Assembly (NCBI RefSeq): GCF_002210105.1
Contig: NZ_AQQU01000010.1
Location: forward strand, 1 to 64,000
Length of the DNA stretch: 64,000 bases
Origin: Oceanicola sp. 22II-s10i
GTDB lineage: Bacteria > Pseudomonadota > Alphaproteobacteria > Rhodobacterales > Rhodobacteraceae
Direction: 5' to 3'
Of the stretch, positions 1 to 64,000 are shown one piece after another; positions within the stretch are counted from its first letter, which is position 1; each line of letters begins with the position of its first letter. The position numbers were made by a program, and so were the translations under genes. The notes under the pieces are model-generated. The model was given only the letters and a program-made list of their open reading frames with translations, ran no database searches and was not told where the DNA came from.

Positions 1-71
1 CCTTCTCGCTCCGCGGCGGAACCCGCGAAATCCTCCGCGGCATCATCGCGCGCGGCCTCGGGCTGCGCTGA
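1..71 (+). CDS. Acyl-CoA dehydrogenase, C-terminal end (partial)
   Basis: The last 22 codons of a gene that begins before the window. Read in the frame that stops with TGA at 69-71, the peptide has the GGTREILRGIIAR pattern typical of the last helix of acyl-CoA dehydrogenases, where the GGT/S-x-E segment contacts FAD. It lies 21 bp upstream of a crotonase gene on the same strand, so the two probably belong to one operon. Substrate cannot be inferred from this fragment. Confidence 0.8.
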   Translation, partial: FSLRGGTREILRGIIARGLGLR

Positions 72-92
72 ACTTAACCTGGGAATAACGAA

Positions 93-893
93 ATGTCGGA
101 CATACTGCTGGAAGACCGCGACGGCCACGTCGTCACGCTGAGCCTGAACCTGCCGGACCTGCGCAACCCGATCTCGGACGACGAGATGGTCGAGGCGATC
201 CTTGCCGCGATCGAGCGGGCGGACAACGACGTGTCGGTCCGCGTCGTGATCCTGACCGGCGTGGGCAAGGCGTTCTCGGCGGGTGGCAACCTGCGGAAGA
301 TGGGCAAGGACGGCGGGTTGAACGACGCGCTGCCGGTGCGGACCCGCAAGAACTACAAGACCGGGATCCAGCGCCTTCCGCTGGCCTTCGAGGCGCTCGA
401 GGTGCCGGTGATCGCGGCCGTGAACGGCCCCGCCATCGGCGCGGGCTGTGACCTGGCGTGCATGTGCGACCTTAGGATCGGGTCCGAACGGGCCGTCTTT
501 GCCGAAAGTTTCGTCAAGGTCGGCATCGTCCCCGGCGATGGCGGCGCGTGGCTGCTGCCCCGGATCGTCGGTTTCTCCAAGGCCTGCGAGATGGCCCTGA
601 CCGGCGCACCCGTCACGGCGGACGAGGCGCTGGCCTGCGGGCTCCTGTCCCGCGTGGTGCCCGAGGCCGAGCTGATGGCCGAGGCGCGCAAGCTGGCCGA
701 CCAGATCGCCGCGAACCCGCCGCATGCGGTGCGCATGACCAAGCGCCTGCTGCGCGAGGCGGGGCAGGCGACACTGTCCGGCATCCTCGAAACCTCCGCC
801 GCGATGCAGGCGCTGGCGCATGCAACCGGCGATCACGACGAGGCGGTGCGCGCGATGCTGGAGAAGCGCGACGGCACCTATACCGGAGAGTGA
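93..893 (+). CDS. Enoyl-CoA hydratase/isomerase family (crotonase) protein
   Basis: A 266-residue crotonase-fold protein acting on acyl-CoA thioesters in the cytosol. The oxyanion-hole segments are visible: FSAGGNL near residue 64 and NGPAIGAGCDLACMCD near residue 110. The two glutamates used by classical enoyl-CoA hydratases are not conserved: the first position (GGCEL in the rat enzyme) is Asp in GAGCDL, and the second is Phe in ESFVKVG. A related chemistry (isomerase, hydrolase or an atypical hydratase) is therefore as likely as hydration. It sits between an acyl-CoA dehydrogenase end and a MaoC-fold gene, which supports a role in a dedicated acyl-CoA degradation operon. Confidence 0.85.
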   Translation: MSDILLEDRDGHVVTLSLNLPDLRNPISDDEMVEAILAAIERADNDVSVRVVILTGVGKAFSAGGNLRKMGKDGGLNDALPVRTRKNYKTGIQRLPLAFEALEVPVIAAVNGPAIGAGCDLACMCDLRIGSERAVFAESFVKVGIVPGDGGAWLLPRIVGFSKACEMALTGAPVTADEALACGLLSRVVPEAELMAEARKLADQIAANPPHAVRMTKRLLREAGQATLSGILETSAAMQALAHATGDHDEAVRAMLEKRDGTYTGE

Positions 894-927
894 CCATGCC
901 CCCGCTGCGCCGTCCCGAGGGCGGATC

Positions 928-1776
928 GTGACACCGCAAGCCGCCCGGACCATACGCGACCGTTTTATCCCTGAAGCGGTGCGCAGCCACGGCTGGCGCG
1001 ACTGCATGTTGCATGCGCTCGCCATCGGCGCGGGCATGGATCCGGCGGCCGAACACGATCACCACCTGCTGGACGAGGCCCGCATGAGGACTGCGCCGGA
1101 CATGGTTTCGGCGATCCTCGACCCGGCTCAGTGGCATGCGGGCGTGACGTCGCTCGTCTGGCACGAGGTCACCTGGCATGCGCCGGTGCCGGTCGAGGCC
1201 GAGCTTCGGCGGCACAGTCGCATTCTTGCCAGCGACGCGTTGTCCGGGGGGATGTCGCGCCTGGAGGTGGAGCACCGGGTCGATCACCTCGGTCGAACTC
1301 TGGCCACCGCGCGGCAGGTCGTCATGGCGGGGGCGGCGACGGGCCGGCAGAACCTGCGGCAGACCGAGGCTCCGGTCATGCCTGACAGGGCGCCCGACCA
1401 TGTGGTCGAGGCCGCGACGCAGCCGCAGATGGCCCTGATCCATGTCGAGACGGGCGGGGGCCAGCCGATGAACTTCGATCCCGCCGCCGCGCGGGCCGCC
1501 GATCTGGACCGGCCTGTTCTGCAGGACCTCGCCATCGCAGGCGTCGCGCGGCGCGCACTTGCCGACGCCCTGTGCCAAGGCCGCCCGGATGCCGTTGGAA
1601 CGCAGCGGGTCCGCTTCGCCGGGCATGCGGTTCCGGGCGACACCCTGCGCACGGAAATATGGCTGGACGGGGCGACCGCGATCTACCGGACCTGTGTCGC
1701 GGGCGGGGCACCGGTCTGTGACGGCACGTTCCGACGGTCCGGATCGGCAGCCAACGAGGAGGGGAAAACGACATGA
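928..1776 (+). CDS. MaoC-fold (hydratase-2-like) protein with substituted catalytic residues
   Basis: A 282-residue protein related to (R)-specific enoyl-CoA hydratase 2 (MaoC/multifunctional-enzyme hydratase, double hotdog). The N-terminal LHALAIGAG segment and the C-terminal RFAGHAVPGDTL segment are typical. GTG at 928 is the preferred start: it has a purine-rich GAGGG about 7 bp upstream, and the reading frame further upstream overlaps the crotonase. In the hydratase-2 motif SGDxNPLH this protein reads TGGGQPMN (residues 175-182), so the catalytic Asp is Gly177 and the His is Asn182. It is probably not an ordinary hydratase. Its end overlaps the next gene (ATGA), implying translational coupling. 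Confidence 0.72.
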   Translation: MTPQAARTIRDRFIPEAVRSHGWRDCMLHALAIGAGMDPAAEHDHHLLDEARMRTAPDMVSAILDPAQWHAGVTSLVWHEVTWHAPVPVEAELRRHSRILASDALSGGMSRLEVEHRVDHLGRTLATARQVVMAGAATGRQNLRQTEAPVMPDRAPDHVVEAATQPQMALIHVETGGGQPMNFDPAAARAADLDRPVLQDLAIAGVARRALADALCQGRPDAVGTQRVRFAGHAVPGDTLRTEIWLDGATAIYRTCVAGGAPVCDGTFRRSGSAANEEGKTT

Positions 1777-2183
1777 CGACAGAAGACCTGACCGACGAAC
1801 TGAGGTCCATCCAGCCGCCCTTCGCCGACCTGCTGGGGATCACGATCACCTCGGCCACAGCCACCCGGATCGAGGCCGAGATGCCGGTCATCAAGGCCAT
1901 TTGCAACCGCAACGATGTCCTGCATGGCGGCGCGCTGATGGCGCTGGCGGACAACATGGGCGGCACCGCGACGGCCTTTCACCTGCGGCCCGGCGACACG
2001 ACCTCTACCATCGAGAGCAAGACGAACTTCATGAAGCCCCTGCCGCTCGGCGACGTGGCCTATGCCTGTACGACGCCGCTGCACCTCGGCTGGCGGACGC
2101 TGGTCTGGCAGACGGCGATCACGCGGCGCGACGGCAAGATGGCGGGGATGGTGACGCAGACCCAGATCATCATCCGGGCCTGA
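1773..2183 (+). CDS. PaaI-family hotdog acyl-CoA thioesterase
   Basis: A 136-residue single-hotdog protein. The HGGALMALADNMGG helix near residues 49-62 is the family hallmark (in PaaI-type thioesterases the following acidic residue activates water). It would hydrolyse stalled or excess acyl-/aroyl-CoA and return CoA. The ATG overlaps the stop of the MaoC-fold gene by four bases, so the two are translated together. Length matches the family. The natural substrate is not evident. Confidence 0.85.
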   Translation: MTTEDLTDELRSIQPPFADLLGITITSATATRIEAEMPVIKAICNRNDVLHGGALMALADNMGGTATAFHLRPGDTTSTIESKTNFMKPLPLGDVAYACTTPLHLGWRTLVWQTAITRRDGKMAGMVTQTQIIIRA

Positions 2184-2209
2184 CGATGTCCGCCGCCGCG
2201 CCCCCCGGT

Positions 2210-2590
2210 TCAGGATTTCAGCGCGGTTGGCTGGTAGGCGGCGAGACGCCAGGTCCCGCCCTCGTTCACCCAGACCGAGAGGGTCTGGTTGTCCACGGTC
2301 GCCTCGCGCGGGCCAGCCGTGATGTCGGCGGTCAGACGCGAATGCAGAAGCGCCACGTCGCCGAGGTCCTGAACCGTTTCGTCCTGATGGGTGATGCGGC
2401 GGTAACGGATCGCGCCCGAGGTCAGCTTGTCCAGAAGCGCCGCGCGTCCGTCGAGGGTGCCGCTGGCGTGGTAGAACACCAGCCGCTCGGACAGGCAGTC
2501 GGCCAGCAGCTCCCAGTCTCCCTCGAGCATCGCGCGGCAGCGATCCTTTTCGCGGTTCAGGATGGCGGTTTCGGTGGACTGGGCGCTCAT
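2210..2590 (-). CDS. NTF2/SnoaL-like domain protein (DUF4440 type)
   Basis: A 126-residue protein with the alpha+beta cone pattern of the NTF2-like superfamily, including a YRRITHQDETV strand and the LGDVALLHSRLTADI segment common in DUF4440/SnoaL-like proteins. Members range from polyketide cyclases and steroid isomerases to non-catalytic binding domains, so the function is open. ATG at 2590 is preceded by a good AGGAG site. It converges on the thioesterase gene and is divergent from the monooxygenase gene at 3027, so it may share the intergenic control region with it. Confidence 0.75.
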   Translation of the reverse strand: MSAQSTETAILNREKDRCRAMLEGDWELLADCLSERLVFYHASGTLDGRAALLDKLTSGAIRYRRITHQDETVQDLGDVALLHSRLTADITAGPREATVDNQTLSVWVNEGGTWRLAAYQPTALKS

Positions 2591-3026
2591 GTGATCTCCT
2601 CCCCGAGGCAAATGCGTCCCGCGACCGCGATAAGGGCCGCCGGTGCGCCCAGACTTGCCGCTCCGGATCGGGGGAACAAGCGGCCGGTTGGGACGGGAGG
2701 GTGCGATCCATACGCAAGGGTATTGACCCCGCGCGATACGGCCATGCATGCATGCCTTTGTAAGATAGATGAAAATATCAAATCTGGGGCGACATGATCC
2801 CGCACTTTGCACGCTATTCCCGCGCTAGCGGAATTCCATGTTCCGGACTCCTCAGGTTTGATGCCAGCCGGATCGCCGCCCTAGTATGTGCACAGACCCG
2901 GCGCGTGGCCGACAGCCAGGAAACCGGGACGGAGCCGCCGCGCGGAGCATGTGGCGGGCGAACACGCGGTGTGTCGAAGGGCCTGTTGCCCGACGGGGCC
3001 GGATTTCCCGAAAAGGGTGAGGAACA
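2591..3026. other. Divergent intergenic region between NTF2-like and monooxygenase genes
   Basis: A 436-bp gap between divergent genes, hence likely to hold promoters for both. It contains an AT-rich island (about 2755-2795) unlike the surroundings and a perfect 12-bp palindrome CATGCATGCATG at 2743-2754. I see no convincing -35/-10 pair. An open frame from 2794 to 3030 has no recognisable similarity and I do not call it a gene. Confidence 0.5.
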
Positions 3027-4679
3027 ATGAAACAAAGCCAATCCATTCAGGCCAGCCGCCAGGTCGACGCCATCGTCGTCGGCGCCGGGTTCGGCGGGCT
3101 TCAGGCCCTGCATCACCTGCGGGAACAGGGGCTGACGGCGCATCTGGTCGAGGCGGGCAGCGATCTTGGCGGGACGTGGTACTGGAACAAGTATCCCGGC
3201 GCGCGGGTCGATATCGAAAGCCTCGAATACTCCTACGCCTTCTCGGAGGAAATCCAGCAGGAATGGAGCTGGTCGGAACGCTATTCGCCGCGCAAGGACG
3301 TGTTCGACTACCTGAACTTCGTCGCCGACAAGCTGGACCTGCGCGGGCACATGCAGTTCGACACGCGGATCGTCTCGGCCACCTTTTCGGATGAGGACGG
3401 CGTCTGGACGCTGACCTCCGAGGCGGGCGAGACCTTTGTCGCGCGGCACGTGTTCTGGGCGCTCGGCTTCCTGTCGCAGAGCTATATTCCCGACATTCCT
3501 GGGCGGGACACCTTCAAGGGCACGCTGGTTCATACGTCGCGCTGGCCGGACGAGGGGATCGACCTTGCCGGCAAGCGTGTCGGCTGCGTCGGTGTCGGCG
3601 CGACCGGTGTGCAGTTCGTCCCCGAGGTGGCCAAGGTCGCCGGGCACCTGTCGGTGTTCCAGCGGACGCCCAACTGGTGCCTGCCGCAGCGCAACGAACC
3701 GATGCGCGAGGACTACGAACGCTTCGTCAAGGAGAACTACGCCGAGATCCGCAAGCAGGAGCATGAGCAGCGCGGGGCGGGCCATGTCCTCTTCGACTAC
3801 GAGATCAGCACCGCCAACACCCGCTCTCCGCTCGATTATTCCGAGGAGGAGCGGAACGCGATCTACGAGCATTACTGGAAGAAGGGCGCGATCCACATCA
3901 CGCGGGGCTTCTTCGGGCTGATCCTGGACGAGGGGGCGAACGACACGCTGCGCGCCTTCTGGGAAAAGCAGATCCGCGACACGGTCAAGGATCCCGAAAC
4001 CGCCGAAAAGCTGATCCCCGATTTCCCGCCGCTGACGCGTCGTCCCTGCGGCGAATACGGGTATTACGAGGCCTACAACCGCGACAACGTCGAGCTGATC
4101 GACTGCAAGGCGAACCCGATCGCCTCGATCTGTCCCGAAGGCGTCAGGCTGGAGGACGGCACGGTCGTGGAACTGGACGTTCTGGCCTTTGCCACCGGCT
4201 TCGACGCGGGGGCCGGGGCGCTGCGGCAGATCGCGATCAGCGGGCGCGACGGGCTCACACTGTCCGAGGCGTGGTCCGAGGGCATCCGCACGCATCTGGG
4301 CATGATGGTGGACGGCTTCCCCAACATGTACGTCCTGGGCGGCGCGCAGAGCCCGGCCGCGCATTTCTCGCCGCCGCTGCTGGTCGTCTACCAGACCAAG
4401 CTCGCATTGCGGCTGATGGAGGCGGCGGACGCGCTCGGCGACGGGCGGGTCGAGGTGACGCCGGAGGCGGTGGACGGCTGGACCCGCCATGTTTCCGAGG
4501 TGATGGAAAAGACGATGGTCGCGAAATCCGGCAGCTGGTGGATGAGCGCGAACGTCCCCGGCAAGCCGCGCCAGCCGGTGGCCTATGCGGGTGGCTTCGC
4601 GGCCTACCGGGACTGGGCGGAGAAGTCGCTGGACGACGGGTTCGCCGCCTACCGACTGACGGCGCCGGCAACGACCTGA
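3027..4679 (+). CDS. Baeyer-Villiger-type flavin monooxygenase
   Basis: A 550-residue FAD/NADPH-dependent monooxygenase of the cyclohexanone/steroid monooxygenase class. It inserts oxygen next to a ketone to give an ester or lactone. Visible motifs are the N-terminal FAD Rossmann VVGAGFGG (residues 16-23), GTWYWNKYPGARVD, the Baeyer-Villiger fingerprint FKGTLVHTSRWP starting at residue 163, and the NADPH Rossmann GVGATG near residue 189. Length is normal for the family. ATG at 3027 follows a GAGGAA site. The gene is followed by a convergent IclR regulator. The lactonase, CoA ligase and beta-oxidation genes downstream suggest the product is ring-opened and degraded. Confidence 0.92.
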   Translation: MKQSQSIQASRQVDAIVVGAGFGGLQALHHLREQGLTAHLVEAGSDLGGTWYWNKYPGARVDIESLEYSYAFSEEIQQEWSWSERYSPRKDVFDYLNFVADKLDLRGHMQFDTRIVSATFSDEDGVWTLTSEAGETFVARHVFWALGFLSQSYIPDIPGRDTFKGTLVHTSRWPDEGIDLAGKRVGCVGVGATGVQFVPEVAKVAGHLSVFQRTPNWCLPQRNEPMREDYERFVKENYAEIRKQEHEQRGAGHVLFDYEISTANTRSPLDYSEEERNAIYEHYWKKGAIHITRGFFGLILDEGANDTLRAFWEKQIRDTVKDPETAEKLIPDFPPLTRRPCGEYGYYEAYNRDNVELIDCKANPIASICPEGVRLEDGTVVELDVLAFATGFDAGAGALRQIAISGRDGLTLSEAWSEGIRTHLGMMVDGFPNMYVLGGAQSPAAHFSPPLLVVYQTKLALRLMEAADALGDGRVEVTPEAVDGWTRHVSEVMEKTMVAKSGSWWMSANVPGKPRQPVAYAGGFAAYRDWAEKSLDDGFAAYRLTAPATT

Positions 4680-4692
4680 TCGTACTCGACGA

Positions 4693-4727
4693 ACTGAACC
4701 GGATGGGGTTTCCCCCGCCGGTTCAGT
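4693..4727. terminator. Hairpin between convergent monooxygenase and iclR genes
   Basis: A 10-bp perfect stem (ACTGAACCGG / CCGGTTCAGT) encloses a smaller GGGG-TTT-CCCC stem. It lies exactly between two convergent genes and overlaps the iclR stop codon, so it could end transcription from both sides. No long T-tract follows, so an intrinsic terminator is likely but not certain. Confidence 0.5.
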
Positions 4728-5562
4728 CAGCGTCCATGTCGTCCTCGCCCGCGCCGCGCTGGTGATCCAGTTCCGTGGCGATGGCGTGGGCGGCGTCCGT
4801 CAGCATCGGCGCCAGCGATGCCGCAAATTCCGCGGTCATGTCGTCGGCCTTGGTGAATATCGTGATAGCGCCGTAGCACTGCCCGGACAGGGCATGGATG
4901 GGCGCCGACACGGCGCCGATTCCGGGAATGAAAAACCCTTGGGTGCGCGCGTAGCCGAGGCGCCGGACCTCGGCCACCATGTTCATCATGTCGTCAAATC
5001 CCAGCCCGCCGCGCGTCAGCACGTTCCATTCGTTGGCAAAGAGGATCTCCTCGACCTGTGCGTCGTCCAGCCGCGAAAAGACCGCGAGGCTGGCCGCGCT
5101 CGACCCCAGCAGGCTGACATAGCCCACCTTGGCGACCGACTGGTTGGCATTGATGAAGTCGTTTCGCCCGCGCACCGAAGCCGCCACGACGCCGAAGCGC
5201 CCCTGCCGGCTGGTGAGCAAGGTCATCTCGCCGGTCTCCTCGCTGATGCGGGTCATGTGGTCGCGCGCGGCGTCGATCAGCAGCTTGGGCGGCGCGGCAC
5301 TTTCCAGCGCCAACGCCAGCGAACCGAGCTTGTACCGGCGGCCCGAAGATTCCTGCACGACAAGGCCGACGCGACGCAGCGCCTGAAGGATCCGGTGGGT
5401 CGTCGGACGGGTCAGACCGGCGGCGCGGGACAGGTCGATCAGGCGCACCCCAAGCGGCGCGTGAGAGGCGAGCTCGGCAAGGATTGTCATAGCACGATCA
5501 AGGGCTTGCGTGCCGGACTGGGGGCGGCCGTGCCCCTCCATCTGTTCGAATTTAACGTCCAT
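4723..5562 (-). CDS. IclR-family transcriptional regulator
   Basis: A 279-residue DNA-binding regulator. An N-terminal winged helix-turn-helix (about residues 20-85, with LSRAAGLTRPTTHRILQAL as the recognition region) is followed by an IclR effector domain (about 100-265). IclR proteins usually sense a catabolic intermediate and control an adjacent operon. ATG at 5562 is chosen because GGGAGGAG lies about 6 bp upstream. It is divergent from the crotonase/acyl-CoA dehydrogenase/ligase genes starting at 5712 and convergent with the monooxygenase, so it is the likely local regulator of ring-ketone catabolism. Confidence 0.9.
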   Translation of the reverse strand: MDVKFEQMEGHGRPQSGTQALDRAMTILAELASHAPLGVRLIDLSRAAGLTRPTTHRILQALRRVGLVVQESSGRRYKLGSLALALESAAPPKLLIDAARDHMTRISEETGEMTLLTSRQGRFGVVAASVRGRNDFINANQSVAKVGYVSLLGSSAASLAVFSRLDDAQVEEILFANEWNVLTRGGLGFDDMMNMVAEVRRLGYARTQGFFIPGIGAVSAPIHALSGQCYGAITIFTKADDMTAEFAASLAPMLTDAAHAIATELDHQRGAGEDDMDAD

Positions 5563-5711
5563 GTCCAACTCCTCCCGAGTCCACAATATGAGAACTCCGG
5601 ACCGGGGCTTACAAGAGCGATTGGATCGTCCGGCGGTTTCCGTCACCCTGAATTCCACATCGCGGGCTTGCCGTCGTCGGCCCCCGCCAAGCACGAAAAC
5701 GGAGATTTCAG

Positions 5712-6584
5712 GTGCCGGACCAAGACCAAGAACAGCTCGTGATCTATGCCACCCCTGCTGACGGCGTGGCGCGGATCACGTTGAACCGTCCCGACAAGCG
5801 CAACGCCCAGAACGCGCCCCTGCTCTACGCGCTTGACGCCGCGTTCCAGAAGGCCGCGCGCGACAACGACATCAGGTGCATCATCCTCGATGCCGCCGGT
5901 GCGGACTTCTCGGCCGGGCACGATCTGTCGGCGGGCTACCTGAAGAACATCGAATACATCAAGGGCATCAACCCGGTGACGATGGAAGGCGGTTTCGACC
6001 GCGACGGCGCCGAGGGGATGTACGCGACCGAGCAGGAAATCTACCTCGACCTCGTCAAGCGGATCCGCAACCTGCCCAAGCCGACAATCGCCGCCGTGCA
6101 GGGCAAGTGCATCGCGGCGGGCCTGATGCTGGCCTGGGCCTGCGACCTGATCATCGCCTCCGAGGAAGCGACCTTCATGGACCCGGTCGTGACCTACGGC
6201 ATGCCCGGCGTGGAATGGTTCGCGCACCCCTACGAGCTGGGGATCCGCAAGGCCAAGCAGATGCTGTTCACCGCCGACAAGTGGACTGCGGCCGATGCCA
6301 AGGTCTTCGGCATGGTGAACGAGGTCGTGGCGCGCGATGCGCTGGCTGACACCGCGCTGGCGATGGCGTCGAAGATCGCGACCAAGCCGACCTTCGCCCT
6401 GCGGACCGTCAAGGAGGCGATCAACCGCGCGGCGGACCATCCCGGCATCCAGCCGTCGATCGAGGCGAACATGCCGCTGCACCACCTCGCGCACCAGCAC
6501 AACATGCGGCTCTATGGCCGGGCGATGGACCCCACCCATGTGCCGGGCTGGTCGGCCGCCCCCGCCAAGAAACCGGCCGAGTGA
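5712..6584 (+). CDS. Enoyl-CoA hydratase/isomerase family protein
   Basis: A 290-residue crotonase-fold protein starting at GTG 5712 with GGAG seven bases upstream. The oxyanion-hole segments FSAGHDLS and GKCIAAGLMLAWACD are present. The classical hydratase glutamate positions are not kept (Met in GLMLAW; Val in the DPVVTYG segment). A long insertion follows the first oxyanion loop (about residues 75-110) and the C-terminal tail is Pro/Ala-rich. Some crotonases with this layout are annotated as enoyl-CoA hydratases without assay. It is first in the run 5712-10555 with a dehydrogenase and a CoA ligase. Confidence 0.85.
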   Translation: MPDQDQEQLVIYATPADGVARITLNRPDKRNAQNAPLLYALDAAFQKAARDNDIRCIILDAAGADFSAGHDLSAGYLKNIEYIKGINPVTMEGGFDRDGAEGMYATEQEIYLDLVKRIRNLPKPTIAAVQGKCIAAGLMLAWACDLIIASEEATFMDPVVTYGMPGVEWFAHPYELGIRKAKQMLFTADKWTAADAKVFGMVNEVVARDALADTALAMASKIATKPTFALRTVKEAINRAADHPGIQPSIEANMPLHHLAHQHNMRLYGRAMDPTHVPGWSAAPAKKPAE

Positions 6585-6588
6585 CGCC

Positions 6589-8952
6589 ATGCGCCTTCTG
6601 CCTACCCCCGAACAGGACATGGTCCGCGACAACGCGGCCCGGCTGCTGAAACCCCACATGCCGGTCGGCAACGGCCCCGGCGCGGATCCCCGCGCCGTGT
6701 GGTCCGAACTGGCCGAGGCCGGGTGGCTGGCCCTTGCGATCCCCGAGGATCTGGGGGGCATGGGGTTCGGGTCGGATGGCGTCGGCGTCTTCATGCAGGA
6801 ACTGGGGAGGGCCGGCGTGACCGTGCCCTTCGTGGACTGCGCGGTCTTCGTGACCGACCTGTTCGCGAACCTCGCGCCGCCCGAGCGGCGCGGGGACCTG
6901 CTGGCCGGGATCGCCGCCGGGCAGAGTATTCCCGTCCCGGCGCTGGACGAAAACGGCTGGCGCGGTGGCGGCGGCCCGGTGCGGACCACCGCCGTCGCAG
7001 ATGGTGACGGATGGCGGCTGAAAGGGCAGAAACGCTTCGTGCGCGGGCTGGAGCTGGCCGACAGCTTTGTCGTCGAGGCGACGCTTGAGGATGGCAGCGC
7101 CGCTCTGTTCCTCGTGCCGCGCGATGCCGCGGGCCTGACGGTGTCGGCCTACGACACGGTGGATCACGGCATGGCCGGGGATCTGCTGCTGGAGGATGTG
7201 GCGGTTCCGGCCGACGCCGCGCTCGTTCACGGCGACATCGCAGCCACGCTGAAGCACGCGCGGCTCAAGGCCATTTCGGCGCTGTGTTCGGACGCGGTCG
7301 GCGCGATGGATCACCTGTTCCATATGACGTCGTCCTATGTCGAACAGCGCCAGCAGTTCGGTCGCAAGCTGTCCGCCAACCAGGCCGTCGAGCACAAGAT
7401 CGCGCAGATGAGCATCGGCGTCGAAGAGGCGCGGGGCATTGCGCTGCTGGCCTCGATCAGGGTGGACGAGGGCGCGGATGCCGCCACGGTCGTCAGCTCG
7501 GCCAAGGCCAAGGTCGGACGGGCCAGCCGCTTTGTCGCGCAGACCGCGGTGCAGCTGCATGGCGGGATGGGCGTCAGCCAGGAGCTGCCTGTGCACCGCT
7601 ACTTCCGTCGTCTGCTGGCCTTCGAACAGCTGCACGGCACAACCGACACGCATGCCGCCGCCGTCGGCGAGACCCTGAAGGATGACGTGGCATCGCGCGA
7701 CATCATGGACATGGCTTCGGCCGGTGCGGTGCGCGACGCGGACCGCATGGACCTCGGCCTGACGGGCGAGGAAGTGGCGTTCCGCGATGAGGTGCGTGAG
7801 TTCCTCGACGCCGAACTGACCCCCGACCTGCGCCGCGCGCAGCGCCTGAATCCCAGTTTCTTCTCGGAACCCGAGGTGAACCGCCGGTGGAACCGCGCGC
7901 TGCACGACCGGGGCTGGGTCGCCCCCGCCTATCCGGTCGAGGATGGCGGGACCGGCTGGTCGCCGACCGAAAGCTACATCTTCGCCACCGAACTGGCCAA
8001 GGCCGGTGCCCCGCTGCTGCAGGGGCAGGGGCTGCGGATGGTCGGGCCGGTGCTGCTGAAATACGGCACCGAAGAGCAGAAGCAACGCCTGCTGCCGGGC
8101 ATCCTGACGGGCGACGAATACTGGTGCCAGGGCTTCTCGGAACCCGGTGCGGGCTCCGACCTCGCCTCGCTCAAGACGCGCGCGGTGCGTGAGGGCGACG
8201 AATACGTCATCAACGGCTCCAAGATCTGGACCAGCCACGCGCATTTCGCCGACAAGATCTTCTGCCTCGTGCGGACGGCGGACACGCCGCGCCGACAGGA
8301 CGGGATCAGCTTCGTCGTGTTCGACATGGACCTGCCGGGGATCACCATCCAGCCGATCATCACGATGGACGGCCAGCACGAGGTGAACCAGGTCTTTTTC
8401 GACAACGTGCGGATCCCGGCCAACAACCGGATCGGGCCCGAGAACAAGGGCTGGGAGGTCGCGAAATACCTGCTGGAGTTCGAACGCGGCTCGGTCCACG
8501 GGCCGTTCCTGCGGGCGACGCTGAACACCGCGCTCAAGGTCGCGCAGTCCAAGCAGGACGGGAACGGCAACGCGCTGGACAATTCCTATGTCCTGAACCG
8601 GCTGTCGCAGATCTCGTCCGACCTCGACGCCTACCAGATGATGGAACTGGGCATGGTCGCGACGCTGCAGGCCGGACGCAATCCCGGCGTGGCCGCGTCG
8701 ATCGCCAAGCTGCGCGGCAGCGAGATCCGGCAGGCGCTGAGCGAGACGGTGACCGACATCCTCGGCCCCGAGGCGCTGCGCTTCCACACGCCGCGCCCGC
8801 TGAGCGCGCTCGACATCGAGGATCCGGTCGAGCAGGCCAAGGCCATCGCCACGCCGAAATACCTGACCGAGCGGGTGCACACGATCTTTGGCGGCGCGAG
8901 CGAGGTGCAGCTGACGATCATCGGACGCTCGGTTCTGAGCGAGGCCTCCTGA
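6589..8952 (+). CDS. Fused tandem acyl-CoA dehydrogenase (two full domains)
   Basis: A 787-residue protein made of two acyl-CoA dehydrogenase domains in one chain: residues 1 to about 365, then a short Asp/Ala-rich linker, then about 387-787. The usual enzyme is one domain of about 380-400 residues. Domain 2 has the flavin motifs WCQGFSEPGAGSDLAS and KIWTS, and a LLEFER segment whose Glu632 is in the position used as catalytic base by isovaleryl-CoA-type enzymes. Domain 1 reads LHGTTDTH where many enzymes have YEGTxE, so it probably lacks its own base. This resembles the alpha/beta heteromeric dehydrogenases of steroid side-chain degradation, here fused. ATG 6589 lies four bases after the crotonase stop. 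Confidence 0.88.
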   Translation: MRLLPTPEQDMVRDNAARLLKPHMPVGNGPGADPRAVWSELAEAGWLALAIPEDLGGMGFGSDGVGVFMQELGRAGVTVPFVDCAVFVTDLFANLAPPERRGDLLAGIAAGQSIPVPALDENGWRGGGGPVRTTAVADGDGWRLKGQKRFVRGLELADSFVVEATLEDGSAALFLVPRDAAGLTVSAYDTVDHGMAGDLLLEDVAVPADAALVHGDIAATLKHARLKAISALCSDAVGAMDHLFHMTSSYVEQRQQFGRKLSANQAVEHKIAQMSIGVEEARGIALLASIRVDEGADAATVVSSAKAKVGRASRFVAQTAVQLHGGMGVSQELPVHRYFRRLLAFEQLHGTTDTHAAAVGETLKDDVASRDIMDMASAGAVRDADRMDLGLTGEEVAFRDEVREFLDAELTPDLRRAQRLNPSFFSEPEVNRRWNRALHDRGWVAPAYPVEDGGTGWSPTESYIFATELAKAGAPLLQGQGLRMVGPVLLKYGTEEQKQRLLPGILTGDEYWCQGFSEPGAGSDLASLKTRAVREGDEYVINGSKIWTSHAHFADKIFCLVRTADTPRRQDGISFVVFDMDLPGITIQPIITMDGQHEVNQVFFDNVRIPANNRIGPENKGWEVAKYLLEFERGSVHGPFLRATLNTALKVAQSKQDGNGNALDNSYVLNRLSQISSDLDAYQMMELGMVATLQAGRNPGVAASIAKLRGSEIRQALSETVTDILGPEALRFHTPRPLSALDIEDPVEQAKAIATPKYLTERVHTIFGGASEVQLTIIGRSVLSEAS

Positions 8953-8971
8953 GCGGGGCGGGGAAGGACAG

Positions 8972-10555
8972 ATGAGTATCAAGCTACCGGACCTCGACAT
9001 CGACCCGACCCTCGGCGCCGCGATCCGCCACCGCGCGGCGACCACGCCCGACACCGATTTCCTTGTCTCCGAAGACGACCGCTGGTCATACGGTCAGATC
9101 GAGGCCGCATCGGCGCGGGTCGCGCGCCGGATGCTGGCAAAGGGCATCGGCAAGGGCACGCGGGTCGGGCTCTATTTCACCTACGGTCCCGAATGGGTCA
9201 TCTGCTGGCTGGCCGCCAGCCGGATCGGCGCGCTGGTGATCCCGCTGTCGACCATCTACGCGCCGCTGGAACTGGGCCGCGTGCTCAAGCTCAGCGACAT
9301 CTCGGTCCTGATCGCGCCCGCGACCCTGCTGAGCCGCAGCGTGTCGGATGCATTCGAAACGGCATTGCCGGGCCTCGCGGCGGCGGACGGTCCCGACCTG
9401 CGCCTGGCCGAGGCGCCGTTCCTGCGTCAGATCTGGATGACCGACGCCGCGGATCGCCCATGGGCGGAACACTTCGATCTGACCGCAGAGCCTGCGGCGA
9501 CGGACCCGGACGCCGCGTTGCTGGCGGCGGTCGAGGAGGAGGTCGTGTCGAGCGATCCGGCCGTGGTCGTCTTCACCTCCGGCTCCAGCGCGCTGCCCAA
9601 GGGGGTCGTCCATACGCACGGCTCGATCATCTACCAGAGCTCGATGCTGCCCGGTCTGATGCAGGCGCGGTCGGGAGATCTTCCGGCCAAGATCATCTGC
9701 GGCATGCCGTTCTTCTGGGTCGGTGGCATCCTGACGCTCGCCGGGTCGATGCTGGGACCGATCCCGCTGATGATCATGGAGCGCTTCGATCCGGTCACGG
9801 CGATGACGCTGATCGAACGGGAAAAGGCGACGGTCCTGATGGGCTGGCCGACCCTGCAGCAGAAGATCGTGAACCATCCCGACTTCGATCGCTTCGACCT
9901 GTCCAGCGCGCCCTCGATCACCAGCGGTATCGACACGGCGATGACCAATATTCCCGTCCCCGGCGTCCCGGTGCATCGCGGGATGAGCGAGACGCTCGGC
10001 TCCTTCGCCTGCGTCGAGACTAAGGTGATCGACCCGGACACGGGCGACACGGTGGCCTGGGGCGAGGATGGCGAGCTTTGCGTCCGTGGTCCGGGCGTGA
10101 TGGATGCCTATTACAAGAAACCGCGCTCCGAGGCCTTCGACGCCGACGGCTGGTTCCACAGCGGTGACAAGGTGTTCCAGCTCGAGGGCGATCCGCGCAG
10201 TTTCTACCGGGGCCGCTACACCGAGATGATCAAGACCTCCGGCGCCAACGTGGCCCCGCGCGAGGTCGAGGCGGCGATCGAGGAATTCGAGGACGTGGTG
10301 CATTGCCTCGTCTTCGGCGTGCCCGACGAGGATCAGGGCGAGGCGGTCCTTGCCGTCGTCGCGCAGAAGTCCGGCGCCCGTCCGGACAAGGCCGACATGA
10401 CCCGCCGCGCCCGTTTGACGTTGTCCGGCTACAAGGTGCCCAAGCACTGGGTCTTCGTGTCCGAGGAGACGATCCCGTGGCTCGGATCCGGCAAGGCGGA
10501 CAAGCTGCGCCTGCGGGCGATGCTGCCTGAACTGACGGGCCGGTCGGCGGCCTGA
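8972..10555 (+). CDS. AMP-dependent acyl-CoA synthetase/ligase
   Basis: A 527-residue member of the acyl-adenylate-forming family, converting a carboxylic acid plus ATP and CoA to the acyl-CoA. The phosphate-binding loop FTSGSSALPKGVVHTHGS is near residues 200-217. The later motifs SGDKVF and GRYTEMIKTSGANVAPREVE (hinge and C-terminal domain) are present, as is the catalytic Lys region near GSGKADKLRLR. ATG follows GGGGAAGGA. It closes the gene run begun by the crotonase and is followed by a terminator-like hairpin. The context suggests it activates an acid released by the neighbouring oxygenase and lactonase. Confidence 0.9.
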   Translation: MSIKLPDLDIDPTLGAAIRHRAATTPDTDFLVSEDDRWSYGQIEAASARVARRMLAKGIGKGTRVGLYFTYGPEWVICWLAASRIGALVIPLSTIYAPLELGRVLKLSDISVLIAPATLLSRSVSDAFETALPGLAAADGPDLRLAEAPFLRQIWMTDAADRPWAEHFDLTAEPAATDPDAALLAAVEEEVVSSDPAVVVFTSGSSALPKGVVHTHGSIIYQSSMLPGLMQARSGDLPAKIICGMPFFWVGGILTLAGSMLGPIPLMIMERFDPVTAMTLIEREKATVLMGWPTLQQKIVNHPDFDRFDLSSAPSITSGIDTAMTNIPVPGVPVHRGMSETLGSFACVETKVIDPDTGDTVAWGEDGELCVRGPGVMDAYYKKPRSEAFDADGWFHSGDKVFQLEGDPRSFYRGRYTEMIKTSGANVAPREVEAAIEEFEDVVHCLVFGVPDEDQGEAVLAVVAQKSGARPDKADMTRRARLTLSGYKVPKHWVFVSEETIPWLGSGKADKLRLRAMLPELTGRSAA

Positions 10556-10598
10556 TGGGTCGCGGCGTGGATGCTGCGAACCGCCCGGAACATTTGGG

Positions 10599-10634
10599 AA
10601 AACGCCGGTCTGCGCCGGCGTTTTCGCTTTTTGC
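10599..10634 (+). terminator. Intrinsic terminator after acyl-CoA ligase
   Basis: A perfect 10-bp stem AAAACGCCGG / CCGGCGTTTT with a 6-base loop, ending in a T-rich run (TTTTCGCTTTTT). It lies 44 bp after the ligase stop. This is the clearest rho-independent terminator in the left half of the window. Confidence 0.8.
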
Positions 10635-10748
10635 GCGCGCGGCCCGTGACAGGCCGTGGATCGCATTCCGTCAATTGGACTCTTTGCCCACGGACGGGCG
10701 GATGACCCCGTTTCGGTTTGACCGGACAGGGCGGCTGTGGTGCCCTGA

Positions 10749-10820
10749 GACAGACCGGAAAGCGGGCATCTGAGACGATTAAAGCTTCGCTGCACCGGCA
10801 GGGGACAGACCGGACAAGCG
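10749..10820 (+). repeat. Pair of imperfect direct repeats upstream of the lactonase gene
   Basis: GACAGACCGGAAAGCG at 10749-10764 and GACAGACCGGACAAGCG at 10804-10820 start 55 bp apart (about five helical turns). They could be paired regulator sites, but the evidence is only the repetition and position. Confidence 0.4.
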
Positions 10821-10943
10821 CTGAAATCCCGTCAGGGTTTCAGGGCCGCGGGGCGAACGGCCCGGCGGCTCGCGGAGGAGATCCGGCCTTGCGGACCGGC
10901 ACGACTACAGAAGGGTCGCCAGTGGGCGGCAGGTGAATACGAC

Positions 10944-11921
10944 ATGACTATTCAGACGGTTACCGGAGCCATTGCCGCCGAAGACCTGGGCAAGACGCTG
11001 ATGCACGAACACGTCTTCATCGCGATGCCGGGATCCGAATTCGACCCGTGGTATCCGGTGGACCGGTCCCATGTCATCGACCTGTCCGTCCGCAAGCTGA
11101 AGGCGCTGCGCGCGCATGGCGTGCGCACCTTTGTCGACCCGGCCCCGATCGAGCTGGGCCGCGATCCGGTGCTGCTGCGCGAGATCGCGGAGGCCGCCGA
11201 GATGACGATCATCTGCACCACCGGCTTCTACCACGAGGCGGTCGGCCTGCCGGCCTACTGGCGCGCGCAGCCCGCCGAGAGCATCGCGGAGCTCTACATC
11301 CGCGAGATCGAGGAGGGGATCGGGGACAGCGGCATCCGGGCGGGCGCGATCAAGTGCGGCACCGGCGAGCCCGCGATCTCGGCGCTGGAAGAGAAGTTCA
11401 TGGAGGCGGCGGCCATCGCGCAGAAGGCGACGGGCGTGCCGGTCTTCACCCATACGCAGGCCGGGTGCTGCGGGCCCGAGCAGGCGGCGTTCTTTCGCGC
11501 GCAGGGCGTGCCGATGGACAAGGTCGTAATCGGCCACAGCTGCGGCAACGCCTCGCCGGACTACCATGCTCGTATCCTGGCCGAGGGCGCCTGTATCGGG
11601 TTCGACCGCGTCAGCTACGAATTCCTGATGCCCGACGCCACGCGCGCCGAAAACGCGAAACGGATCATCGACGACGGCCATATCGACCGGCTGATCCTGA
11701 GCCAGGACATCCCGCTCTACTGGACCGGCCGCTATCCCTTCGCCGCGCGTGACAGCGACGCCGTCCGCACGCACCGCGCCATCGTGGATGCGGGCGACAC
11801 GTGGCCGGTCGCGCCGACCTTCCTGTTCGACGATTTCCTGCCTCGCCTGCGCGCCCTCGGTGTCACCGAGGCACAGATCGACCACGTCCTGGTCGAGAAC
11901 CCGAAACGGTTCTTCGGCTGA
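10944..11921 (+). CDS. Phosphotriesterase-family metal hydrolase (probable lactonase)
   Basis: A 325-residue amidohydrolase-superfamily protein. All expected binuclear-metal ligands are visible: His21 and His23 (HEH), the lysine that is carbamylated in this family (Lys137 in GAIKCGTG), His170 (FTHTQAG), His198 (GHSCGN) and Asp255 (LSQDIP). Most bacterial PTE homologues hydrolyse lactones rather than phosphotriesters. With a Baeyer-Villiger monooxygenase in the same region, lactone opening is the most economical role. No signal peptide is seen, so it is cytosolic. It precedes the TRAP transporter genes on the same strand. Confidence 0.88.
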   Translation: MTIQTVTGAIAAEDLGKTLMHEHVFIAMPGSEFDPWYPVDRSHVIDLSVRKLKALRAHGVRTFVDPAPIELGRDPVLLREIAEAAEMTIICTTGFYHEAVGLPAYWRAQPAESIAELYIREIEEGIGDSGIRAGAIKCGTGEPAISALEEKFMEAAAIAQKATGVPVFTHTQAGCCGPEQAAFFRAQGVPMDKVVIGHSCGNASPDYHARILAEGACIGFDRVSYEFLMPDATRAENAKRIIDDGHIDRLILSQDIPLYWTGRYPFAARDSDAVRTHRAIVDAGDTWPVAPTFLFDDFLPRLRALGVTEAQIDHVLVENPKRFFG

Positions 11922-12000
11922 TACCCCGACCGCGCCGCGACGAGAGACATGGGTCGCGGAACGGCACAACAGACAACAAGATTTCCGGGAGGAGACCACC

Positions 12001-13068
12001 ATGAACAAGAAACTGATGACCGGTATGCTGGCCGGTATCGCGCTGACGCTGGGGGCTGGCGCGGCCAGCGCCCAGACCGTGCTGCGCTATGCCGAATACA
12101 GCTCGGACCGGGGGCTGCGGGCCGAGCAGATGCAATGGTTCGCCGAGCAGCTGAACGAACGCACCGAGGGCCGCGTGTCGATCGAGTTCTTCTGGGGCGG
12201 CAGCCTGCTGCCCGCGCGCGAGATCCTCGGCGGCATCTCGACCGGGGTCGTGGACATGGGCACAATCGCCGGCGTCTACAACCCGCGCGAACTGAACGAA
12301 CTGCTGGTCGGTGACGTGCCGATCCGCGTGGATGACATGTGGGCCGCGTCCCGCGCGATGCTGGACATGGCGTCGGAAGAGGGCAGCATCCTCGACGCGT
12401 CCTTCGACGAGCTGAACATCATGTTCAACGCCGTCTATCCCGTCGGCCCGACCCAGCTGGTCTGCACCGGGGACGACATCAAGTCGGCGGCCGATCTCGA
12501 GGGCAAGCGCATCCTGACCTTCGGCGCGCTGACCGCGCCGCTGGAAAAGGTCGGCGCCAAGCCGGTGTCGATCACGATCTCCGAGGCGTTCTCGGGCCTG
12601 TCGTCGGGCCTGCTGGACTGCACGGTGATGTATACCTACGCCGTCACCGCCTACCGGCTGCACGAGGTGACGGGCCAGCTCGTCAACATCAACTTCATCT
12701 CGCCCGTCGCTCTCGGCATGGCGGTCAACCAGGACTCGCTGGCGCGGCTGTCCGAAGAGGATCAGGCGACATTCCGGGAACTGGGCGTCGAGCTGACGGA
12801 CCGGCTGTCGCAATTCGTCGATAAGGCCAGCGCGGATGTGCAGGCGCAGGTCGCCGAGGGTGTCGACGGGCACACGCTGGTGGTGAACGAATTCACCACC
12901 GAGGACTCGCAGAAGCTCTGGGATGCCGGCGCGCCGGACGTCCAGAAATGGGTGGACGAGAGCGCGGGCTTCGGTTTCGACGGCGCCGCGCTGCGCGACA
13001 CCTTCCTCGAGCGGGTGGAGGCCTACGAGGCCGAGAAGGACGACAAGGGCTATCCGTGGGAGCGCTGA
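12001..13068 (+). CDS. TRAP transporter solute-binding protein (DctP family), copy 1
   Basis: A 355-residue periplasmic binding protein with a signal peptide (cleavage probably after ASA near residue 22). ATG 12001 has a GGGAGGAG site. It delivers its ligand to the membrane subunits at 14279 and 14812. The arginine that salt-bridges the ligand carboxylate in most DctP proteins (as in GLKLRT of the 46528 protein) appears to be Leu172 here (GKRILTFG), so the ligand may not be a simple carboxylate. Copy 2 follows directly, has the same length, and looks about two-thirds identical by eye. Confidence 0.92.
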   Translation: MNKKLMTGMLAGIALTLGAGAASAQTVLRYAEYSSDRGLRAEQMQWFAEQLNERTEGRVSIEFFWGGSLLPAREILGGISTGVVDMGTIAGVYNPRELNELLVGDVPIRVDDMWAASRAMLDMASEEGSILDASFDELNIMFNAVYPVGPTQLVCTGDDIKSAADLEGKRILTFGALTAPLEKVGAKPVSITISEAFSGLSSGLLDCTVMYTYAVTAYRLHEVTGQLVNINFISPVALGMAVNQDSLARLSEEDQATFRELGVELTDRLSQFVDKASADVQAQVAEGVDGHTLVVNEFTTEDSQKLWDAGAPDVQKWVDESAGFGFDGAALRDTFLERVEAYEAEKDDKGYPWER

Positions 13069-13085
13069 GCCCCGCATAGCCAGCT

Positions 13086-13105
13086 CCGGAGCCTTGCGGC
13101 TCCGG
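13086..13105 (+). other. Stem-loop between the two TRAP binding-protein genes
   Basis: A perfect 8-bp stem CCGGAGCC / GGCTCCGG with a 4-base loop, 17 bp after the first binding-protein stop and with no T-run. Such intercistronic hairpins commonly protect the upstream message from 3' exonucleases, giving more binding protein than permease. Confidence 0.6.
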
Positions 13106-13134
13106 GGTCGAACGTCTCAGGAGGAGGAGACATC

Positions 13135-14202
13135 ATGATCTTTCAAAGATTGACCGGACTGGCACTTGCCCTCGGCCTGACACTGGGCGCGGGCGCATCG
13201 GCGGCACAGACCGTCCTGCGCTATGCGGATTTCAGTGCGGGGCGGGGCCTCAGGGCCGACCAGATGGACTGGTTCGCGAAAGAGCTCGAAGCGAGGACCG
13301 AGGGCCGCGTGACGGTCGAGTATTTCTGGAGCGGCAGCCTGCTGCCGGCCCGTGAAATCCTGCCGGGCATCACCAACGGCGTGGCGGACATGGGCACCAT
13401 CGCCGCCGTCTACAACCCGCGCGAACTGAACGAACTGCTGGTCGGCGACGTGCCGATCCGGGTCGACGACATGTGGGCCGCCGCCCGCGCGGTCCTGTCG
13501 CTGTCGCAGGAGGATGGCGGCATACTGGAAAAGTCGCTGGCCGAACAGAACGTCGAGATGGCCGCGATCTATCCCGTGGGGCCGACGCAGCTGCTGTGCA
13601 AGGGCACCGACATCACCACGATCGCCGATCTCGAAGGCAAGCGCATCCTGACCTTCGGCGCGCTGACCGCGCCCTACGAGAAGGTGGGCGCCAAGCCGGT
13701 GTCGATCACCATGCCCGAGGCCTTTCCCGGCCTGTCGTCGGGCCTGCTGGACTGCACGATCATCTACACCTACGCGGCCAAGGCGTTGCGTCTGCACGAG
13801 GTGACCGAGCAGCTGGTGAACACCAACTTCATCTCGCCCGTCGCCATGGGGATGGCCGTGAACCGCGACTCGCTCGCACGGCTGTCCGACGCGGACCAGA
13901 CCGCGCTGATGGACCTCGGCCGCGAACTGACGGACCGGCTGGCGCAGAATGTCGACAAGGCCAGCGCCGATATCGAGGCCGAACTGTCCGCCGGCATCGA
14001 CGGGCACAAGCTGGTGATCCACGAGTTCGCCCCGGACGAGAGCGAGAAGCTGTGGCAGGCCGGTGCGCCGGACGTGCAGGCCTGGGTCGACGGCAGCGCG
14101 GAGTTCGGGTTCGACGCCGCGGCGCTGCGGGATGCCTATCTGTCCACCATTGCCGAATTCGAAGCCGAACGCGACGCCAAGGGCTATCCCTGGGAGCGCT
14201 GA
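13135..14202 (+). CDS. TRAP transporter solute-binding protein (DctP family), copy 2
   Basis: A 355-residue paralogue of the preceding gene with a signal peptide ending near ASAAQ. It shares long blocks such as YNPRELNELLVGDVPIRVDD and RILTFGALTAP. Leu172 again occupies the usual ligand-binding Arg position. A strong AGGAGGAGG site precedes ATG 13135. Two binding proteins feeding one DctQM pair would widen substrate range or affinity. Differences cluster around residues 115-150 and the surface helices, so the binding sites may differ subtly. Confidence 0.92.
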   Translation: MIFQRLTGLALALGLTLGAGASAAQTVLRYADFSAGRGLRADQMDWFAKELEARTEGRVTVEYFWSGSLLPAREILPGITNGVADMGTIAAVYNPRELNELLVGDVPIRVDDMWAAARAVLSLSQEDGGILEKSLAEQNVEMAAIYPVGPTQLLCKGTDITTIADLEGKRILTFGALTAPYEKVGAKPVSITMPEAFPGLSSGLLDCTIIYTYAAKALRLHEVTEQLVNTNFISPVAMGMAVNRDSLARLSDADQTALMDLGRELTDRLAQNVDKASADIEAELSAGIDGHKLVIHEFAPDESEKLWQAGAPDVQAWVDGSAEFGFDAAALRDAYLSTIAEFEAERDAKGYPWER

Positions 14203-14216
14203 GGCCCGACACTGCC

Positions 14217-14252
14217 GGCGGGACGGAGGATCGCGGATCCGGCCGTCCCGCC
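14217..14252 (+). other. Stem-loop between TRAP binding-protein and dctQ-type genes
   Basis: A perfect 10-bp outer stem GGCGGGACGG / CCGTCCCGCC encloses an inner GGATC-GCG-GATCC hairpin, 14 bp after the second binding-protein stop. There is no T-tract. It probably stabilises the binding-protein message or attenuates read-through into the permease genes. Confidence 0.65.
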
Positions 14253-14278
14253 ATCCCTGAACGCGGCGGACACCGGAC

Positions 14279-14809
14279 ATGATCAAGACAGCCGACAAAA
14301 TCCTGACGACGCTCGAGAACCTGCTGCTCTTCGTGGCGGTCTGCTGCCTCGTGGCCATCTCCCTCATGGTACTGCTGGTGATCTTCGAGCGGTTCAACTT
14401 CGGCCCCGGCGTGCCGGATGACGTCGTCGTCCTGCAGCAGACGATGGTCGTCACCGTCGGATGCAGCCTGGCCTACATCACCCGGCTGAACGGCCATATC
14501 TCCATCGACCTCGCCTATGCCTTCTTCGGCCAACGCATGCAGCGCATCGCGGATTTCGTGGCGCTGGTCGTCGGGCTGCTGGCCTCCGCGCCGATCACCT
14601 ACTGGGCTTGGAAGAACTTCATGAAGAGCGTCGACACCGGGGCCTATTACTTCGGTGAGATCAACCTGCCGGAATGGCCCGCAAAGCTGTTCTTCTTCAT
14701 CGCCTTCCTCACCGTTTCGGTGCGCCTCGCGCTGATGCTCCTGCAGATGCTGGCAGGCGTGCGGAATGACGAGGACGACCTTCAACCGGCCGAGCGCGGT
14801 CTGGAGTAG
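14279..14809 (+). CDS. TRAP transporter small permease (DctQ family)
   Basis: A 176-residue inner-membrane protein with four predicted transmembrane helices (about residues 15-40, 55-75, 95-115 and 135-160), as expected for DctQ. It partners the large permease encoded two bases later. Charged cytoplasmic tail EDDLQPAERGLE. It belongs to the lactonase/binding-protein cluster and is presumably co-expressed. Confidence 0.9.
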   Translation: MIKTADKILTTLENLLLFVAVCCLVAISLMVLLVIFERFNFGPGVPDDVVVLQQTMVVTVGCSLAYITRLNGHISIDLAYAFFGQRMQRIADFVALVVGLLASAPITYWAWKNFMKSVDTGAYYFGEINLPEWPAKLFFFIAFLTVSVRLALMLLQMLAGVRNDEDDLQPAERGLE

Positions 14810-14811
14810 AC

Positions 14812-16140
14812 ATGGACCCGACAACTCTCGGCAGCCTCGCCGTCATCCTCGCGCTCATCTTCATCTTTCTCCGCGTGCCGATCGCCTTCGCGCTCGGGGC
14901 GGTCGGTCTGATCGGGCTCTGGATCTTCTTCTCGTTCCGGCCCGGCGCGGATTTCAATCCGAACGGCTATATCCCCGCGCTGACCACGGCGACGCAGTCC
15001 TATTTCACCCTGTTCCATTCCTATGACCTGAGCGCGGTGCCGCTGTTCGTCGCCATGGGGCACATCTGCTACCGCAGCGGGATCACCAGCGACATCTACG
15101 ACGCCGCGCGGACGTGGATCTCGTGGATCCCCGGCGGGCTGGCGATCGCGTCGGTCATGGGCTGCGGCGGGTTCGCCGCGATCTCGGGCTCCAGCCTCGC
15201 CTGTGCGGCGACGATGGGACGGGTCGCGGTGCCCGAGATGACGCGGTCGGGCTACAGCGAACGGCTGGCCTCGGCCTCCGTGGCGGCGGGCGGCACGCTC
15301 GGGGCGCTGATCCCGCCGAGCATTCTGTTCATCCTCTACGGCGTCTTCGCCGAGCAGTCGGTCGGCAAGCTGTTCATCGCCGGGATCGTGCCGGGGATCA
15401 TCAGCCTGCTGGGTTACATCCTCGTCATCACGATCTGGGCCATGGTCCGCAAGCAGGACGCCCCGCGCTTCGTGCTCAAGCAGAGCTCGCGCGAGAAGCT
15501 GCGCGTCACCCTGCGGACATGGCCCGCGCTGCTGATCTTCACCATCATCATCGGCGGCATCTACGGCGGGTTCTTCACCCCGACCGAGGCCGGCGCGGTG
15601 GTCTTTGCACTGGCCGTCGTCATCTCGCTCGCCATGCGCCGGATCGACGGCAGGGGCGTGGCGGAGGCGCTGAAGGAAACCGCGTTCCAGACCGCGGCGC
15701 TGTTCCTGATCGGTGGCGGGGCGGCCGTGTTCAGCAGTCTCGTGGCGCTGACCGGGCTGACCCGCTCGCTGGTGGAACTGGTCAGCTACATGGACCTGTC
15801 GCAGGCGGGTGTCCTTGTCGCCGTGGTGCTGGTCTACCTTCTGCTGGGCATGTTCCTCGACCCGTTGGGGATCCTGCTGCTCACGCTGCCGTTCTCGGTT
15901 CCGCTGGTCGAGCAGCATGGCGTCGACCTGATCTGGTTCGGCGTGCTCGTGGTCAAGCTGCTGGAGATGGGGCTGATCACGCCACCTGTGGGGATGAACG
16001 TCTTCGTCATCAGCAGCGTCACAAAGCCGCCTATTCCGGCGGGGCGCATATTCTCGGGGGTGGTGCCGTTTTTTGCGATGGACGTCGTCGTGGTCGCACT
16101 GCTGATCGCAGCGCCCGGCATCGCCCTTTGGCTGACGTAA
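14812..16140 (+). CDS. TRAP transporter large permease (DctM family)
   Basis: A 442-residue, roughly 12-helix inner-membrane protein of the ion-transporter superfamily, driving sodium- or proton-coupled uptake. Family segments seen include VMGCGGFAAISGSSLACAAT near residue 115, GTLGALIPPSI near residue 161, and GLITPPVGMNVFVISS near the C-terminus. It starts two bases after the small-permease stop. It is the last gene of the plus-strand run and is followed by convergent minus-strand genes. Confidence 0.93.
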   Translation: MDPTTLGSLAVILALIFIFLRVPIAFALGAVGLIGLWIFFSFRPGADFNPNGYIPALTTATQSYFTLFHSYDLSAVPLFVAMGHICYRSGITSDIYDAARTWISWIPGGLAIASVMGCGGFAAISGSSLACAATMGRVAVPEMTRSGYSERLASASVAAGGTLGALIPPSILFILYGVFAEQSVGKLFIAGIVPGIISLLGYILVITIWAMVRKQDAPRFVLKQSSREKLRVTLRTWPALLIFTIIIGGIYGGFFTPTEAGAVVFALAVVISLAMRRIDGRGVAEALKETAFQTAALFLIGGGAAVFSSLVALTGLTRSLVELVSYMDLSQAGVLVAVVLVYLLLGMFLDPLGILLLTLPFSVPLVEQHGVDLIWFGVLVVKLLEMGLITPPVGMNVFVISSVTKPPIPAGRIFSGVVPFFAMDVVVVALLIAAPGIALWLT

Positions 16141-16188
16141 GAAGCGGCGCTCCACCGGAGTTCTTGGGCACCGTCGGCCAAATCGGCC

Positions 16189-18012
16189 CTAGCGCTGCCT
16201 CGCCAACGCGCCGCGCAGCGCCCAGGCGGACAGCCTGTCCCGCATCGTGTCCGGGGCGTCCAGCCCCATCCGGGCCAGCGCGGCGTCCCGCGACGCGCCG
16301 TCCCTCAGCCCCCGCAGCACGAGCCCGGCCAGCGCCGTCCGGCTGCCCTCGACCTCGGACAGGTGGTCGAGCGCCGGAAGCAGCTGGCGCTCGACGTCAT
16401 CGAAATCGGTGCCGAACGGAAAGTCCGGCAGGTCGAAGGGCCCCAGCCAGTCGCGCAGGGTCTCCGGCGTATTCCGTTGCCATGCGTCGGGAATGCGGAA
16501 ATCGCGCGAGATCTTGCCCGCCGATTTCGCCTGCTCCAGCAGGTCGCCCTGAAACCGGCTGTCGGTGATTCGCAGCATCGCCGCGACCGCGTCCTCGTCC
16601 CGGCGCCCGCGCAGGTCGGCAATGCCGTATTCGGTGACGACCACATCGCGGTATTGGCGCGGAACGCTTTCGTGCGGATGCGACCAGACGATGTTCGACC
16701 CGGTCTTGCCCGCGCGGGTGCGGGTGGCGGGAAGGGTGATGACCGACCGCGCGCCACGCAGGGCAAAGGCCTGTTCGATGAAGTTGAACTGCCCGCCGAT
16801 GCCGCTGACCTCCTGCCCGCCCGAGGTCACGTCGCTGACCAGCCCGCCCAGCAGGGTGGCCTTCATCGCGGCGTTGACGAACCGCGCGTCGCGCCGGGCC
16901 GCGCGCTTGGCCGGTTCGTCGCCGTAAAGCTGGTTTGTGAAGGACACCGGCATCATCCGGATGCGGCGGCGGTCCGCCTCGGGCAGGGCGGCGAGGCGGT
17001 GGTAGAAGTCGCGGCAATCGACGAAGAACCCGGCGTGGATCGCGGCGCCGTCGACCTCGCGCCGGACGATGCCCGCCTCGAACAGTCGCAGGATGCCGTC
17101 GACCAGCATCTCGGTCACCGCATAGAGCCCGGTGTCGAACGCCCCGCTTTCCGAGAACCCGTCGGTCGCGAAGGGGGTGACGGCGTGAACCTCCGCGGCC
17201 TTGCCCGCGTGGCGCAGCATCAGGGCATGGGCCACCGCGTCCCCGATCGCGCCGATCCCGATCTGCAGGGTGCCGCCGTCGCGGATGGTCCGGGCGACAT
17301 GCAGGCCGATGGCGTGCTCGGTCAGCCCGACCGGTCGCTTGGGCACGGAAAACAGGTCGAACCCCGGTCCGTCATCGTGCAGCAGGTCGACCTCGCCCGC
17401 CGCGATCCGGGCCTCGGGCCCGTCCATCGCGGGCAGCCGGGCGTTGGTCTCGCCCACCAAGAGGAACTCCATCTCGCCCGCGCGCCGCTCGCGGATCAGG
17501 TCGGACGAGATGTCGGTGTTGCACGACAGGCTGAAGCCGCCGTCGGGCAGGGGGGCCAGCAGCTGCATGACGACGTTCGGGTTCCAGTCGCGCAGGCGTT
17601 CGAAGGCATGGGTGTAATTGGCCGGCATGTAGTGGCGCTGCATCAGGGGCACCTTCAGCCAGCGACCCGCCTGCATGAAGAACTCCGCCACCTCGATATT
17701 CGCGGGCAGGGTCCCGTCGCGCAGCATGCGGGCATAGTCGAGCGCGGGGTATGTCCCGAACAGGCGGTCGGCGGCCGGTTCGAGAAAGCGGCGCGCCATG
17801 TCGCCGGACATGTCGGGACGTTCCAGCGTCAGGGCGGTGACGATGGACAGGCTGATGTCCGGGCTGGCGGCCGCCATCCGGGTCAGCGCGTTCACCAGCG
17901 TCACCGGCTTGCCGAGGCCCAGGGGCAGGGCCAGCCGGATCTCTCCGCCGGTGCGCTCGATGATCTCGGCCGCGATGGCGTCGGGCCGGGCGACTGTCCT
18001 AGTCAAGGTCAT
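16189..18012 (-). CDS. Acetyl-CoA hydrolase/CoA-transferase family protein
   Basis: A 607-residue protein with the acetyl-CoA hydrolase/transferase C-terminal domain: GGLVSDVTSGGQEVSGIGGQ region near residue 380 and VVTEYGIADLRG near residue 455. It likely moves CoA between acyl-CoA and a free acid such as acetate. Start 18012 (MTLTRTVARP) is preferred because it overlaps the preceding gene's stop by only 14 bases and follows AAGGGTGGG; an upstream ATG at 18045 is possible. It is the last gene of the fadE-thiolase-fadJ-like operon. It is longer than the usual ~430-500 residues owing to extra N- and C-terminal segments. Confidence 0.8.
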   Translation of the reverse strand: MTLTRTVARPDAIAAEIIERTGGEIRLALPLGLGKPVTLVNALTRMAAASPDISLSIVTALTLERPDMSGDMARRFLEPAADRLFGTYPALDYARMLRDGTLPANIEVAEFFMQAGRWLKVPLMQRHYMPANYTHAFERLRDWNPNVVMQLLAPLPDGGFSLSCNTDISSDLIRERRAGEMEFLLVGETNARLPAMDGPEARIAAGEVDLLHDDGPGFDLFSVPKRPVGLTEHAIGLHVARTIRDGGTLQIGIGAIGDAVAHALMLRHAGKAAEVHAVTPFATDGFSESGAFDTGLYAVTEMLVDGILRLFEAGIVRREVDGAAIHAGFFVDCRDFYHRLAALPEADRRRIRMMPVSFTNQLYGDEPAKRAARRDARFVNAAMKATLLGGLVSDVTSGGQEVSGIGGQFNFIEQAFALRGARSVITLPATRTRAGKTGSNIVWSHPHESVPRQYRDVVVTEYGIADLRGRRDEDAVAAMLRITDSRFQGDLLEQAKSAGKISRDFRIPDAWQRNTPETLRDWLGPFDLPDFPFGTDFDDVERQLLPALDHLSEVEGSRTALAGLVLRGLRDGASRDAALARMGLDAPDTMRDRLSAWALRGALARQR

Positions 18013-20068
18013 CCCACCCTTGGTCCGGGGTGAACCGTTCGCCATATCGGGTCACGAGCGACTGCAGCCGGTCCCGGCACTCCGACACACCCCGCGTCCG
18101 GGCATAGCGCATCGGGCCGCCGCGGAACGGCGCCCAGCCGGTGCCGAAGATCACGGCCCCGTCGAGCGTGTCCTCTTCGGCCACGACACCCTTGCGCAGG
18201 CATTCCACCGCGGCGTCGCACATCGGCAGGATCAGCCGGTCGCAGGTTTCCGGGGCGGCGTCCTCGTCCGGTTCTTTCGGCGGTTTTTCCCCGGCCGCGT
18301 AGTCGTAGAGACCCTTGCCCGCCTTCTTCCCGGTCTCGCCCGCCTCGACCTTCTCACGCAGCCATGCGGGCGTTTTTGCCACCGGGCGGTCCAGCGAGGT
18401 CCGCATGGAATTCGCCACCTCGAGGCAGATGTCGAGCCCGACCTGATCGGCCAGCGTCACGGGCCCCATCGGCATCCCGAACGCCAGCGCGGCGCGGTCG
18501 ATGTCCTCCTTCGCCATGCCCTCGTCGAGCATCACCATCGCCTCCATCAGGTAGGGGGCGAGGATGCGGTTCACGAGGAAGCCGGGATAGTCCGTGACCC
18601 GCGCCGGAAGGCGGTCGATGCCCGTGACGAAGGCCGCGAGGCGGTCGAGCGTCGCGGGGTCGGCCCGGTCGTGCGAGACGACCTCGACCAGCTGCATCGA
18701 GGATACCGGGTTGAAGAAATGGAGCCCCGCGAACCGATCCGCCGCAGGGGCGGCATCGACCAGGTCCGAGAGGCGGAGGCTGGAGGTGTTGCTGGCGAGG
18801 ATCGCGCCGGGTTTCATCGTTTCGGCGAGGCCGCGATAGATCTTCTCCTTCAGCTCGCGCTTTTCCGGCACGGCTTCGATCACCAGATCGGCCCGCGCAC
18901 GACCCAGCCCGCCCGGATCCGGCATCAGCCGGTCGAGCGCGTCGCGCGCCTCGATGCCGGTAAGGTGCTTGCGGTCATAGATCTCCGCCGCCCGTTTCAC
19001 AGCCTTGCCGAGCGGCGGCAGGTCGATATCCTCGATCGTCACCCGCTTGCCCTGCATGGCGGACCATGCGGCGATCCCGGCCCCCATCATGCCGCCGCCG
19101 ATCACGTGGACATGGGCGATCCCGTCGGTGCCCCTGCCGGCCTCCTTCAGCTTGCGCCGCAGGAAGAAGACCCGGATCAGGTTCTGCGCCGTCGCCGACT
19201 CGAGCAGTTCGGCGAAGGAGGCGATCTCGGCCGCCTGCATCGCCTCGGGGTCGTTGCCGTGATCCTCCCACAGGTCGATCAGCGCGAAAGGGGCGGGGAA
19301 ATGCGCGCGGGGCGCCTGCTTCTCGCTTTCCGAACGCATCCGTGTGGCGGCGAAGGACCTGGCCGGCCGGGTGCGGAGCGCGGAGGCCCGGAAACCGGTG
19401 TCGTGCTGCGCGCCGCCGCCTGCGGCCATGTCGCGGATCGCGGCCTCGACATGACGCTCCGGCAGGAGCGCGTCGAGGATGCCCAGTTTCCTGGCCTTGC
19501 GGTCATGGGCGGTCTTGCCGGTCAGCATAATCTGCATCGCCTCGACCGGGTCGATCAGTCCGGTCAGACGGAAGGTCCCGCCGAGGCCAGGATGCAGGCC
19601 CAGCTGGATCTCGGGAAAGCCCAGCTTCACGCCCTCGATCCCGATGCGGCGGTCGCAGGCCAGCGCCAGCTCGAACCCCCCGCCGAGGGCATGGCCATGC
19701 ACCACGGCAATGGTCGGGAACGGCAGCGCCTCCAGCTTGTCGAGCACCGCGTGCCCCTGTTCCAGCTTCTCCTTCGCCTGCGGTCCGCGCAGGTCTGCAA
19801 AGCTGTCGATATCCGCCCCGGCGGCAAAGCCGGAGGGCTTGGCCGACCGGATCACCAGCGCCTTCGGCGCCTCGCCCTTCGCATGATCCAGCAGCGCGTC
19901 CAGTTCCCGAAGCACGGCCTCCGAGATCACGTTGGTTCCCGTCCCCTCGCAATCGAGCCAGAGGCGCAGGATGTCGTCATGCGTCTCCATCCGCCAGTGA
20001 CGGCAGTCGGGCGCGGGGGCGGCTTCGGTCTGTGCGTCGGGGGTGATTTCGTCCAGAACGTCGGTCAT
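17999..20068 (-). CDS. fadJ: Bifunctional enoyl-CoA hydratase / 3-hydroxyacyl-CoA dehydrogenase (FadJ/FadB alpha-subunit type)
   Basis: A 689-residue beta-oxidation multienzyme subunit. The N-terminal crotonase domain keeps both catalytic glutamates (GGGFELALACD and FPEIQLGLHPGLGG). The central NAD-binding domain has the GGGMMGAGIAAW fingerprint near residue 330, the dehydrogenase motif HFFNPVSSMQLVEVV with its catalytic His, and GFLVNRIL. C-terminal dehydrogenase domains follow. It catalyses hydration and NAD-dependent oxidation to 3-ketoacyl-CoA. ATG 20068 overlaps the thiolase stop (ATGA), so thiolase and this subunit are translated in step, as expected for partners of one complex. fadB would be an equally fair name. 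Confidence 0.92.
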   Translation of the reverse strand: MTDVLDEITPDAQTEAAPAPDCRHWRMETHDDILRLWLDCEGTGTNVISEAVLRELDALLDHAKGEAPKALVIRSAKPSGFAAGADIDSFADLRGPQAKEKLEQGHAVLDKLEALPFPTIAVVHGHALGGGFELALACDRRIGIEGVKLGFPEIQLGLHPGLGGTFRLTGLIDPVEAMQIMLTGKTAHDRKARKLGILDALLPERHVEAAIRDMAAGGGAQHDTGFRASALRTRPARSFAATRMRSESEKQAPRAHFPAPFALIDLWEDHGNDPEAMQAAEIASFAELLESATAQNLIRVFFLRRKLKEAGRGTDGIAHVHVIGGGMMGAGIAAWSAMQGKRVTIEDIDLPPLGKAVKRAAEIYDRKHLTGIEARDALDRLMPDPGGLGRARADLVIEAVPEKRELKEKIYRGLAETMKPGAILASNTSSLRLSDLVDAAPAADRFAGLHFFNPVSSMQLVEVVSHDRADPATLDRLAAFVTGIDRLPARVTDYPGFLVNRILAPYLMEAMVMLDEGMAKEDIDRAALAFGMPMGPVTLADQVGLDICLEVANSMRTSLDRPVAKTPAWLREKVEAGETGKKAGKGLYDYAAGEKPPKEPDEDAAPETCDRLILPMCDAAVECLRKGVVAEEDTLDGAVIFGTGWAPFRGGPMRYARTRGVSECRDRLQSLVTRYGERFTPDQGWDDLD

Positions 20069-21348
20069 GCGGCCTCCAGAAGCATTGCGCCGCCCAGCCC
20101 GCCGCCGATGCATTCGGTGGCGATGCCGCGCCTGCCGCCCGCGGCCTTCAGGGCATTGGCCAGATGCAGGACGATGCGGTTGCCGCTGGTGCCGACCGGG
20201 TGGCCGAGGCTGATCGCCCCGCCGTCGACGTTCAGCCGCCCGCGGTCGATCCGGCCGAAGGCGCCGTCATAGCCCAGCACCTCGCGGCAGAAATCCTCGT
20301 CCTGCCAGGCGGCGAGGCACGACAGCACCTGTGCGGCGAAGGCCTCGTTGATTTCCCAGAGGTCCACGTCATCGACCCCCAGCCCGTGCCGCTGCGCCAG
20401 AGGGGTGGCGGCCAGCACCGGCCCCAGCCCCATGATGGCGGGATCGAGCGCGGCCCAGTGGCTGTCCACGATCTTGGCGATCGGCGTCAGTCCATGCGCC
20501 TCCACGGCGGTTTCCGAAGCGAGGATCGTCCACGACGCCCCGTCGGTGATCTGGCTGGCATTGCCCGCCGTGACCTTGCCGTAGGGTTTCTCGAACACCG
20601 GGTCCAGCTTGGCGAGCTTCTCGATCGAGCTGTCGGGGCGGACGCCGTCATCCCTGGCATGCGCCTCGCCGTCGTGGTCGAAGGCGGGCAGGACCTCTCC
20701 GTCCAGCCGCCCTTCCTCCTGCGCGGCCGCAAGGCGCTGATGCGACTGCACCGCGTAGGCGTCGGCGGTGGTCCGGTCGATGCCGAAGCGATGCGCCAGC
20801 ACCTCGGCGGTCTGGCCCATGTTCAGCGCGGTGATCGGATCCGTCAGCCCGCGTTCCAGGCCGATGACGGGCGAAAAGAAGTCGGGCCGCACCTCGGCCA
20901 TCGCCCTGACCTTGTCGAGCGCGCCCCTCGCGCCGGCCATCTCGCCGAACCACTCCGTCGCCTCGCGGCGGAAGACCAGCGGCGCATGGCTCAGCGCCTC
21001 GGTGCCGCCGGCGAGGATCATCTCGTGGCTGCCCTCGCGGATATAGCGATAGGCGGTGTCGATGCTCTGCATGCCCGAGCCGCAGTTGATCTGGACCGTG
21101 AAGGCGACCTGCTGCTCACCCATCCCGAGGCGGAGCGCCGCGACGCGGGCGGGGTTCATCTCGTCCTGGATCACGTTCACGCAGCCGAGGATCACGAGGT
21201 CGAAGGCCGTCGGCGCGAAGGGCTGCCGCATCAGCAGGGGCCGCCCACATTGCACGGCGAGGTCGACCGGCGTGAACGGGCCGGGCTTGCCGCGGGCCTT
21301 CAGGAACGGTGTGCGGGCGCCATCGACAAGGTAGACGGGCCGGCTCAT
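20065..21348 (-). CDS. fadI: Acetyl-CoA C-acyltransferase (3-ketoacyl-CoA thiolase)
   Basis: A 427-residue thiolase cleaving 3-ketoacyl-CoA with CoA to acetyl-CoA and a shortened acyl-CoA. The acyl-accepting Cys89 lies in INCGSGMQ. The NEAFA motif, His383 in GHPVGTSG and Cys413 in ECIGGGLGG complete the active site. The 427-residue length and the long loop (about residues 190-250) are closer to FadI-type than FadA-type thiolases. Its start overlaps the fadE stop and its stop overlaps the next start, so the whole operon is coupled. Confidence 0.92.
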   Translation of the reverse strand: MSRPVYLVDGARTPFLKARGKPGPFTPVDLAVQCGRPLLMRQPFAPTAFDLVILGCVNVIQDEMNPARVAALRLGMGEQQVAFTVQINCGSGMQSIDTAYRYIREGSHEMILAGGTEALSHAPLVFRREATEWFGEMAGARGALDKVRAMAEVRPDFFSPVIGLERGLTDPITALNMGQTAEVLAHRFGIDRTTADAYAVQSHQRLAAAQEEGRLDGEVLPAFDHDGEAHARDDGVRPDSSIEKLAKLDPVFEKPYGKVTAGNASQITDGASWTILASETAVEAHGLTPIAKIVDSHWAALDPAIMGLGPVLAATPLAQRHGLGVDDVDLWEINEAFAAQVLSCLAAWQDEDFCREVLGYDGAFGRIDRGRLNVDGGAISLGHPVGTSGNRIVLHLANALKAAGGRRGIATECIGGGLGGAMLLEAA

Positions 21349-23594
21349 TCCGCGGCCTCACGCGGGGCGGGGTTGGCCGGGTTCGGGCGGTAGGACGGGA
21401 ACATCCCGGCCATCTCCTCCGGCGTGTAGTCGTCGACGGCGACGACCCGCTGAACGGCCTGCTGAACCCGTTGCAACTGGGCGAACTCGGTTTCCGACAG
21501 GATGCCGGCGTCGCGCGCCTGATGCGGCGTCTTCTTCACCTCGCGCAGGCGCTTGGCGATCGGCTCCGCCTCCAGGACCAGCCGGTAGGCCTCTTCCAGA
21601 AGGCCGATCCCGGACTCCGGTTTCGCCTTCGCCAGCCCGGAGGTCAGACGGTCGCGGCTGGCCGAGGGGTGGTAGATCAGCATCGCCACCTTCTCCGCCA
21701 GCGCGTCGGACGGACCCCGCGCATGGGACCCCGGCCGCAATGTCGGGCGCAGCAGCCAGCCGACCCATCGTGCCGGGAAGTTGGCGATCACCTCGTCCAG
21801 CGCCGCGCCGATGCGGGCAAAGGCGGTGTCGGCGCAATATTCGACCAGCGGCAGGTCGGCCTTCTGGCGACCCTCGTCCTCCCACCGTTTCAGAACGGCG
21901 GAGAGGAGATACATCTCGGACAGGGCATCGCCGAGCCGGGCCGAGATCATCTCCTTCCGTTTCAGCGCGCCGCCGAGGGTCAGGAAGGCCATGTCGGCCG
22001 TGACCGCGAAGGCCGAGGACCAGCGCGACAGGCGGCGGTAGACATGCGCCACGTCGCCCGCATCCTCGGGCGCGGCGCCGCGTCCCGTCCAGCCGCCCCA
22101 CCAGGCGCGGAAGAAGGTCTTGGTCGAATGCCCGACGTGTTTCCAGAAGTGCTTGTCGAACGCGTCGAGGGATTTGTCCGGGTCCGGCTCCTGCAGCGCC
22201 TGCATCTCGTCCAGCAGGTGCGGATGTGCCCGGATCGCGCCCTGGCCGAAGATAATCAGGTTGCGGGTAACGATATTCGCCCCCTCCACGGTGATCCCGA
22301 TGGGGATGGAGCGGTAGATCGGCTGCAGGTAGTTCAGCGGCCCGTCGATCACCGCCTTGCCCGAATGCACGTCCATCGCGTCGTTCACCGCGTCACGCAT
22401 CCGCGTCGTCGCGTGGTATTTCATGATCGCCGAGATCACGGCCAGCTTGTGCCCCTCGTCCAGCGCCGCGCAGGTCAGGCGGCGGCCGGCGTCGATGGCA
22501 TAGGCATTCGCGGCGATCCGGGCCATCGGCTCCTGCACGCCGCCGAAAAGGCCGATCGGCATGCCGAACTGCTGGCGGATCCGGGCATAGGCCCCGGTGG
22601 TATGCGCGGCGGTCGCGGTGGCGGCAGCCGAGAGAGACGGCAGCGAAATGCCGCGCCCGGCGGCGAGGGCCGACATCAGCATCATCCAGCCGCGCCCGGC
22701 AAAGTCCGGCCCGCCGATGATGTGGTCGAGCGGGACGAAGACGTCCTTGCCGGTGGTCGGCCCGTTCATGAACATCGTGCCGGAGGGCAGGTGCCGCCGC
22801 CCGGTCTCGACCCCCGGCAGGTCGGTGGGGACGAGCGCACAGGTGATGCCGATATCCTCGGTATCACCCAGCAGACCGTCCGGGTCGCGCAGCTGGAACG
22901 CCAGACCCAGCACCGTGCAGACGGGCGCCAGCGTGATGTACCGCTTGGCCCAGTTCAGCCGGATGCCCAGCACCTCTTCGCCGTTCCACCGGCCCTTGCA
23001 GATCACGCCCTCGTCGATCATCGCCGAAGCATCCGAGCCGGCCTGTTCGCTGGTCAGGCCGAAGGCGGGAAGCTCCTCGCCGCTCGCCAGGCGGGGCAGC
23101 CAGTCGGTCTTCTGTTCGTCGGTGCCGAACTGCAGGATCAGCTCTCCCGGCCCGAGGGAGTTCGGGACCATGACAGTCACCGCGCCGGGGACCGAGGCGC
23201 TGGAGATCAGGCGCACGACCTCGGAATGCGCGAAGGCCGAGAAGCCGAGGCCGCCATGTTCCTTGGGAATGATCATGCCGAAGAAGCCTTTCGCGCGCAT
23301 GAAGTCCCACGCGGCTTCGGGCAGGTCGGCGGTGCCGTTGTTGATCTCCCAGTCGTCGAGCATGGCGCAAAGCTCGGCACAGGGGCCGTCGACGAACGCC
23401 TGCTCCTCCTCGGTCAGCTGCGGGGCCTTCATGGTGCGCAATTTCGACCAGTCGGGGTGGCCCGAGAACAGCTCGGCCTCGAAATGGACATCGCCCGAGG
23501 AAATCGCCTCGGCCTCCGTCTCGGACAACTGGGGAAGCGCGGTCTTGGCCCATTTGAAAATCGGGCGGGTCAGAACATTCCTGCGAAACGACAT
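21345..23594 (-). CDS. fadE: Long acyl-CoA dehydrogenase (FadE/YafH type)
   Basis: A 749-residue acyl-CoA dehydrogenase with the extended C-terminal DUF1974-like region of Escherichia coli FadE. It performs the first step of fatty-acid beta-oxidation. Motifs: IIPKEHGGLGFSAFAHSEV, FGLTSEQAGSDASAM, and TVEGANIVTRNLIIFGQGA near residue 450. ATG 23594 follows GGAGGA by six bases; reading further upstream would be GC-rich non-family sequence. It is first in the coupled operon fadE-thiolase-fadJ-like-CoA transferase. A divergent gamma-glutamyltransferase gene lies 374 bp away. Confidence 0.92.
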   Translation of the reverse strand: MSFRRNVLTRPIFKWAKTALPQLSETEAEAISSGDVHFEAELFSGHPDWSKLRTMKAPQLTEEEQAFVDGPCAELCAMLDDWEINNGTADLPEAAWDFMRAKGFFGMIIPKEHGGLGFSAFAHSEVVRLISSASVPGAVTVMVPNSLGPGELILQFGTDEQKTDWLPRLASGEELPAFGLTSEQAGSDASAMIDEGVICKGRWNGEEVLGIRLNWAKRYITLAPVCTVLGLAFQLRDPDGLLGDTEDIGITCALVPTDLPGVETGRRHLPSGTMFMNGPTTGKDVFVPLDHIIGGPDFAGRGWMMLMSALAAGRGISLPSLSAAATATAAHTTGAYARIRQQFGMPIGLFGGVQEPMARIAANAYAIDAGRRLTCAALDEGHKLAVISAIMKYHATTRMRDAVNDAMDVHSGKAVIDGPLNYLQPIYRSIPIGITVEGANIVTRNLIIFGQGAIRAHPHLLDEMQALQEPDPDKSLDAFDKHFWKHVGHSTKTFFRAWWGGWTGRGAAPEDAGDVAHVYRRLSRWSSAFAVTADMAFLTLGGALKRKEMISARLGDALSEMYLLSAVLKRWEDEGRQKADLPLVEYCADTAFARIGAALDEVIANFPARWVGWLLRPTLRPGSHARGPSDALAEKVAMLIYHPSASRDRLTSGLAKAKPESGIGLLEEAYRLVLEAEPIAKRLREVKKTPHQARDAGILSETEFAQLQRVQQAVQRVVAVDDYTPEEMAGMFPSYRPNPANPAPREAAE

Positions 23595-23968
23595 GTCGGG
23601 TCCTCCGTTCAGGCCAACGCGACGCCGGGCAGGGGGGTTCCGTGAAGACTCCATGCTGCACCGCGGCCACGCAGGGGAACCTGCGCCGACACCCGTAAGG
23701 GCGACACGCCGGAGCAACTCATCGCGGGTACCGAAGCGGGGCTGCCGTTCATGGTGCCGAATGCAACCATCGGATCCGCGGCGATGTGCAAGCGGGCCCG
23801 GTCGGGCCTGCTCGAGGGCGACCCCGAGAATCCGAAGATGATCGGTGTCATGGCCCCTGCAGTGGCAACGCATCGCACATTTCGCCTTATCCGCAATTTG
23901 GGCGGGACGAAGGGTGCGCGCCTGTGCAACACTTTCAGGCGTCATCACAGATATTCCGGGAGGTCACG
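23595..23968. other. Divergent intergenic region with a coding-like relic
   Basis: A 374-bp gap between divergent fadE and gamma-glutamyltransferase genes, so it must carry both promoters. It holds a CGCAGG-GGAA-CCTGCG palindrome (23670-23685). Plus-strand positions roughly 23700-23910 read as an uninterrupted, coding-looking peptide (for example GTEAGLPFMVPNATIG), but it runs to the end without a plausible start or known family. It may be a decayed gene fragment. No firm promoter is visible. Confidence 0.35.
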
Positions 23969-25756
23969 ATGCTGAGAAAGCTATCGGCAGTTCTGCTCTT
24001 GGCCGCATTGCCGGCCCAGGCCCAGCAGGTGACGGATGCCATAGACCCGGAGATCGCCGCCTCCGGCGCCACCTTCGGCGAACTGACCGAGGCTTCGGAC
24101 GCCTCATTGTCCGCGAAAGCCGCCGGGACGCCGGTGGATGCCGAGGACTGGATGATCGTCGCGGCCCACCCCCTCGCGGTCGAGGCGGGTGCGCGCGTGT
24201 TGCGTGACGGGGGATCCGCGGCGGACGCGATGGTTGCCGTGCAGGCGGTCCTCGGCCTTGTCGAGCCGCAGAGCTCCGGCCTGGGCGGCGGCGCTTTCCT
24301 TGTCTGGTACGACGCGAAATCCGGCGAACTGACCACGCTGGACGGCCGTGAAACCGCGCCCCTGGACGCCACGCCGACGCTCTTTCAGACCGCCGAGGGC
24401 GAAACCATGGGCTTCTTCGACGCCGTCGTCGGCGGTCGCTCGGTCGGCACGCCGGGCACCCCGGCCCTGATGGAAGAGGCGCACCGCAAGTGGGGCAACC
24501 AGCCCTGGGCGGGGCTGTTTTCCGAGGCGATCTCGCTGGCCGAAACCGGCTTCACCGTATCCGCGCGCCTTGCCGAATCCGTCGCCGGGGACACGGAGCG
24601 GCTGACGCGGTTTCCGGCCACCTCGGCCTACTTCTTCCCGGAAGGAACGGCGATACAGGCGGGCGATACGCTGGTGAACCCGGAGTACGCCGCGACCGCC
24701 CGCGCCATCGCGGCACACGGTGCCAAGGCGTTCTACACCGGGCCGATTGCCGACGACATCGTCTCGACCGTCCGGACCGCGGCCGGCAATCCAGGTGTGC
24801 TCTCGGCCATCGACCTGGCCATCTACCATGTGAAGGAGAGGCCCGCGGCCTGTGCCGCCTACCGGGGGCGCGACGTGTGCGGCATGGGGCCGCCGTCGTC
24901 CGGCGCGCTGACCGTCGGACAGATCCTGGGGATGCTCGATGCCTACGATCTGGCCTCGATGGAGCCCGACAGCGCCGAGGCGTGGCGCCTGATCGGTGAC
25001 GCCTCGCGTCTCGCATTTGCCGATCGCGGCCTCTACATGGCCGACAGTGATTTCGTGCCGGTCCCGGCCGCCGGCCTTGTCGACCCGGCCTATCTCGCTT
25101 CCAGGGCGCAGCTTCTGTCGGGTGATCGTGCACTGTCCGAGGTCAGCGCGGGGCAACCGAAGTGGGATCATGCCGCGGTCGACTACGCACCGGACACCAG
25201 CATCGAGATCCCGTCGACCTCCCACATTTCCATCGTCGATGCCGAGGGCAACGCGCTGTCGATGACGACCACCATCGAGGGCGCCTTCGGCTCCAAGCTC
25301 TTCGTGCGTGGGTTCCTCTTGAACAACGAACTGACCGACTTCTCGTTTTCCACCCACGATGACGGACGCCCGATTGCAAACCGGCTCGAGCCCGGCAAGC
25401 GCCCACGTTCCTCCATGGCGCCGACCATCGTGCTGGACGACGGCAAGCCCGTGCTGGTGGTGGGCAGTCCGGGCGGGTCCCGCATCATCGGCTATGTGGC
25501 CAAGACGATCATCGCCCATCTGGACTGGGGCATGGATGTGCAGCAGGCCGTCGGGCTGCCGAACCTCGTCAACCGGTTCGGCACGTTCGACGTGGAAGCG
25601 GGTACGGATGCCGGCGCGCTCGTCGAGCCGCTGTCGACCCTGGGTTTCAAGGTGGAGGAACGCGATCTGACCTCGGGTCTGCACGCGATTGCCCTCGGGG
25701 CTACGCTCCAGGGCGGCGCTGATCCACGGCGCGAGGGGATCGCCCTGGGCGAGTAG
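23969..25756 (+). CDS. ggt: Gamma-glutamyltransferase / glutathione hydrolase
   Basis: A 595-residue secreted Ntn-hydrolase precursor. A signal peptide (cleavage near PAQA-QQ, residues 17-22) sends it to the periplasm. The autocatalytic site is Thr417 in PSTSHIS, where the chain would split into large and small subunits; the following TTTIEGAFGSK and VVGSPGGSRII segments are in the small subunit. ATG 23969 follows GGGAGG. It cleaves the gamma-glutamyl bond of glutathione and relatives. It stands alone between the fadE operon (divergent) and a convergent operon, with a terminator behind it. Confidence 0.93.
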   Translation: MLRKLSAVLLLAALPAQAQQVTDAIDPEIAASGATFGELTEASDASLSAKAAGTPVDAEDWMIVAAHPLAVEAGARVLRDGGSAADAMVAVQAVLGLVEPQSSGLGGGAFLVWYDAKSGELTTLDGRETAPLDATPTLFQTAEGETMGFFDAVVGGRSVGTPGTPALMEEAHRKWGNQPWAGLFSEAISLAETGFTVSARLAESVAGDTERLTRFPATSAYFFPEGTAIQAGDTLVNPEYAATARAIAAHGAKAFYTGPIADDIVSTVRTAAGNPGVLSAIDLAIYHVKERPAACAAYRGRDVCGMGPPSSGALTVGQILGMLDAYDLASMEPDSAEAWRLIGDASRLAFADRGLYMADSDFVPVPAAGLVDPAYLASRAQLLSGDRALSEVSAGQPKWDHAAVDYAPDTSIEIPSTSHISIVDAEGNALSMTTTIEGAFGSKLFVRGFLLNNELTDFSFSTHDDGRPIANRLEPGKRPRSSMAPTIVLDDGKPVLVVGSPGGSRIIGYVAKTIIAHLDWGMDVQQAVGLPNLVNRFGTFDVEAGTDAGALVEPLSTLGFKVEERDLTSGLHAIALGATLQGGADPRREGIALGE

Positions 25757-25815
25757 GCCTGGCGACTGTCGCAATGGTTCGTCGGCGGACCTGCCGCGAC
25801 ACTGCACGAAGACAA

Positions 25816-25847
25816 AAGTGCCGGCGACGATGCGCCGGCACTTCTTG
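25816..25847. terminator. Bidirectional terminator between convergent genes
   Basis: A perfect 11-bp stem AAGTGCCGGCG / CGCCGGCACTT with a 6-base loop, preceded by AAAA and followed by a TTCTTGTGTT run. It lies between the stop codons of the gamma-glutamyltransferase gene and the convergent acyl-CoA synthetase gene, so it can serve both. Confidence 0.85.
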
Positions 25848-25869
25848 TGTTCACCGCTGCGGGCGCCTG

Positions 25870-27957
25870 TCAGCCGATCAACAGCGCATCCAGGATGACA
25901 GCGCCGTCTGTCAGGGCCAGCACCGGGTTCATGTCCGCGCTTTCCAGCCCCGGCGAAGCGGCCGCGATGCGGCTGACCTGTGCCAAGAGGCTGGCCAGTG
26001 CGTCGATGTCCGCCGGATCGGAGCCGCGCGGATGCGTCAGCAGGCGGATAGCGCGGACCTGGTGGATCATCGCTTTCGCCTCGGCCTCGCCGAAGGGCGC
26101 GGCGCGGAACACGACGTCGCGCAGCGCCTCGACGTGGACGCCGCCCAGCCCGAACATCACCACCGGTCCGAAGGTCGGATCGCGCTGGACGCCGATCACG
26201 CATTCGGCGACGCCGCGCCGCATCGGGGCGACCATCAGGCCGTCGAGCCGCGCGCCGGGCGCCTTGGTGCGCGCGGCGGTCAGGATGCGGTCGCCCGCCG
26301 CCTCGACCGCGGCCCGCCCGGTCAGGTTCAGTTCGACCCCGCCGATATCGGACTTGTGGCCGATGTCGGGCGAGACGATCTTGACCACGACCGGGCCGCC
26401 GATCTCTTCCGCCGCCTGTCCGGCCTCGGCAGCCGTTCGGACGTGCCGGAAATCGACGACGGGCAGACCGCGCTCGCCGAGCGCGGCGAGGGCGAGCGGT
26501 TCGGTGCAGTCCGCCGGAACGGTGAGCGGGGCAGGGGTGTCCCCGGTCCCGTCGCCGGAAGCGGCAAAGCCGCGCGCGATGCGGGCCAGGGCCGCGACCG
26601 CATTCACGGCACGGTTGGGATCCTCGAAAACCGGAACGCCCGCCGCCTCGACCGCCTTGCGGAACGCCGGGCTGGGCAGGGTCGCCACGACCTGCATCAC
26701 CTCGGGACGCGCGGCGCGCACATGGGCGATGTCGCCCGCCATCTCCATCCCGGCGGGGCCGAGCCCGGCGGCGGAGATGAAGCTGACGATCGTGTCGCAG
26801 GCGCCGTCGGCGGCCATCAGGCCAAGCGCGGTGCGCGAGGCACCGGGGATCTGCGAAACCTGTCCCGTGATGTCGAGCGGGTTGCGCGTGCCGGCGAAGG
26901 GCACCATCGCCAGCACCTTGTCCTGCGTCTCGCGGCTGAACTCCGGGACGGTCAGGCCGCGCGCCTCGGCCATGTCGGCCATCAGCACACCGGCGCCGCC
27001 GGACACGGTGTAAAGCCCGACGCGGGGCCCCTTGGGCAGACCGGCGATCGAGGCGGCATAGGCGATGTCGAGGCATTCCTCGATGCTGTCCGCCCGCACG
27101 ACGTTGTATTGCCGGAACACGCCGTCAAAGACCGCATCCTCGCCCGCCAGTGCGGCGGTGTGGGATGCGGCGGCCTTGGCGCCCGCCTCGGTCTTGCCGA
27201 CCTTGCAGACGATCAGCGGCTTGCCCGCGCGGCGGCATGCGTCGAGCGCGCGGCGCAGCCCGTCGCCGTCGCGGCAGCCCTCCATGTAGCCGACGATCAC
27301 GTCGGTGCCGGGGTCCGACGCCAGCCATTCCACGCTTTCGGAAAAGCCCAGATCGGCCTCGTTCCCGGTGGTGATCCAGTAGCTCAGCCCGATGCCGCGT
27401 TCGCGTGCGACCGAAAAGGCAAAGCCGCCGAACGCGCCGGACTGGCTGACCAGCCCGATCCGTCCCTTCGGCGCGACACCTGCGCCCACGACAGGCGCGA
27501 AGGTGGCGAACACCCGTTCCTCGATATTCATGAAGCCGAGGCAGTTCGGCCCCATCAGCCGCAGGCCCGAGGCCCTGGCGATCTCGTGCATGCGGGCCTG
27601 GTTGGCCGCGCCCTCCTCGCTCACCTCGGCGAAGCCGGACGAGAACATCACGACGCCCTTCACGCCGGCATCGGCGCAGTCCTGCAGCGCCTGCACCGCA
27701 AGGCTGGCGGGGACGGCGATGATGGCGAGGTCCACGGGACCGGGCGCGTCCTTGATGTTCGGATAGGCCGGAAGCCCCTGAATCTCAGGGGCTTTCGGGT
27801 TGATCGGGATGATGCGGCCGGTATAGCCCAGCGTCCTCAGGTAGCTGAGCGGCGTGCCCCCGATCTTGGTCTCGGTGTCCGAGGCCCCGATCACCGCAAC
27901 CGACCGGGGCCGGAAGACGGCGTCGAGGCCGGACAGCGGTTTGCCGTCATCGAGCAT
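25870..27957 (-). CDS. ADP-forming acyl-CoA synthetase family protein (CoA-binding + ATP-grasp)
   Basis: A 695-residue fusion of the alpha and beta parts of an ADP-forming (acetate/acyl)-CoA ligase: a CoA-binding Rossmann domain (FRPRSVAVIGAS, residues 15-26), a succinyl-CoA-ligase-like domain with MGPNCLGF and the phosphohistidine region (SHTAALAGED), and a C-terminal ATP-grasp domain (GGPVVVKIVSPDIGHKSD near residue 525). It interconverts acyl-CoA and acid plus ATP. ATG 27957 overlaps the preceding stop by one base (TGATG). It is the last gene of the TAXI transporter operon, so the imported acid may be its substrate. Confidence 0.9.
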   Translation of the reverse strand: MLDDGKPLSGLDAVFRPRSVAVIGASDTETKIGGTPLSYLRTLGYTGRIIPINPKAPEIQGLPAYPNIKDAPGPVDLAIIAVPASLAVQALQDCADAGVKGVVMFSSGFAEVSEEGAANQARMHEIARASGLRLMGPNCLGFMNIEERVFATFAPVVGAGVAPKGRIGLVSQSGAFGGFAFSVARERGIGLSYWITTGNEADLGFSESVEWLASDPGTDVIVGYMEGCRDGDGLRRALDACRRAGKPLIVCKVGKTEAGAKAAASHTAALAGEDAVFDGVFRQYNVVRADSIEECLDIAYAASIAGLPKGPRVGLYTVSGGAGVLMADMAEARGLTVPEFSRETQDKVLAMVPFAGTRNPLDITGQVSQIPGASRTALGLMAADGACDTIVSFISAAGLGPAGMEMAGDIAHVRAARPEVMQVVATLPSPAFRKAVEAAGVPVFEDPNRAVNAVAALARIARGFAASGDGTGDTPAPLTVPADCTEPLALAALGERGLPVVDFRHVRTAAEAGQAAEEIGGPVVVKIVSPDIGHKSDIGGVELNLTGRAAVEAAGDRILTAARTKAPGARLDGLMVAPMRRGVAECVIGVQRDPTFGPVVMFGLGGVHVEALRDVVFRAAPFGEAEAKAMIHQVRAIRLLTHPRGSDPADIDALASLLAQVSRIAAASPGLESADMNPVLALTDGAVILDALLIG

Positions 27958-28988
27958 CAGGACGCCTCCGGCGGGATGTATTCGGCGGGCACCTCGATCC
28001 CGTTCTCCTTGTACCAGCGATACGCCCCCGCATGGACCGGCGCGTTCAGCTGCAGCAGCGCGGTTTCGGGGGTGAAGAAGCTCATCCATTCCGCCGCGGC
28101 GTGCATGTCGGACAGGTTGTCGAACATCGCCTTGGTCACGGCATAGACCGTGTCCGCGTCCACCCCGACATGCGAACCGATGCCGACCCAGCTCCCGACC
28201 GCCTTGATCGGGGCGTCGTTGATCTGGTTCGCGCCGTAGATGTCGGGCGGGATGTCGGTGATCGTCCGGCCGGGGATATTGAGCATCGCCTGCAGCGGCC
28301 CCTTCTCGAAGGCCTCTTCGGGAATCGAGATCAGCTTGATCTTGCCCAGCAGGGCGAACTGCATGACCGAGGCCGAGGGCAGTTCGGTCGGGATGATCGC
28401 CAGGTCGACCTGCCGGTCCTGGAACGCCTGCTGGCCCGAGGACCAGTCCAGCTTGGCCTGCTCGTAGTCGCCCGGCACCATGCCGGTCGCGGATTCCATG
28501 ATCGCCAGCCCGACGGTGGTCGCGGCACCGCCCGGAGGTCCGATGAAGATGCGGCGGCCGCGGCAGTCCTCGAGCGTTTCGATCCCGGAATCCGCATAGG
28601 TCAGGATGTGGTAGGGCCCGAGCGGAAAGTTCACGACCTGCCGGACATTCTTGAACAGTTCCGGGGCGTTGGCCATGTCCTTGAACATCTGGACGCCCTC
28701 GGACATGTAGTAGTTGATCGCGGGCGACGAGATGAACAGGTCGACGTTCCCGTTGGCCGCGTCGAGCGTCGAGCGGGTGGCCGTCTGGCCCGAAGTCACG
28801 TTCATGCGGATCGGCGTGTCACGCTGCACGATGGTCTGCATGGTCGTGGTGAAGGTAAAGGACGAACTGCCCGGCGCGCCGGTGTGCACGCGCAGGTTCT
28901 CCTGCAGCGCCCATGCCGGCAGGGCGGTGGACGCCAGTCCCATGGCAGCCATGCTGCCCATGGCCGAACGGCGGGTCATCTTGATCAT
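27957..28988 (-). CDS. TAXI-family TRAP transporter solute-binding protein
   Basis: A 343-residue periplasmic binding protein of the TAXI class (the partner of fused 4TM/12TM permeases). The N-terminus MTRRSAMGSMAAMGLAST is a signal peptide with a twin-Arg, possibly Tat-exported, ending near AWA-LQ. Body motifs such as HTGAPGSSSFTF, FIGPPGGAATT and SGQQAFQDRQVDLAI fit the family. ATG 28988 follows GGAGGAG and overlaps the stop of the DUF1254/1214 gene (ATGA). The permease is two genes upstream in the same operon. Confidence 0.9.
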   Translation of the reverse strand: MIKMTRRSAMGSMAAMGLASTALPAWALQENLRVHTGAPGSSSFTFTTTMQTIVQRDTPIRMNVTSGQTATRSTLDAANGNVDLFISSPAINYYMSEGVQMFKDMANAPELFKNVRQVVNFPLGPYHILTYADSGIETLEDCRGRRIFIGPPGGAATTVGLAIMESATGMVPGDYEQAKLDWSSGQQAFQDRQVDLAIIPTELPSASVMQFALLGKIKLISIPEEAFEKGPLQAMLNIPGRTITDIPPDIYGANQINDAPIKAVGSWVGIGSHVGVDADTVYAVTKAMFDNLSDMHAAAEWMSFFTPETALLQLNAPVHAGAYRWYKENGIEVPAEYIPPEAS

Positions 28989-30292
28989 TCTTGGGTCTCC
29001 TCCTCCAAGGTGACGGGCTGCGGGTCGGGGATCGCATAGCGCCCCTCCAGCAGGTCCGGTTTCGCGAAATAGGCACGCAGCAGCAGCGTGTAGGGCCCGG
29101 CGGGCGCGGGCAGCCAGTTCGCCTCGCGCGCGGGGCCGGGGCTGTCATGGCCGATCCAGATGTCCAGCGATCCGTCCGGGTTCCGGGTCAGGCCGGGCGT
29201 GCGGTCGCCGATGGCGTAGCGCGACAGCGGGTTGTCGATGAAGAACAGCTCTCCGTCGCCGGTCGGTTCGTACATCGACAGCGACCAGAAGGCGTTGACG
29301 GGGATCGGGCGGTCGGCCGGGATATGCCAGCGCATCGCCCGGCGCCCGTCCAGCGGGGCGCCGTCGAAGGAGCGGGCGGGATAGTAGGTCGCCTCTTCCA
29401 GCGTCAGCGCCCCGAGGCCGCCGATGGCGACGCGGGCGCGGAATTCGTAGTCCTGGTGATAGAAGCCGAGGCCGGGCTTGGGTGGCAGCCAGCCGTCGCC
29501 GTCGCCCGCCATGATCATCCCGCCCTCCAGCGCGCGCCGCGCCTCGGCCACGCCGGCGGCGATGGCCGCGGCCTGATCCGGCGAGAAGCGGTCGAGATCG
29601 AAACCGCCGGGCGCGTCGAGACCCAGGGCCGCGATCCGGCGCATGACGCCGATGTCCGTCGCGCGGGGACTGTGAAGGGTGAGCAATTCGGCCGCCTGCG
29701 CGAAATACTCGGGCCACGGCGCGGTGCGCGTGCCCTGTGACGGATCGCCTGCGGGGTCGTTGGGTGGCGGCGGCATGGTCAGGGTAAAGCCGTCCTGAAC
29801 CGCCCGCGCGGCGGCCAGATCCTCGGGGCCGGTGACGAGGATGCGCGCCAGGACCCAGCAGATCGGCGTGGTCGACCGGATCACCGGCCCGGCGATGCCT
29901 TCGGCGCTGGCGTCCGGCCCGATGATCGTCACGCTGCCGCCCTCTCCGCCTGTCGTGCGGGTCCCGAGGATGGCGATGTTGTCGGTCCACATGTCCATCA
30001 CCGCGACCGAGATGTAGCGCTCGCCGGTCTCGGGCAGAGTGATTTCGGCGGACCCCTTCCGCAGGTCCAGCCAGGCATTGGAATAGAGCGTGTCGTTGTT
30101 CGGCGCCGTGATGTGCCGGGACTTGTGATGCAGCAGCTTGCGCGCGTGCAGCATGTCGTTCATCGGGCCGAGCGCCATGCGGCGGCGGCGAAAGCTCTCC
30201 ATCGCCACCAGCGGCAGGGTGAAGGTATAGGCCTCGCGCGCGATGGCGGTCAGACCGGCGGTGGTGACGTCCTTGGGCATGGCGCGGCTCAT
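28985..30292 (-). CDS. DUF1254/DUF1214 domain protein
   Basis: A 435-residue protein with an N-terminal DUF1254 region (NDMLHARKLLHHKSRHITAP, YSNAWLDLR) and a C-terminal DUF1214 region (NAFWSLSMYEPTGDG, NPLSRYAIGDRTPGL, NWLPAP). These domains occur together in proteins of unknown biochemical role, usually linked to envelopes or lipid/acid metabolism. No signal peptide is seen here, unlike many relatives. Start 30292 overlaps the permease stop (ATGA), and its own stop overlaps the binding-protein start, so it sits inside the transporter operon and is made in step with it. Confidence 0.85.
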   Translation of the reverse strand: MSRAMPKDVTTAGLTAIAREAYTFTLPLVAMESFRRRRMALGPMNDMLHARKLLHHKSRHITAPNNDTLYSNAWLDLRKGSAEITLPETGERYISVAVMDMWTDNIAILGTRTTGGEGGSVTIIGPDASAEGIAGPVIRSTTPICWVLARILVTGPEDLAAARAVQDGFTLTMPPPPNDPAGDPSQGTRTAPWPEYFAQAAELLTLHSPRATDIGVMRRIAALGLDAPGGFDLDRFSPDQAAAIAAGVAEARRALEGGMIMAGDGDGWLPPKPGLGFYHQDYEFRARVAIGGLGALTLEEATYYPARSFDGAPLDGRRAMRWHIPADRPIPVNAFWSLSMYEPTGDGELFFIDNPLSRYAIGDRTPGLTRNPDGSLDIWIGHDSPGPAREANWLPAPAGPYTLLLRAYFAKPDLLEGRYAIPDPQPVTLEEETQE

Positions 30293-32172
30293 GCCATCCG
30301 GGGCTGCGTGCGGGCGCGCAGCAGTTCCAGCACCAGCAGGCCGCCGACCATCAGGAAGCCGATCACGTCGACCTCGGTCCAGCGGGCGAGGCAGAGACCG
30401 GCAGCCAGGATATAGGCCCCGCGCCACAGCGGCGACAGCCGGGTCGCGCCATATCCGGCCAGTGCCGCAGAGAGCGCCCAGATGATGCAGGCGATCCGCA
30501 GGATGCCGACCGTGAAATCGGCCAGGTCGAAGTTCTCGATCAGCAGGAGCGACGGGTTGAGAACGAAGAGGAAGGGCACGATGAAGCCGACGATGGTCAG
30601 CCGCATGGCCACGATGCCGACCTTCATCGGGTTGGCGTCCGCGATCGGCGCGGCGGCAAAGGCCGCCAGCGCGACGGGCGGCGTGATGGCCGACAGGACG
30701 GCATAATAGAGCACGAACATGTGGACGGCGATGCGCGGCGCGCCCATGGCCGACAGGGCCGGGCCCATCACCAGAACGATGATCAGGTAGGCGGGCAGCG
30801 TCGGCATCCCCATCCCGAGCGCGAGGCAGGCCAGCGCCGTCAGGATCAGCGAGAAGAACAGGTTCTCCGATCCGAGCGATCCGACCGCCTGGGCAAAGTT
30901 CAGGCCCAGCCCGGTCAGGTTCATCCCGGCGACGACGATGCCGATGGCCCCGACCGCGATCATGATCCGGGCGCCCGAGATGCCGCCCTTGACCAGCGCC
31001 TCGACCAGCCGCCACGGATTGCGCCGGACCTCGGGGTTCAGGAAACCCAGGACGAGCGCGGCGACGGTCGCGCCGAACCCGGCCATGGCGGGCGACCGGC
31101 CCGCGACCAGGATCGCGATCACGGTCAGGATCGGAATGACGAACATCAGGCTGTCGATCGCGTCGCGGCGGTTCAGGACCGGCATGTCCTCGGGCGCCGT
31201 CGCGCCGATGCCGCTGCGCCGCGCCTCGAGCCAGACGGCGATGAACAGCGCGATGACATAGGCCGCGGCGGGCACGATGGCCGCGATGCAGACCATCAGG
31301 TAGGGCGTGCTGGTCAGCTGCGCCAGCATGAAGGCCACGGCCCCCATGACGGGCGGAATGAACTGTCCGGCCGTCGAGGCGGCGGCCTCGACCGCGCCGG
31401 CGAATTCGGGGCGGAAGCCCTTCTGCTTCATCATCGGGATCGTGAAGGTGCCGGTGCCCGCGACGTTCGCGGTGACGGATCCGGACATCGACCCGAATAG
31501 GGTAGAGGCGACGATGGCCGCATGAGCCGGACCGCCCGCGACGCGACCGGTCAGGCGCACCGCGATCCGGATCAGGGCATGGCCCGCGCCGGTGGCTTCC
31601 AGCACCATGCCGAAGACGATGTAGATGAACAGCAGCTCGATCACGACCGAGACGGGCAGGCCGAACACGCCGGCATAGCCGTACCACGTCCCCTGCACGA
31701 TCTGGTCCAGCGTGAAGCCGGCATGGCGCAGCATGCCCGGCAGATGCTGACCCCAGAGGACATAGGCCAGAACGCCGCCCGCGACGATCGTCAGGCCCAG
31801 TCCGAATTCACGGCGGGTCAGTTCGACACAGGCGAAGAGCGCGAGCAGCGCCAGCCACTGGTCGGTGGGCGAGTAGCTGATCAGCATGTTCTCCATCGCG
31901 TCGGCGGTCGCGATGAAGCGCTGGAGCGCGGCCGCGATGATGGCGAGGAGGACGACATCCACCGTCCAGCAGAGCGCGGACTTTAGCGGCGTCGGATTGG
32001 CGAGGCGGGCGGCCAGCGGCTTGACCGCAACGGCGGCAAGGATGCAGGCGCCGAAGGCGAGCGTCCGGTGAAGCCCCGGTTCGAACATCCCGAAATAGGC
32101 CGTGTAGATCGCCTGAACGGCCAGAAGGAAGCCGACCGCGAGCCCGATCCTGCGCGAGAAACTGAGTGCCAT
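30289..32172 (-). CDS. TAXI-TRAP transporter fused permease (DctQ-DctM, 4TM/12TM)
   Basis: A 627-residue polytopic inner-membrane protein combining small and large TRAP permeases in one chain, the normal form for TAXI systems. Landmark segments include LFGSMSGSVTANVAGTGTFT near residue 235, FIPPVMGAVAFMLAQ, GMGMPTLPAYLIIVLVMGPAL and the late AITPPVALAAFAAAPIA. ATG 32172 is preceded by GGAGGAAATAC. It is the first gene of the minus-strand operon, 73 bp from a TetR gene, with a palindrome in that gap. Confidence 0.92.
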   Translation of the reverse strand: MALSFSRRIGLAVGFLLAVQAIYTAYFGMFEPGLHRTLAFGACILAAVAVKPLAARLANPTPLKSALCWTVDVVLLAIIAAALQRFIATADAMENMLISYSPTDQWLALLALFACVELTRREFGLGLTIVAGGVLAYVLWGQHLPGMLRHAGFTLDQIVQGTWYGYAGVFGLPVSVVIELLFIYIVFGMVLEATGAGHALIRIAVRLTGRVAGGPAHAAIVASTLFGSMSGSVTANVAGTGTFTIPMMKQKGFRPEFAGAVEAAASTAGQFIPPVMGAVAFMLAQLTSTPYLMVCIAAIVPAAAYVIALFIAVWLEARRSGIGATAPEDMPVLNRRDAIDSLMFVIPILTVIAILVAGRSPAMAGFGATVAALVLGFLNPEVRRNPWRLVEALVKGGISGARIMIAVGAIGIVVAGMNLTGLGLNFAQAVGSLGSENLFFSLILTALACLALGMGMPTLPAYLIIVLVMGPALSAMGAPRIAVHMFVLYYAVLSAITPPVALAAFAAAPIADANPMKVGIVAMRLTIVGFIVPFLFVLNPSLLLIENFDLADFTVGILRIACIIWALSAALAGYGATRLSPLWRGAYILAAGLCLARWTEVDVIGFLMVGGLLVLELLRARTQPRMA

Positions 32173-32232
32173 GTATTTCCTCCGTCGGGCCCGGTCTCCT
32201 CTCCGGTCCCACAGGGAAATCAGCACAAGAAT

Positions 32233-32248
32233 TAATTGAAGTCAATTA
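32233..32248. promoter_or_regulatory. Candidate TetR operator (site 1)
   Basis: A perfect palindrome TAATTGA-AG-TCAATTA in an AT-rich pocket, overlapping the tetR stop codon and lying 61 bp upstream of the permease start. Its 16-bp frame (TAAT-N8-ATTA) recurs at 33010-33025 upstream of tetR and the next operon. Confidence 0.6.
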
Positions 32249-32962
32249 GTCTGGTGTTTGCTTTCTCGGCACGTCCCGCTCGGAGGCCATCACCTTTTCA
32301 AGCGCGACGGCCGTGCGCGGCGGGATCGGGGCGTCCAGCATCGCCACGAGAATGGACTTCAGTTCCTCGATGCGGAAGATCGCCTCTTCCCGGCTGAACC
32401 GGCCGCCCAGACGTTCCTCGGCGCTTTCGATCTCGGCCATTTCAAACATCGAGAAATTCACGGCATTCCGGAACCGGCCACGGACGACGCTGGCCGGCAG
32501 AAACGGGCGCGCGCGGCGCAACTCGGCCTGCAGATCGTTCAGGGTCCACGCAAGGTGTTCGCGTTCGTACCGGCGCCAGGTGTCGATATCCATGCGCAGC
32601 TGAATCAGAAATCTCTGTGAGAAATGAGGGCCTTGCGTGTCCAGAAACCGGCTGATGCCCGGTTTCATCAGCAGGTCGATGATCGTTTCGGGGGACAGCG
32701 GCTGGCCGTCCGCCTCGGCCCGCGCCTCGGCCAGTAGACGTTCGCGCTCGGTGTTTGCGGGGGTGACGCGGACCGCCACGATGGCATCCAGAATCGCGTC
32801 GCGCGACCCGAAATGGTAGTGGATCGCCGAGCTGTTCTTCTGCCCCGCTTCGGTGTTGATCTGCCGGATGGTCGTCGCGGCGATGCCGTTCGTGGCGAAC
32901 AGCCGCTCGGCCGCAAGCAGAAGACCCATCTTGGTGTCGCTGAGTTCCGTTTCGATGTCCAA
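32246..32962 (-). CDS. TetR-family transcriptional regulator
   Basis: A 238-residue regulator with an N-terminal TetR helix-turn-helix (residues about 10-60, AAERLFATNGIAATTIRQI and HYHFGSRDAILDAI). The C-terminal ligand domain has no family-specific signature I recognise. It sits between the minus-strand TAXI-TRAP operon, with which it is co-directional, and the plus-strand dehydrogenase operon, from which it diverges, so it could control both. Two matching palindromes on either side of the gene support this. Confidence 0.88.
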   Translation of the reverse strand: MDIETELSDTKMGLLLAAERLFATNGIAATTIRQINTEAGQKNSSAIHYHFGSRDAILDAIVAVRVTPANTERERLLAEARAEADGQPLSPETIIDLLMKPGISRFLDTQGPHFSQRFLIQLRMDIDTWRRYEREHLAWTLNDLQAELRRARPFLPASVVRGRFRNAVNFSMFEMAEIESAEERLGGRFSREEAIFRIEELKSILVAMLDAPIPPRTAVALEKVMASERDVPRKQTPD

Positions 32963-33009
32963 GGCCGGTCCCTCACATCAGGAGTTGATTCTTTTCGGCA
33001 TCGGAAAAA

Positions 33010-33025
33010 TAATGCCACTCGATTA
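33010..33025. promoter_or_regulatory. Candidate TetR operator (site 2)
   Basis: TAATGCCACTCGATTA shares 11 of 16 positions with site 1 at 32233, including the complete outer TAAT/ATTA arms. It lies between the divergent tetR (start 32962) and flavoprotein gene (start 33145), where an operator for both would be expected. The core is less symmetric than site 1. Confidence 0.5.
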
Positions 33026-33144
33026 GATTGCGCGAGAACTTTCTCGTTCATCGGTCTGGGAGGATAGCTGCGGCGCAGCGAAATTGCGAGCTTTCCGAAG
33101 CGGGGGCGCGCGGGTGCGACGCAGGGAAATGGTAGGAGGACCCA

Positions 33145-34242
33145 TTGAAAACAGAGCTTTGCGAGCGCTTCGGTATCGACGTGCCGATCTTCGGCTTCAG
33201 CCATGCGGTCGAGGTCGTGGCCGCCGTCACCAATGCGGGCGGCTACGGTGTCTATGGCGCGACTCGGCGACTGGCGGCCGAGATCACCGACGAGGTCGCG
33301 CAGATTCGGGCGGCGGTCGGGGATCGGCCCTTCGGCCTCGACCTGGTGATTCCCAACAAGGTGCCCGAACGCAACGACCGCGCCGAGCTGGAAAAGCAGG
33401 TGCCGGACGTGCACCGCAGCTTCATCGAATCGCTCGAGTCGAAATACGCGGTGCCCAAGCCGTCCGAACCGGGGATGCGCACGCGGTTCATCCGGTCGGA
33501 AGAGATACAGGACCAGCAGATCGAGGCCGTCGCGGCCTCGGACGTGAACATGGTCGCGCTCGGGATCGGCTGCCCGCCGGCGGTGGTCGAACTTATGAAA
33601 TCGCGCGGCAAGACCACGGTGGCGCTGGTCGGACAGGAACGCCACGCGGCCCGCGCGCTTGAGGCCGGCGTCGACCTGCTGGTGGCGCAAGGCTACGACG
33701 CGGGCGGGCACACGGGCGAGGTCGGGACATTCTCGCTGGTGCCGCGGATCGTCGATCTGGCCGGGGACGTCCCGGTGCTGGCGGCGGGCGGGGTCGCCAC
33801 CGGGCGGCACATCGCGGCGGCGCTGGCGCTCGGCGCGCAGGGCGTGTGGATCGGCACCGCCTTCCTCGTGACCGAGGAATACGCGCCGCACCTGTCGCCC
33901 GGCGAGCTGGACTCGCTGCTGCACGCGCAGGCCACGGATACGGTCATCAGCCGCGCGGAAAGCGGCAAACCCTTCCGCCAGACGCGGTCCGCATGGTCCG
34001 AGGAATGGGCGATGCCCGACGCGCCCAAGCCGCTCAGCCATCCGCTGCATGACGTTCTGGTGGGCGACATCCTCGGCGCGATCATCGAACATGACATCCG
34101 TCCGCTGCAGCACTACGGCGCGGGGCAGGGGATCGGCTGGTTCGACCACCTGCGCCCGGTGTCGGAGGTGATGGCAGAGCTGGTGCGCGACGGTGACGCG
34201 GCCCTGGGCAAGGCGGCACGGTTGCGGGGGGCGGCGGCATGA
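33145..34242 (+). CDS. Nitronate-monooxygenase-family FMN oxidoreductase
   Basis: A 365-residue TIM-barrel flavoprotein of the nitronate monooxygenase / 2-nitropropane dioxygenase family. The FMN-phosphate and active-site region QGYDAGGHTGEVGT contains the characteristic His189, and VLAAGGVATGRHIAAAL and GVWIGTAFL follow as in the family. The start is an unusual TTG at 33145, chosen because AGGAGGA lies four bases upstream and no in-frame ATG/GTG is better placed. Family members in acyl-CoA pathways (for example IpdC of steroid degradation) act on ring acyl-CoAs rather than nitronates, and this context (ACADs, crotonase) favours such a role. Stop overlaps the next ATG. Confidence 0.85.
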   Translation: MKTELCERFGIDVPIFGFSHAVEVVAAVTNAGGYGVYGATRRLAAEITDEVAQIRAAVGDRPFGLDLVIPNKVPERNDRAELEKQVPDVHRSFIESLESKYAVPKPSEPGMRTRFIRSEEIQDQQIEAVAASDVNMVALGIGCPPAVVELMKSRGKTTVALVGQERHAARALEAGVDLLVAQGYDAGGHTGEVGTFSLVPRIVDLAGDVPVLAAGGVATGRHIAAALALGAQGVWIGTAFLVTEEYAPHLSPGELDSLLHAQATDTVISRAESGKPFRQTRSAWSEEWAMPDAPKPLSHPLHDVLVGDILGAIIEHDIRPLQHYGAGQGIGWFDHLRPVSEVMAELVRDGDAALGKAARLRGAAA

Positions 34243-35426
34243 ACATGCAGGCGGGCAACGAAGCCGCGTTCCGGGCCGAGATCGCGGAGTTCTGCAAGGA
34301 CAACCTCGATCCCGAGGTCCGGCGGCTGAGCGATCTGGGCCTGCCGGTCGGCGAAGAGGCGGCGCTCGACTGGCAGACCAAGCTGGTCGCGCGGGGCTGG
34401 GGCGCCCCCTCGTGGGACGAGGAATGGGGCGGCTCCGGCTGGGACATGCGCAAGCTCTTCATCTTCGAGGAAGAGATGGCGGCCCACGGGGCGCCGCTGG
34501 TCGGGACGTTCAACATCAAGATGATCGGCCCGATCCTGCAGGCCCACGGGGACGCGGCGCAGAAGGCGCATTTCCTGCCGAAGGCGCTGAGCTTCGAGCA
34601 TGTCTGGTGCCAGGGCTATTCGGAACCCGGTTCGGGTTCGGACCTCGCCTCGCTGCAGACGCGGGCCGAGCGCGACGGCGATCACTACGTGGTCAACGGG
34701 ACCAAGATCTGGACCTCGGGCGGGCATCTGGCGAACCACATGTTCTGCCTCGTCCGGACCTCGCGCGAGGGGCGGCAGCAGGGCGGGATCTCGTTCCTGC
34801 TGATCGACCTGAACACCCCCGGCATCACCCGCCGGCCGATCCACCATTTCTACGGCGCGCATGTGTTCAACCAGTTCTTCTTCGACGACGTGCGGGTGCC
34901 GGTGGCGAACCGCGTCGGCGAGGAGAACGCCGGATGGGGGATCGCGAAGTCGCTGCTGGAACACGAGCGGCTGTTCTCGGCCCGTCACACCGAGGCGCGG
35001 CGCAAGCTGGGGCGGCTGCGGCGGCTGGCGCACGAGGTCCGGATCGGCGGCAGGCCCGCCATCGAGGACGCGCAGTTCCGCGACGACCTGGCGAAACGGA
35101 TGATCGAGCTGCGGGCGCTGGAAAACGCCACCATGCGCGCGCTGGAGCGGCTGGTGGACGACGGCGGGATCGGCCCCTATGCCTCGGTTCTCAAGCTGCG
35201 GGGGATCGAGGTGAACCAGCGGCTGGACCGGGCCATCGTCCAGCTGCTCGGCCCCGACGCGCTGCCCGCGCAGGCCGCGTGGGAGGGCGGGGCGCTGGAC
35301 GGCCTCGTGCCCGAGGACGCGCGCAACGCGGCCGAGACGCGGTACTGGTGGCGCGGCCCGGCGATCGCAGGCGGCAGCCAGGAAGTGCAGCGCGGCATCA
35401 TCACCAAACACATTCTGAACCTGTGA
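34239..35426 (+). CDS. Acyl-CoA dehydrogenase (subunit A of a likely heteromeric pair)
   Basis: A 395-residue acyl-CoA dehydrogenase. Flavin-contact motifs VWCQGYSEPGSGSDLAS and GTKIWTSGG are intact, as is AIAGGSQEVQRGI at the end. Glu in LLEHERL corresponds to the base used in isovaleryl-CoA-type enzymes, while the usual YEGTxE position is Gly-rich (IAGGSQE). It is followed after seven bases by a divergent paralogue lacking these features, the arrangement seen for alpha/beta dehydrogenases of steroid side chains. It is similar to domain 2 of the fused protein at 6589. Confidence 0.9.
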   Translation: MNMQAGNEAAFRAEIAEFCKDNLDPEVRRLSDLGLPVGEEAALDWQTKLVARGWGAPSWDEEWGGSGWDMRKLFIFEEEMAAHGAPLVGTFNIKMIGPILQAHGDAAQKAHFLPKALSFEHVWCQGYSEPGSGSDLASLQTRAERDGDHYVVNGTKIWTSGGHLANHMFCLVRTSREGRQQGGISFLLIDLNTPGITRRPIHHFYGAHVFNQFFFDDVRVPVANRVGEENAGWGIAKSLLEHERLFSARHTEARRKLGRLRRLAHEVRIGGRPAIEDAQFRDDLAKRMIELRALENATMRALERLVDDGGIGPYASVLKLRGIEVNQRLDRAIVQLLGPDALPAQAAWEGGALDGLVPEDARNAAETRYWWRGPAIAGGSQEVQRGIITKHILNL

Positions 35427-35433
35427 GGCGGCC

Positions 35434-36555
35434 ATGAGATTTGCTGCGACCGAAGACGAGGTGATGGTCGAGGACATGCTCGACCGGGCATTGGGCGACG
35501 CCCGCGATTCCGCGAAACGTGTGGACGGACATGCGCCGCGGCCCGACCCGGTGGCCCTGCGGGCGACGCTGGGCGGGCTCGGGCTGTGGGGCGCGTGGCT
35601 GCCCGAGGCGGCGGGCGGGTCCGATGGCGGGCCGCGCCTGCTGATGACACTGGCGCGCGGGCTGGGGCGGGTGCCGACGCACCACGGCCTGATCGGCGGC
35701 TGTGTCCTGCCGGGTGCGATACTGGCGCGGGCCGGCGGAGCCGAAGCGAACGCGCTGGCGGCGCGGATCGCGACGGGCGAGATCGCCGTGGCCGTCGCCG
35801 CGATGGAGCCGGGGGCGAGGTGGGACCTGGGCACGCCGCAGGCGGTGGCCGTGGCGGATGGCGACAGGATCCGGCTGACGGGGGTCAAGACCCACGTCGC
35901 GGAAGGGTCCGGTGCCGGGGCCTTCATCGTGTCGGCCCGCGAGGGTGACGGGATCAGCCTGTTCCTGGTGCCTGCGGATGCGGACGGCCTGACGGTCTCG
36001 GCGCATCCGGTGACGGACGGCACGACCTGGGCCACGTTGCGGGCCGACGGTGTGATGCTGCCCGCCACGGCCCGCCTGATCGGGCCGCAGGACGGGGCGA
36101 CCGCGCTGGAGCAGGCGTTCACGCTGGCCGCCTTCGCGGCGGCTGCCGAAGTCCTCGGGTCCTGCGAGGCTGCGATCACGCAGACACTGGATTACCTCAG
36201 GACCCGGACCCAGTTCGGCAGGCCGCTGGCGATGAACCAGGCGCTGCAGTTCCGCGCCGCGGATCTGCACACGGATATCGAGATGCTGCGCTCGCAGGTT
36301 CTGGGTGCGGCCAATGCGCTGACGCAGGGCTACACGCGCCGGGCGCGCGCGGACGTGGCCGCCGCCATGACGCTGGCGGTGCAGACCGGTGATCTGGTCG
36401 GGCGCGAGGCGATCCATCTGCACGGGGCCATCGGCATGACCCGCGAGCTTGGGGTGGGTTATCACCTGATGCGGGTGGACGTGCTGAGCCGGTGGCTGGG
36501 CAGCGCGGAGCATTTCCGCGCGATATTCATGACGATCGAGGAGGAAGCGGCATGA
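35434..36555 (+). CDS. Acyl-CoA dehydrogenase-like protein (subunit B of a likely heteromeric pair)
   Basis: A 373-residue divergent acyl-CoA dehydrogenase. The C-terminal helical domain is recognisable (RTRTQFGRPLAMNQALQ, HLHGAIGMTRELGVGYHL), but the middle flavin motifs are degenerate and the C-terminus (SRWLGSAEHFRAIF) lacks a YEGTxE-like base. It corresponds to domain 1 of the fused dehydrogenase at 6589. It is probably the non-catalytic or FAD-sharing partner of the preceding gene. Its stop overlaps the next gene's ATG. Confidence 0.85.
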   Translation: MRFAATEDEVMVEDMLDRALGDARDSAKRVDGHAPRPDPVALRATLGGLGLWGAWLPEAAGGSDGGPRLLMTLARGLGRVPTHHGLIGGCVLPGAILARAGGAEANALAARIATGEIAVAVAAMEPGARWDLGTPQAVAVADGDRIRLTGVKTHVAEGSGAGAFIVSAREGDGISLFLVPADADGLTVSAHPVTDGTTWATLRADGVMLPATARLIGPQDGATALEQAFTLAAFAAAAEVLGSCEAAITQTLDYLRTRTQFGRPLAMNQALQFRAADLHTDIEMLRSQVLGAANALTQGYTRRARADVAAAMTLAVQTGDLVGREAIHLHGAIGMTRELGVGYHLMRVDVLSRWLGSAEHFRAIFMTIEEEAA

Positions 36556-37331
36556 GCGAAGTGGTCAGGACCGAGGTCGAGGGACCGGTCACGACGGTAA
36601 CGGTGGATTCGCCGGATTACCGCAATTCGATGGGCGCGCCGGGCGTGCGCGAGGGCTTGGCGGCGGCGGTCGACGCCTTCGAGGCCGATCCGGGACAGCG
36701 GGTTCTGGTGCTGACGGGCGCCAACGGGACGTTCTCCGCGGGCGGCAACCTGAAGGTGCTCAAGGGCCTGCGGTCGCGCCCGCAGATGGAGGAGCGGATC
36801 ACCAAGGGCGGCGGCACGATCGGCGTGATGCTGCGGTCGGACAAGCTCTATATCGCGGCGGTCGAGGGGCCGGCCTTTGGCGCGGGTGTCGGGCTGGCGG
36901 CGGCCTGCGATCTGGTCGTCGCGGCGGATGCGGCGCGGTTCTGCGCGGCGCAGATCCGGGTGGGCGCATCGCCTGACGGCGGCATGTTCTGGTCGGTGCC
37001 ACGGCGCATGGGGCGCGCGGCGGCCAAGCGGCTGCTGCTGACCGGGGACGAGATCGACCAGCAGGCCGCGCTGGCCACGGGGCTGGCCGACTATCCCGCC
37101 GCGGACGGCGCGGCGCTGTCGGTGGCACAGAAGCTGGCGAAGAAACTCGCCTATGGCCCGCCGCTGGCGCAGGCCACGGTCAAACGGTTCTTCGCGCAGG
37201 ACATCGCCGGGCTCGACCCCGTGCTCGACTGGGAGCGAGACACCGCCATCGACAACTTCCTGACCGACGACTTCGCCGAGGGCGCGGCGGCCTTCCTCGA
37301 AAAGCGTCGCCCGACGTTCCGGGGGGCGTGA
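36552..37331 (+). CDS. Enoyl-CoA hydratase/isomerase family protein
   Basis: A 259-residue crotonase. Oxyanion loops FSAGGNLKVLKG and GPAFGAGVGLAAACDLVVA are clear. The two hydratase glutamates are Gly (GVGLAA) and Gln (AQIRVGASPDGG), so classical hydration is doubtful. The GASPDGG loop resembles the PGDGG loop of the crotonase at 93, suggesting a shared subfamily. ATG 36552 overlaps the previous stop (ATGA). It lies in the middle of the flavoprotein/dehydrogenase operon. Confidence 0.85.
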   Translation: MSEVVRTEVEGPVTTVTVDSPDYRNSMGAPGVREGLAAAVDAFEADPGQRVLVLTGANGTFSAGGNLKVLKGLRSRPQMEERITKGGGTIGVMLRSDKLYIAAVEGPAFGAGVGLAAACDLVVAADAARFCAAQIRVGASPDGGMFWSVPRRMGRAAAKRLLLTGDEIDQQAALATGLADYPAADGAALSVAQKLAKKLAYGPPLAQATVKRFFAQDIAGLDPVLDWERDTAIDNFLTDDFAEGAAAFLEKRRPTFRGA

Positions 37332-38605
37332 TGGAGGACCTGACCGCCGTTGACCTGAACGCCCGGCTGACCGCCTTCATGCATGCGGAGATCTTTCCCC
37401 GCGTGAAGGAGATGAAGCAGTTCGTGGCCGAAAATCCGCCGGGCGCGCGCCCGGCCTTCATGGCCGACCTCAAATCCAGGGCCCGCGCGCAGGGCCTGTG
37501 GAACATGGGCCTGCCGAACCTGCCGGACTGGGCGCCGGGCACGCGGCTGACGAATATCGAATTCGCCCCGATGGCCGAGACCCTGGGCTGGGTCGACTGG
37601 GCCGCCGAGGTCTTCAACTGCCACGCGCCCGATCTGCCGACGATGGAGATGCTGGTGTCCATCGGCACCGAGGCGCAGAAGGACACCTGGCTGAAGCCGA
37701 TGCTCGAAGGTCAGGTCTGCACCGGCTTCTCGATGACCGAGCCGGACACGGCTTCTTCGGATGCCCGCAACATCCGGACCCGTATCGAGGACATGGGCGA
37801 TCACTGGCTGGTCAACGGCCACAAGTGGTTCACCGGGAACAGCGGCGTGCCCGGCTGGGCCTTCACCGTCCTGATCGGCGTGTCGGACCCGGAGGCGGCC
37901 CCCTATGCCCGGCACTCGGCGCTGATCGTGCCGGTGGACCTTCCCGGCGTGAACATCGTGCGGGACATCCCCGTCCTCGGCTTTTCGCACCGGTCCCGGC
38001 CGAACGCCGAGGTCGTCTTCGACAACGTGCGCGTGCCCAAGGAGAACCTGCTGGGCGAACGCGGCAAGGGGTTCGTCGCCGCGCAGGTCCGGCTGGCGAC
38101 GGCCCGGATCCATCACTGCATGCGGTCGATCGGCGGGGCCGAGCTGATGCTCGCCCTGATGTGCGAGCGGGCGGGGCAGCGCGAAACCTTCGGCAGCAGG
38201 ATCGCCGAGCACGGCAAGGTGCAGGAATTCGTCGCGCACAGCCGGGTCGAGCTGGAACAGGCCCGGCTGCTGGTGCTGAACGCGGCTCGGGCGCTGGACG
38301 AGAAGGGCGGCAAGGGCGCGCAGGCCGAGATCTCGATGATCAAGCTGGCCGTGGCGCGCGCCTGTTACGAGGTGGCGGATCGCGCGGTGCAGGTCTTTGG
38401 CGCCATGGGGATGACGGACGACAGCCCCGCCGCCGACTTTCTGGCGGCGATGCGCGCACTCAGGATTTACGACGGGCCGGACGAGGTGCATGTCCGCACC
38501 ATCGCGCGGCACGAATTCGCGGCGCAGTCGGCGGCCTATCCCGATGGCCTGATGCAGTACTTCTGCACCGACTTTTCCGACCGGTCACGGTGGCGGACCG
38601 CCTGA
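37331..38605 (+). CDS. Acyl-CoA dehydrogenase, ACAD10/11-like
   Basis: A 424-residue acyl-CoA dehydrogenase. TGFSMTEPDTASSDARNI and GHKWFTGNSG bind FAD, and LRIYDGPDEVHVRTIAR at the C-terminus carries Asp where most family members have the catalytic Glu. That DGPDEVH signature marks the ACAD10/ACAD11 group, which acts on branched or hydroxylated acyl-CoAs. The ATG at 37331 shares a base with the crotonase stop (TGATG); a GTG three bases earlier is possible. It is the last gene of the operon begun at 33145. Confidence 0.9.
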   Translation: MEDLTAVDLNARLTAFMHAEIFPRVKEMKQFVAENPPGARPAFMADLKSRARAQGLWNMGLPNLPDWAPGTRLTNIEFAPMAETLGWVDWAAEVFNCHAPDLPTMEMLVSIGTEAQKDTWLKPMLEGQVCTGFSMTEPDTASSDARNIRTRIEDMGDHWLVNGHKWFTGNSGVPGWAFTVLIGVSDPEAAPYARHSALIVPVDLPGVNIVRDIPVLGFSHRSRPNAEVVFDNVRVPKENLLGERGKGFVAAQVRLATARIHHCMRSIGGAELMLALMCERAGQRETFGSRIAEHGKVQEFVAHSRVELEQARLLVLNAARALDEKGGKGAQAEISMIKLAVARACYEVADRAVQVFGAMGMTDDSPAADFLAAMRALRIYDGPDEVHVRTIARHEFAAQSAAYPDGLMQYFCTDFSDRSRWRTA

Positions 38606-38631
38606 CGGATCCGGGCGGCTCTGTCATTCTG

Positions 38632-38661
38632 TTGGACCGATGCAAACGCATGCACTAAAGA
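38632..38661 (+). promoter_or_regulatory. Possible promoter for gntR
   Basis: TTGGAC and TAAAGA separated by 18 bases lie about 90 bp before the gntR start. The match is moderate. A palindromic ATGCAAACGCAT sits in the spacer. Confidence 0.35.
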
Positions 38662-38682
38662 ACGCGCCGAACAGGCGCGTTC
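38660..38682. terminator. Stem-loop after the dehydrogenase operon
   Basis: A perfect 9-bp stem GAACGCGCC / GGCGCGTTC with a 5-base loop, 55 bp after the ACAD10/11-like gene and before gntR. No T-run follows, so it may be a weak terminator or a leader hairpin of gntR. Confidence 0.45.
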
Positions 38683-38750
38683 CGATGCACGCCGCCTGAA
38701 CGAAGCCAGTTTGACCCGGCCGCGCATGATCTGGAGGGGGTGCTGCAGGA

Positions 38751-39554
38751 ATGGTTGGTCAGCGGACCAAGAAGGACGCGACGCGCAGCGTGGATCTGGG
38801 GACGACCCTGCACCGGCGCGTCTTCCTGATCCTGCTGGACGGGATCCGCTCCGGCCGCTACGCGCCCGGCGACGCCCTGCCGACCGAAGCGGCCCTGTCC
38901 GAGATGTTCGGCGTTTCGCGCATCACGGTGCGCCGGGCGCTGGCAGATCTGGCGGCCGAGAACCTCGTGGAAAGCCGCAAGGGGCTGGGCAGCTTCGTCA
39001 CCGCCGCCCCGCCGCCGACGCCGAAATGGGCCCCGATCGGCACCCTCAGGGGTGAAATCGTGCGCGCCGGGGAACTGCCGGTCGAGGTGCTGGAGTTCGA
39101 CCGCGTGGCGGCGCCCGCCGTCGTCGCGACCGCGCTGAAGATTCCCGAAGGCGCGACGGCGTTGCGGGTCGTCCGCGTGCGCTTCAGCCAGGGGATGCCG
39201 CTGACGCATTTCGTGGCCTGGGTGCCCAACGACATCGCCCGCGACTTCACCCGCCACGATCTGGAAACCCGCCCGCTCTACGAAATGCTGATCGAGACGG
39301 GAAACCGGTATGACCGCGTGACGCAGGCCATCGGTGCCTGCCTTGCCGATCCGGCAACTGCCTCGGCCCTGAAGGTCGACGTCGGGTCCGCCCTGACCTT
39401 CATCCGGCGGCTTCTGTCCTCGCCCGAGCGGCCGGTCGAATACCTCGAACTGCGCGCCTCGCCCGCCCGGTATGAAATCGCGATGTCGTGGAATATCGAC
39501 GACGAGCATGGGACGGTGAAAAGCGGATCGGTCGCCTACTCGACCCGGATCTGA
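38751..39554 (+). CDS. GntR-family regulator, HutC/UTRA subfamily
   Basis: A 267-residue regulator. A winged helix-turn-helix (about residues 22-85; ALPTEAALSEMFGVSRITVRRAL region) is followed by a UTRA ligand domain (about 105-255). UTRA regulators are usually released from DNA by a pathway metabolite. It lies directly upstream of, and in line with, the lyase/TTT/LeuCD-like genes, and a 28-bp inverted repeat overlapping their promoter is the likely operator. ATG 38751 has GCAGGA immediately upstream and GGAGGGGG slightly further. Confidence 0.9.
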   Translation: MVGQRTKKDATRSVDLGTTLHRRVFLILLDGIRSGRYAPGDALPTEAALSEMFGVSRITVRRALADLAAENLVESRKGLGSFVTAAPPPTPKWAPIGTLRGEIVRAGELPVEVLEFDRVAAPAVVATALKIPEGATALRVVRVRFSQGMPLTHFVAWVPNDIARDFTRHDLETRPLYEMLIETGNRYDRVTQAIGACLADPATASALKVDVGSALTFIRRLLSSPERPVEYLELRASPARYEIAMSWNIDDEHGTVKSGSVAYSTRI

Positions 39555-39646
39555 CGTCGGGGATCACCTCAACCCACTGAAATACAACACGTATTCCCGC
39601 CGCTCATCCGGATCGGCGAAGGTTGACGCATTTGCGCCACGACGGA

Positions 39647-39676
39647 TTGACAGCGCGAAATTCTGGTTGTTATAGA
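39647..39676 (+). promoter_or_regulatory. Sigma-70-type promoter for the lyase/TTT operon
   Basis: A perfect TTGACA -35 at 39647-39652 and TATAGA -10 at 39671-39676 with an 18-base spacer (or TTATAG at 17). It is the best promoter match noticed in the window and stands out as an AT-rich pocket. It points toward the lyase gene. Confidence 0.7.
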
Positions 39677-39690
39677 TATATGACAACCGG
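39663..39690. promoter_or_regulatory. Inverted-repeat operator overlapping the -10 (probable GntR site)
   Basis: CTGGTTGT-N12-ACAACCGG: arms match at 7 of 8 positions, and the AT-rich centre TATAGATATATG is itself nearly symmetric. It covers the -10 element, so a protein bound here would block RNA polymerase. The adjacent GntR/HutC protein is the obvious candidate; members of that subfamily bind GT...AC-ended palindromes. Confidence 0.65.
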
Positions 39691-39934
39691 GCCAGCGCGA
39701 TCCGTCGCAGCCATCCGGAACGGGAAGAGGAGCCCGGTCCGAAACGCGTCCGGTAGACGAGAAAGCGGTCATCCCACGGGCCGCGGGGAGGAAGGTCGGC
39801 AGGCGCAATGGCCTGTCGCACGGGGACTCAGGCGCGCATTGCGCGGCAGGTCCCGAATGGCGGGTGCTCGGCACCTGCACCCTTCCTTCCGGACATTCAT
39901 GGCCGCGCGGCGGCCGAAACCGAAAGGACGAGTC

Positions 39935-40825
39935 ATGGGCAGATCTGCAAAGAAACTCCGCGAGCTTCTCGCGGCGCCGGGGGTGCTTATGGCACCGGGC
40001 GTGGCCGACGGGGTGATGGCCCGGATCGTGGCCCGCGAAGGCTTCGACGCGGTCTACATGACCGGGGCGGGCACCGCGGCCACCCGGCTCGGCTGGCCCG
40101 ACATCGGGCTGATGACGATGACCGAGATGGCGGACAACGCCGGCCGGATCGCCAGCGCCAGCAACCTGCCGACCATCGCGGATGCCGACACCGGTTACGG
40201 CGGTCCGCTGAACGTCCGCCGCACCGTGCAGACCTACGAGGCCGCCGGTGTCGCCGCGCTGCATATGGAAGACCAGAACTGGCCCAAGCGCTGCGGGCAC
40301 CTTGCCGGCAAGACCCTGATCCCCGCGGAGGACATGGAGGCCAAGATCCGCGCGGCCTGCGACGCCCGCGACGATCCGAACTTCGTGGTCATCGCCCGCA
40401 CCGACGCCATCGCGGTCGAGGGTTTCGACAAGGCGCTGGACCGTGCGAAGCGCTACGAGCAGGCGGGGGCCGACGTGATCTTCGTCGAGGCGCCGACCTC
40501 GATGGAAGAGCTGGAGGCGATCCCGAAGGCCGTGAAGGCGCCGTGCCTGTTCAACATGGCGCTCAGCGGCAAGACGCCGTTCCTGTCGGTCGAGGAAATC
40601 GACCAGCTCGGCTTCAAGCTGGCGATCTACCCGAACCTGATGCTGATGGCGGCGATCCCCGCCGCGACCAGCGCGCTGCAGCGGCTGAAAGCGGACGGGT
40701 CGGTGAACGGTATGGCCAACGAGCTGATCAAGTTCACCGAGTTCTTCGACCTCATGGGCATGCCCGAGGTGAAGGCGCTGGAAGAGAAATACCAGGTCTC
40801 GGACATCGCGCGCGCCGGCTACTGA
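39935..40825 (+). CDS. Isocitrate lyase/PEP-mutase-family C-C lyase
   Basis: A 296-residue alpha/beta-barrel enzyme of the isocitrate lyase superfamily. DADTGYGG binds the metal-ligand complex, and MEDQNWPKRCGH carries Cys120 in KRCGH, the catalytic motif of the lyases (isocitrate, 2-methylisocitrate, 2,3-dimethylmalate) that is absent from PEP mutase itself. IARTDAIAVEG follows. It should cleave a substituted malate or isocitrate into pyruvate or glyoxylate plus a second acid. At under 300 residues it matches 2-methylisocitrate and dimethylmalate lyases. ATG 39935 follows GAAAGGA. Neighbours are a tricarboxylate transporter and a LeuCD-like hydro-lyase. Confidence 0.9.
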   Translation: MGRSAKKLRELLAAPGVLMAPGVADGVMARIVAREGFDAVYMTGAGTAATRLGWPDIGLMTMTEMADNAGRIASASNLPTIADADTGYGGPLNVRRTVQTYEAAGVAALHMEDQNWPKRCGHLAGKTLIPAEDMEAKIRAACDARDDPNFVVIARTDAIAVEGFDKALDRAKRYEQAGADVIFVEAPTSMEELEAIPKAVKAPCLFNMALSGKTPFLSVEEIDQLGFKLAIYPNLMLMAAIPAATSALQRLKADGSVNGMANELIKFTEFFDLMGMPEVKALEEKYQVSDIARAGY

Positions 40826-40833
40826 CGCCGGCT

Positions 40834-40860
40834 CCGCCGCCCTCGGGGAGGGGGCGGCGG
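40834..40860 (+). other. Intercistronic stem-loop before the TctC-like gene
   Basis: A 9-bp GC-only stem CCGCCGCCC / GGGCGGCGG with a 9-base loop, eight bases after the lyase stop. It has no T-run and probably modulates message stability within the operon. Confidence 0.5.
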
Positions 40861-40904
40861 CGTCCGGGCGAACCGGACCAGAAAGACAAATGGGAGGAGA
40901 AAAC

Positions 40905-41903
40905 ATGAAACGTTTCACGAGACGCGCCCTCGGCGCGCTGACGCTGGCTGCCTTTGCCGCAATGCCCGCACTGGCGCAGGAAGACTGGCCCAAATCGGGT
41001 GACCGCATCACCTTTACCGTGCCGTTCAACACCGGCGGCAGTGCCGACCGGCTGGCGCGGGGTCTGGCCAACTTCATGCAGATGGAGCTGGATGGCGTCG
41101 CGGTGACGGTCCAGAACCGGCCCGGCGGCGCGGGTGCCATGGGCGTCGCCTTCTTCTCGCAGCTTCCTGCGGATGGCAGCAACTTCCTCGTCATGCAGGC
41201 GACGCCGTTCCTTGCCAACGTGATCCTGCAGACCGACGTGCCGGTCGAGTGGGAGGACTTCTCGGTCATCAACACCCAGTGGACCGACTTTCCCATCGTG
41301 GCCGTGCCGACGGACGGCCGCATCACGGACATTCACGACCTGATTTCCAAGGCCAAGGAAGGCAAGGGCGCTGTCACCGCCGCGACGATGACCAGCGGCG
41401 GGTCCTACCTGCAGCAGCTGCTGATGTTCGACATGCTGGGCATCCCGCGCGAGAATATCCGGATGGTGACCTACGACGGCGGCGCGCCGCTGCGCACGGC
41501 GGTCGCGGGGGGTCAGGTCGACTTCACCTTCGTCGCCGCCAACGGATCCGAGTCGATCCGCGACCGCATCCGCTCGATCGCCGTGGTGACGGCGGATGAC
41601 GTCCCGCAATGGGACGGACCGAAGATCAACGAGGCGCTGGCGCAGTACGACGTGGATATGCCGCTGTTCAGCGAATACACCACCTCGGTCATTGCCAACG
41701 CGAAGTTCGAGGAACAGCATCCCGAGCGGTATGCGCGCTTCGTCGAGATCCTGAAGGCCACGCTGGAGCGCGAGGACTATCAGGCATGGCTGAAGGAAAA
41801 CGGCATCGGCGGGCGCTGGATGGGTCCGGAAAAGAGCCAGGAGCTGACGACCGCCGGCTTCAACGGTCTCAAGGACTACGCGGACCTGCCGGACAAGAAG
41901 TGA
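40905..41903 (+). CDS. TTT transporter solute-binding protein (TctC/Bug family)
   Basis: A 332-residue periplasmic binding protein of the tripartite tricarboxylate transporter class. A signal peptide ends near PALAQ (residues 22-26). PFNTGGSADRLARGLA and VVQNRPGGAG-like segments (TVQNRPGGAGAMG) are the Bug family's ligand loops. ATG 40905 follows GGGAGGAG; an ATG 15 bases upstream overlaps that site and is unlikely. It passes its ligand to the TctB/TctA-like subunits encoded next. Confidence 0.92.
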   Translation: MKRFTRRALGALTLAAFAAMPALAQEDWPKSGDRITFTVPFNTGGSADRLARGLANFMQMELDGVAVTVQNRPGGAGAMGVAFFSQLPADGSNFLVMQATPFLANVILQTDVPVEWEDFSVINTQWTDFPIVAVPTDGRITDIHDLISKAKEGKGAVTAATMTSGGSYLQQLLMFDMLGIPRENIRMVTYDGGAPLRTAVAGGQVDFTFVAANGSESIRDRIRSIAVVTADDVPQWDGPKINEALAQYDVDMPLFSEYTTSVIANAKFEEQHPERYARFVEILKATLEREDYQAWLKENGIGGRWMGPEKSQELTTAGFNGLKDYADLPDKK

Positions 41904-41911
41904 CCTCTGAC

Positions 41912-41933
41912 CGGGCGGCCACATGGCCGCCCG
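41912..41933 (+). other. Stem-loop after the TctC-like gene
   Basis: CGGGCGGCC-ACAT-GGCCGCCCG, a perfect 9-bp stem with a 4-base loop, eight bases after the binding-protein stop. It is the same arrangement as the hairpins behind other binding-protein genes in the window. Confidence 0.65.
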
Positions 41934-41969
41934 TCTCTGCCTTTTCCGCAATCAGCCCCGGAGTCCGTC

Positions 41970-42443
41970 ATGCCGTCCCCGACCGGAGGCCGCCGCGCGC
42001 GCCTTACCGAGCATGTCATTGTCCTTCTCGTCGTCGCGGGATGGGCCATCTGGTTCCTGCACGACTCGTGGCGGGTGTCAGACAGCGTCGAGAACCTGAT
42101 GCTGATCGCCCCCGCCGCCGTTCTGCTGCTGGCGCTGTGTCTCTTCGTCATTCTGCGTGCCGCGCGCGACCCGTCCCGCGAGGACGGCGAGGGCGGCAGC
42201 TTTGCGCCCCTGCTGTCCGACCTGCGCAGTCTCGGGTTCATCGCGCTTTTCGCCGCGTTCATCGGCGGGCTGGCGTGGGGCTGGTTCGATCTGGCGGCCT
42301 TCGTCTTCATCCTCGCCTCGCTTCTGCTGCTCGGCGAACGCAAGATCCTGCTGGCGGTGATCTACTCCGCCGCCTTCGCCGGCGCGTCGACATGGGCGCT
42401 GAGCGAGATGCTGCCCTACGACGTTCCGGCGCTGCTGTTCTGA
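41970..42443 (+). CDS. TTT transporter small membrane subunit (TctB family)
   Basis: A 157-residue membrane protein with four predicted transmembrane helices (about residues 15-32, 42-63, 86-110 and 112-145), matching the poorly conserved TctB family. It lies between the binding-protein and TctA-like genes, the standard order. Assignment rests on topology and position more than motifs. Confidence 0.85.
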   Translation: MPSPTGGRRARLTEHVIVLLVVAGWAIWFLHDSWRVSDSVENLMLIAPAAVLLLALCLFVILRAARDPSREDGEGGSFAPLLSDLRSLGFIALFAAFIGGLAWGWFDLAAFVFILASLLLLGERKILLAVIYSAAFAGASTWALSEMLPYDVPALLF

Positions 42444-42485
42444 GGGGACCGAGATGATCCGAACGCCCAACACACGGACCGCGCC

Positions 42486-43991
42486 ATGATCGACATGACA
42501 GCCTTTGCCTCGGCGCTCGAGATGCTGTCGGCCAGCTGGCAACCCTGGCTCGTCGTGCCGCCGGGCCTGCTGATCGGACTTATCTTCGGTGCCGTGCCGG
42601 GCCTTTCGGTGCCGGTGGCCATGGCGATCTTTCTGCCGATCACCGCCTACATGGATTTCCTGCCGGCCATCCTGTTCCTGACCGCGATCTTCACCGCAGG
42701 GTCGTTCGGCGGCGCGATCCCCGCGATCCTCGTCAACGTGCCGGGAACCGCGGCCGCAGTGGCGACCGCGTTCGACGGCTATCCGATGGCGCAGGCGGGC
42801 AGGCACAGCCAGGCGCTCGGCCTCGCGCTGGCGGCCTCCACCGTCGGGACGGCGATCGGCTACATCGTCCTGCTGCTGTTCGTCAGCCCGATCGCGGAGT
42901 CCGTCCTGAAACTCGGGCCGGTCGAGATGTTCATCATCGCCATGTGGGGCCTGACCCTGATCGCCGCGCTCGGCGCTGGCAGTTTCGCCAAGGGCGCGCT
43001 GGCGGGGACGCTGGGTGTCCTGCTGGGGCTGATCGGCTTTTCGGCGCTCGGGGACATGCGCGGGACGATGGGGCAGATGGCCCTGCTGGACGGGATTTCC
43101 ACGACCCCGGCGCTGATCGGCCTGTTCGCGGCGTCGGAGCTGTTCCGCCTGATCCGCTCGGACTACATCGTCGAGGACGAGACCAGCCGCCAGATCTCCT
43201 TCCGCCGCATCATGGAAGGGTTCGTGATGGTCCTGCAATATCCCGTGGTCTGGCTGCGCGGCGGTCTGCTGGGCGTCATCATCGGCGCCATTCCGGGTGT
43301 CGGCTCGGCGGTCGCGAACCTCGTATCCTATTCCGAAACCAAGCGCCGTGCAGACGATCCGGAGAGCTTCGGCAAGGGCGACCCGCGCGGCGTCGCGGCG
43401 TCGGAATCCGCCAACTCTTCGTCCGAAGGCGGCTCGATGGCGACACTCCTCGCGCTTGGCATTCCCGGCGGCGGGGCGACGGCGGTGATGCTCTCGGCCT
43501 TCGCGATGCATGACGTGACCGGCGGCCCCCGCTTCATCAGCGACAACATGGACATCATCTACGGGATCATCCTCGGCAACTTCGCCCAGGTCTTCATGCT
43601 GATCGTCGTGGGTCTCGGCTTCGTCTTCGTCGCCTCGTCCGTGGTGCGTGTGCCGGTGCGCTACCTCGCGCCGTCGGTCCTGACACTGGCCGTGTTCGGC
43701 GCCTATTCGCTGGTCGGCAACATCAGCGGACCGGTGACCGTGCTGGTATTCGCCATCCTCGGCTGGTTCCTGCGCCGCCACGGCTATCCGGTCGCCGCCG
43801 TCGTGATCGGCCTGCTTCTGGGAAGCATGGCCGAGGGAGAGCTGCTGCGCTCCTACCAGATCTCGGGCGGCGATTTGTCCTACATCTTCTCGCGGCCCGT
43901 CGCGATGGTTCTGGCGCTCCTGCTGCTGGCCTCGCTGATGCTTCCGCTCATCCGCAAGAGCCGCGCCGCGCGCACGGCCACAGCAAGGTAG
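42486..43991 (+). CDS. TTT transporter large permease (TctA family)
   Basis: A 501-residue, roughly 12-helix inner-membrane protein. The TctA signature GAVPGLSVPVAMAIFLPIT lies near residues 36-54, and the internal repeat GAIPGVGSAVANLVSY near residue 262 mirrors it. SSEGGSMATLLALGIPGG and AFAMHDVTGGPRFI are also typical. With the TctC and TctB genes upstream it forms a complete carboxylate importer dedicated to the flanking lyase and hydro-lyase. Confidence 0.93.
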   Translation: MIDMTAFASALEMLSASWQPWLVVPPGLLIGLIFGAVPGLSVPVAMAIFLPITAYMDFLPAILFLTAIFTAGSFGGAIPAILVNVPGTAAAVATAFDGYPMAQAGRHSQALGLALAASTVGTAIGYIVLLLFVSPIAESVLKLGPVEMFIIAMWGLTLIAALGAGSFAKGALAGTLGVLLGLIGFSALGDMRGTMGQMALLDGISTTPALIGLFAASELFRLIRSDYIVEDETSRQISFRRIMEGFVMVLQYPVVWLRGGLLGVIIGAIPGVGSAVANLVSYSETKRRADDPESFGKGDPRGVAASESANSSSEGGSMATLLALGIPGGGATAVMLSAFAMHDVTGGPRFISDNMDIIYGIILGNFAQVFMLIVVGLGFVFVASSVVRVPVRYLAPSVLTLAVFGAYSLVGNISGPVTVLVFAILGWFLRRHGYPVAAVVIGLLLGSMAEGELLRSYQISGGDLSYIFSRPVAMVLALLLLASLMLPLIRKSRAARTATAR

Positions 43992-43999
43992 GTGACGCC

Positions 44000-45400
44000 A
44001 TGTCCGACCCGAAGACCATCATCGACAAGATCTGGGAGGAGCACGAGATCCTGCGCGACGAGGGTGGCACATCGCTGCTCTATGTCTCGCGGCACCTCGC
44101 GCATGACGGATCGATCCACGCCTTCACCTTTCTGGAGGAACGCGGCCTGACACCGCGCCGGCCCGACCGGATCTTCGCGACGCCGGACCACGGCACGCCG
44201 ACCGTCAGCCACGACATGGCGGACCTCACGGACCCCGACCAGCGTCGGGTCGTCACAGCGCTGGCGGCGAATGCCAAGCGGCACGGGTTCACCCATTTCG
44301 GTCTGGGCGACAGGCGGCAGGGGATCGTCCATGTCGTCGGGCCGGAACAGGGCATCTCGCAGCCCGGACTGGTCATCGTCTGCGGCGACAGCCACACTTC
44401 GACCCATGGCGGCGTCGGCGCGCTGGCCTTCGGCATCGGGGCCTCCGAAGTGATGCACGTGCTGGCGACCCAGACCCTGTGGATCAAGAAGCCCAGGACG
44501 ATGCGGATCACCATCGACGGCGAGCGTCCGGCCGGCGTGACGGCCAAGGACATCGTCCTGTCGATCATCGCCCATATCGGTGCGAATGGCGGTGCGGGTC
44601 ATGCCATCGAATACGCGGGATCGCTGATCCGCTCGCTCGACGTGGAAGAGCGGCTGACCGTCTGCAACATGTCGATCGAGGCCGGGGCCCGCAGCGGCAT
44701 GATCGCGCCGGACGAAACGACGTTCGAATACCTGAAGGGCAAGCCCTTCGCGCCCGGTCCCGAGCACTGGGAGGCCGCGGTGGAAAGCTGGCGCGCGCTG
44801 CGCACGGACGAGGGCGCGGTGTTCGACCGCGAGGTCCGGCTGGACGCCTCTCAACTGACGCCGATGGTCACATGGGGCAACAGCCCCGAGGACGCGCTGC
44901 CGATCACGGGCCGGGTGCCCGACCCGGCGCAGGCCAAGGACGACATCACCCGCGACGCGATCCTGCGCACGCTCGACTACATGGGGCTGACGCCGGGTAT
45001 GGCGCTGACGGATGTGACGGTGGATCAGGTCTTCATCGGGTCCTGCACCAACTCCCGTATCGAGGATCTGCGCGCCGCCGCCGCCGTCGCCGGGCGCGGC
45101 AGGGCCGTGGTCCCCGCGATGGTCTCGCCGGGATCCTCGACCGTCAAGGCACAGGCCGAAGCCGAGGGGCTGGACCGCATCTTTCGGGATGCGGGGTTCG
45201 AGTGGCGGGAATCCGGCTGCTCGATGTGCGTGGGCATGAACGGCGACCTCGTGGCCTCGGGCAAGCGCTGCGCCTCGACCACCAACCGCAACTTCCGCGG
45301 CCGGCAGGGGCAGGGCAGCCGCACCCACCTGATGAGCCCCGCGATGGCCGCCGCCGCCGCGCTCACCGGACGCCTGTCCGACGTGCGAGACCTGGGCTGA
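44000..45400 (+). CDS. LeuC-type hydro-lyase, large subunit
   Basis: A 466-residue aconitase-superfamily subunit. The [4Fe-4S] cysteines are Cys349 (IGSCTNSRIEDL), Cys407 and Cys410 (GCSMC). CGDSHTSTHG and SIEAGARSGMIAPD are intact, as in 3-isopropylmalate dehydratase LeuC. The small subunit follows 11 bases later. No other leucine-biosynthesis gene is nearby; the neighbours are a carboxylate transporter and an isocitrate-lyase-family enzyme. A catabolic hydro-lyase on a related substrate, like 2,3-dimethylmalate dehydratase DmdA, is therefore plausible. By sequence alone leuC would be the automatic name. Confidence 0.9.
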   Translation: MSDPKTIIDKIWEEHEILRDEGGTSLLYVSRHLAHDGSIHAFTFLEERGLTPRRPDRIFATPDHGTPTVSHDMADLTDPDQRRVVTALAANAKRHGFTHFGLGDRRQGIVHVVGPEQGISQPGLVIVCGDSHTSTHGGVGALAFGIGASEVMHVLATQTLWIKKPRTMRITIDGERPAGVTAKDIVLSIIAHIGANGGAGHAIEYAGSLIRSLDVEERLTVCNMSIEAGARSGMIAPDETTFEYLKGKPFAPGPEHWEAAVESWRALRTDEGAVFDREVRLDASQLTPMVTWGNSPEDALPITGRVPDPAQAKDDITRDAILRTLDYMGLTPGMALTDVTVDQVFIGSCTNSRIEDLRAAAAVAGRGRAVVPAMVSPGSSTVKAQAEAEGLDRIFRDAGFEWRESGCSMCVGMNGDLVASGKRCASTTNRNFRGRQGQGSRTHLMSPAMAAAAALTGRLSDVRDLG

Positions 45401-45411
45401 GGAGACCGACG

Positions 45412-46011
45412 ATGGACAAATTCACCAAACTCACCGCACCGGCCCTGCCGGTCGACCAGCCCAACGTCGACACCGACCAGCTGGCCCCGGCGCGCTTCCT
45501 GCGTCGTCCGCGCGGCGATGGCTACGCGGATGTGCTGTTCCACGACCTGCGCAAGGCAGAGGGCGGGCACATCGTGGATGATCCCCGGTTCGCGGGGGCC
45601 GGGATCGTCGTGGCCGACCGCAACTTCGGCGGCGGGTCCAGCCGGGAACAGGCGGTCTGGTCTCTGGTCGACGCGGGCTTTCGCTGCGTGATCGCCAGCA
45701 GCTTCGGCGACATCTTCTACGCCAACAGCGCCAAGCACGGGCTGCTGACGATCCGGCTGGACAACGCGGTCTGCAAGGCCCTGCGTGATGCCCTTCACGC
45801 GACACCCGGCGCCGAGATGACCGTCGATCTCGACGCGCAGACGATCGTCGCGCCCGATGGCGAAGTGATCAGCTTCGAGATCGAGCCCTCGCGCCGCAAG
45901 CGCCTGTTGCAGGGTCTGGACGACATCGACCTGACGCTGACACATGACGCGGCCATCGGGGCGTTCGAGGCAGAGTACAGCCGCAGGAAACCCTGGCTGG
46001 AACTGAACTGA
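45412..46011 (+). CDS. LeuD-type hydro-lyase, small subunit
   Basis: A 199-residue swivel-domain subunit. VDTDQLAPARFLRRP and DRNFGGGSSREQAVWSL are the LeuD/aconitase-domain-4 hallmarks (the latter binds the substrate carboxylate). It pairs with the preceding large subunit. The substrate-specificity loop after NVDTDQL reads APARFLRR rather than the common IPKQFLK, hinting at a substrate other than isopropylmalate. It is the last gene of the operon. Confidence 0.9.
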   Translation: MDKFTKLTAPALPVDQPNVDTDQLAPARFLRRPRGDGYADVLFHDLRKAEGGHIVDDPRFAGAGIVVADRNFGGGSSREQAVWSLVDAGFRCVIASSFGDIFYANSAKHGLLTIRLDNAVCKALRDALHATPGAEMTVDLDAQTIVAPDGEVISFEIEPSRRKRLLQGLDDIDLTLTHDAAIGAFEAEYSRRKPWLELN

Positions 46012-46527
46012 GCCCCTGCCTTTTTCACCCCCGGACCAAGTGGATGGGGTCAACGCGCTGTCGGACACGCGGCGCGGCGTGAAGCGGACCACCGTGCGGT
46101 CCGTGCAGCGGCTCGTTCCGGCGAGGGCCGCTCTTTCCGTTTCGGACGCCCTTGCCCCTGCCACACTGCGCTCAGGCCAGCGCTTGCGAGGGTTGAAGCC
46201 ATTGTCGCAGGTGGCCTAGGCGCGCGCCTTTCTCTCAGGACAGCTCGTCCGTGAACACCTGGACAACATCCGGGTCGAAGCTTGCTCGCCAACCTGTGTC
46301 ACGCCCGAGACCTGATCGCGGCACGGCATGACGATGACAGCCACCACCGCCCGTAAAAGCGCGTCGAAGGACTAACCCGACAGCCTTCAAGCCCCGCTTG
46401 TAACCCCCCACGGGGACAGGGGACGCCGCCGGGGCGCGTTACTAGTTCCCGGTGAACAAAGTAAGAAGTGCCCATCACCGATGTTGCACTGATTAACATA
46501 ATACAGTCAAAGTCAGGGAGAACAAAA
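46012..46527. other. Gene-poor region with decayed transposase sequence
   Basis: A 516-bp gap with no intact gene. It includes the IS3-type fragment at 46285-46356 and ends in an unusually AT-rich leader (about 46450-46527) before the TRAP binding-protein gene. The rest shows no recognisable coding content. Confidence 0.5.
46285..46356 (+). pseudogene. IS3-family transposase fragment
   Basis: The in-frame peptide LANLCHARDLIAARHDDDSHHRP then stop matches, in degenerate form, the pattern HAR-x-LI-AAW-R-DDYN-HHRP found near the C-terminus of IS3-family (OrfB) integrases. No intact upstream or downstream part remains. It lies about 170 bp before a TRAP cluster whose other side carries a different IS3 fragment. 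Confidence 0.5.
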
Positions 46528-47565
46528 ATGACGTATTCCAGAATACTTACGGCCGGGGCGATCTTCGCCACCACCGCCGTTTCCGCCGCCGCACAGGACG
46601 TCACGCTGCGGTATTCTTCCTGGCTGCCGCTGCAGCACTACATCAACACGGACATCGTGTTCCCGTACTTCGAGCAGATCGAGGAAGTGACCGAGGGACG
46701 CGTGGTCGTCGAAGCCCTGCCCAAGACGGTCGGCACCGCCGCGGGCCAGTTCGACGTCGTGCGGGACGGGCTGGCAGACATTTCCTTTATCGTGACCGGT
46801 TACACGCCGGGCCGCTTCGTCATGTCCGAGATCGGCGAGATGTCGTGGGTCGGCAACGATCCCGCGGTATTCGCTCCGATCTTCTGGGACATTTTCGAGG
46901 AATCCATCGAGCCGCTCGGCGAATACGACGGCGTCAAGGTGATGACCCTGTTCGCGAACGCGCCCGGCCACATCCTGACGACCGAAAAGAAGATCGAGAC
47001 CATGGAGGACCTTCAGGGCCTCAAGCTGCGCACCGCGGGTCCCTACGCCACGTCGATGCTGGAAGCGGTCGGCGCCGTGCCGATCCTGAAATCCGCGAAC
47101 GAGGCGTTCGAGCTGATGTCGACCGGCGTGATCGACGGCAGCCTCAGCCAGCCTGACACGGTGATCAGCCTGAACTGGCTCGACCTTGCCAGCAACTACA
47201 CGATCGTTCCCGGCGGCCTGTTTTCGGCCACGCTCGGCGTGATCATGAACGAGGACAGCTGGTCCCGCATCTCGGCCGAGGACCAGGAAGCCATCTGGGC
47301 GATCTCGGGCCGCGCCCTGGCCGAAAAGGCCGGCGGTGCCTTCTCGAAGGCTGTTGGCGAGGCGATCGAGCAGATGAATGCAACCGAAGGCATGACCGTC
47401 GACACCGTCAGCGACGACATGCTCGCCCAGTTGCAGGAAGCGACCGTCCCGCTCGAGGAAGCCTGGGCCGAGCGCGCCCGCGAGAAGGGCATGGAGAATC
47501 CGCTCGAGGTGCTGGCCGAGTTCCGCCGCCGCGTCGCCGAAGCGGAATCCCAGGCGACCAACTGA
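46528..47565 (+). CDS. TRAP transporter solute-binding protein (DctP family)
   Basis: A 345-residue periplasmic binding protein with a signal peptide ending near SAAAQ (residues 19-23). Arg168 in LQGLKLRTAG is in the position that binds the ligand carboxylate in classical DctP proteins, unlike the pair at 12001/13135. ATG 46528 follows AGGGAG. It starts a three-gene TRAP operon. The leader is AT-rich, and both flanks carry transposase relics, consistent with acquisition by transfer. Confidence 0.92.
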   Translation: MTYSRILTAGAIFATTAVSAAAQDVTLRYSSWLPLQHYINTDIVFPYFEQIEEVTEGRVVVEALPKTVGTAAGQFDVVRDGLADISFIVTGYTPGRFVMSEIGEMSWVGNDPAVFAPIFWDIFEESIEPLGEYDGVKVMTLFANAPGHILTTEKKIETMEDLQGLKLRTAGPYATSMLEAVGAVPILKSANEAFELMSTGVIDGSLSQPDTVISLNWLDLASNYTIVPGGLFSATLGVIMNEDSWSRISAEDQEAIWAISGRALAEKAGGAFSKAVGEAIEQMNATEGMTVDTVSDDMLAQLQEATVPLEEAWAERAREKGMENPLEVLAEFRRRVAEAESQATN

Positions 47566-47589
47566 GACTGAAGCAGAGGAGGAGCAGTC

Positions 47590-48117
47590 GTGCTCAAGGC
47601 CGTGGAAATAGCAATCAGCCTCATTGCGGCAGTGCTGTTGTTCCTCCTCATGATGATGACCTTCGTCGACGTCATCGGGCGAAACTTCTTCAACCGGCCG
47701 CTGAACGGGGCGGCCGAGATGACCGAGTTGATCCTCGCGGCCGTCGTCTTCCTGATGCTGCCCTTTATCGCCATCCGGCAGAAGCACATCGTCGTGGACC
47801 TGTTGGACATCATCCATAACCGGGTCTTCAAGGCGATTCAGACCTTGTTGATGATTGCCGTCGGGACGTTCTTCTTCGGGATGATGGCGTTGCGGCTATG
47901 GCATCTCGCGGACAGCACCGCGCGCTACAACGATGCGACGCCGACGATGCAGATCCCGATCGCGCCGCTGGTCTACGGCATGTCCATCCTGTCGGCGATC
48001 ACCGCCGCCTGCTTCCTGGCGCTTCTGCTCAACTTCTTCCGCGACACGCGAGGCACGCCCGGCGACGCCGACGCGTCCGATGGCAAATCCATGGTCACGG
48101 AAAATTCCAATGTCTGA
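47590..48117 (+). CDS. TRAP transporter small permease (DctQ family)
   Basis: A 175-residue membrane protein with four predicted helices (about residues 5-28, 42-62, 80-105 and 128-150). MTFVDVIGRNFFNRPLNGAAE is a typical DctQ segment. The start is GTG 47590 with GAGGAGGAG just upstream. It is encoded between the binding protein and large permease. Confidence 0.9.
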   Translation: MLKAVEIAISLIAAVLLFLLMMMTFVDVIGRNFFNRPLNGAAEMTELILAAVVFLMLPFIAIRQKHIVVDLLDIIHNRVFKAIQTLLMIAVGTFFFGMMALRLWHLADSTARYNDATPTMQIPIAPLVYGMSILSAITAACFLALLLNFFRDTRGTPGDADASDGKSMVTENSNV

Positions 48118-48167
48118 ACTTGCTGCGGGCAAGACCGACCGCCGCACGTCTGGGGGAAATTACTAGG

Positions 48168-49460
48168 ATGACAGTCGCTTTGATGGGCTTCGCTTCGGCG
48201 TTTGCCTTGATTTTCATGCGCGTGCCGATCGCCCTTGCCATGGGCCTCGTGGGTTTTCTGGGCTTTGGCTACCTCGTGGGATGGCGCCCGGCCTCGTCGA
48301 TGCTGGCCATGGTGTCGCGGGAAAGCACGATGTCCTATTCCATGGTGGTGATCCCGCTGTTCATCCTGATGGGCAACCTCGTCGCCGGCACCGGAATCTC
48401 GCGCGAGCTTTACCGTGCGGCGCAGGCTTTCCTTGGTGCACGCAAGGGCGGGCTCGGCGTGGCCACAGTGGTGGCCAGCGGCGGGTTCGCCTCGATCTGC
48501 GGGTCGTCGGTGGCGACCGTGGTGACCATGGGCAAGGTGGCCATGCCGTCGATGCGGCAGTACGGCTACGATGACAGCCTGTCGACCGCGTCGATCGCTG
48601 CGGGTGCGACCCTCGGCATCCTCATTCCGCCAAGCGTCCTGCTGGTGATCTACGGGATCATCACCGAAAGCCACATCGGCATGCTGTATGCCGCAGGGCT
48701 GATACCCGGCATCATCGGCATATTGCTGTACATCGTGGCGGTGCGCTGGACCGTCTGGCGTTCGCCGGCTTCGGCGCCCACGGCCGCCAGGGCCAGCTGG
48801 TCCGAACGCTGGTCCTCGATCGGGCATATCTGGGCGGCGGTCCTGCTGTTCGTGCTGGTGATCGGCGGCATCTATTCCGGCTTCTTCACCACGACCGAGG
48901 CCGCGGGGTTCGGAGCCTTCGGCGCCATGGTCATCGCATTGCTCCGCCGCAAGCTGGGGCTGAAGCAGTTCTACGAGATTCTGGCCGACACCGCCGAGAC
49001 GACAGCGATCCTCTTCGCGCTCATCATCGGGGCGGGGCTGTTCACCGAGTTCCTGAACTATTCGGGCGCACACGACGCACTGCTGAGCTTTGTCACGGAG
49101 TCGGGCTTCTCGCCGGCCCTGGTGATCTTCGTCATATGCGTGATCTACATCGTGCTGGGCATGATGATGGAATCGATCTCGATGATCCTGCTGACGGTGC
49201 CGCTGTTCTTCCCCGTGGTCGTCGGCCTTGGTTTCGACCCGATCTGGTTCGGAATCCTCCTTGTGATCCTGTGCGAACTCGGGCTGATCACCCCGCCGAT
49301 CGGCATCAACCTGTTCGTGATGCGCAGCGTCACGCCGGATGTTCCGATCACGCGCATCATCAAGGGCATCGTGCCATTCATCGTCGTGGACCTGCTTCGC
49401 GTTGCGCTGGTGGCGCTATTGCCGGGCATTGCGCTCTACCTTCCTTCGGTGCTGTTCTGA
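48168..49460 (+). CDS. TRAP transporter large permease (DctM family)
   Basis: A 430-residue, about 12-helix inner-membrane transporter. ASGGFASICGSSVATVVTMG, GATLGILIPPSV and GLITPPIGINLFVMRS are DctM landmarks. ATG 48168 is preceded by a GGGGGAAA tract. It completes the TRAP operon. Downstream is a 615-bp gene-poor region with a second transposase relic. Confidence 0.93.
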   Translation: MTVALMGFASAFALIFMRVPIALAMGLVGFLGFGYLVGWRPASSMLAMVSRESTMSYSMVVIPLFILMGNLVAGTGISRELYRAAQAFLGARKGGLGVATVVASGGFASICGSSVATVVTMGKVAMPSMRQYGYDDSLSTASIAAGATLGILIPPSVLLVIYGIITESHIGMLYAAGLIPGIIGILLYIVAVRWTVWRSPASAPTAARASWSERWSSIGHIWAAVLLFVLVIGGIYSGFFTTTEAAGFGAFGAMVIALLRRKLGLKQFYEILADTAETTAILFALIIGAGLFTEFLNYSGAHDALLSFVTESGFSPALVIFVICVIYIVLGMMMESISMILLTVPLFFPVVVGLGFDPIWFGILLVILCELGLITPPIGINLFVMRSVTPDVPITRIIKGIVPFIVVDLLRVALVALLPGIALYLPSVLF

Positions 49461-49588
49461 CCAGGCGCGGGCCGACAGCGCGCCCGTCGCCCGAACCGGC
49501 CGATGAACTCGAGAGTGCGGTGGAGCGTGGCGGGCGATTGCGGTGTCGGCCTGGACATGCAGGAGATTGCCGACGCAAGGCCCACTGG

Positions 49589-49700
49589 GTAGACCGAGAT
49601 GTTCTACAACCCGAAGCGTCAACCGTGCGGAACGGAATGCCGTCGCCCAACGACGTCGGGCGGTGACAGAAACCGGGACAGGAAGGCGTGTCAGAAGCGC
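49589..49700 (+). pseudogene. IS3-family transposase C-terminal fragment (frameshifted)
   Basis: One frame reads EMFYNPKRQ and a neighbouring frame continues RNGMPSPNDVGR, stop, QKPGQEGV. Joined across a frameshift, this matches the common OrfB C-terminus Y-I-E-M-FYNPKR-x-H-x-NGMLSP-x-F-ER-QQ. A point stop and a frameshift mark it as dead. It is of a different IS3 subgroup from the fragment at 46285. Confidence 0.6.
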
Positions 49701-50025
49701 CGGGCTGAACCGGATGGCCTTCGTGCTGCGGACTTGCGCCTGTGTCGAGACGCAGGGTCTGGCATGGCAGCAGGACCACATTCAGCATCGCCCATACTCG
49801 GGGACCGGGACCGTTCACCGGTCGCGGTCACGACCTTAAATGGGCTGGCAATGCGCGCCGCGCAGCCTGAGAAATCTGCCTGAGGTTTGTCGTCAAATTG
49901 GGAAAGTGTCGGATCTCGGCTCATCGGCAACGAAAGCCATCGCGGCGCAGTGTTGCCTGAGCATTGAGGCTGATCCCGTGCATAGGGCAGGCCGACGCGG
50001 GTCCCGATCCACCCGGACGGCAAAT

Positions 50026-50060
50026 GGGCCGGGAGGCGCCCTGTCGGCGCGCCCCGGCCC
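50026..50060 (-). terminator. Hairpin after the BadI-like gene
   Basis: An 8-bp outer stem GGGCCGGG / CCCGGCCC with an inner 5-bp GCGCC / GGCGC stem, 16 bp beyond the stop of the minus-strand gene. It likely ends the long minus-strand operon, although no T-tract is visible. Confidence 0.5.
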
Positions 50061-50075
50061 GGCCTGTCGGCCGGC

Positions 50076-50864
50076 CTATCCGGCGTCGCGCGCCTTGCGG
50101 AAGTCCGGCTTGCGTTTTTCCTTGAAGGCTTTGGCGCCTTCCTGGGACTCAGCGGTCTGGTAGAAGAGCGCAAGGGTCTCCATCCCTGAATTGCTGATGC
50201 CGCGGATGTTGTCGCTGTCGGAATTGAACGAGCGCTTGGCAATGGCGATCGCCGTGGGGCTGCGTTCCATCAGCTCGGCACACCAACTCTCGACGGTCGC
50301 GTCGAGCTCGTCATGGGGGACAACGATGTTGGCCAGCCCCATGCGTTCGGCCTCCTGCGCGCTGTATCGGCGGCAGAAGTACCACAGCTCGCGCGCTTTC
50401 TTCTCGCCGATCACCCGCGCGAGGTAGGCCGTGCCCCAGCCAGGATCGACAGACCCGACCTTGGGGCCGACCTGACCGAAGATGGCCTTCTCGGAGGCGA
50501 TCGTGATGTCGCAGAGGGTGGCCAGCACGTTGCCGCCGCCGATCGCATAGCCCTGAACCCGCGCGATCACGGGGACGCGTGCATCCCGGATGGCGGTATG
50601 AAGCTCCTCGATCGGAAGCCCGACCACGCCGCGACCGTCGTAGGAACCTTCGTGCGCCGTCTGGTCGCCCCCGGTGCAGAACGCGCGTTCGCCTGCGCCG
50701 GCCAACACGATCACCCCAATCGCGGGATCGTTGTCGGCATCTCTGAAGGCAAGGATCATCTCTTCGACTGTTTCACCGCGGAAAGCGTTCATGACGCTTT
50801 CCCTGTCGATCGTAATTCTCGCGACGCCGTTCGCCTTGGTATAGGCGATATCCTGGAAATCCAT
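50076..50864 (-). CDS. badI: BadI/MenB-like crotonase (2-ketocyclohexanecarboxyl-CoA hydrolase-like)
   Basis: A 262-residue crotonase. IGGGNVLATLCD, FGQVGPKVGSVDPGWGTAYLAR (its Asp is the MenB/BadI active-site Asp) and the tail AFKEKRKPDFRK closely resemble BadI, which opens the ring of 2-ketocyclohexanecarboxyl-CoA to pimelyl-CoA, and its relative MenB. MenB is less likely: no menaquinone genes are near and the neighbours are an acid transporter and CoA ligase. ATG 50864 follows AAAGGAG. It is the last gene of the minus-strand train, after two intercistronic hairpins. Confidence 0.8.
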   Translation of the reverse strand: MDFQDIAYTKANGVARITIDRESVMNAFRGETVEEMILAFRDADNDPAIGVIVLAGAGERAFCTGGDQTAHEGSYDGRGVVGLPIEELHTAIRDARVPVIARVQGYAIGGGNVLATLCDITIASEKAIFGQVGPKVGSVDPGWGTAYLARVIGEKKARELWYFCRRYSAQEAERMGLANIVVPHDELDATVESWCAELMERSPTAIAIAKRSFNSDSDNIRGISNSGMETLALFYQTAESQEGAKAFKEKRKPDFRKARDAG

Positions 50865-50896
50865 TCTCGTTCTCCTTTGCAGTGGATCGGGATGCG

Positions 50897-50941
50897 GACG
50901 CCCCGGCTCGGGCCGGGGCGTCACCGGTCCGTTTCCGGACC
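50897..50941 (-). other. Double stem-loop after the ABC binding-protein gene
   Basis: A GGTCCG-TTTC-CGGACC hairpin (50926-50941) lies directly after the binding-protein stop. A perfect 11-bp stem GACGCCCCGGC / GCCGGGGCGTC with a 4-base loop follows (50897-50922). There is no T-run. It probably stabilises the binding-protein message and reduces expression of the next gene. Confidence 0.65.
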
Positions 50942-50949
50942 CGTTGGCG

Positions 50950-52179
50950 TCAGTCCTCGTATTTCGACGCCGCGTCGCGGGCGATGGACCAGACGATGTC
51001 GTCGTAGGCCGAGAACCAGTCCGTCTCCTGCACCCACGTCTCGCCGTCCCAGGATTCGATCCGCGTCTTGCCGCCGCCGCCGTGATCTTCGGGCGTGACG
51101 GTCACCGCGGCCGTGAGCCCGGCATTGTCGAAATCGCGGATGCTCTCGTACCCCGCTTTGATCGCCTCGGCGGTCAGGGGACCATCGGTCTGCTCGGCGG
51201 CGATGCGGATGGCCTCGAAGGCGATCGAGTAAAGTGCGAGACCGACCATGTAGTAGCTGTTCTCGGTTCCCGCGACGTCGCCGGCACCCTTGCCGGCACC
51301 ATAGACCTTGTCCACGATCTCCTGCCGCAGGGGGTTTTCGAGATCGCTGTCGACCACCGAGCTGCGCTTCAGCCCTTTGCCGAGCCCGCCCATGTTCTCG
51401 ATGTCGGTCTTGCTGACCCAATTGACGCCGATGTATTTCTCCATCGGGATGCCGTTGCGCCGCATTTCACGGGCCGCGACGACGTGCATGTTCGAGATAC
51501 CCCAGAACAGCACCCAGTCGGGGCCATAGCGACGGACCTGCGACCAGACCGAGGACTGGTCGACGCCGGGCAGCGGGAACGGGAAGAAGCGGATGTCGGC
51601 GTTCTCGCGCTTGGTGATCTCCTCGAGCACCGGCTGCGGTTCATAGCCGAACGGATGGTCCATGAACACGAAAGCAACCTTCGTATCCTCCAGCGACCCG
51701 CCGCTCTGCTGCTTGATGTAGTCCATCGCGTTCGCGGCCTGCCCCCAGTAGGTGGGCCCCACGGGGAAGATCCAGTCGAACACGTCGCCCACGATCGCAT
51801 CGCCGCGACCGACGAGCGGCTGCATCATCACGTTGCCGTCGCGCATCGCACGCGGCAGGACCGCCTGCGAGACGGGCGTCGACATGGTGTCGAAGATCAG
51901 CACGCCCTCGCGCTTGTAGGATTCGTAGCATTCGATCCCGCGCTGCGGCTCGTTCGCCGTGTCCTGCACAAGGAATTCGACCTTGTGCCCTTCGATCCCG
52001 CCCTTGTCGTTGACGAGGGTGGCGAGGTCCTCTGCCGCCTGAACGAACGAGGGCGTGGCGAAGCTGTAGGATCGCGACAGGTCGTAACAGAGACCGAACT
52101 TCACGGTCTCCTGTGATTGGGCAATAGTTCCCAGGCTGCACGCCGCGACGGCGCACAGGGACAACAATTTGATTTTCAT
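50950..52179 (-). CDS. ABC transporter substrate-binding protein (branched-chain amino acid/aromatic acid type)
   Basis: A 409-residue periplasmic protein of the LivK-like family 5 binding proteins. A signal peptide covers about residues 1-20 and ends near IAQSQ. FGLCYDLSRSYSFATPSF and NDKGGIEGHKVEFLVQD are typical N-terminal ligand-lobe segments; variants with this N-terminus usually accompany transporters for aromatic or fatty acids rather than amino acids. ATG 52179 follows GGAGGAAAAAC. It is downstream of livF in the same operon. Confidence 0.9.
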   Translation of the reverse strand: MKIKLLSLCAVAACSLGTIAQSQETVKFGLCYDLSRSYSFATPSFVQAAEDLATLVNDKGGIEGHKVEFLVQDTANEPQRGIECYESYKREGVLIFDTMSTPVSQAVLPRAMRDGNVMMQPLVGRGDAIVGDVFDWIFPVGPTYWGQAANAMDYIKQQSGGSLEDTKVAFVFMDHPFGYEPQPVLEEITKRENADIRFFPFPLPGVDQSSVWSQVRRYGPDWVLFWGISNMHVVAAREMRRNGIPMEKYIGVNWVSKTDIENMGGLGKGLKRSSVVDSDLENPLRQEIVDKVYGAGKGAGDVAGTENSYYMVGLALYSIAFEAIRIAAEQTDGPLTAEAIKAGYESIRDFDNAGLTAAVTVTPEDHGGGGKTRIESWDGETWVQETDWFSAYDDIVWSIARDAASKYED

Positions 52180-52231
52180 GTTTTTCCTCCGTTGATTGGC
52201 TGCCCGGTTGGCCCAGGTCATAGTTGATTGT

Positions 52232-53038
52232 TCAGGTCAGCCAGCGCTTGCGCCGGCGGTAATGCTTGATGTCGCGGAAGTTGACGCCATGACCGCCCAG
52301 GTAGAATTCCTGGATGTCAGGGTTGTTCTTCATCGCGGTTGCGGTGTCGTGCATGACCACCCGACCGGATTCGATCAGGTAGCCGTGGCTGACGAGGTCC
52401 AGCGCGGCGAATGCGTTCTGTTCGACGAGCAGGACCGAAATACCCTCTTCCCTGTTGATGCGCCGGATGATCGAGAAGATCTCGGTCGTCAGCATGGGCG
52501 AGAGCCCGAGGCTCGGCTCGTCCAGCATGAGCATCCGGGGCCTTGTCATCAGCGCCCGCGCGATGGCCAGCATCTGCTGTTCGCCGCCGGACAGGTAACC
52601 GGAGGTGGCGTTGCGGCGTTCGGCAAGGCGCGGAAAGAACGTATAGGCCCGGTCGAGGGCGCTACGCATCTCGGCGCGGCTCATCTCGACGGGGCAGGCG
52701 GCCTCGAGGTTCTCGTTTGTCGTCAACTGCTCGAAGACGTGGCGACCCTCGAGCACCTGAACGATGCCCAGCTTGACCCTGTCCTGCGGACTGAGGGTGT
52801 TGACCAGTTGCCCGGCGTAACGGATCTCGCCCCGCGTGACCTTGCCGCGCGCCGCCTGCAGCAGCCCGCTGATGCTGCGCAGCGTGGTGCTCTTGCCTGC
52901 ACCATTGGCCCCCAGAAGCGCGATCAGCTGACCCTCCGGCACGTCGAGCGAGACGCCGCTGACCGCGAGCGAGACGTTGTCATAGACCACCTCGACGTTG
53001 CGGAGGCTCAGCAGGGGTTCGGCGGACGCCGTCGTCAT
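52232..53038 (-). CDS. livF: ABC transporter ATP-binding protein (LivF family)
   Basis: A 268-residue ATPase. Walker A GANGAGKST (about residues 43-51), Q-loop region VQVLEGRHVFEQLT, signature LSGGEQQMLAIARAL, Walker B LMLDEPSLGLSP and the switch His region (LLVEQNA) are intact. It has an extended basic C-terminal tail (HYRRRKRWLT) beyond the usual ~235 residues. It pairs with the LivG-type ATPase at 56901 to energise the LivHM channel. It starts nine bases after livM. Confidence 0.92.
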   Translation of the reverse strand: MTTASAEPLLSLRNVEVVYDNVSLAVSGVSLDVPEGQLIALLGANGAGKSTTLRSISGLLQAARGKVTRGEIRYAGQLVNTLSPQDRVKLGIVQVLEGRHVFEQLTTNENLEAACPVEMSRAEMRSALDRAYTFFPRLAERRNATSGYLSGGEQQMLAIARALMTRPRMLMLDEPSLGLSPMLTTEIFSIIRRINREEGISVLLVEQNAFAALDLVSHGYLIESGRVVMHDTATAMKNNPDIQEFYLGGHGVNFRDIKHYRRRKRWLT

Positions 53039-53046
53039 GGTGGGCC

Positions 53047-54120
53047 TCACTTCTTCAGGTAGCCGAAGGGCCATGCGATCAGGTAGCTGCGCATGTTGTG
53101 GTAGAGCCGCCCAAGACCCAGCGGTTCCCACAGAAGGCAGCCCATGATGAGCGCCCCGTAGGCCGCATTGGGAAGGTGGGCGAGTGTCTCGACCCCGATC
53201 CTCAGGTCGAACAGCTCGGTTGCCCCGTGGAACAGCGCGGCGACGAGGCCCGGCATGATCAGGATCAGCGCCGTGCCGAGATAGGTGCCGATGATGCTGC
53301 CCAGTCCCCCGACGATCACCATGGCCAGCACCTGGATCGACACCTGGGTCGAGAACTGGTCAGGCGTCACGATATGGTAATAGGTGGCGATCAGCACCGC
53401 GCCGGACACGCCCGCGATGAAGGAGGACGCTGCGAAGGCGACCAGCTTGAACACGAAGCTGCGGACGCCGATGATCTCGGCCGCGTAGTCCTTTTCGCGC
53501 ACCGCCATCAGCGCCCGTCCGAGGGCCGACCGGCGCAGGTTCATCATGAAGATCGTGACCAGCACGCACCACGCCAGCGCGACGTAGTAGAGCCCGGCCG
53601 TCCCGTTGATCTCGAACCCCAGCAGGGACATGTCCGGCGCGCGCAGAGAGGCGAGGGCGCCGCCGCTGACAACCGACAGGTGCACGATGCTCCAATCGAT
53701 GACGAACTGCATGGCAAGGGTCGTCAGGGCCAGGTACAGCCCCTTGACCCTCAGCGCGGCGATCGAAAAGACGCTGCCGATGACCATCGAGGCGAAACCG
53801 GCGAGGACGATGGCGATTTCCCATGGCACGCCGGAGCGCGCGGCATGGGTCCCGGCATAGGCCCCGACCCCCATGACGGCGGCGTAGCCGAGGTGCAGCT
53901 GACCGGCCCACCCCACCACGAGGTTGAGCCCGAGCGCGGCGCTGGTCCAGATCAGCCAGGGCTGAACGAGGCTGGTCAGGGTCAGTTCGCCGATGATCCA
54001 GGGCGCGAGGATCGCCGCCGCCAGCAAAGCGAGGGCGGCGTTGCGCTCGAACGGGATGCGATAGAGAGAGCGGTCGCCGGTATAGCTGAAGTGGCGGACG
54101 CCAGAGAGTCGGTAGAACAT
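53047..54120 (-). CDS. livM: ABC transporter permease (LivM family)
   Basis: A 357-residue inner-membrane permease with about nine predicted helices. GLNLVVGWAGQLHLGYAAVMGVGAY and MAVREKDYAAEIIGV (the coupling-helix region) are LivM signatures, as is VIVGGLGSIIGTYLGTA. ATG 54120 starts two bases after the livH stop, with GAAAGGATC upstream. Confidence 0.92.
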   Translation of the reverse strand: MFYRLSGVRHFSYTGDRSLYRIPFERNAALALLAAAILAPWIIGELTLTSLVQPWLIWTSAALGLNLVVGWAGQLHLGYAAVMGVGAYAGTHAARSGVPWEIAIVLAGFASMVIGSVFSIAALRVKGLYLALTTLAMQFVIDWSIVHLSVVSGGALASLRAPDMSLLGFEINGTAGLYYVALAWCVLVTIFMMNLRRSALGRALMAVREKDYAAEIIGVRSFVFKLVAFAASSFIAGVSGAVLIATYYHIVTPDQFSTQVSIQVLAMVIVGGLGSIIGTYLGTALILIMPGLVAALFHGATELFDLRIGVETLAHLPNAAYGALIMGCLLWEPLGLGRLYHNMRSYLIAWPFGYLKK

Positions 54121-54122
54121 CG

Positions 54123-55010
54123 TCAGATCCTTTCCACCGAGCGATCGCCGAACAGCCCGTGCGGCCGGATCAGCACCGTCAGGATGAGGGTCACCGCCAC
54201 GACGAGTTCGCGGCTGCCACCCCCGACCAGCGGATCGAGGTAGCCCGAGACCACGCTTTCCAGAACACCCAGAAGGATGCCCGCCACGATCGCCCCCGGC
54301 AGGCTGTCGAGCCCGCCCAGAACCGCAACCGTCAGGCTCTTGAGGAGCAGGAGCGACAGGCTCTGATCGACGCCCTGCACCGCCCCCCAGAACACGCCGG
54401 CGATGGTGCTGATGACGGCGGCCAGCGCCCACGAGAGGGCGACGCCCTGCTCGACACCGATACCGACCGACCACGATGCCACGTAGTCGTTGGAAATCGC
54501 CCGCAGGCGGATGCCGCGCCGGGTGCGGAAGAACAGCACCAGTGCGGCAAAGACCATCAGCGCGACGGCGGCCCCGGTCAGATGCACCCGGCTCATCAGG
54601 ATCTGGCCGACGAACAGGGGATCGTCGCTGATGCCGAGGTCCATGCGGCGCGCGGAACCGCCAAAGGCCGCAAGGGTGATGCCGCGCAGGAAGATATCGA
54701 GGCCGAGGGTCATCATCAGGATCATGATGATCGGCTGGCCGGCGAGGCGGCGCAGCGCGTGCCGCTCGATCCCGATCCCGAGACCGAACATGAAGACCAT
54801 CGCGGCCGGAATGGCCAGCCACATCGGCAGGCCGAGCCAGTCGGAGAAGGCCAGCACCGCATAGGCGCCCACCATGACCAGCGCGCCCTGCGCGAGGTTC
54901 GGCACTGCCGAGGACTTGAAGATCAGCACGATGCTGATCGCCACCATGGCATAGAGCAGGCCCGTGACGGCACCGTTCGCGGCAAGTTCCAGGAACAGGA
55001 TCCAGTCCAT
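54123..55010 (-). CDS. livH: ABC transporter permease (LivH family)
   Basis: A 295-residue inner-membrane permease with about eight predicted helices. NGAVTGLLYAMVAISIVLIFK at the N-terminus, AISNDYVASWSVGI in the coupling region, and AVLGGLDSLPGAIVAGILLG near the C-terminus are characteristic. It starts two bases after the ligase stop, so transporter and ligase are produced together. Confidence 0.92.
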   Translation of the reverse strand: MDWILFLELAANGAVTGLLYAMVAISIVLIFKSSAVPNLAQGALVMVGAYAVLAFSDWLGLPMWLAIPAAMVFMFGLGIGIERHALRRLAGQPIIMILMMTLGLDIFLRGITLAAFGGSARRMDLGISDDPLFVGQILMSRVHLTGAAVALMVFAALVLFFRTRRGIRLRAISNDYVASWSVGIGVEQGVALSWALAAVISTIAGVFWGAVQGVDQSLSLLLLKSLTVAVLGGLDSLPGAIVAGILLGVLESVVSGYLDPLVGGGSRELVVAVTLILTVLIRPHGLFGDRSVERI

Positions 55011-55012
55011 CG

Positions 55013-56914
55013 TCAGATCTCCCTCAGTTCGAGGCGGCGTTCGATGCTGCCTGTTGCGCCGGTTTCGTAGGTCACGCGCGCCTGCGTCAGGACCTCGGGC
55101 TGTGCGTCGTGAAGCGCCTCGATCACCGGCTCGTACATCTCCTGCACGGCGGTCCGGCGCAGTTTCCGGGTGCGGGTGATCTCGCCGTCGTCGGGGTCGA
55201 ACTGCTTGTAGAGGCAGGCGAACCGGCGGATTTTCAGGCCGTCCGGTTGCGAGGCGTTCAGGTCGCGCACCGCCCGTTCGATCAGGTCGTAAACCTTCGG
55301 CTTCTGCGCCAGATCGGCATAGGAGGTGTAGGAAACTCCGTTGATCTGGGCCCAGTGTCCGACCGCGCCGAAATCTATGCAGACCAGCGCGACCAGTTCA
55401 TCCCGGCCCGCGCCGAAGACGGCGGCATCCTTGATGTAGGGGCTGAACTTCAGCCGGTTCTCGATGGCGGTCGGCACGTAGCGCTGGCCGCCAGCGGTCG
55501 AGACCATTTCCGAGAAACGGCCCTCGATCACCAGTTCGCCGTCCTCGATCCGCCCGGCGTCCCCGGTGTGCAGCCAGCCGTCGCGCAGCGCCTCGGCCGT
55601 GGCGTCGGGGCGGTTGAGATACCCGGCGAAAACGCCGGGTGAACGAACCAGCACTTCGCCGCTGTCGCTGATCCGCAGCTCGACGCCATTGATCGGGCGG
55701 CCGACGGTATGGATCTTGGTGGCGCCTGCGGCCTGCACCGTGGCGAAGGCCGACAGTTCCGACTGGCCATAGAGCTGCCGCAGCCGCAGACCCATGGCGC
55801 GGTAGAACAGGAACGTCTCCTCGCCGATCGCCTCGCCGCCGGTCCATGCGTGGGTGACACGCGACAGGCCGTACTTGTCCTTGATCGGGCCAAAGACCAG
55901 CCTGTCCCCGAGCCACCGGATCATCCCGCCGCCGAGGCCGCCGGACTGGCCACGGTTCAGGCGGCGCTCGCGTTCGACCGAACGGTCGACGAAGAACCGG
56001 TAGACCCGCTTCTTGAGCGGCGTGGCATCCTCCATCGCGACCTGGATAGCGGTCAGCAGGTTCTCCCAGCTTCGCGGGGTCGCGAGGTAGAACGACGGCG
56101 CGACCTCTCGCACGTCGTGCATGACGGTTTCCTGGCTTTCCGGGACATTGACCGTGCAGCGGCCCAGAAACGCGTTGACGATGGACAGCTGAATATCCCC
56201 GATCCACCCCATGGGCAGGTAAGCGACCAGTTCGCATCCCGGCTCCAGCACGTCGGCTTCGATGCAGGCCCGGCCCACCGACAACACGTTGCGGTGGCTG
56301 AGCAGGATGCTCTTGGGCTTTCCGGTGGTGCCCGAGGAATGCACCAGAACCGCCGGATCGTCCTCGCCGAGTGCCGCCAGCCATTGCTCAGGCAGGTCCG
56401 GCTGCTCCGCCAGCGCCGCGGCGCCGTCCCGCAGGAGCTTGTCCCACGATTGCATCCGGTCTTCGGCATAATCCTTCAGACCCCGGTCGTCGTCATAGAC
56501 GATCACCCCGGTCTGCAGCCCGCGACGACGCAGTTCGATGGCCTTGTCGGCCTGTTCCTGATCGCTGACGATCACCGCGCAGAGATCGTGATCCCCGACG
56601 ATATGGGCCAGTTCCTCGGACCCGGCGTCGGGAAAGGCGGGCATGGCGTAGCCGCGCATGTATCCGGTCGCCAGAAGCGCGGCATAAAGACGAACATTGT
56701 TGTCGCCAAGGATCAGCACTGCCCGGCCGGGTCGCATGCCCAAACCGTGAAGGCCCGCAGCGCAGGTCTCGACCATTCGTTCGAGTTCGGCCCAGGTCAG
56801 GTTGCGCCAGATGCCGCGGACCTTTTCCCGAAACGCGATGTCGCCTGGCACGGTCCGGGCATTGTCCCGCACCAGATGCATCAGCGTGTGGGGTGCGGAG
56901 TCAGACAGGTTCAC
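55013..56914 (-). CDS. AMP-binding acyl-CoA synthetase embedded in the ABC transporter operon
   Basis: A 633-residue long-chain/aromatic acyl-CoA ligase of the FadD15-like type. VHSSGTTGKPKSILLSHRN is the phosphate-binding loop (near residue 195), YGQSELSAF the A4/A5 region, and WLHTGDAGRI and EGRFSEMVSTAGGQRYVPT the hinge motifs. GTG 56914 is preferred: it overlaps livG by only 14 bases and gives the usual family N-terminus (TLMHLVRDNA); an ATG at 56959 would overlap further. Its place between livG and livH suggests the imported acid is activated on entry. Confidence 0.9.
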   Translation of the reverse strand: MNLSDSAPHTLMHLVRDNARTVPGDIAFREKVRGIWRNLTWAELERMVETCAAGLHGLGMRPGRAVLILGDNNVRLYAALLATGYMRGYAMPAFPDAGSEELAHIVGDHDLCAVIVSDQEQADKAIELRRRGLQTGVIVYDDDRGLKDYAEDRMQSWDKLLRDGAAALAEQPDLPEQWLAALGEDDPAVLVHSSGTTGKPKSILLSHRNVLSVGRACIEADVLEPGCELVAYLPMGWIGDIQLSIVNAFLGRCTVNVPESQETVMHDVREVAPSFYLATPRSWENLLTAIQVAMEDATPLKKRVYRFFVDRSVERERRLNRGQSGGLGGGMIRWLGDRLVFGPIKDKYGLSRVTHAWTGGEAIGEETFLFYRAMGLRLRQLYGQSELSAFATVQAAGATKIHTVGRPINGVELRISDSGEVLVRSPGVFAGYLNRPDATAEALRDGWLHTGDAGRIEDGELVIEGRFSEMVSTAGGQRYVPTAIENRLKFSPYIKDAAVFGAGRDELVALVCIDFGAVGHWAQINGVSYTSYADLAQKPKVYDLIERAVRDLNASQPDGLKIRRFACLYKQFDPDDGEITRTRKLRRTAVQEMYEPVIEALHDAQPEVLTQARVTYETGATGSIERRLELREI

Positions 56915-57692
56915 GACTGCCCCCGATATAGGCTTCGACCACACGGGGATCGGAGACAACTTCGGACGGGGTGCCGGTCGCGATCATCTCGCCATAGTTC
57001 AGGGCGAGGACCCGGTCACAGATCCCGGTGATGACGTCCATCTGGTGCTCGATCAGCAGGACGGTGACATCCCGTTCGTCGCGGGCATCCAGAATGAACC
57101 GCGCCATGTATTCGGTCTCTTCCTGGTTCATGCCGGCCATCGGCTCGTCGAGGATCAGCAGCGAAGGTTCGGACGCCAGCGCGCGGGCCAGTTCGATCCG
57201 TTTCTTGACGCCGATCGGAATGTCGTCGACCAGTTCGTCACGCACGCTTTCCAGCTGCATGAACTCGATAATCTCTTCGACCTTTTCGCGATTGGCCGCC
57301 TCTTCAGCCTGCGCCGCCCACCAATAGAGTGCCGTGCGCCAGACTGAGGGGCGCATGTGGATGTGGCGGCCGAGGAGGATATTGTCGAGAACCGTCAGCC
57401 CGTTGAAAAGCGCCAGGTTCTGGAATGTTCGCGCCACGCCGAGCGACGCGATGCGATAGGGGGCAAGGCCGGTCGTGACCTTTTCGTTCAGGCGGATTTC
57501 TCCACTGGACGGTGGGAAGAATCCGGTGATGGCGTTGACGAGGGTGGTTTTCCCGCTGCCGTTCGGGCCTACCAGCCCGAATATTTCTCCCTTCGCGATT
57601 GCGACGTCGATGCCGGTTACCGCAACAACGCCGTGAAAGCGTCGTTCGATACCCGTGCATCTCAGGGCGATTTCTTCTCCGTCCGCTTCCAT
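56901..57692 (-). CDS. livG: ABC transporter ATP-binding protein (LivG family)
   Basis: A 263-residue ATPase. Walker A GPNGSGKTT is at residues 42-50, VARTFQNLALFNGLTVLDNI follows, and the signature is IGVKKRIELARAL in place of a canonical LSGGQ, as is common in LivG. Walker B is LLILDEPMAGM. The C-terminal YGEMIATGTPSEVVSDPRVVEAYIG is a typical LivG ending. Its ATG lies 31 bases inside the end of the tetR gene, so expression is tied to that regulator. Confidence 0.93.
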   Translation of the reverse strand: MEADGEEIALRCTGIERRFHGVVAVTGIDVAIAKGEIFGLVGPNGSGKTTLVNAITGFFPPSSGEIRLNEKVTTGLAPYRIASLGVARTFQNLALFNGLTVLDNILLGRHIHMRPSVWRTALYWWAAQAEEAANREKVEEIIEFMQLESVRDELVDDIPIGVKKRIELARALASEPSLLILDEPMAGMNQEETEYMARFILDARDERDVTVLLIEHQMDVITGICDRVLALNYGEMIATGTPSEVVSDPRVVEAYIGGSREPV

Positions 57693-58345
57693 TTCTCTCC
57701 ATCCCTGGTCGGCGCCTCGCCATCCGGAGCCACCGCAAGTCCGTCAAAGATCATCGCCAGCAACTGATTGCAGAACGCGTCGAAGGACCCGCGGCGCGGG
57801 TCGTACCACTCGCCGGTCCAGTTGATTGCCCCCACGACGAACAGCTCCATCACCGTGACATCGAGGTGAGGGTTAAGCTCGCCGGCCTCCTGGGCACTGC
57901 GGAACAATGAGCGCCAGTACTCCGCGTATTCGCGGCGTACTTTCCGCTGGCGCCGTTTCACCTCGGGCGGCAATTGCGCCCAGAGCCGTATGTTGGCAGA
58001 GGTGAAGTCGCCCTGGTGCAGGGCGGTCAATAGGTGTTCGTGAATGGCCGTCGCGATGCGCTCGCGCCCTGTCGCCGTCTCGGGCAGCGCCGCGACACGG
58101 TCGCGGACGTTCGCGGCGACATTCTCCACGCCGATGCGCAGCACCTCGTCGAGGATTTCTTCTTTCGACGCGAAGTGATTGTAGATGCTTCCGACCGTGA
58201 TCCCGGTCTCGCGGGCGACTTCGCGCAACGTCGTCGTGTGCAACCCGTTGTAGCGGAACAGCCGTGCCGAGGCGAGAAGGATACGGTCGCGTGTGCCGAC
58301 GTCCTTGAATGCAACCTCGCCGTTCGCGATGGAATGTCTGGCCAT
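57662..58345 (-). CDS. TetR-family transcriptional regulator
   Basis: A 227-residue regulator with an N-terminal helix-turn-helix (LREVARETGITVGSIYNHFASKEEIL region, residues about 38-65) and a ligand-binding domain resembling TetR_C groups of fatty-acyl/aromatic pathways. ATG 58345 is chosen because GAGAGAG precedes it and upstream residues do not match the family; the frame is open for about 50 further codons. It lies inside the operon between the carboxylase and livG genes, with inverted repeats immediately upstream that may be its operators. Confidence 0.88.
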   Translation of the reverse strand: MARHSIANGEVAFKDVGTRDRILLASARLFRYNGLHTTTLREVARETGITVGSIYNHFASKEEILDEVLRIGVENVAANVRDRVAALPETATGRERIATAIHEHLLTALHQGDFTSANIRLWAQLPPEVKRRQRKVRREYAEYWRSLFRSAQEAGELNPHLDVTVMELFVVGAINWTGEWYDPRRGSFDAFCNQLLAMIFDGLAVAPDGEAPTRDGEKWKRTEKKSP

Positions 58346-58363
58346 CTGGCTCTCTCCTATGCG

Positions 58364-58436
58364 GTCCAAGAAATGGGAACTTTCTTTGGACTGCATGCCG
58401 AGCCGACGTGAAGAGGTCCAGCGGGCCATGCAGTCC
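58364..58436. promoter_or_regulatory. Cluster of inverted repeats upstream of tetR (candidate operators)
   Basis: Arm 1 GTCCAAGAAA (58364-58373) pairs with TTTCTTTGGAC (58381-58391) with one unpaired base. The right arm runs into GGACTGCATG (58388-58397), which pairs perfectly with CATGCAGTCC (58427-58436). The block is 19-91 bp before the tetR start and 62 bp or more beyond the biotin-carboxylase stop. It could be operators and a promoter for tetR-liv, or an RNA structure between the two halves of the operon. Confidence 0.5.
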
Positions 58437-58497
58437 GTCTGCGTAGCCTCGAGACATACTCGTCGCTCACGGTGCAATGCAACATGCGCGACATCCC

Positions 58498-60480
58498 TCA
58501 TTCGACCCGTGCAAGCAGCGCATGGCGTTCCACCAGATCACCCGCCGCGCAGTTCAGGGCGACAACGACACCGTCATGCGGGGCCTCGATTCCTACCTCC
58601 ATCTTCATTGATTCAAGGACGATCAGCGTGTCCTTGGCCTTCACTTCCTGACCTTCGCTCACATTGACCCGTGTGATCGTGCCCATGAGCGGCGACACCA
58701 GAACGCCCGTTGCGGCAATGTCGTCGGCATCGTCGGGCAGGTAGGCGTCGACCTCGAAGCGCAGGGCACTCCTGTGCCACTGGATCTGCACCGCGGTCGG
58801 CTCGACACGGGCGGGGAAGGTCAGTTCACGACCGCCGACCTCGACCTGGTGGTGATCGGGGATGCGCTGCGGACGCAGCCGGACCGAGTGCAGGGTGTCC
58901 CCGACCGCGATCCGCTTGGCCTCACCGTTCGCCGGAGCGATGGCCACGGGCCATTCGTCCTCACCGATATGCAGACGGAAGGCCGGCGCGTTCGGTTGCG
59001 CCCCTTCGCCGTCATCCAGTCGCCAGCCACTATGGCCGCTCCATGGATCGGCCTCGGCCGGGGCATGGAAGCGGTCGAGCCAGAGCGCCGCCGCGACGGC
59101 CACCACCTCGGACGTGGGCGCGGCGCCGGCCAGCAGGCCGGAGAGTTCCCGGTCGATGAAGCGGTTATCCACCTCGTTGGCCAGCACGCGCGGGTCGGTG
59201 ACGAGGTTCGACAGGAACGCAAGGTTGTTGCGGACCCCGAGCAGCACGCACTGGTCGAGCCCGTGTGCCAGCCGGCGTAGCGCGTCCCTACGGTCCCGCC
59301 CGCGGGCGATCAGCTTGGCCAGCATCGCATCATAATGCGGCGTCACCTCGTCGCCCGTCTCGACCCCGGCGTCCACGCGGAAGCCGCGGCCGGGCAGGGA
59401 CAACAGGCCGATCCGTCCGGTGCTGGGGATGAACCCGTCCTCGGGATCCTCGGCATAGATCCGGGCCTGCACGGCGAAGCCGTCGAGGTGCACGTCCTCC
59501 TGCGCCAGCGGCAGCCTCCCGGTCTCGGCGATGCGGAGCTGGATTTCGACCAGATCGAGGCCGGTGACCTCTTCCGTCACCGTGTGTTCGACCTGAAGGC
59601 GCGGGTTGCATTCGAGGAACCAGAACGCCTCACCTGCGACAAGGAACTCCATCGTGCCAAGACCGCGATAGTTGACGCTGCCGGCGAGCCGTGTGGCGGC
59701 GTCGAGGATCGCCTGCCGCAGATCGGGGGACAGGCTGTCGGCGGGGGCCTCCTCGATCACCTTCTGGAACCGGCGCTGGAGCGAACATTCGCGCTCGCGG
59801 ATATGGAGGACACCGCCGTGACCATCGCCGGCGACCTGCACCTCGATATGGCGCGGTCTGTCGATGAACTGCTCGACCAGCAGGTCGGGCAGACCGAAGC
59901 TTGCCTTGGCCTCGCGCATGGCCGAGGCAATCACCTCGTCCAGGCGGTCCAGCGTCTCGATCACCCGGACACCGCGGCCGCCGCCGCCCGCGACCGCCTT
60001 GAGCAGCACCGGCAGCCGTGCCGCGCGCACGCGCTCAGCGACCTCGGTCGCGTCACTCAGCGCATCCTGTCCGCCTTCGATCACCGGGACCTCGGCCTGG
60101 GTCGCCTCGCGCTTGGCGCTTGCCTTGTCAGCGAAGCGGCGCATCGTCTCGGGGCGCGGGCCGATGAAGATCAGGCCAGCGGCCTCGACGGCCTCGGCGA
60201 AATCCGCGTTTTCGGAGAGGAAGCCGATCCCGGGATGGACCGCGTCTGCGCCGCACCGGCGCGCCGCGTCCACGATGGCCGCGATGTCGAGGTAACTCTC
60301 CGCGGCCGGGGCCGCGCCGACATGGATGGATTCTCCGATCCGGCGCACGTGCAGCGCCTCGCGGTCCGCATCGGAATGGATGGTCGCGACCGCGATGCCG
60401 ATCCGTTCGCAGGTGTCCGCGATACGGCAGGCGATGTCGCCGCGGTTGGCAATGAGTATCTTGCTGATCGTTCCGGTCAT
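58498..60480 (-). CDS. Acyl-CoA carboxylase biotin-containing subunit (3-methylcrotonyl-CoA type)
   Basis: A 660-residue fusion of biotin carboxylase (residues 1 to about 450; KILIANRGDIACRI, KAVAGGGGRGVRV, ECNPRLQVEHTVTE) and a C-terminal biotin-carrier domain with the biotin-accepting Lys626 in ESMKMEVG. It carboxylates biotin with bicarbonate and ATP, for transfer by the subunit encoded just upstream. Length and partner fit MccA/LiuD or geranyl-CoA carboxylase AtuF. The neighbouring crotonase and HMG-CoA lyase favour the leucine/isovalerate route. ATG 60480 follows GAGGGG. Confidence 0.9.
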   Translation of the reverse strand: MTGTISKILIANRGDIACRIADTCERIGIAVATIHSDADREALHVRRIGESIHVGAAPAAESYLDIAAIVDAARRCGADAVHPGIGFLSENADFAEAVEAAGLIFIGPRPETMRRFADKASAKREATQAEVPVIEGGQDALSDATEVAERVRAARLPVLLKAVAGGGGRGVRVIETLDRLDEVIASAMREAKASFGLPDLLVEQFIDRPRHIEVQVAGDGHGGVLHIRERECSLQRRFQKVIEEAPADSLSPDLRQAILDAATRLAGSVNYRGLGTMEFLVAGEAFWFLECNPRLQVEHTVTEEVTGLDLVEIQLRIAETGRLPLAQEDVHLDGFAVQARIYAEDPEDGFIPSTGRIGLLSLPGRGFRVDAGVETGDEVTPHYDAMLAKLIARGRDRRDALRRLAHGLDQCVLLGVRNNLAFLSNLVTDPRVLANEVDNRFIDRELSGLLAGAAPTSEVVAVAAALWLDRFHAPAEADPWSGHSGWRLDDGEGAQPNAPAFRLHIGEDEWPVAIAPANGEAKRIAVGDTLHSVRLRPQRIPDHHQVEVGGRELTFPARVEPTAVQIQWHRSALRFEVDAYLPDDADDIAATGVLVSPLMGTITRVNVSEGQEVKAKDTLIVLESMKMEVGIEAPHDGVVVALNCAAGDLVERHALLARVE

Positions 60481-60490
60481 CTGCGTCCCC

Positions 60491-62098
60491 TCACATCCGA
60501 AGGATCGGAAAACTGGTGGGAACGGGCGGCACCCGCGCCGCCAGGTCCAGGACAAGGCTCATCACCATCCGAGTTTCGGCCGGGTCCAGGATGCTGTCGA
60601 TCCACAAGTTGGCGGCAAAGTTCCGCATGTTGGAAAAACTGGAGAACTGGTCCCGTATCGGCTGCCGGAACGCTTCTTCCTCGGCTTCCGACCACTCCTG
60701 CCCCAGCCGTTCGCGCTTGCGGCGCTGCACGATGGACAGGGTCGTGGCGGCCTGTTCCGGCCCCATCAGCGCGGCACGGCCATTGGGCCAGCCGAACGAG
60801 AAATGCGGCTCGAACGGGCGCCCGCACATGCCCATGTAGCCCGCCCCGTAAGAGCTGCCGATGACGAGGTTGTACTTCGGCACGTTGGCCGCCGACATCG
60901 CCTGCACCATCTTGGCGCCGTTCTTGGCGATACCGCCCACTTCCGCCTCGCGGCCGACCATGTAGCCGGTGACGTCCGCCATGAAGATCAGCGGGATGTT
61001 CCGCTTGCAGCACAGGTCGATGAACTGCACCGCCTTGATCGAACTGTCGGACATCAGGACGCCCTGGTTCGCCACGATGCCGACCGGGTGGCCGCCCCAG
61101 TGTGCGAAGCCGCAGAGAAGCGTCTCGCCGAAGTTGCGCTTGAACTCCTCGAAGCGGCTGTCGTCGACCAGCCGCGCGATGATCTCGCGCGTGTTGGTCT
61201 GGACCCGCGTGTCGCTGTTGAGGATGCCGTAGATCTCGCGCGGATCGTAGCGCGGCGGCACAGGCGTTTCGGGCGGGGAGAACGGATCGGGGCGGGCCGG
61301 AAGATCGGTCACCAGTTGCCGCAGTATGCCCAGGGCATGGCGGTCATCGTTGGCGATGTAGTCGGTCACGCCGCTGCGATAGGTGTGCATCTCGGCCCCG
61401 CCGAGCGATTCACGGTCGACCACCTCGCCGGTGGCGGCCTGCACGATCTCGGGTCCGCCGAGGTGGATGTAACCCTGGCCCTTCACGATCACGGTCTGGT
61501 CTGTCAGCACGGGCGTGTAAGCGCCGCCTGCGGTGCAGGCGCCGTGGACCACCGACAGTTGCGGCACACCGTCCGCCGACTGGCGCACGAGCTGATGCAG
61601 GACCGAGCCGTATTGGCCGGAATCCGGAAAGATGCCCGCCATCTCTGGCAGGTTGGCGCCGCCGGAATCGACCAGCGTCAGGCCGGGCAGCCGGTGCTGC
61701 CACGCGATCTGCTGCGCCCTGACATGCTTCTTCGCGGTGAGCGTGTAGTAGGTGCCGCCCTTCACCGTCGCGTCGTTCGCGACGATCATGCAGACCCGGC
61801 CGGACACACGGCCGATGCCTGTGATGATCCCCGCGCCGGGCGGGTTGCTGCCGTACATCTCGTCCCCCGCGAACTCGGCCAGTTCGAGGAATGGCGAGCC
61901 GGGGTCGAGCAGGGCTGCGACCCGGTCGCGCGGCAGCAGCTTGCCGGCATCGGTGTGGCGCTTGCGGGCTGCGGGCTCGCCCCCCACGCGGGCCAGCCGG
62001 CGGCGGCGACGCAGGTCGTCGAGCAGGGTCTGGAACTCGGCGGCGTTGCGTTTGAATTCGTCCGACGCGGTGGAGACTGCGGAGGTGATGACGCTCAT
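60491..62098 (-). CDS. Acyl-CoA carboxylase carboxyltransferase subunit (3-methylcrotonyl-CoA type)
   Basis: A 535-residue carboxyltransferase with N and C crotonase-like lobes. GGTYYTLTAKKHVRAQQIA, VDSGGANLPEMAGIFPD, HGACTAGGAYTP and NQGVLMSDSSIKAVQFIDLC are hallmarks of MccB/AtuC/LiuB. It transfers CO2 from biotin to the gamma-carbon of a branched enoyl-CoA. It is encoded 10 bases before the biotin subunit. Which of 3-methylcrotonyl-CoA or geranyl-CoA it prefers cannot be told from sequence by eye. Confidence 0.92.
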   Translation of the reverse strand: MSVITSAVSTASDEFKRNAAEFQTLLDDLRRRRRLARVGGEPAARKRHTDAGKLLPRDRVAALLDPGSPFLELAEFAGDEMYGSNPPGAGIITGIGRVSGRVCMIVANDATVKGGTYYTLTAKKHVRAQQIAWQHRLPGLTLVDSGGANLPEMAGIFPDSGQYGSVLHQLVRQSADGVPQLSVVHGACTAGGAYTPVLTDQTVIVKGQGYIHLGGPEIVQAATGEVVDRESLGGAEMHTYRSGVTDYIANDDRHALGILRQLVTDLPARPDPFSPPETPVPPRYDPREIYGILNSDTRVQTNTREIIARLVDDSRFEEFKRNFGETLLCGFAHWGGHPVGIVANQGVLMSDSSIKAVQFIDLCCKRNIPLIFMADVTGYMVGREAEVGGIAKNGAKMVQAMSAANVPKYNLVIGSSYGAGYMGMCGRPFEPHFSFGWPNGRAALMGPEQAATTLSIVQRRKRERLGQEWSEAEEEAFRQPIRDQFSSFSNMRNFAANLWIDSILDPAETRMVMSLVLDLAARVPPVPTSFPILRM

Positions 62099-62150
62099 GA
62101 GCCGGCCCCTTTCCCGTGCCGGTCGGCGGTCAGGATGGCGGGACGGTCCC

Positions 62151-62177
62151 GATCGCCGGGGCCAGGCCCCGGCGATC
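62151..62177 (-). other. Perfect 13-bp inverted repeat between crotonase and carboxyltransferase genes
   Basis: GATCGCCGGGGCC-A-GGCCCCGGCGATC, one of the strongest potential stem-loops in the window, with a smaller GGGAC-G-GTCCC palindrome beside it (62140-62150). It lies in a 158-bp gap inside the minus-strand train. No T-run is present, so attenuation or RNA stabilisation is more likely than full termination. Confidence 0.65.
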
Positions 62178-62256
62178 CGGGGCGTCTGTAAGTGTCTTGC
62201 TGTGTCATCTGGCCCTTCGGCGATCTGGAAGTCTCATGCGCGTTTCGCGGGTGGCG

Positions 62257-63042
62257 TCAGGTGCCGGTCCATTTCGGGGCACGCTTTTCGGCGAACGCCC
62301 GCGGACCTTCCTGCGCATCGTTGCTGGCATAGACGTCGCGATAGATGTGCCATGCCGTCTCCGCCGCGTTGTCGGCACCGACACTCATGGCGGTGAGGAT
62401 CGCGCGCTTGCCGGCCGCGACCGACATGGGCGCGTTGTCGCGAATGCGTTCGGCCAGGTCCTGCGCGCGCCGCAGAACGGCCTCGCGGTCGGGTTCGAGG
62501 TAGTTGATGAACCCGAGCTTCTCGAGCTTCTCGATCGGGTACATGTCGCCGGTCATGGTCATTTCCATCAGGATCGGCTCGGGCAGCATCCAGACCAGCG
62601 GCATGCCCCAGGGCGACCCGCGGCCGATCTTGGTTTCGGTGATCCCGATGGTCGCCCCGGACTGGCCGACCCGGATGTCGGAATTGAGGCTGAGCAGCAT
62701 GCCGCCCGCCGCCACGTGACCCGACATTGCGGCAATGATCGGCACCTTCACCCGGCGCATCCGGGTCTGGAACGCATCGCGGTGGTAGGTGAGGATGTCC
62801 TCGCCCGTCTCCGCCTTCATCCGCGCGGCTTCTTTCAGATCGAGCCCGGCACAGAAGGTTCCGCAATCGGCCGAGGTCAGGATGACCACGCGGATCTCCG
62901 GCGTCTGGTCGATCTTCTCCCAGATCTTGCCCAGCCCGTTCGAGACCGAAATGGAAAGCGCGTTCCGCGCCTCGGGCCTGTTGATTGAGACGGTCGCGAT
63001 ACCGTCCTTCACGTCGAACAGAAGATCATCCTTCTGGTCCAT
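62257..63042 (-). CDS. Enoyl-CoA hydratase family protein (probable 3-methylglutaconyl-CoA hydratase)
   Basis: A 261-residue crotonase. CAGLDLKEAARM and SGHVAAGGMLLSLNSDIRVG form the oxyanion hole. The Glu in GITETKIGRG matches the second catalytic glutamate of enoyl-CoA hydratases; the first is Leu. Position between HMG-CoA lyase and the carboxylase subunits suggests it hydrates the carboxylated product (3-methylglutaconyl-CoA to HMG-CoA, the LiuC step). ATG 63042 follows GAGGGAGA. Confidence 0.85.
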   Translation of the reverse strand: MDQKDDLLFDVKDGIATVSINRPEARNALSISVSNGLGKIWEKIDQTPEIRVVILTSADCGTFCAGLDLKEAARMKAETGEDILTYHRDAFQTRMRRVKVPIIAAMSGHVAAGGMLLSLNSDIRVGQSGATIGITETKIGRGSPWGMPLVWMLPEPILMEMTMTGDMYPIEKLEKLGFINYLEPDREAVLRRAQDLAERIRDNAPMSVAAGKRAILTAMSVGADNAAETAWHIYRDVYASNDAQEGPRAFAEKRAPKWTGT

Positions 63043-63103
63043 GCCTGTTCTCCCTCGTTTTGCCCGGCTGCGCCGGGACATGTCTGCCGGTTGTCCGGCG
63101 CCT

Positions 63104-64000
63104 TCAGGCGGCACGCCGCGCGGGCATGCCGTAATGCATGAGCTTGCCGGTCAGCGGGCGGCCGATGATCTCTTCGGCCATGGCCGCCGCGGCGAGGAGC
63201 GCTTCGAGGTCCAGTCCGGTGTCGATGCCCATCTCCTCGCACATGAAGGCCATGTCCTCGGTGCAGATGTTCCCCGCGCCCTGAACATCGGACGCCTTGC
63301 TGAAGGGACATCCCCCCAGCCCGGCGACCGAGCTGTCGAAGAGCGACACGCCCATTTGCAGCGCGGCCAGCACGTTGCCGGCCCCGACGCCGCGGGTGTC
63401 GTGAAGGTGTGTGCCGATGCGGGCATCGGGGACCAGCTCGCGCACCGCCCCGATCATCCGGCGGATCGCCTCGGGATTGCCCCAGCCGACGGTGTCGGCC
63501 AGATAGATCGCGGGCATCGGCACGTTGAGATCCGCGCACAGGTCGACGAGGTATCGGACGTTGTCGAGCACCCGGTCCTGCGGCACGTCGCCTTCGAAAT
63601 TGCAGCCGAAGGCGGTCAGGATATAGGCCTTGTCCAGCGGCACATCGTTGTCGAGGTATAGCTGCGCCCATTTGCCTTGGGCGTCCCGGTTCTCGGCCAC
63701 CGTGCAGTTGTTGTTCATCTTGCAGAACGTGTCGGTGGTGTAGAAGATCAGCTTGCCTTCCATGTCGCAGCCCGGCGTCTGCAGGGCGCGCTGGAATCCC
63801 TTCTCGTTCAACCACAGGCCGGTGTAGCGCACATCGTCGCGCCGGCGGATCATGTCGAAGAGTTCAGGCGTGTCGGCCATCGTCGGCACGGCCTTGGGGC
63901 TGACGAAGGAACCCACCTGGATCTGCTTGAGCCCGGTGTCGGCCAGCGCTTCGACGAACCGCGCGCGCTGCTCCAGCGGATAGCTGCGCTTTTCGATCTG
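63104..64000 (-). CDS. Hydroxymethylglutaryl-CoA lyase (partial, N-terminus beyond window)
   Basis: The C-terminal 298 residues of a DRE-TIM metallolyase; the frame stays open to the window's right edge (IEKRSYPLEQRARFVEAL...). GTHLHDTRGVG carries metal-ligand histidines, and VAGLGGCPFS has the HMG-CoA lyase catalytic Cys, followed by NICTEDMAFM as in the family signature. It splits HMG-CoA (or a longer homologue) into acetoacetate and acetyl-CoA. It is followed by the crotonase and carboxylase genes on the same strand, matching the leucine or acyclic-terpenoid pathway. Confidence 0.9.
   Translation of the reverse strand, partial: QIEKRSYPLEQRARFVEALADTGLKQIQVGSFVSPKAVPTMADTPELFDMIRRRDDVRYTGLWLNEKGFQRALQTPGCDMEGKLIFYTTDTFCKMNNNCTVAENRDAQGKWAQLYLDNDVPLDKAYILTAFGCNFEGDVPQDRVLDNVRYLVDLCADLNVPMPAIYLADTVGWGNPEAIRRMIGAVRELVPDARIGTHLHDTRGVGAGNVLAALQMGVSLFDSSVAGLGGCPFSKASDVQGAGNICTEDMAFMCEEMGIDTGLDLEALLAAAAMAEEIIGRPLTGKLMHYGMPARRAA

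Follow-up and report, generated by a model that had tools for sequence, protein, structure and literature searches.

What would a LeuCD-like hydro-lyase be doing beside an importer and a carbon–carbon lyase? At 38751–46011 of the 64,000-nt stretch of DNA analysed here (the window), seven genes lie in line, all open and all on the + strand. They encode a GntR-type regulator, an ICL/PEPM-family lyase, a TctC-TctB-TctA importer and a LeuCD-like pair, as the first-pass annotation had listed them. Two questions arise: whether the pair is a leucine enzyme, and which acid such a set of proteins might handle.

Operon layout

Upstream, 3′ of an acyl-CoA dehydrogenase gene, a perfect 9-bp inverted repeat (38660–38682, + strand) could form a hairpin and is a candidate boundary of the preceding unit; it is without a T run, and a terminator function would be conjectural. 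The regulator gene (38751–39554) follows, separated by 380 nt from the lyase gene (39935–40825). Within this gap lies a promoter-like site, TTGACA-18 nt-TATAGA (39647–39676, + strand), which was read directly from the sequence and is not reported by the promoter scanner, as the latter demands T at the last position. From the lyase gene through leuD, the intergenic gaps are 64, 66, 42, 8 and 11 nt. Given the long gap and the promoter-like site, the operon proper probably runs from the lyase gene through tctCBA to leuCD, gntR being its neighbour. Thus, of the single unit claimed earlier, the lyase-to-leuD part stands as a probable operon, while the regulator gene sits beside it. A downstream TRAP transporter (46513–49460) was set aside as an operon part, since it is about 500 nt away and the TRAP genes that occur near other lyases reach only 23–44% identity where matched.

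Regulator and candidate operator

In a profile search the regulator showed both a GntR winged helix (PF00392, 71 bits) and a UTRA effector domain (PF07702, 89 bits), which places it in the GntR/HutC subfamily. It is not HutC itself, scoring 120 bits against the equivalog cut-off of 220. Before the lyase gene, and overlapping the −10 element of the promoter-like site, lies a candidate GntR operator, TTGTTATAGATATATGACAA (39667–39686, + strand), the core of a palindrome at 39665–39688. Taken alone, the palindrome is not significant, being equalled in 79 of 500 shuffles, so its weight as an operator comes from its recurrence in relatives. Operator-like sites adjoin 7 of the 11 related gntR genes that could be evaluated (0.006–0.019 expected per region; the regions were picked after an earlier scan had already shown matches in several, and L042 was too short to evaluate), and neither of two unrelated gntR genes tested has one beside it. 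The HutC-type operator consensus is GTNTANAC; it has no match within the 64-kb window. In our model, the GntR protein would repress the operon from the promoter-overlapping palindrome until the substrate or product is present.

The importer and its link to the lyase

All three subunits of a TTT transporter were matched. TctA, the large membrane subunit (42486–43991), scores 397 bits with PF01970. TctC, the periplasmic binding protein (40890–41903), and TctB, the small membrane subunit (41970–42443), fall slightly under the Pfam cut-offs (24.8 versus 27 and 22.5 versus 29.1, respectively); TctC matches solved TTT binding proteins, at best with 1.3e-17, and TctB is assigned by its profile score together with its place between TctC and TctA.

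The TctA subfamily travels with the lyase. Among the 150 TctA matches listed from 60 genomes, all 13 with at least 50% identity, the window's own counted, lie within 8 kb of a lyase (matches with E up to 1e-40), against none of the other 137, two of which are just beyond that limit at 9.7 and 10.3 kb. The association exceeds chance in these genomes, many of which share a genus and are therefore non-independent. Against our preferred reading, close TctA relatives on a Halomonas plasmid, on a Vibrio plasmid and in one further genome (G282) show no lyase in the DNA that was read, and the two plasmid copies adjoin two-component genes.

The lyase and its pocket

The lyase starts with ATG at 39935, preceded by AAAGGAC, and scores 165 bits with PF13714. 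Its loop reads EDQNWPKRCGH, thus containing the KRCGH motif, and it retains D58, D85, D87, K121, C123, H125, R158 and E188 (PrpB numbering), so that the family match, together with this loop and the residues that bind metal and oxoacid, places it in the ICL/PEPM superfamily. It scores below the equivalog cut-off for PrpB, the 2-methylisocitrate lyase (TIGR02317, 303.9 versus 354.4), and is distant from E. coli PrpB in a tree of 107 rows. Among solved structures it matches 3fa3 best, an entry named 2,3-dimethylmalate lyase, and petal death protein second.

The pocket is where it differs. The window lyase is nonpolar at positions 213 and 241; the latter is Met here, Leu, Phe or Ser across its group, and Arg in E. 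coli PrpB and Burkholderia 3eoo. Judging from a few named structures, this Arg may bear on the choice of substrate, and its absence would favour an alkyl substituent. The feature is shared, since 22 of 104 other lyases also have neither Glu213 nor an R/K/Q-type polar residue at 241, and the TTT-linked set is mixed, the TctA-linked lyases of four loci (L051, L167, L168 and L170) retaining Arg241. Lyases of nicotinate-type clusters, which form a separate supported group in the same tree, carry Tyr241 and Glu213. The smaller or nonpolar residues of the window group at both positions suggest a larger group on C3 of its substrate.

The LeuCD-like pair is not the leucine enzyme

By curated models alone the pair would be called isopropylmalate isomerase: the large subunit (44000–45400; PF00330, 542 bits), an aconitase-superfamily hydro-lyase with all three cluster cysteines (349, 407 and 410), scores 653 against a cut-off of 560 with TIGR00170, and the small subunit (45412–46011) scores 163.5 against 116 with TIGR00171. 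A search for a second leuCD found one near leuB in the same genome, so the window's copy is not the sole one, and the refuting condition of a single LeuCD, named in the first-pass annotation, does not hold. In the tree, the window LeuC falls outside a biosynthetic clade of 28 rows (support 100/96) that includes the E. coli LeuC as well as the second LeuC of this genome, and all 22 lyase-linked LeuC rows are likewise outside; the nearest neighbour of the window LeuC is an extra copy in G050, 46.7 kb from a lyase. The small-subunit signature GSSREHAPWAL of E. coli becomes GSSREQAVWSL in the window. At position 90 of LeuD, 20 of 21 distinct associated rows have Val, and all 19 distinct biosynthetic rows have Pro; the counts are of distinct rows because the window and E. 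coli were each entered twice, and the associated set takes in L173, without a lyase within 10 kb, and L171, whose lyase is about 10 kb away. Judged by copy number, tree position and signature residues, on which the leucine-biosynthesis reading was rejected, the window LeuCD is an extra, non-biosynthetic pair.

Recurrence in other genomes

The unit is not a single case, for the same order and part-swapped versions are found in other genomes. Gene calls in these loci come from a simple script with many starts approximate, and several neighbour names (Liv, sensor kinase, Ppd) were assigned by eye. The order lyase-TctC-TctB-TctA-LeuC-LeuD is repeated in two genomes of other families in the class. 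In one (L221), identities to the window are 72, 64, 53, 77, 74 and 66%, respectively; in the other (L222), they are 66% for the lyase, 65% for TctA, 59% for LeuC and 49% for LeuD. Skermanella pSM-1 carries the same gene set, ordered TctCBA-LeuC-LeuD-lyase. Named carriers include Skermanella mucosa and, for the lyase-LeuCD form, Rhizobium rhizoryzae. Some relatives add CoA ligase or acyl-CoA dehydrogenase genes.

Across the 60 genomes, 10 of 61 LeuC matches lie within 8 kb of a lyase (one gene being counted as two pieces), all 10 in genomes having a further LeuC and none in the 36 genomes with a single copy. Of the 12 extra copies, 10 are lyase-linked; the remaining two, in G050 (46.7 kb) and G002 (10.3 kb), speak against our preferred reading. 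Among the 80 best matches to the window lyase, out of 591 candidate loci, 18 have a LeuC-family gene within 10 kb. No LeuCD was found in the fetched DNA of L059, L224 and L225, which belong to the window's lyase group.

In the part-swapped versions, the window's TctA subfamily occurs with PrpF and a lyase (L207–L212), with an aconitase-like gene, PrpF and two lyases (L054), or with AcnA and a lyase (Roseibium). The neighbours of other lyases include HyuAB, isochorismatase and PuuE-like genes; a tetrapyrrole-maleimide or cyclic-imide source, an idea prompted by such neighbours, was dropped, as nothing in the window bears on it.

A proposed import–hydrate–cleave route

The gene content, conserved order, LeuCD paralogy, lyase motif, TctA–lyase linkage and operator-like recurrence are computational observations. 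They support the earlier proposal of a dedicated catabolic unit, and we consider it probable that the operon serves a single C-substituted C4 dicarboxylate, an acid of the malate or maleate kind that would be imported, (de)hydrated and cleaved. We infer the individual reactions, their order and the action of all the products on one substrate as follows. TctC would capture the substituted dicarboxylate for import by TctBA. The LeuCD-like [4Fe-4S] hydro-lyase would then hydrate a maleate form or, with that form as intermediate, shift the hydroxyl of a 2-hydroxy acid. The lyase would split the C2–C3 bond, yielding glyoxylate or pyruvate as the 2-oxo acid, together with a short monocarboxylic acid, which may be converted to its CoA ester and oxidised.

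In a more specific and quite speculative version, the acid is a bulky alkylmalate, for instance 2-isopropylmalate, which arises during leucine synthesis and is released by microbes; it would be imported, isomerised by a LeuCD paralogue that has gone over from synthesis to breakdown, and cut to glyoxylate and isovalerate. The operon would then belong to a modular class of pathways whose importer, hydro-lyase (LeuCD, AcnA, or aconitase-like plus PrpF) and lyase pocket are swapped to suit each acid. An isovalerate route through carboxylase and HMG-CoA-lyase-like genes at 57.7–64 kb was not upheld, the scanned proteins missing curated cut-offs (the last protein of the group is incomplete as read); a BadI-like gene nearby indicates that this group may serve alicyclic or terpenoid acids.

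Alternative explanations

The proposed route has a special case in which the imported acid is citraconate or dimethylmaleate; hydration would give citramalate or dimethylmalate, and the lyase would split this into pyruvate and either acetate or propionate, on the pattern of the lower nicotinate pathway. The lyase's nearest solved structures count in favour, and nicotinate-type clusters (L087, L090 and L091) combine a LeuCD-type hydro-lyase with a lyase of the same family. However, those lyases belong to the other clade, with a different pocket, and the operon is without PrpF/Mii, the genome's single PrpF match lying on another contig beside another lyase; we hold this special case to be possible but doubtful. 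Still less likely is a methylcitrate-, aconitate- or isocitrate-like tricarboxylate, with the operon as an importer-fed lower half of the methylcitrate cycle. TTT transporters take their name from tricarboxylates, and the company that this TctA subfamily keeps with PrpF, aconitase-like genes and lyases favours the idea; the pairing with aconitase in Roseibium in particular would fit a tricarboxylate and counts against our preferred reading. Nevertheless, the lyase has neither Arg241 nor Glu213, stands far from E. coli PrpB, and has LeuCD, not an aconitase, as its partner. The 'methylcitrate-like acid' of the first-pass annotation is weakened on the same grounds, the missing Arg and the score below the PrpB cut-off.

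The two remaining explanations concern what the genes are. That the pair is spare, a redundant isopropylmalate isomerase that landed next to a transporter and a lyase, would agree with both subunits exceeding the curated leuC and leuD cut-offs, but it is improbable in view of the tree, the changed signature, the order with lyase and TTT conserved in genomes of other families, and the lyase linkage of most extra LeuC copies. Least likely by far are genes for a phosphonate natural product, with PEP mutase and a LeuCD-like phosphonomethylmalate dehydratase, as proposed for pantaphos, in whose cluster PEP mutase and LeuCD homologues co-occur (PMC7858074). The lyase carries KRCGH, as noted before, and scores 132.8 against the PEP mutase cut-off of 319.6, which rules out PEP mutase activity provided that the motif is a true guide. 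A query with E. coli LeuA found no synthase near the operon, giving a weak match at 63.3–63.6 kb only. The motif of PEP mutase is EDKxxxxxNS, and the likely PEP mutase of this genome is elsewhere (L047), with neighbours that, by eye, resemble an aminoethylphosphonate-type operon.

Comparison with known systems

In the lower nicotinate fermentation pathway of Eubacterium barkeri, the hydro-lyase DmdAB is followed by the lyase Dml. The kinship suggested earlier holds for the chemistry: both systems cluster a LeuCD-family hydro-lyase with an ICL/PEPM-family lyase and share a hydrate-then-cleave logic. Direct equivalence to Dml is weakened, since the nicotinate-type clusters have their lyases in a separate clade. 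Those loci also differ in their shorter, HacA-type large subunit (about 400 aa) and in carrying PrpF/Mii, B12-binding, MutL and Hmd-like genes; no TTT was detected in them with window queries, and with L087 queries no Hgd, Hmd, Mgm, Mii or MutL-like gene was found within 10 kb of the window lyase. In the 2-methylcitrate cycle, the lower half (AcnD-PrpF-PrpB) likewise places aconitase-superfamily hydration before a KRCGH lyase, whereas the window has LeuCD in the place of AcnD, an importer dedicated to the route and a lyase that lacks the E. coli PrpB Arg; neither PrpC (E. coli query) nor PrpF was found near the operon. Salmonella TctCBA, a tricarboxylate transporter, has the same complete C-B-A make-up, and the two-component genes beside related TctA copies on the Halomonas and Vibrio plasmids are a further point of resemblance; the window transporter, by contrast, shares its operon with the lyase and hydro-lyase genes and has a GntR-type gene beside it.

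Other organic acid systems are less close. The Ict-Ich-Ccl pathway for itaconate and methylsuccinate also breaks down branched short dicarboxylates, in one version with its own transporter, through CoA thioesters and citramalyl-CoA lyase (PMC12290011, PMC9875883), whereas the window operon is without a CoA transferase and is predicted to cleave the free acid. The trans-aconitate tar system similarly gathers a regulator, an importer and a first enzyme, a PrpF-family isomerase feeding the TCA cycle, at one locus for one organic acid; the accessible portion of its description gives no lyase or LeuCD (PMC11495376). The pantaphos hvr cluster of Pantoea ananatis has a PEPM-family gene with LeuCD homologues but is biosynthetic, and its PEPM-family member is a PEP mutase homologue (PMC7858074). 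For the combination found here, which had been proposed not to be a described system, we found no description in the open-licence literature, most subscription papers being outside that scope.

In the two annotated records with a lyase-linked LeuCD that were read, the annotation calls the pair the leucine enzyme and gives the lyase a generic family name. If our reading is true, a catabolic module for branched organic acids would be hidden behind leucine-enzyme labels. LeuCD-type pairs outside the biosynthetic clade would then serve breakdown, not leucine synthesis, and genome-based metabolic models would misassign them.

Results

Seven genes lie in line on the + strand: a GntR/UTRA regulator (38751-39554), a lyase of the isocitrate lyase/PEP mutase superfamily (39935-40825), TctC (40890-41903), TctB (41970-42443) and TctA (42486-43991), which form a complete tripartite tricarboxylate transporter (TTT), and the large (LeuC-type, 44000-45400) and small (LeuD-type, 45412-46011) subunits of a hydro-lyase. 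With KRCGH present in the lyase and Cys at 349, 407 and 410 of LeuC, each within its expected motif, the gene set of the first-pass annotation is borne out. The gaps from lyase to LeuD (64, 66, 42, 8 and 11 nt) are compatible with a single transcript. That annotation had also put everything in one unit behind gntR; the order stands, but 380 nt separate gntR from the lyase, and a promoter-like TTGACA-18-TATAGA read in this gap (39647-39676, + strand) is probably where the operon proper starts.

A palindrome (39665-39688) overlaps the -10 element. Equalled in 79 of 500 shuffles, it is weak evidence alone, and its 20-base core was tested in the intergenic regions beside related gntR genes at other loci (L numbers denote loci around a lyase or related gene). 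Matches of 16/20 (L215), 15 (L219), 14 (L167, L168 and L221) and 12 (L051 and L170) compare with a chance expectation, from the rest of each locus, of 0.006 to 0.019 per region. No convincing copy was seen in these regions at L097, L098, L166 and L169, and none at L216 and L220, whose gntR has no detectable similarity to the window's. Because the regions were picked after hits had appeared in an earlier scan (that of L042 being too short for inclusion) and the seven core-bearing ones represent about three lineages (L215; L221; the L051-L219 group), this recurrence lends moderate support to a candidate GntR operator.

Matches to the lyase, LeuC and TctA were sought in this genome and 59 relatives, 60 in all, and their coordinates compared; owing to shared ancestry, the counts are of non-independent events. 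Among the 150 TctA matches listed, 13 (12 genomes, the window's own match included) are at least 50% identical to the window TctA, and every one of these has a lyase match within 8 kb; none of the other 137 does, two of them having one at 9.7 and 10.3 kb. LeuC is within 8 kb of a lyase in 10 of 61 matches, a total in which one gene figures as two pieces; all 10 belong to genomes with another LeuC, and none to the 36 single-copy genomes. Two of the 12 extra LeuC copies lie farther than 8 kb from a lyase, in genomes G002 (10.3 kb) and G050 (46.7 kb). Among the best 80 of 591 candidate loci, a LeuC-family gene accompanies the lyase within 10 kb in at least 18, some contigs being too short to tell. 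The association of TctA and LeuC with the lyase is thus real, and counter-examples exist: near TctA relatives on Halomonas and Vibrio plasmids have no lyase in their 9-kb flanks and have two-component genes close by (annotated in Vibrio, assigned by eye in Halomonas); a 58% TctA in genome G282 has no lyase in 20 kb of sequence around it; and the lyases of L059, L224 and L225, which at 58-62% identity group with that of the window, have no LeuCD in the flanking DNA examined. Separately, one LeuC match (G030:C3:2131926-2133313) is in two pieces with a TGA within one of them, reflecting a frameshift, a pseudogene or an assembly error.

The window LeuCD is a paralogue of the leucine enzyme. Large subunits of the aconitase family are encoded at three places in this genome: by leuC on contig C1, by an aconitase-like gene on C5 and by the window leuC. 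Small-subunit matches coincide with all three. The search proposed in the first-pass annotation, for a second leuCD beside leuB, found one: the C1 pair lies ~5 kb from a leuB homologue, and the window pair is not the sole copy. The LeuC tree has 53 rows, one of them a fragment of the window gene. A clade of 28 rows (support 100/96) unites the LeuC of E. coli, that of C1 and 26 from other genomes, none of which is known to have a lyase close by. Every one of the 22 rows that have a lyase within 10 kb, among them the window LeuC, is placed outside this clade, and likewise the LeuC of L173 and L171, which have none within that distance. Signature residues are changed as well. In E. coli numbering, LeuD position 90 is Pro in 19/19 distinct biosynthetic rows and Val in 20/21 distinct associated rows; LeuC position 39, which we take to be the counterpart of a substrate-contacting Gln in aconitase, is Gln in 27/27 biosynthetic rows and His in 15/21 associated ones. 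The refuting condition set at first pass, that this LeuCD be the genome's only copy, is therefore not borne out.

The closest solved structure to the lyase is 3fa3, named 2,3-dimethylmalate lyase, followed by petal death protein. In a 107-row tree, the window lyase belongs to a group of nine (support 100/99) that excludes E. coli PrpB and the lyases of nicotinate-type clusters. L087 is called nicotinate-type from the genes beside its lyase, which encode an NAD-binding dehydrogenase, a serine-dehydratase-like protein, a HacA-type LeuCD, a B12-binding protein, PrpF and MutL; the pathway behind this set is presumably nicotinate fermentation. Most of these genes were matched by tblastn in L090 and L091, the dehydrogenase not being found in L090. 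The L091 contig, spirochaetal and from a Treponema MAG, is nicotinate-fermentation-like, with a LeuCD-type pair, B12-binding protein, PrpF, MutL, Hmd- and Hgd-like proteins and the lyase. Lyases of Nitrososphaerota (L113, L115, L119, L121 and L127) form a separate clade with Tyr or Phe at position 241 (PrpB numbering, here and below), and LeuC was not found in the locus DNA examined. Elsewhere in this genome (L047, C36:255000-274900), the genes around a likely PEP mutase include Ppd-like and transaminase-like ones (by eye), making an operon of the aminoethylphosphonate type; a separate TTT follows.

Position 241 is Arg in E. coli PrpB, 3eoo (named methylisocitrate lyase) and 4iqd (named carboxyvinyl-carboxyphosphonate phosphorylmutase), and not Arg in 3fa3, petal death protein and oxaloacetate acetylhydrolase. 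It is Met in the window lyase and Leu, Phe or Ser in the rest of its group. Glu occupies position 213 in 63 of 104 other rows, and the ten members of the window group carry Leu, Ala, Thr or Met there; 22 of the 104 resemble them in having neither Glu213 nor R/K/Q at 241. Both positions are nonpolar or small in the lyases of L221-L225. From these residues we infer a pocket that would take an alkyl group on C3, perhaps one larger than methyl, since the nicotinate-type lyases retain Glu213 and Tyr241. According to PMC11982470, simple exchanges between the two lyase types at two other residues shifted specificity only slightly.

Discussion

Comparison across genomes shows that the slots of this unit are differently filled elsewhere, i.e., that its parts are swappable. 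Sampling 289 genomes from the class, with this genome among them, yielded two clear orthologous operons in other families. L221 (G130) has the window order from lyase to LeuD, with identities of 72, 64, 53, 77, 74 and 66% and a GntR/UTRA gene (42%) close by; L222 (G092) has the window order with lyase 66, TctA 65, LeuC 59 and LeuD 49%. On the short contig of L223 (G323), lyase-LeuC-LeuD occurs with the transporter absent. Skermanella mucosa plasmid pSM-1 carries TctCBA-LeuC-LeuD-lyase and a GntR gene without detectable similarity to the window's. Four same-genus loci (L051, L167, L168 and L170) are split into two divergent arms, GntR-lyase and TctC-B-A-LeuC-LeuD (TctB named by position). Six of the family's loci (L207-L212) join PrpF and lyase to the transporter (TctC and TctA, with TctB detected in three); in Roseibium its companions are AcnA and lyase, and in L054 an aconitase-like gene, PrpF and two lyases. 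In rhizobia and G031, LeuCD and lyase occur with branched-chain-type ABC-transporter genes (named by eye), two PuuE-like deacetylases, an FAD dehydrogenase and Asp/Glu-racemase-family genes; in L053, L166 and L169, LeuCD-type genes and lyase occur with HyuAB and isochorismatase, and with an FAD dehydrogenase in the latter two. L057 and L058 add MmgE/PrpD, acyl-CoA dehydrogenase and an acyl-CoA synthetase (CoA-binding and ATP-grasp domains) to LeuCD and lyase, and a public Variovorax record has TctC, lyase, fatty-acid-CoA ligase and LeuCD; such CoA-activating genes are consistent with a monocarboxylic product.

Two of these clusters merit separate remarks. In L042, L060 and L214, the lyase-LeuCD cluster has two PuuE-like deacetylases, an FAD dehydrogenase and two racemase-like genes, of which one is confirmed as belonging to the Asp/Glu racemase family; these genes of G031 match those of two Rhizobium records at 76-91%, which suggests horizontal transfer. 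The L058 contig, labelled Chitinophaga pinensis, is likely misbinned, its cluster being nearly identical to betaproteobacterial L056.

The operon probably works by import, hydration and cleavage. TctCBA would import the acid, LeuCD would hydrate its maleate form or shift the hydroxyl of a 2-hydroxy acid, and the lyase would cut C2-C3 to give a 2-oxo acid and a monocarboxylic acid. An alkylmalate or alkylmaleate is the candidate substrate; a tricarboxylate, which the genes of a tricarboxylate-type transporter might bring to mind, is the weaker alternative. No full-length isocitrate lyase match was obtained in this genome, and its only PrpF match is on C1, beside another lyase (C1:635569). The region around the latter (C1:603841-645900), with two MmgE/PrpD genes, a TRAP set and TctA within ~35 kb, is another substituted-acid locus.

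About 5 kb from the operon, window 50950-57692 encodes a branched-chain-type ABC transporter (named by eye) in which an acyl-CoA synthetase gene is embedded. Its counterpart in G092 (L222:3-6783; six genes, 54-75% identical) is directly upstream of the orthologous operon, and both units may act in a single pathway. At 50076-63916 are BadI-like, biotin-dependent carboxylase, crotonase and HMG-CoA-lyase-like genes, whose scanned proteins score below the curated cut-offs and which possibly belong to alicyclic or terpenoid acid catabolism.

The first-pass annotation considered this not a described system. In agreement, none of the papers found in the open-licence literature, from which most subscription papers are absent, describes a lyase-LeuCD-TTT operon as far as their listings tell; the papers compared, in excerpt, were PMC11982470, PMC7609661, PMC5373536, PMC12290011, PMC11495376, PMC7858074, PMC9875883, PMC8471276 and PMC6925170. 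The hydrate-and-cleave pair itself is already known from nicotinate fermentation, from which the window operon differs in its hydro-lyase type, its lyase clade and its own coupled importer.
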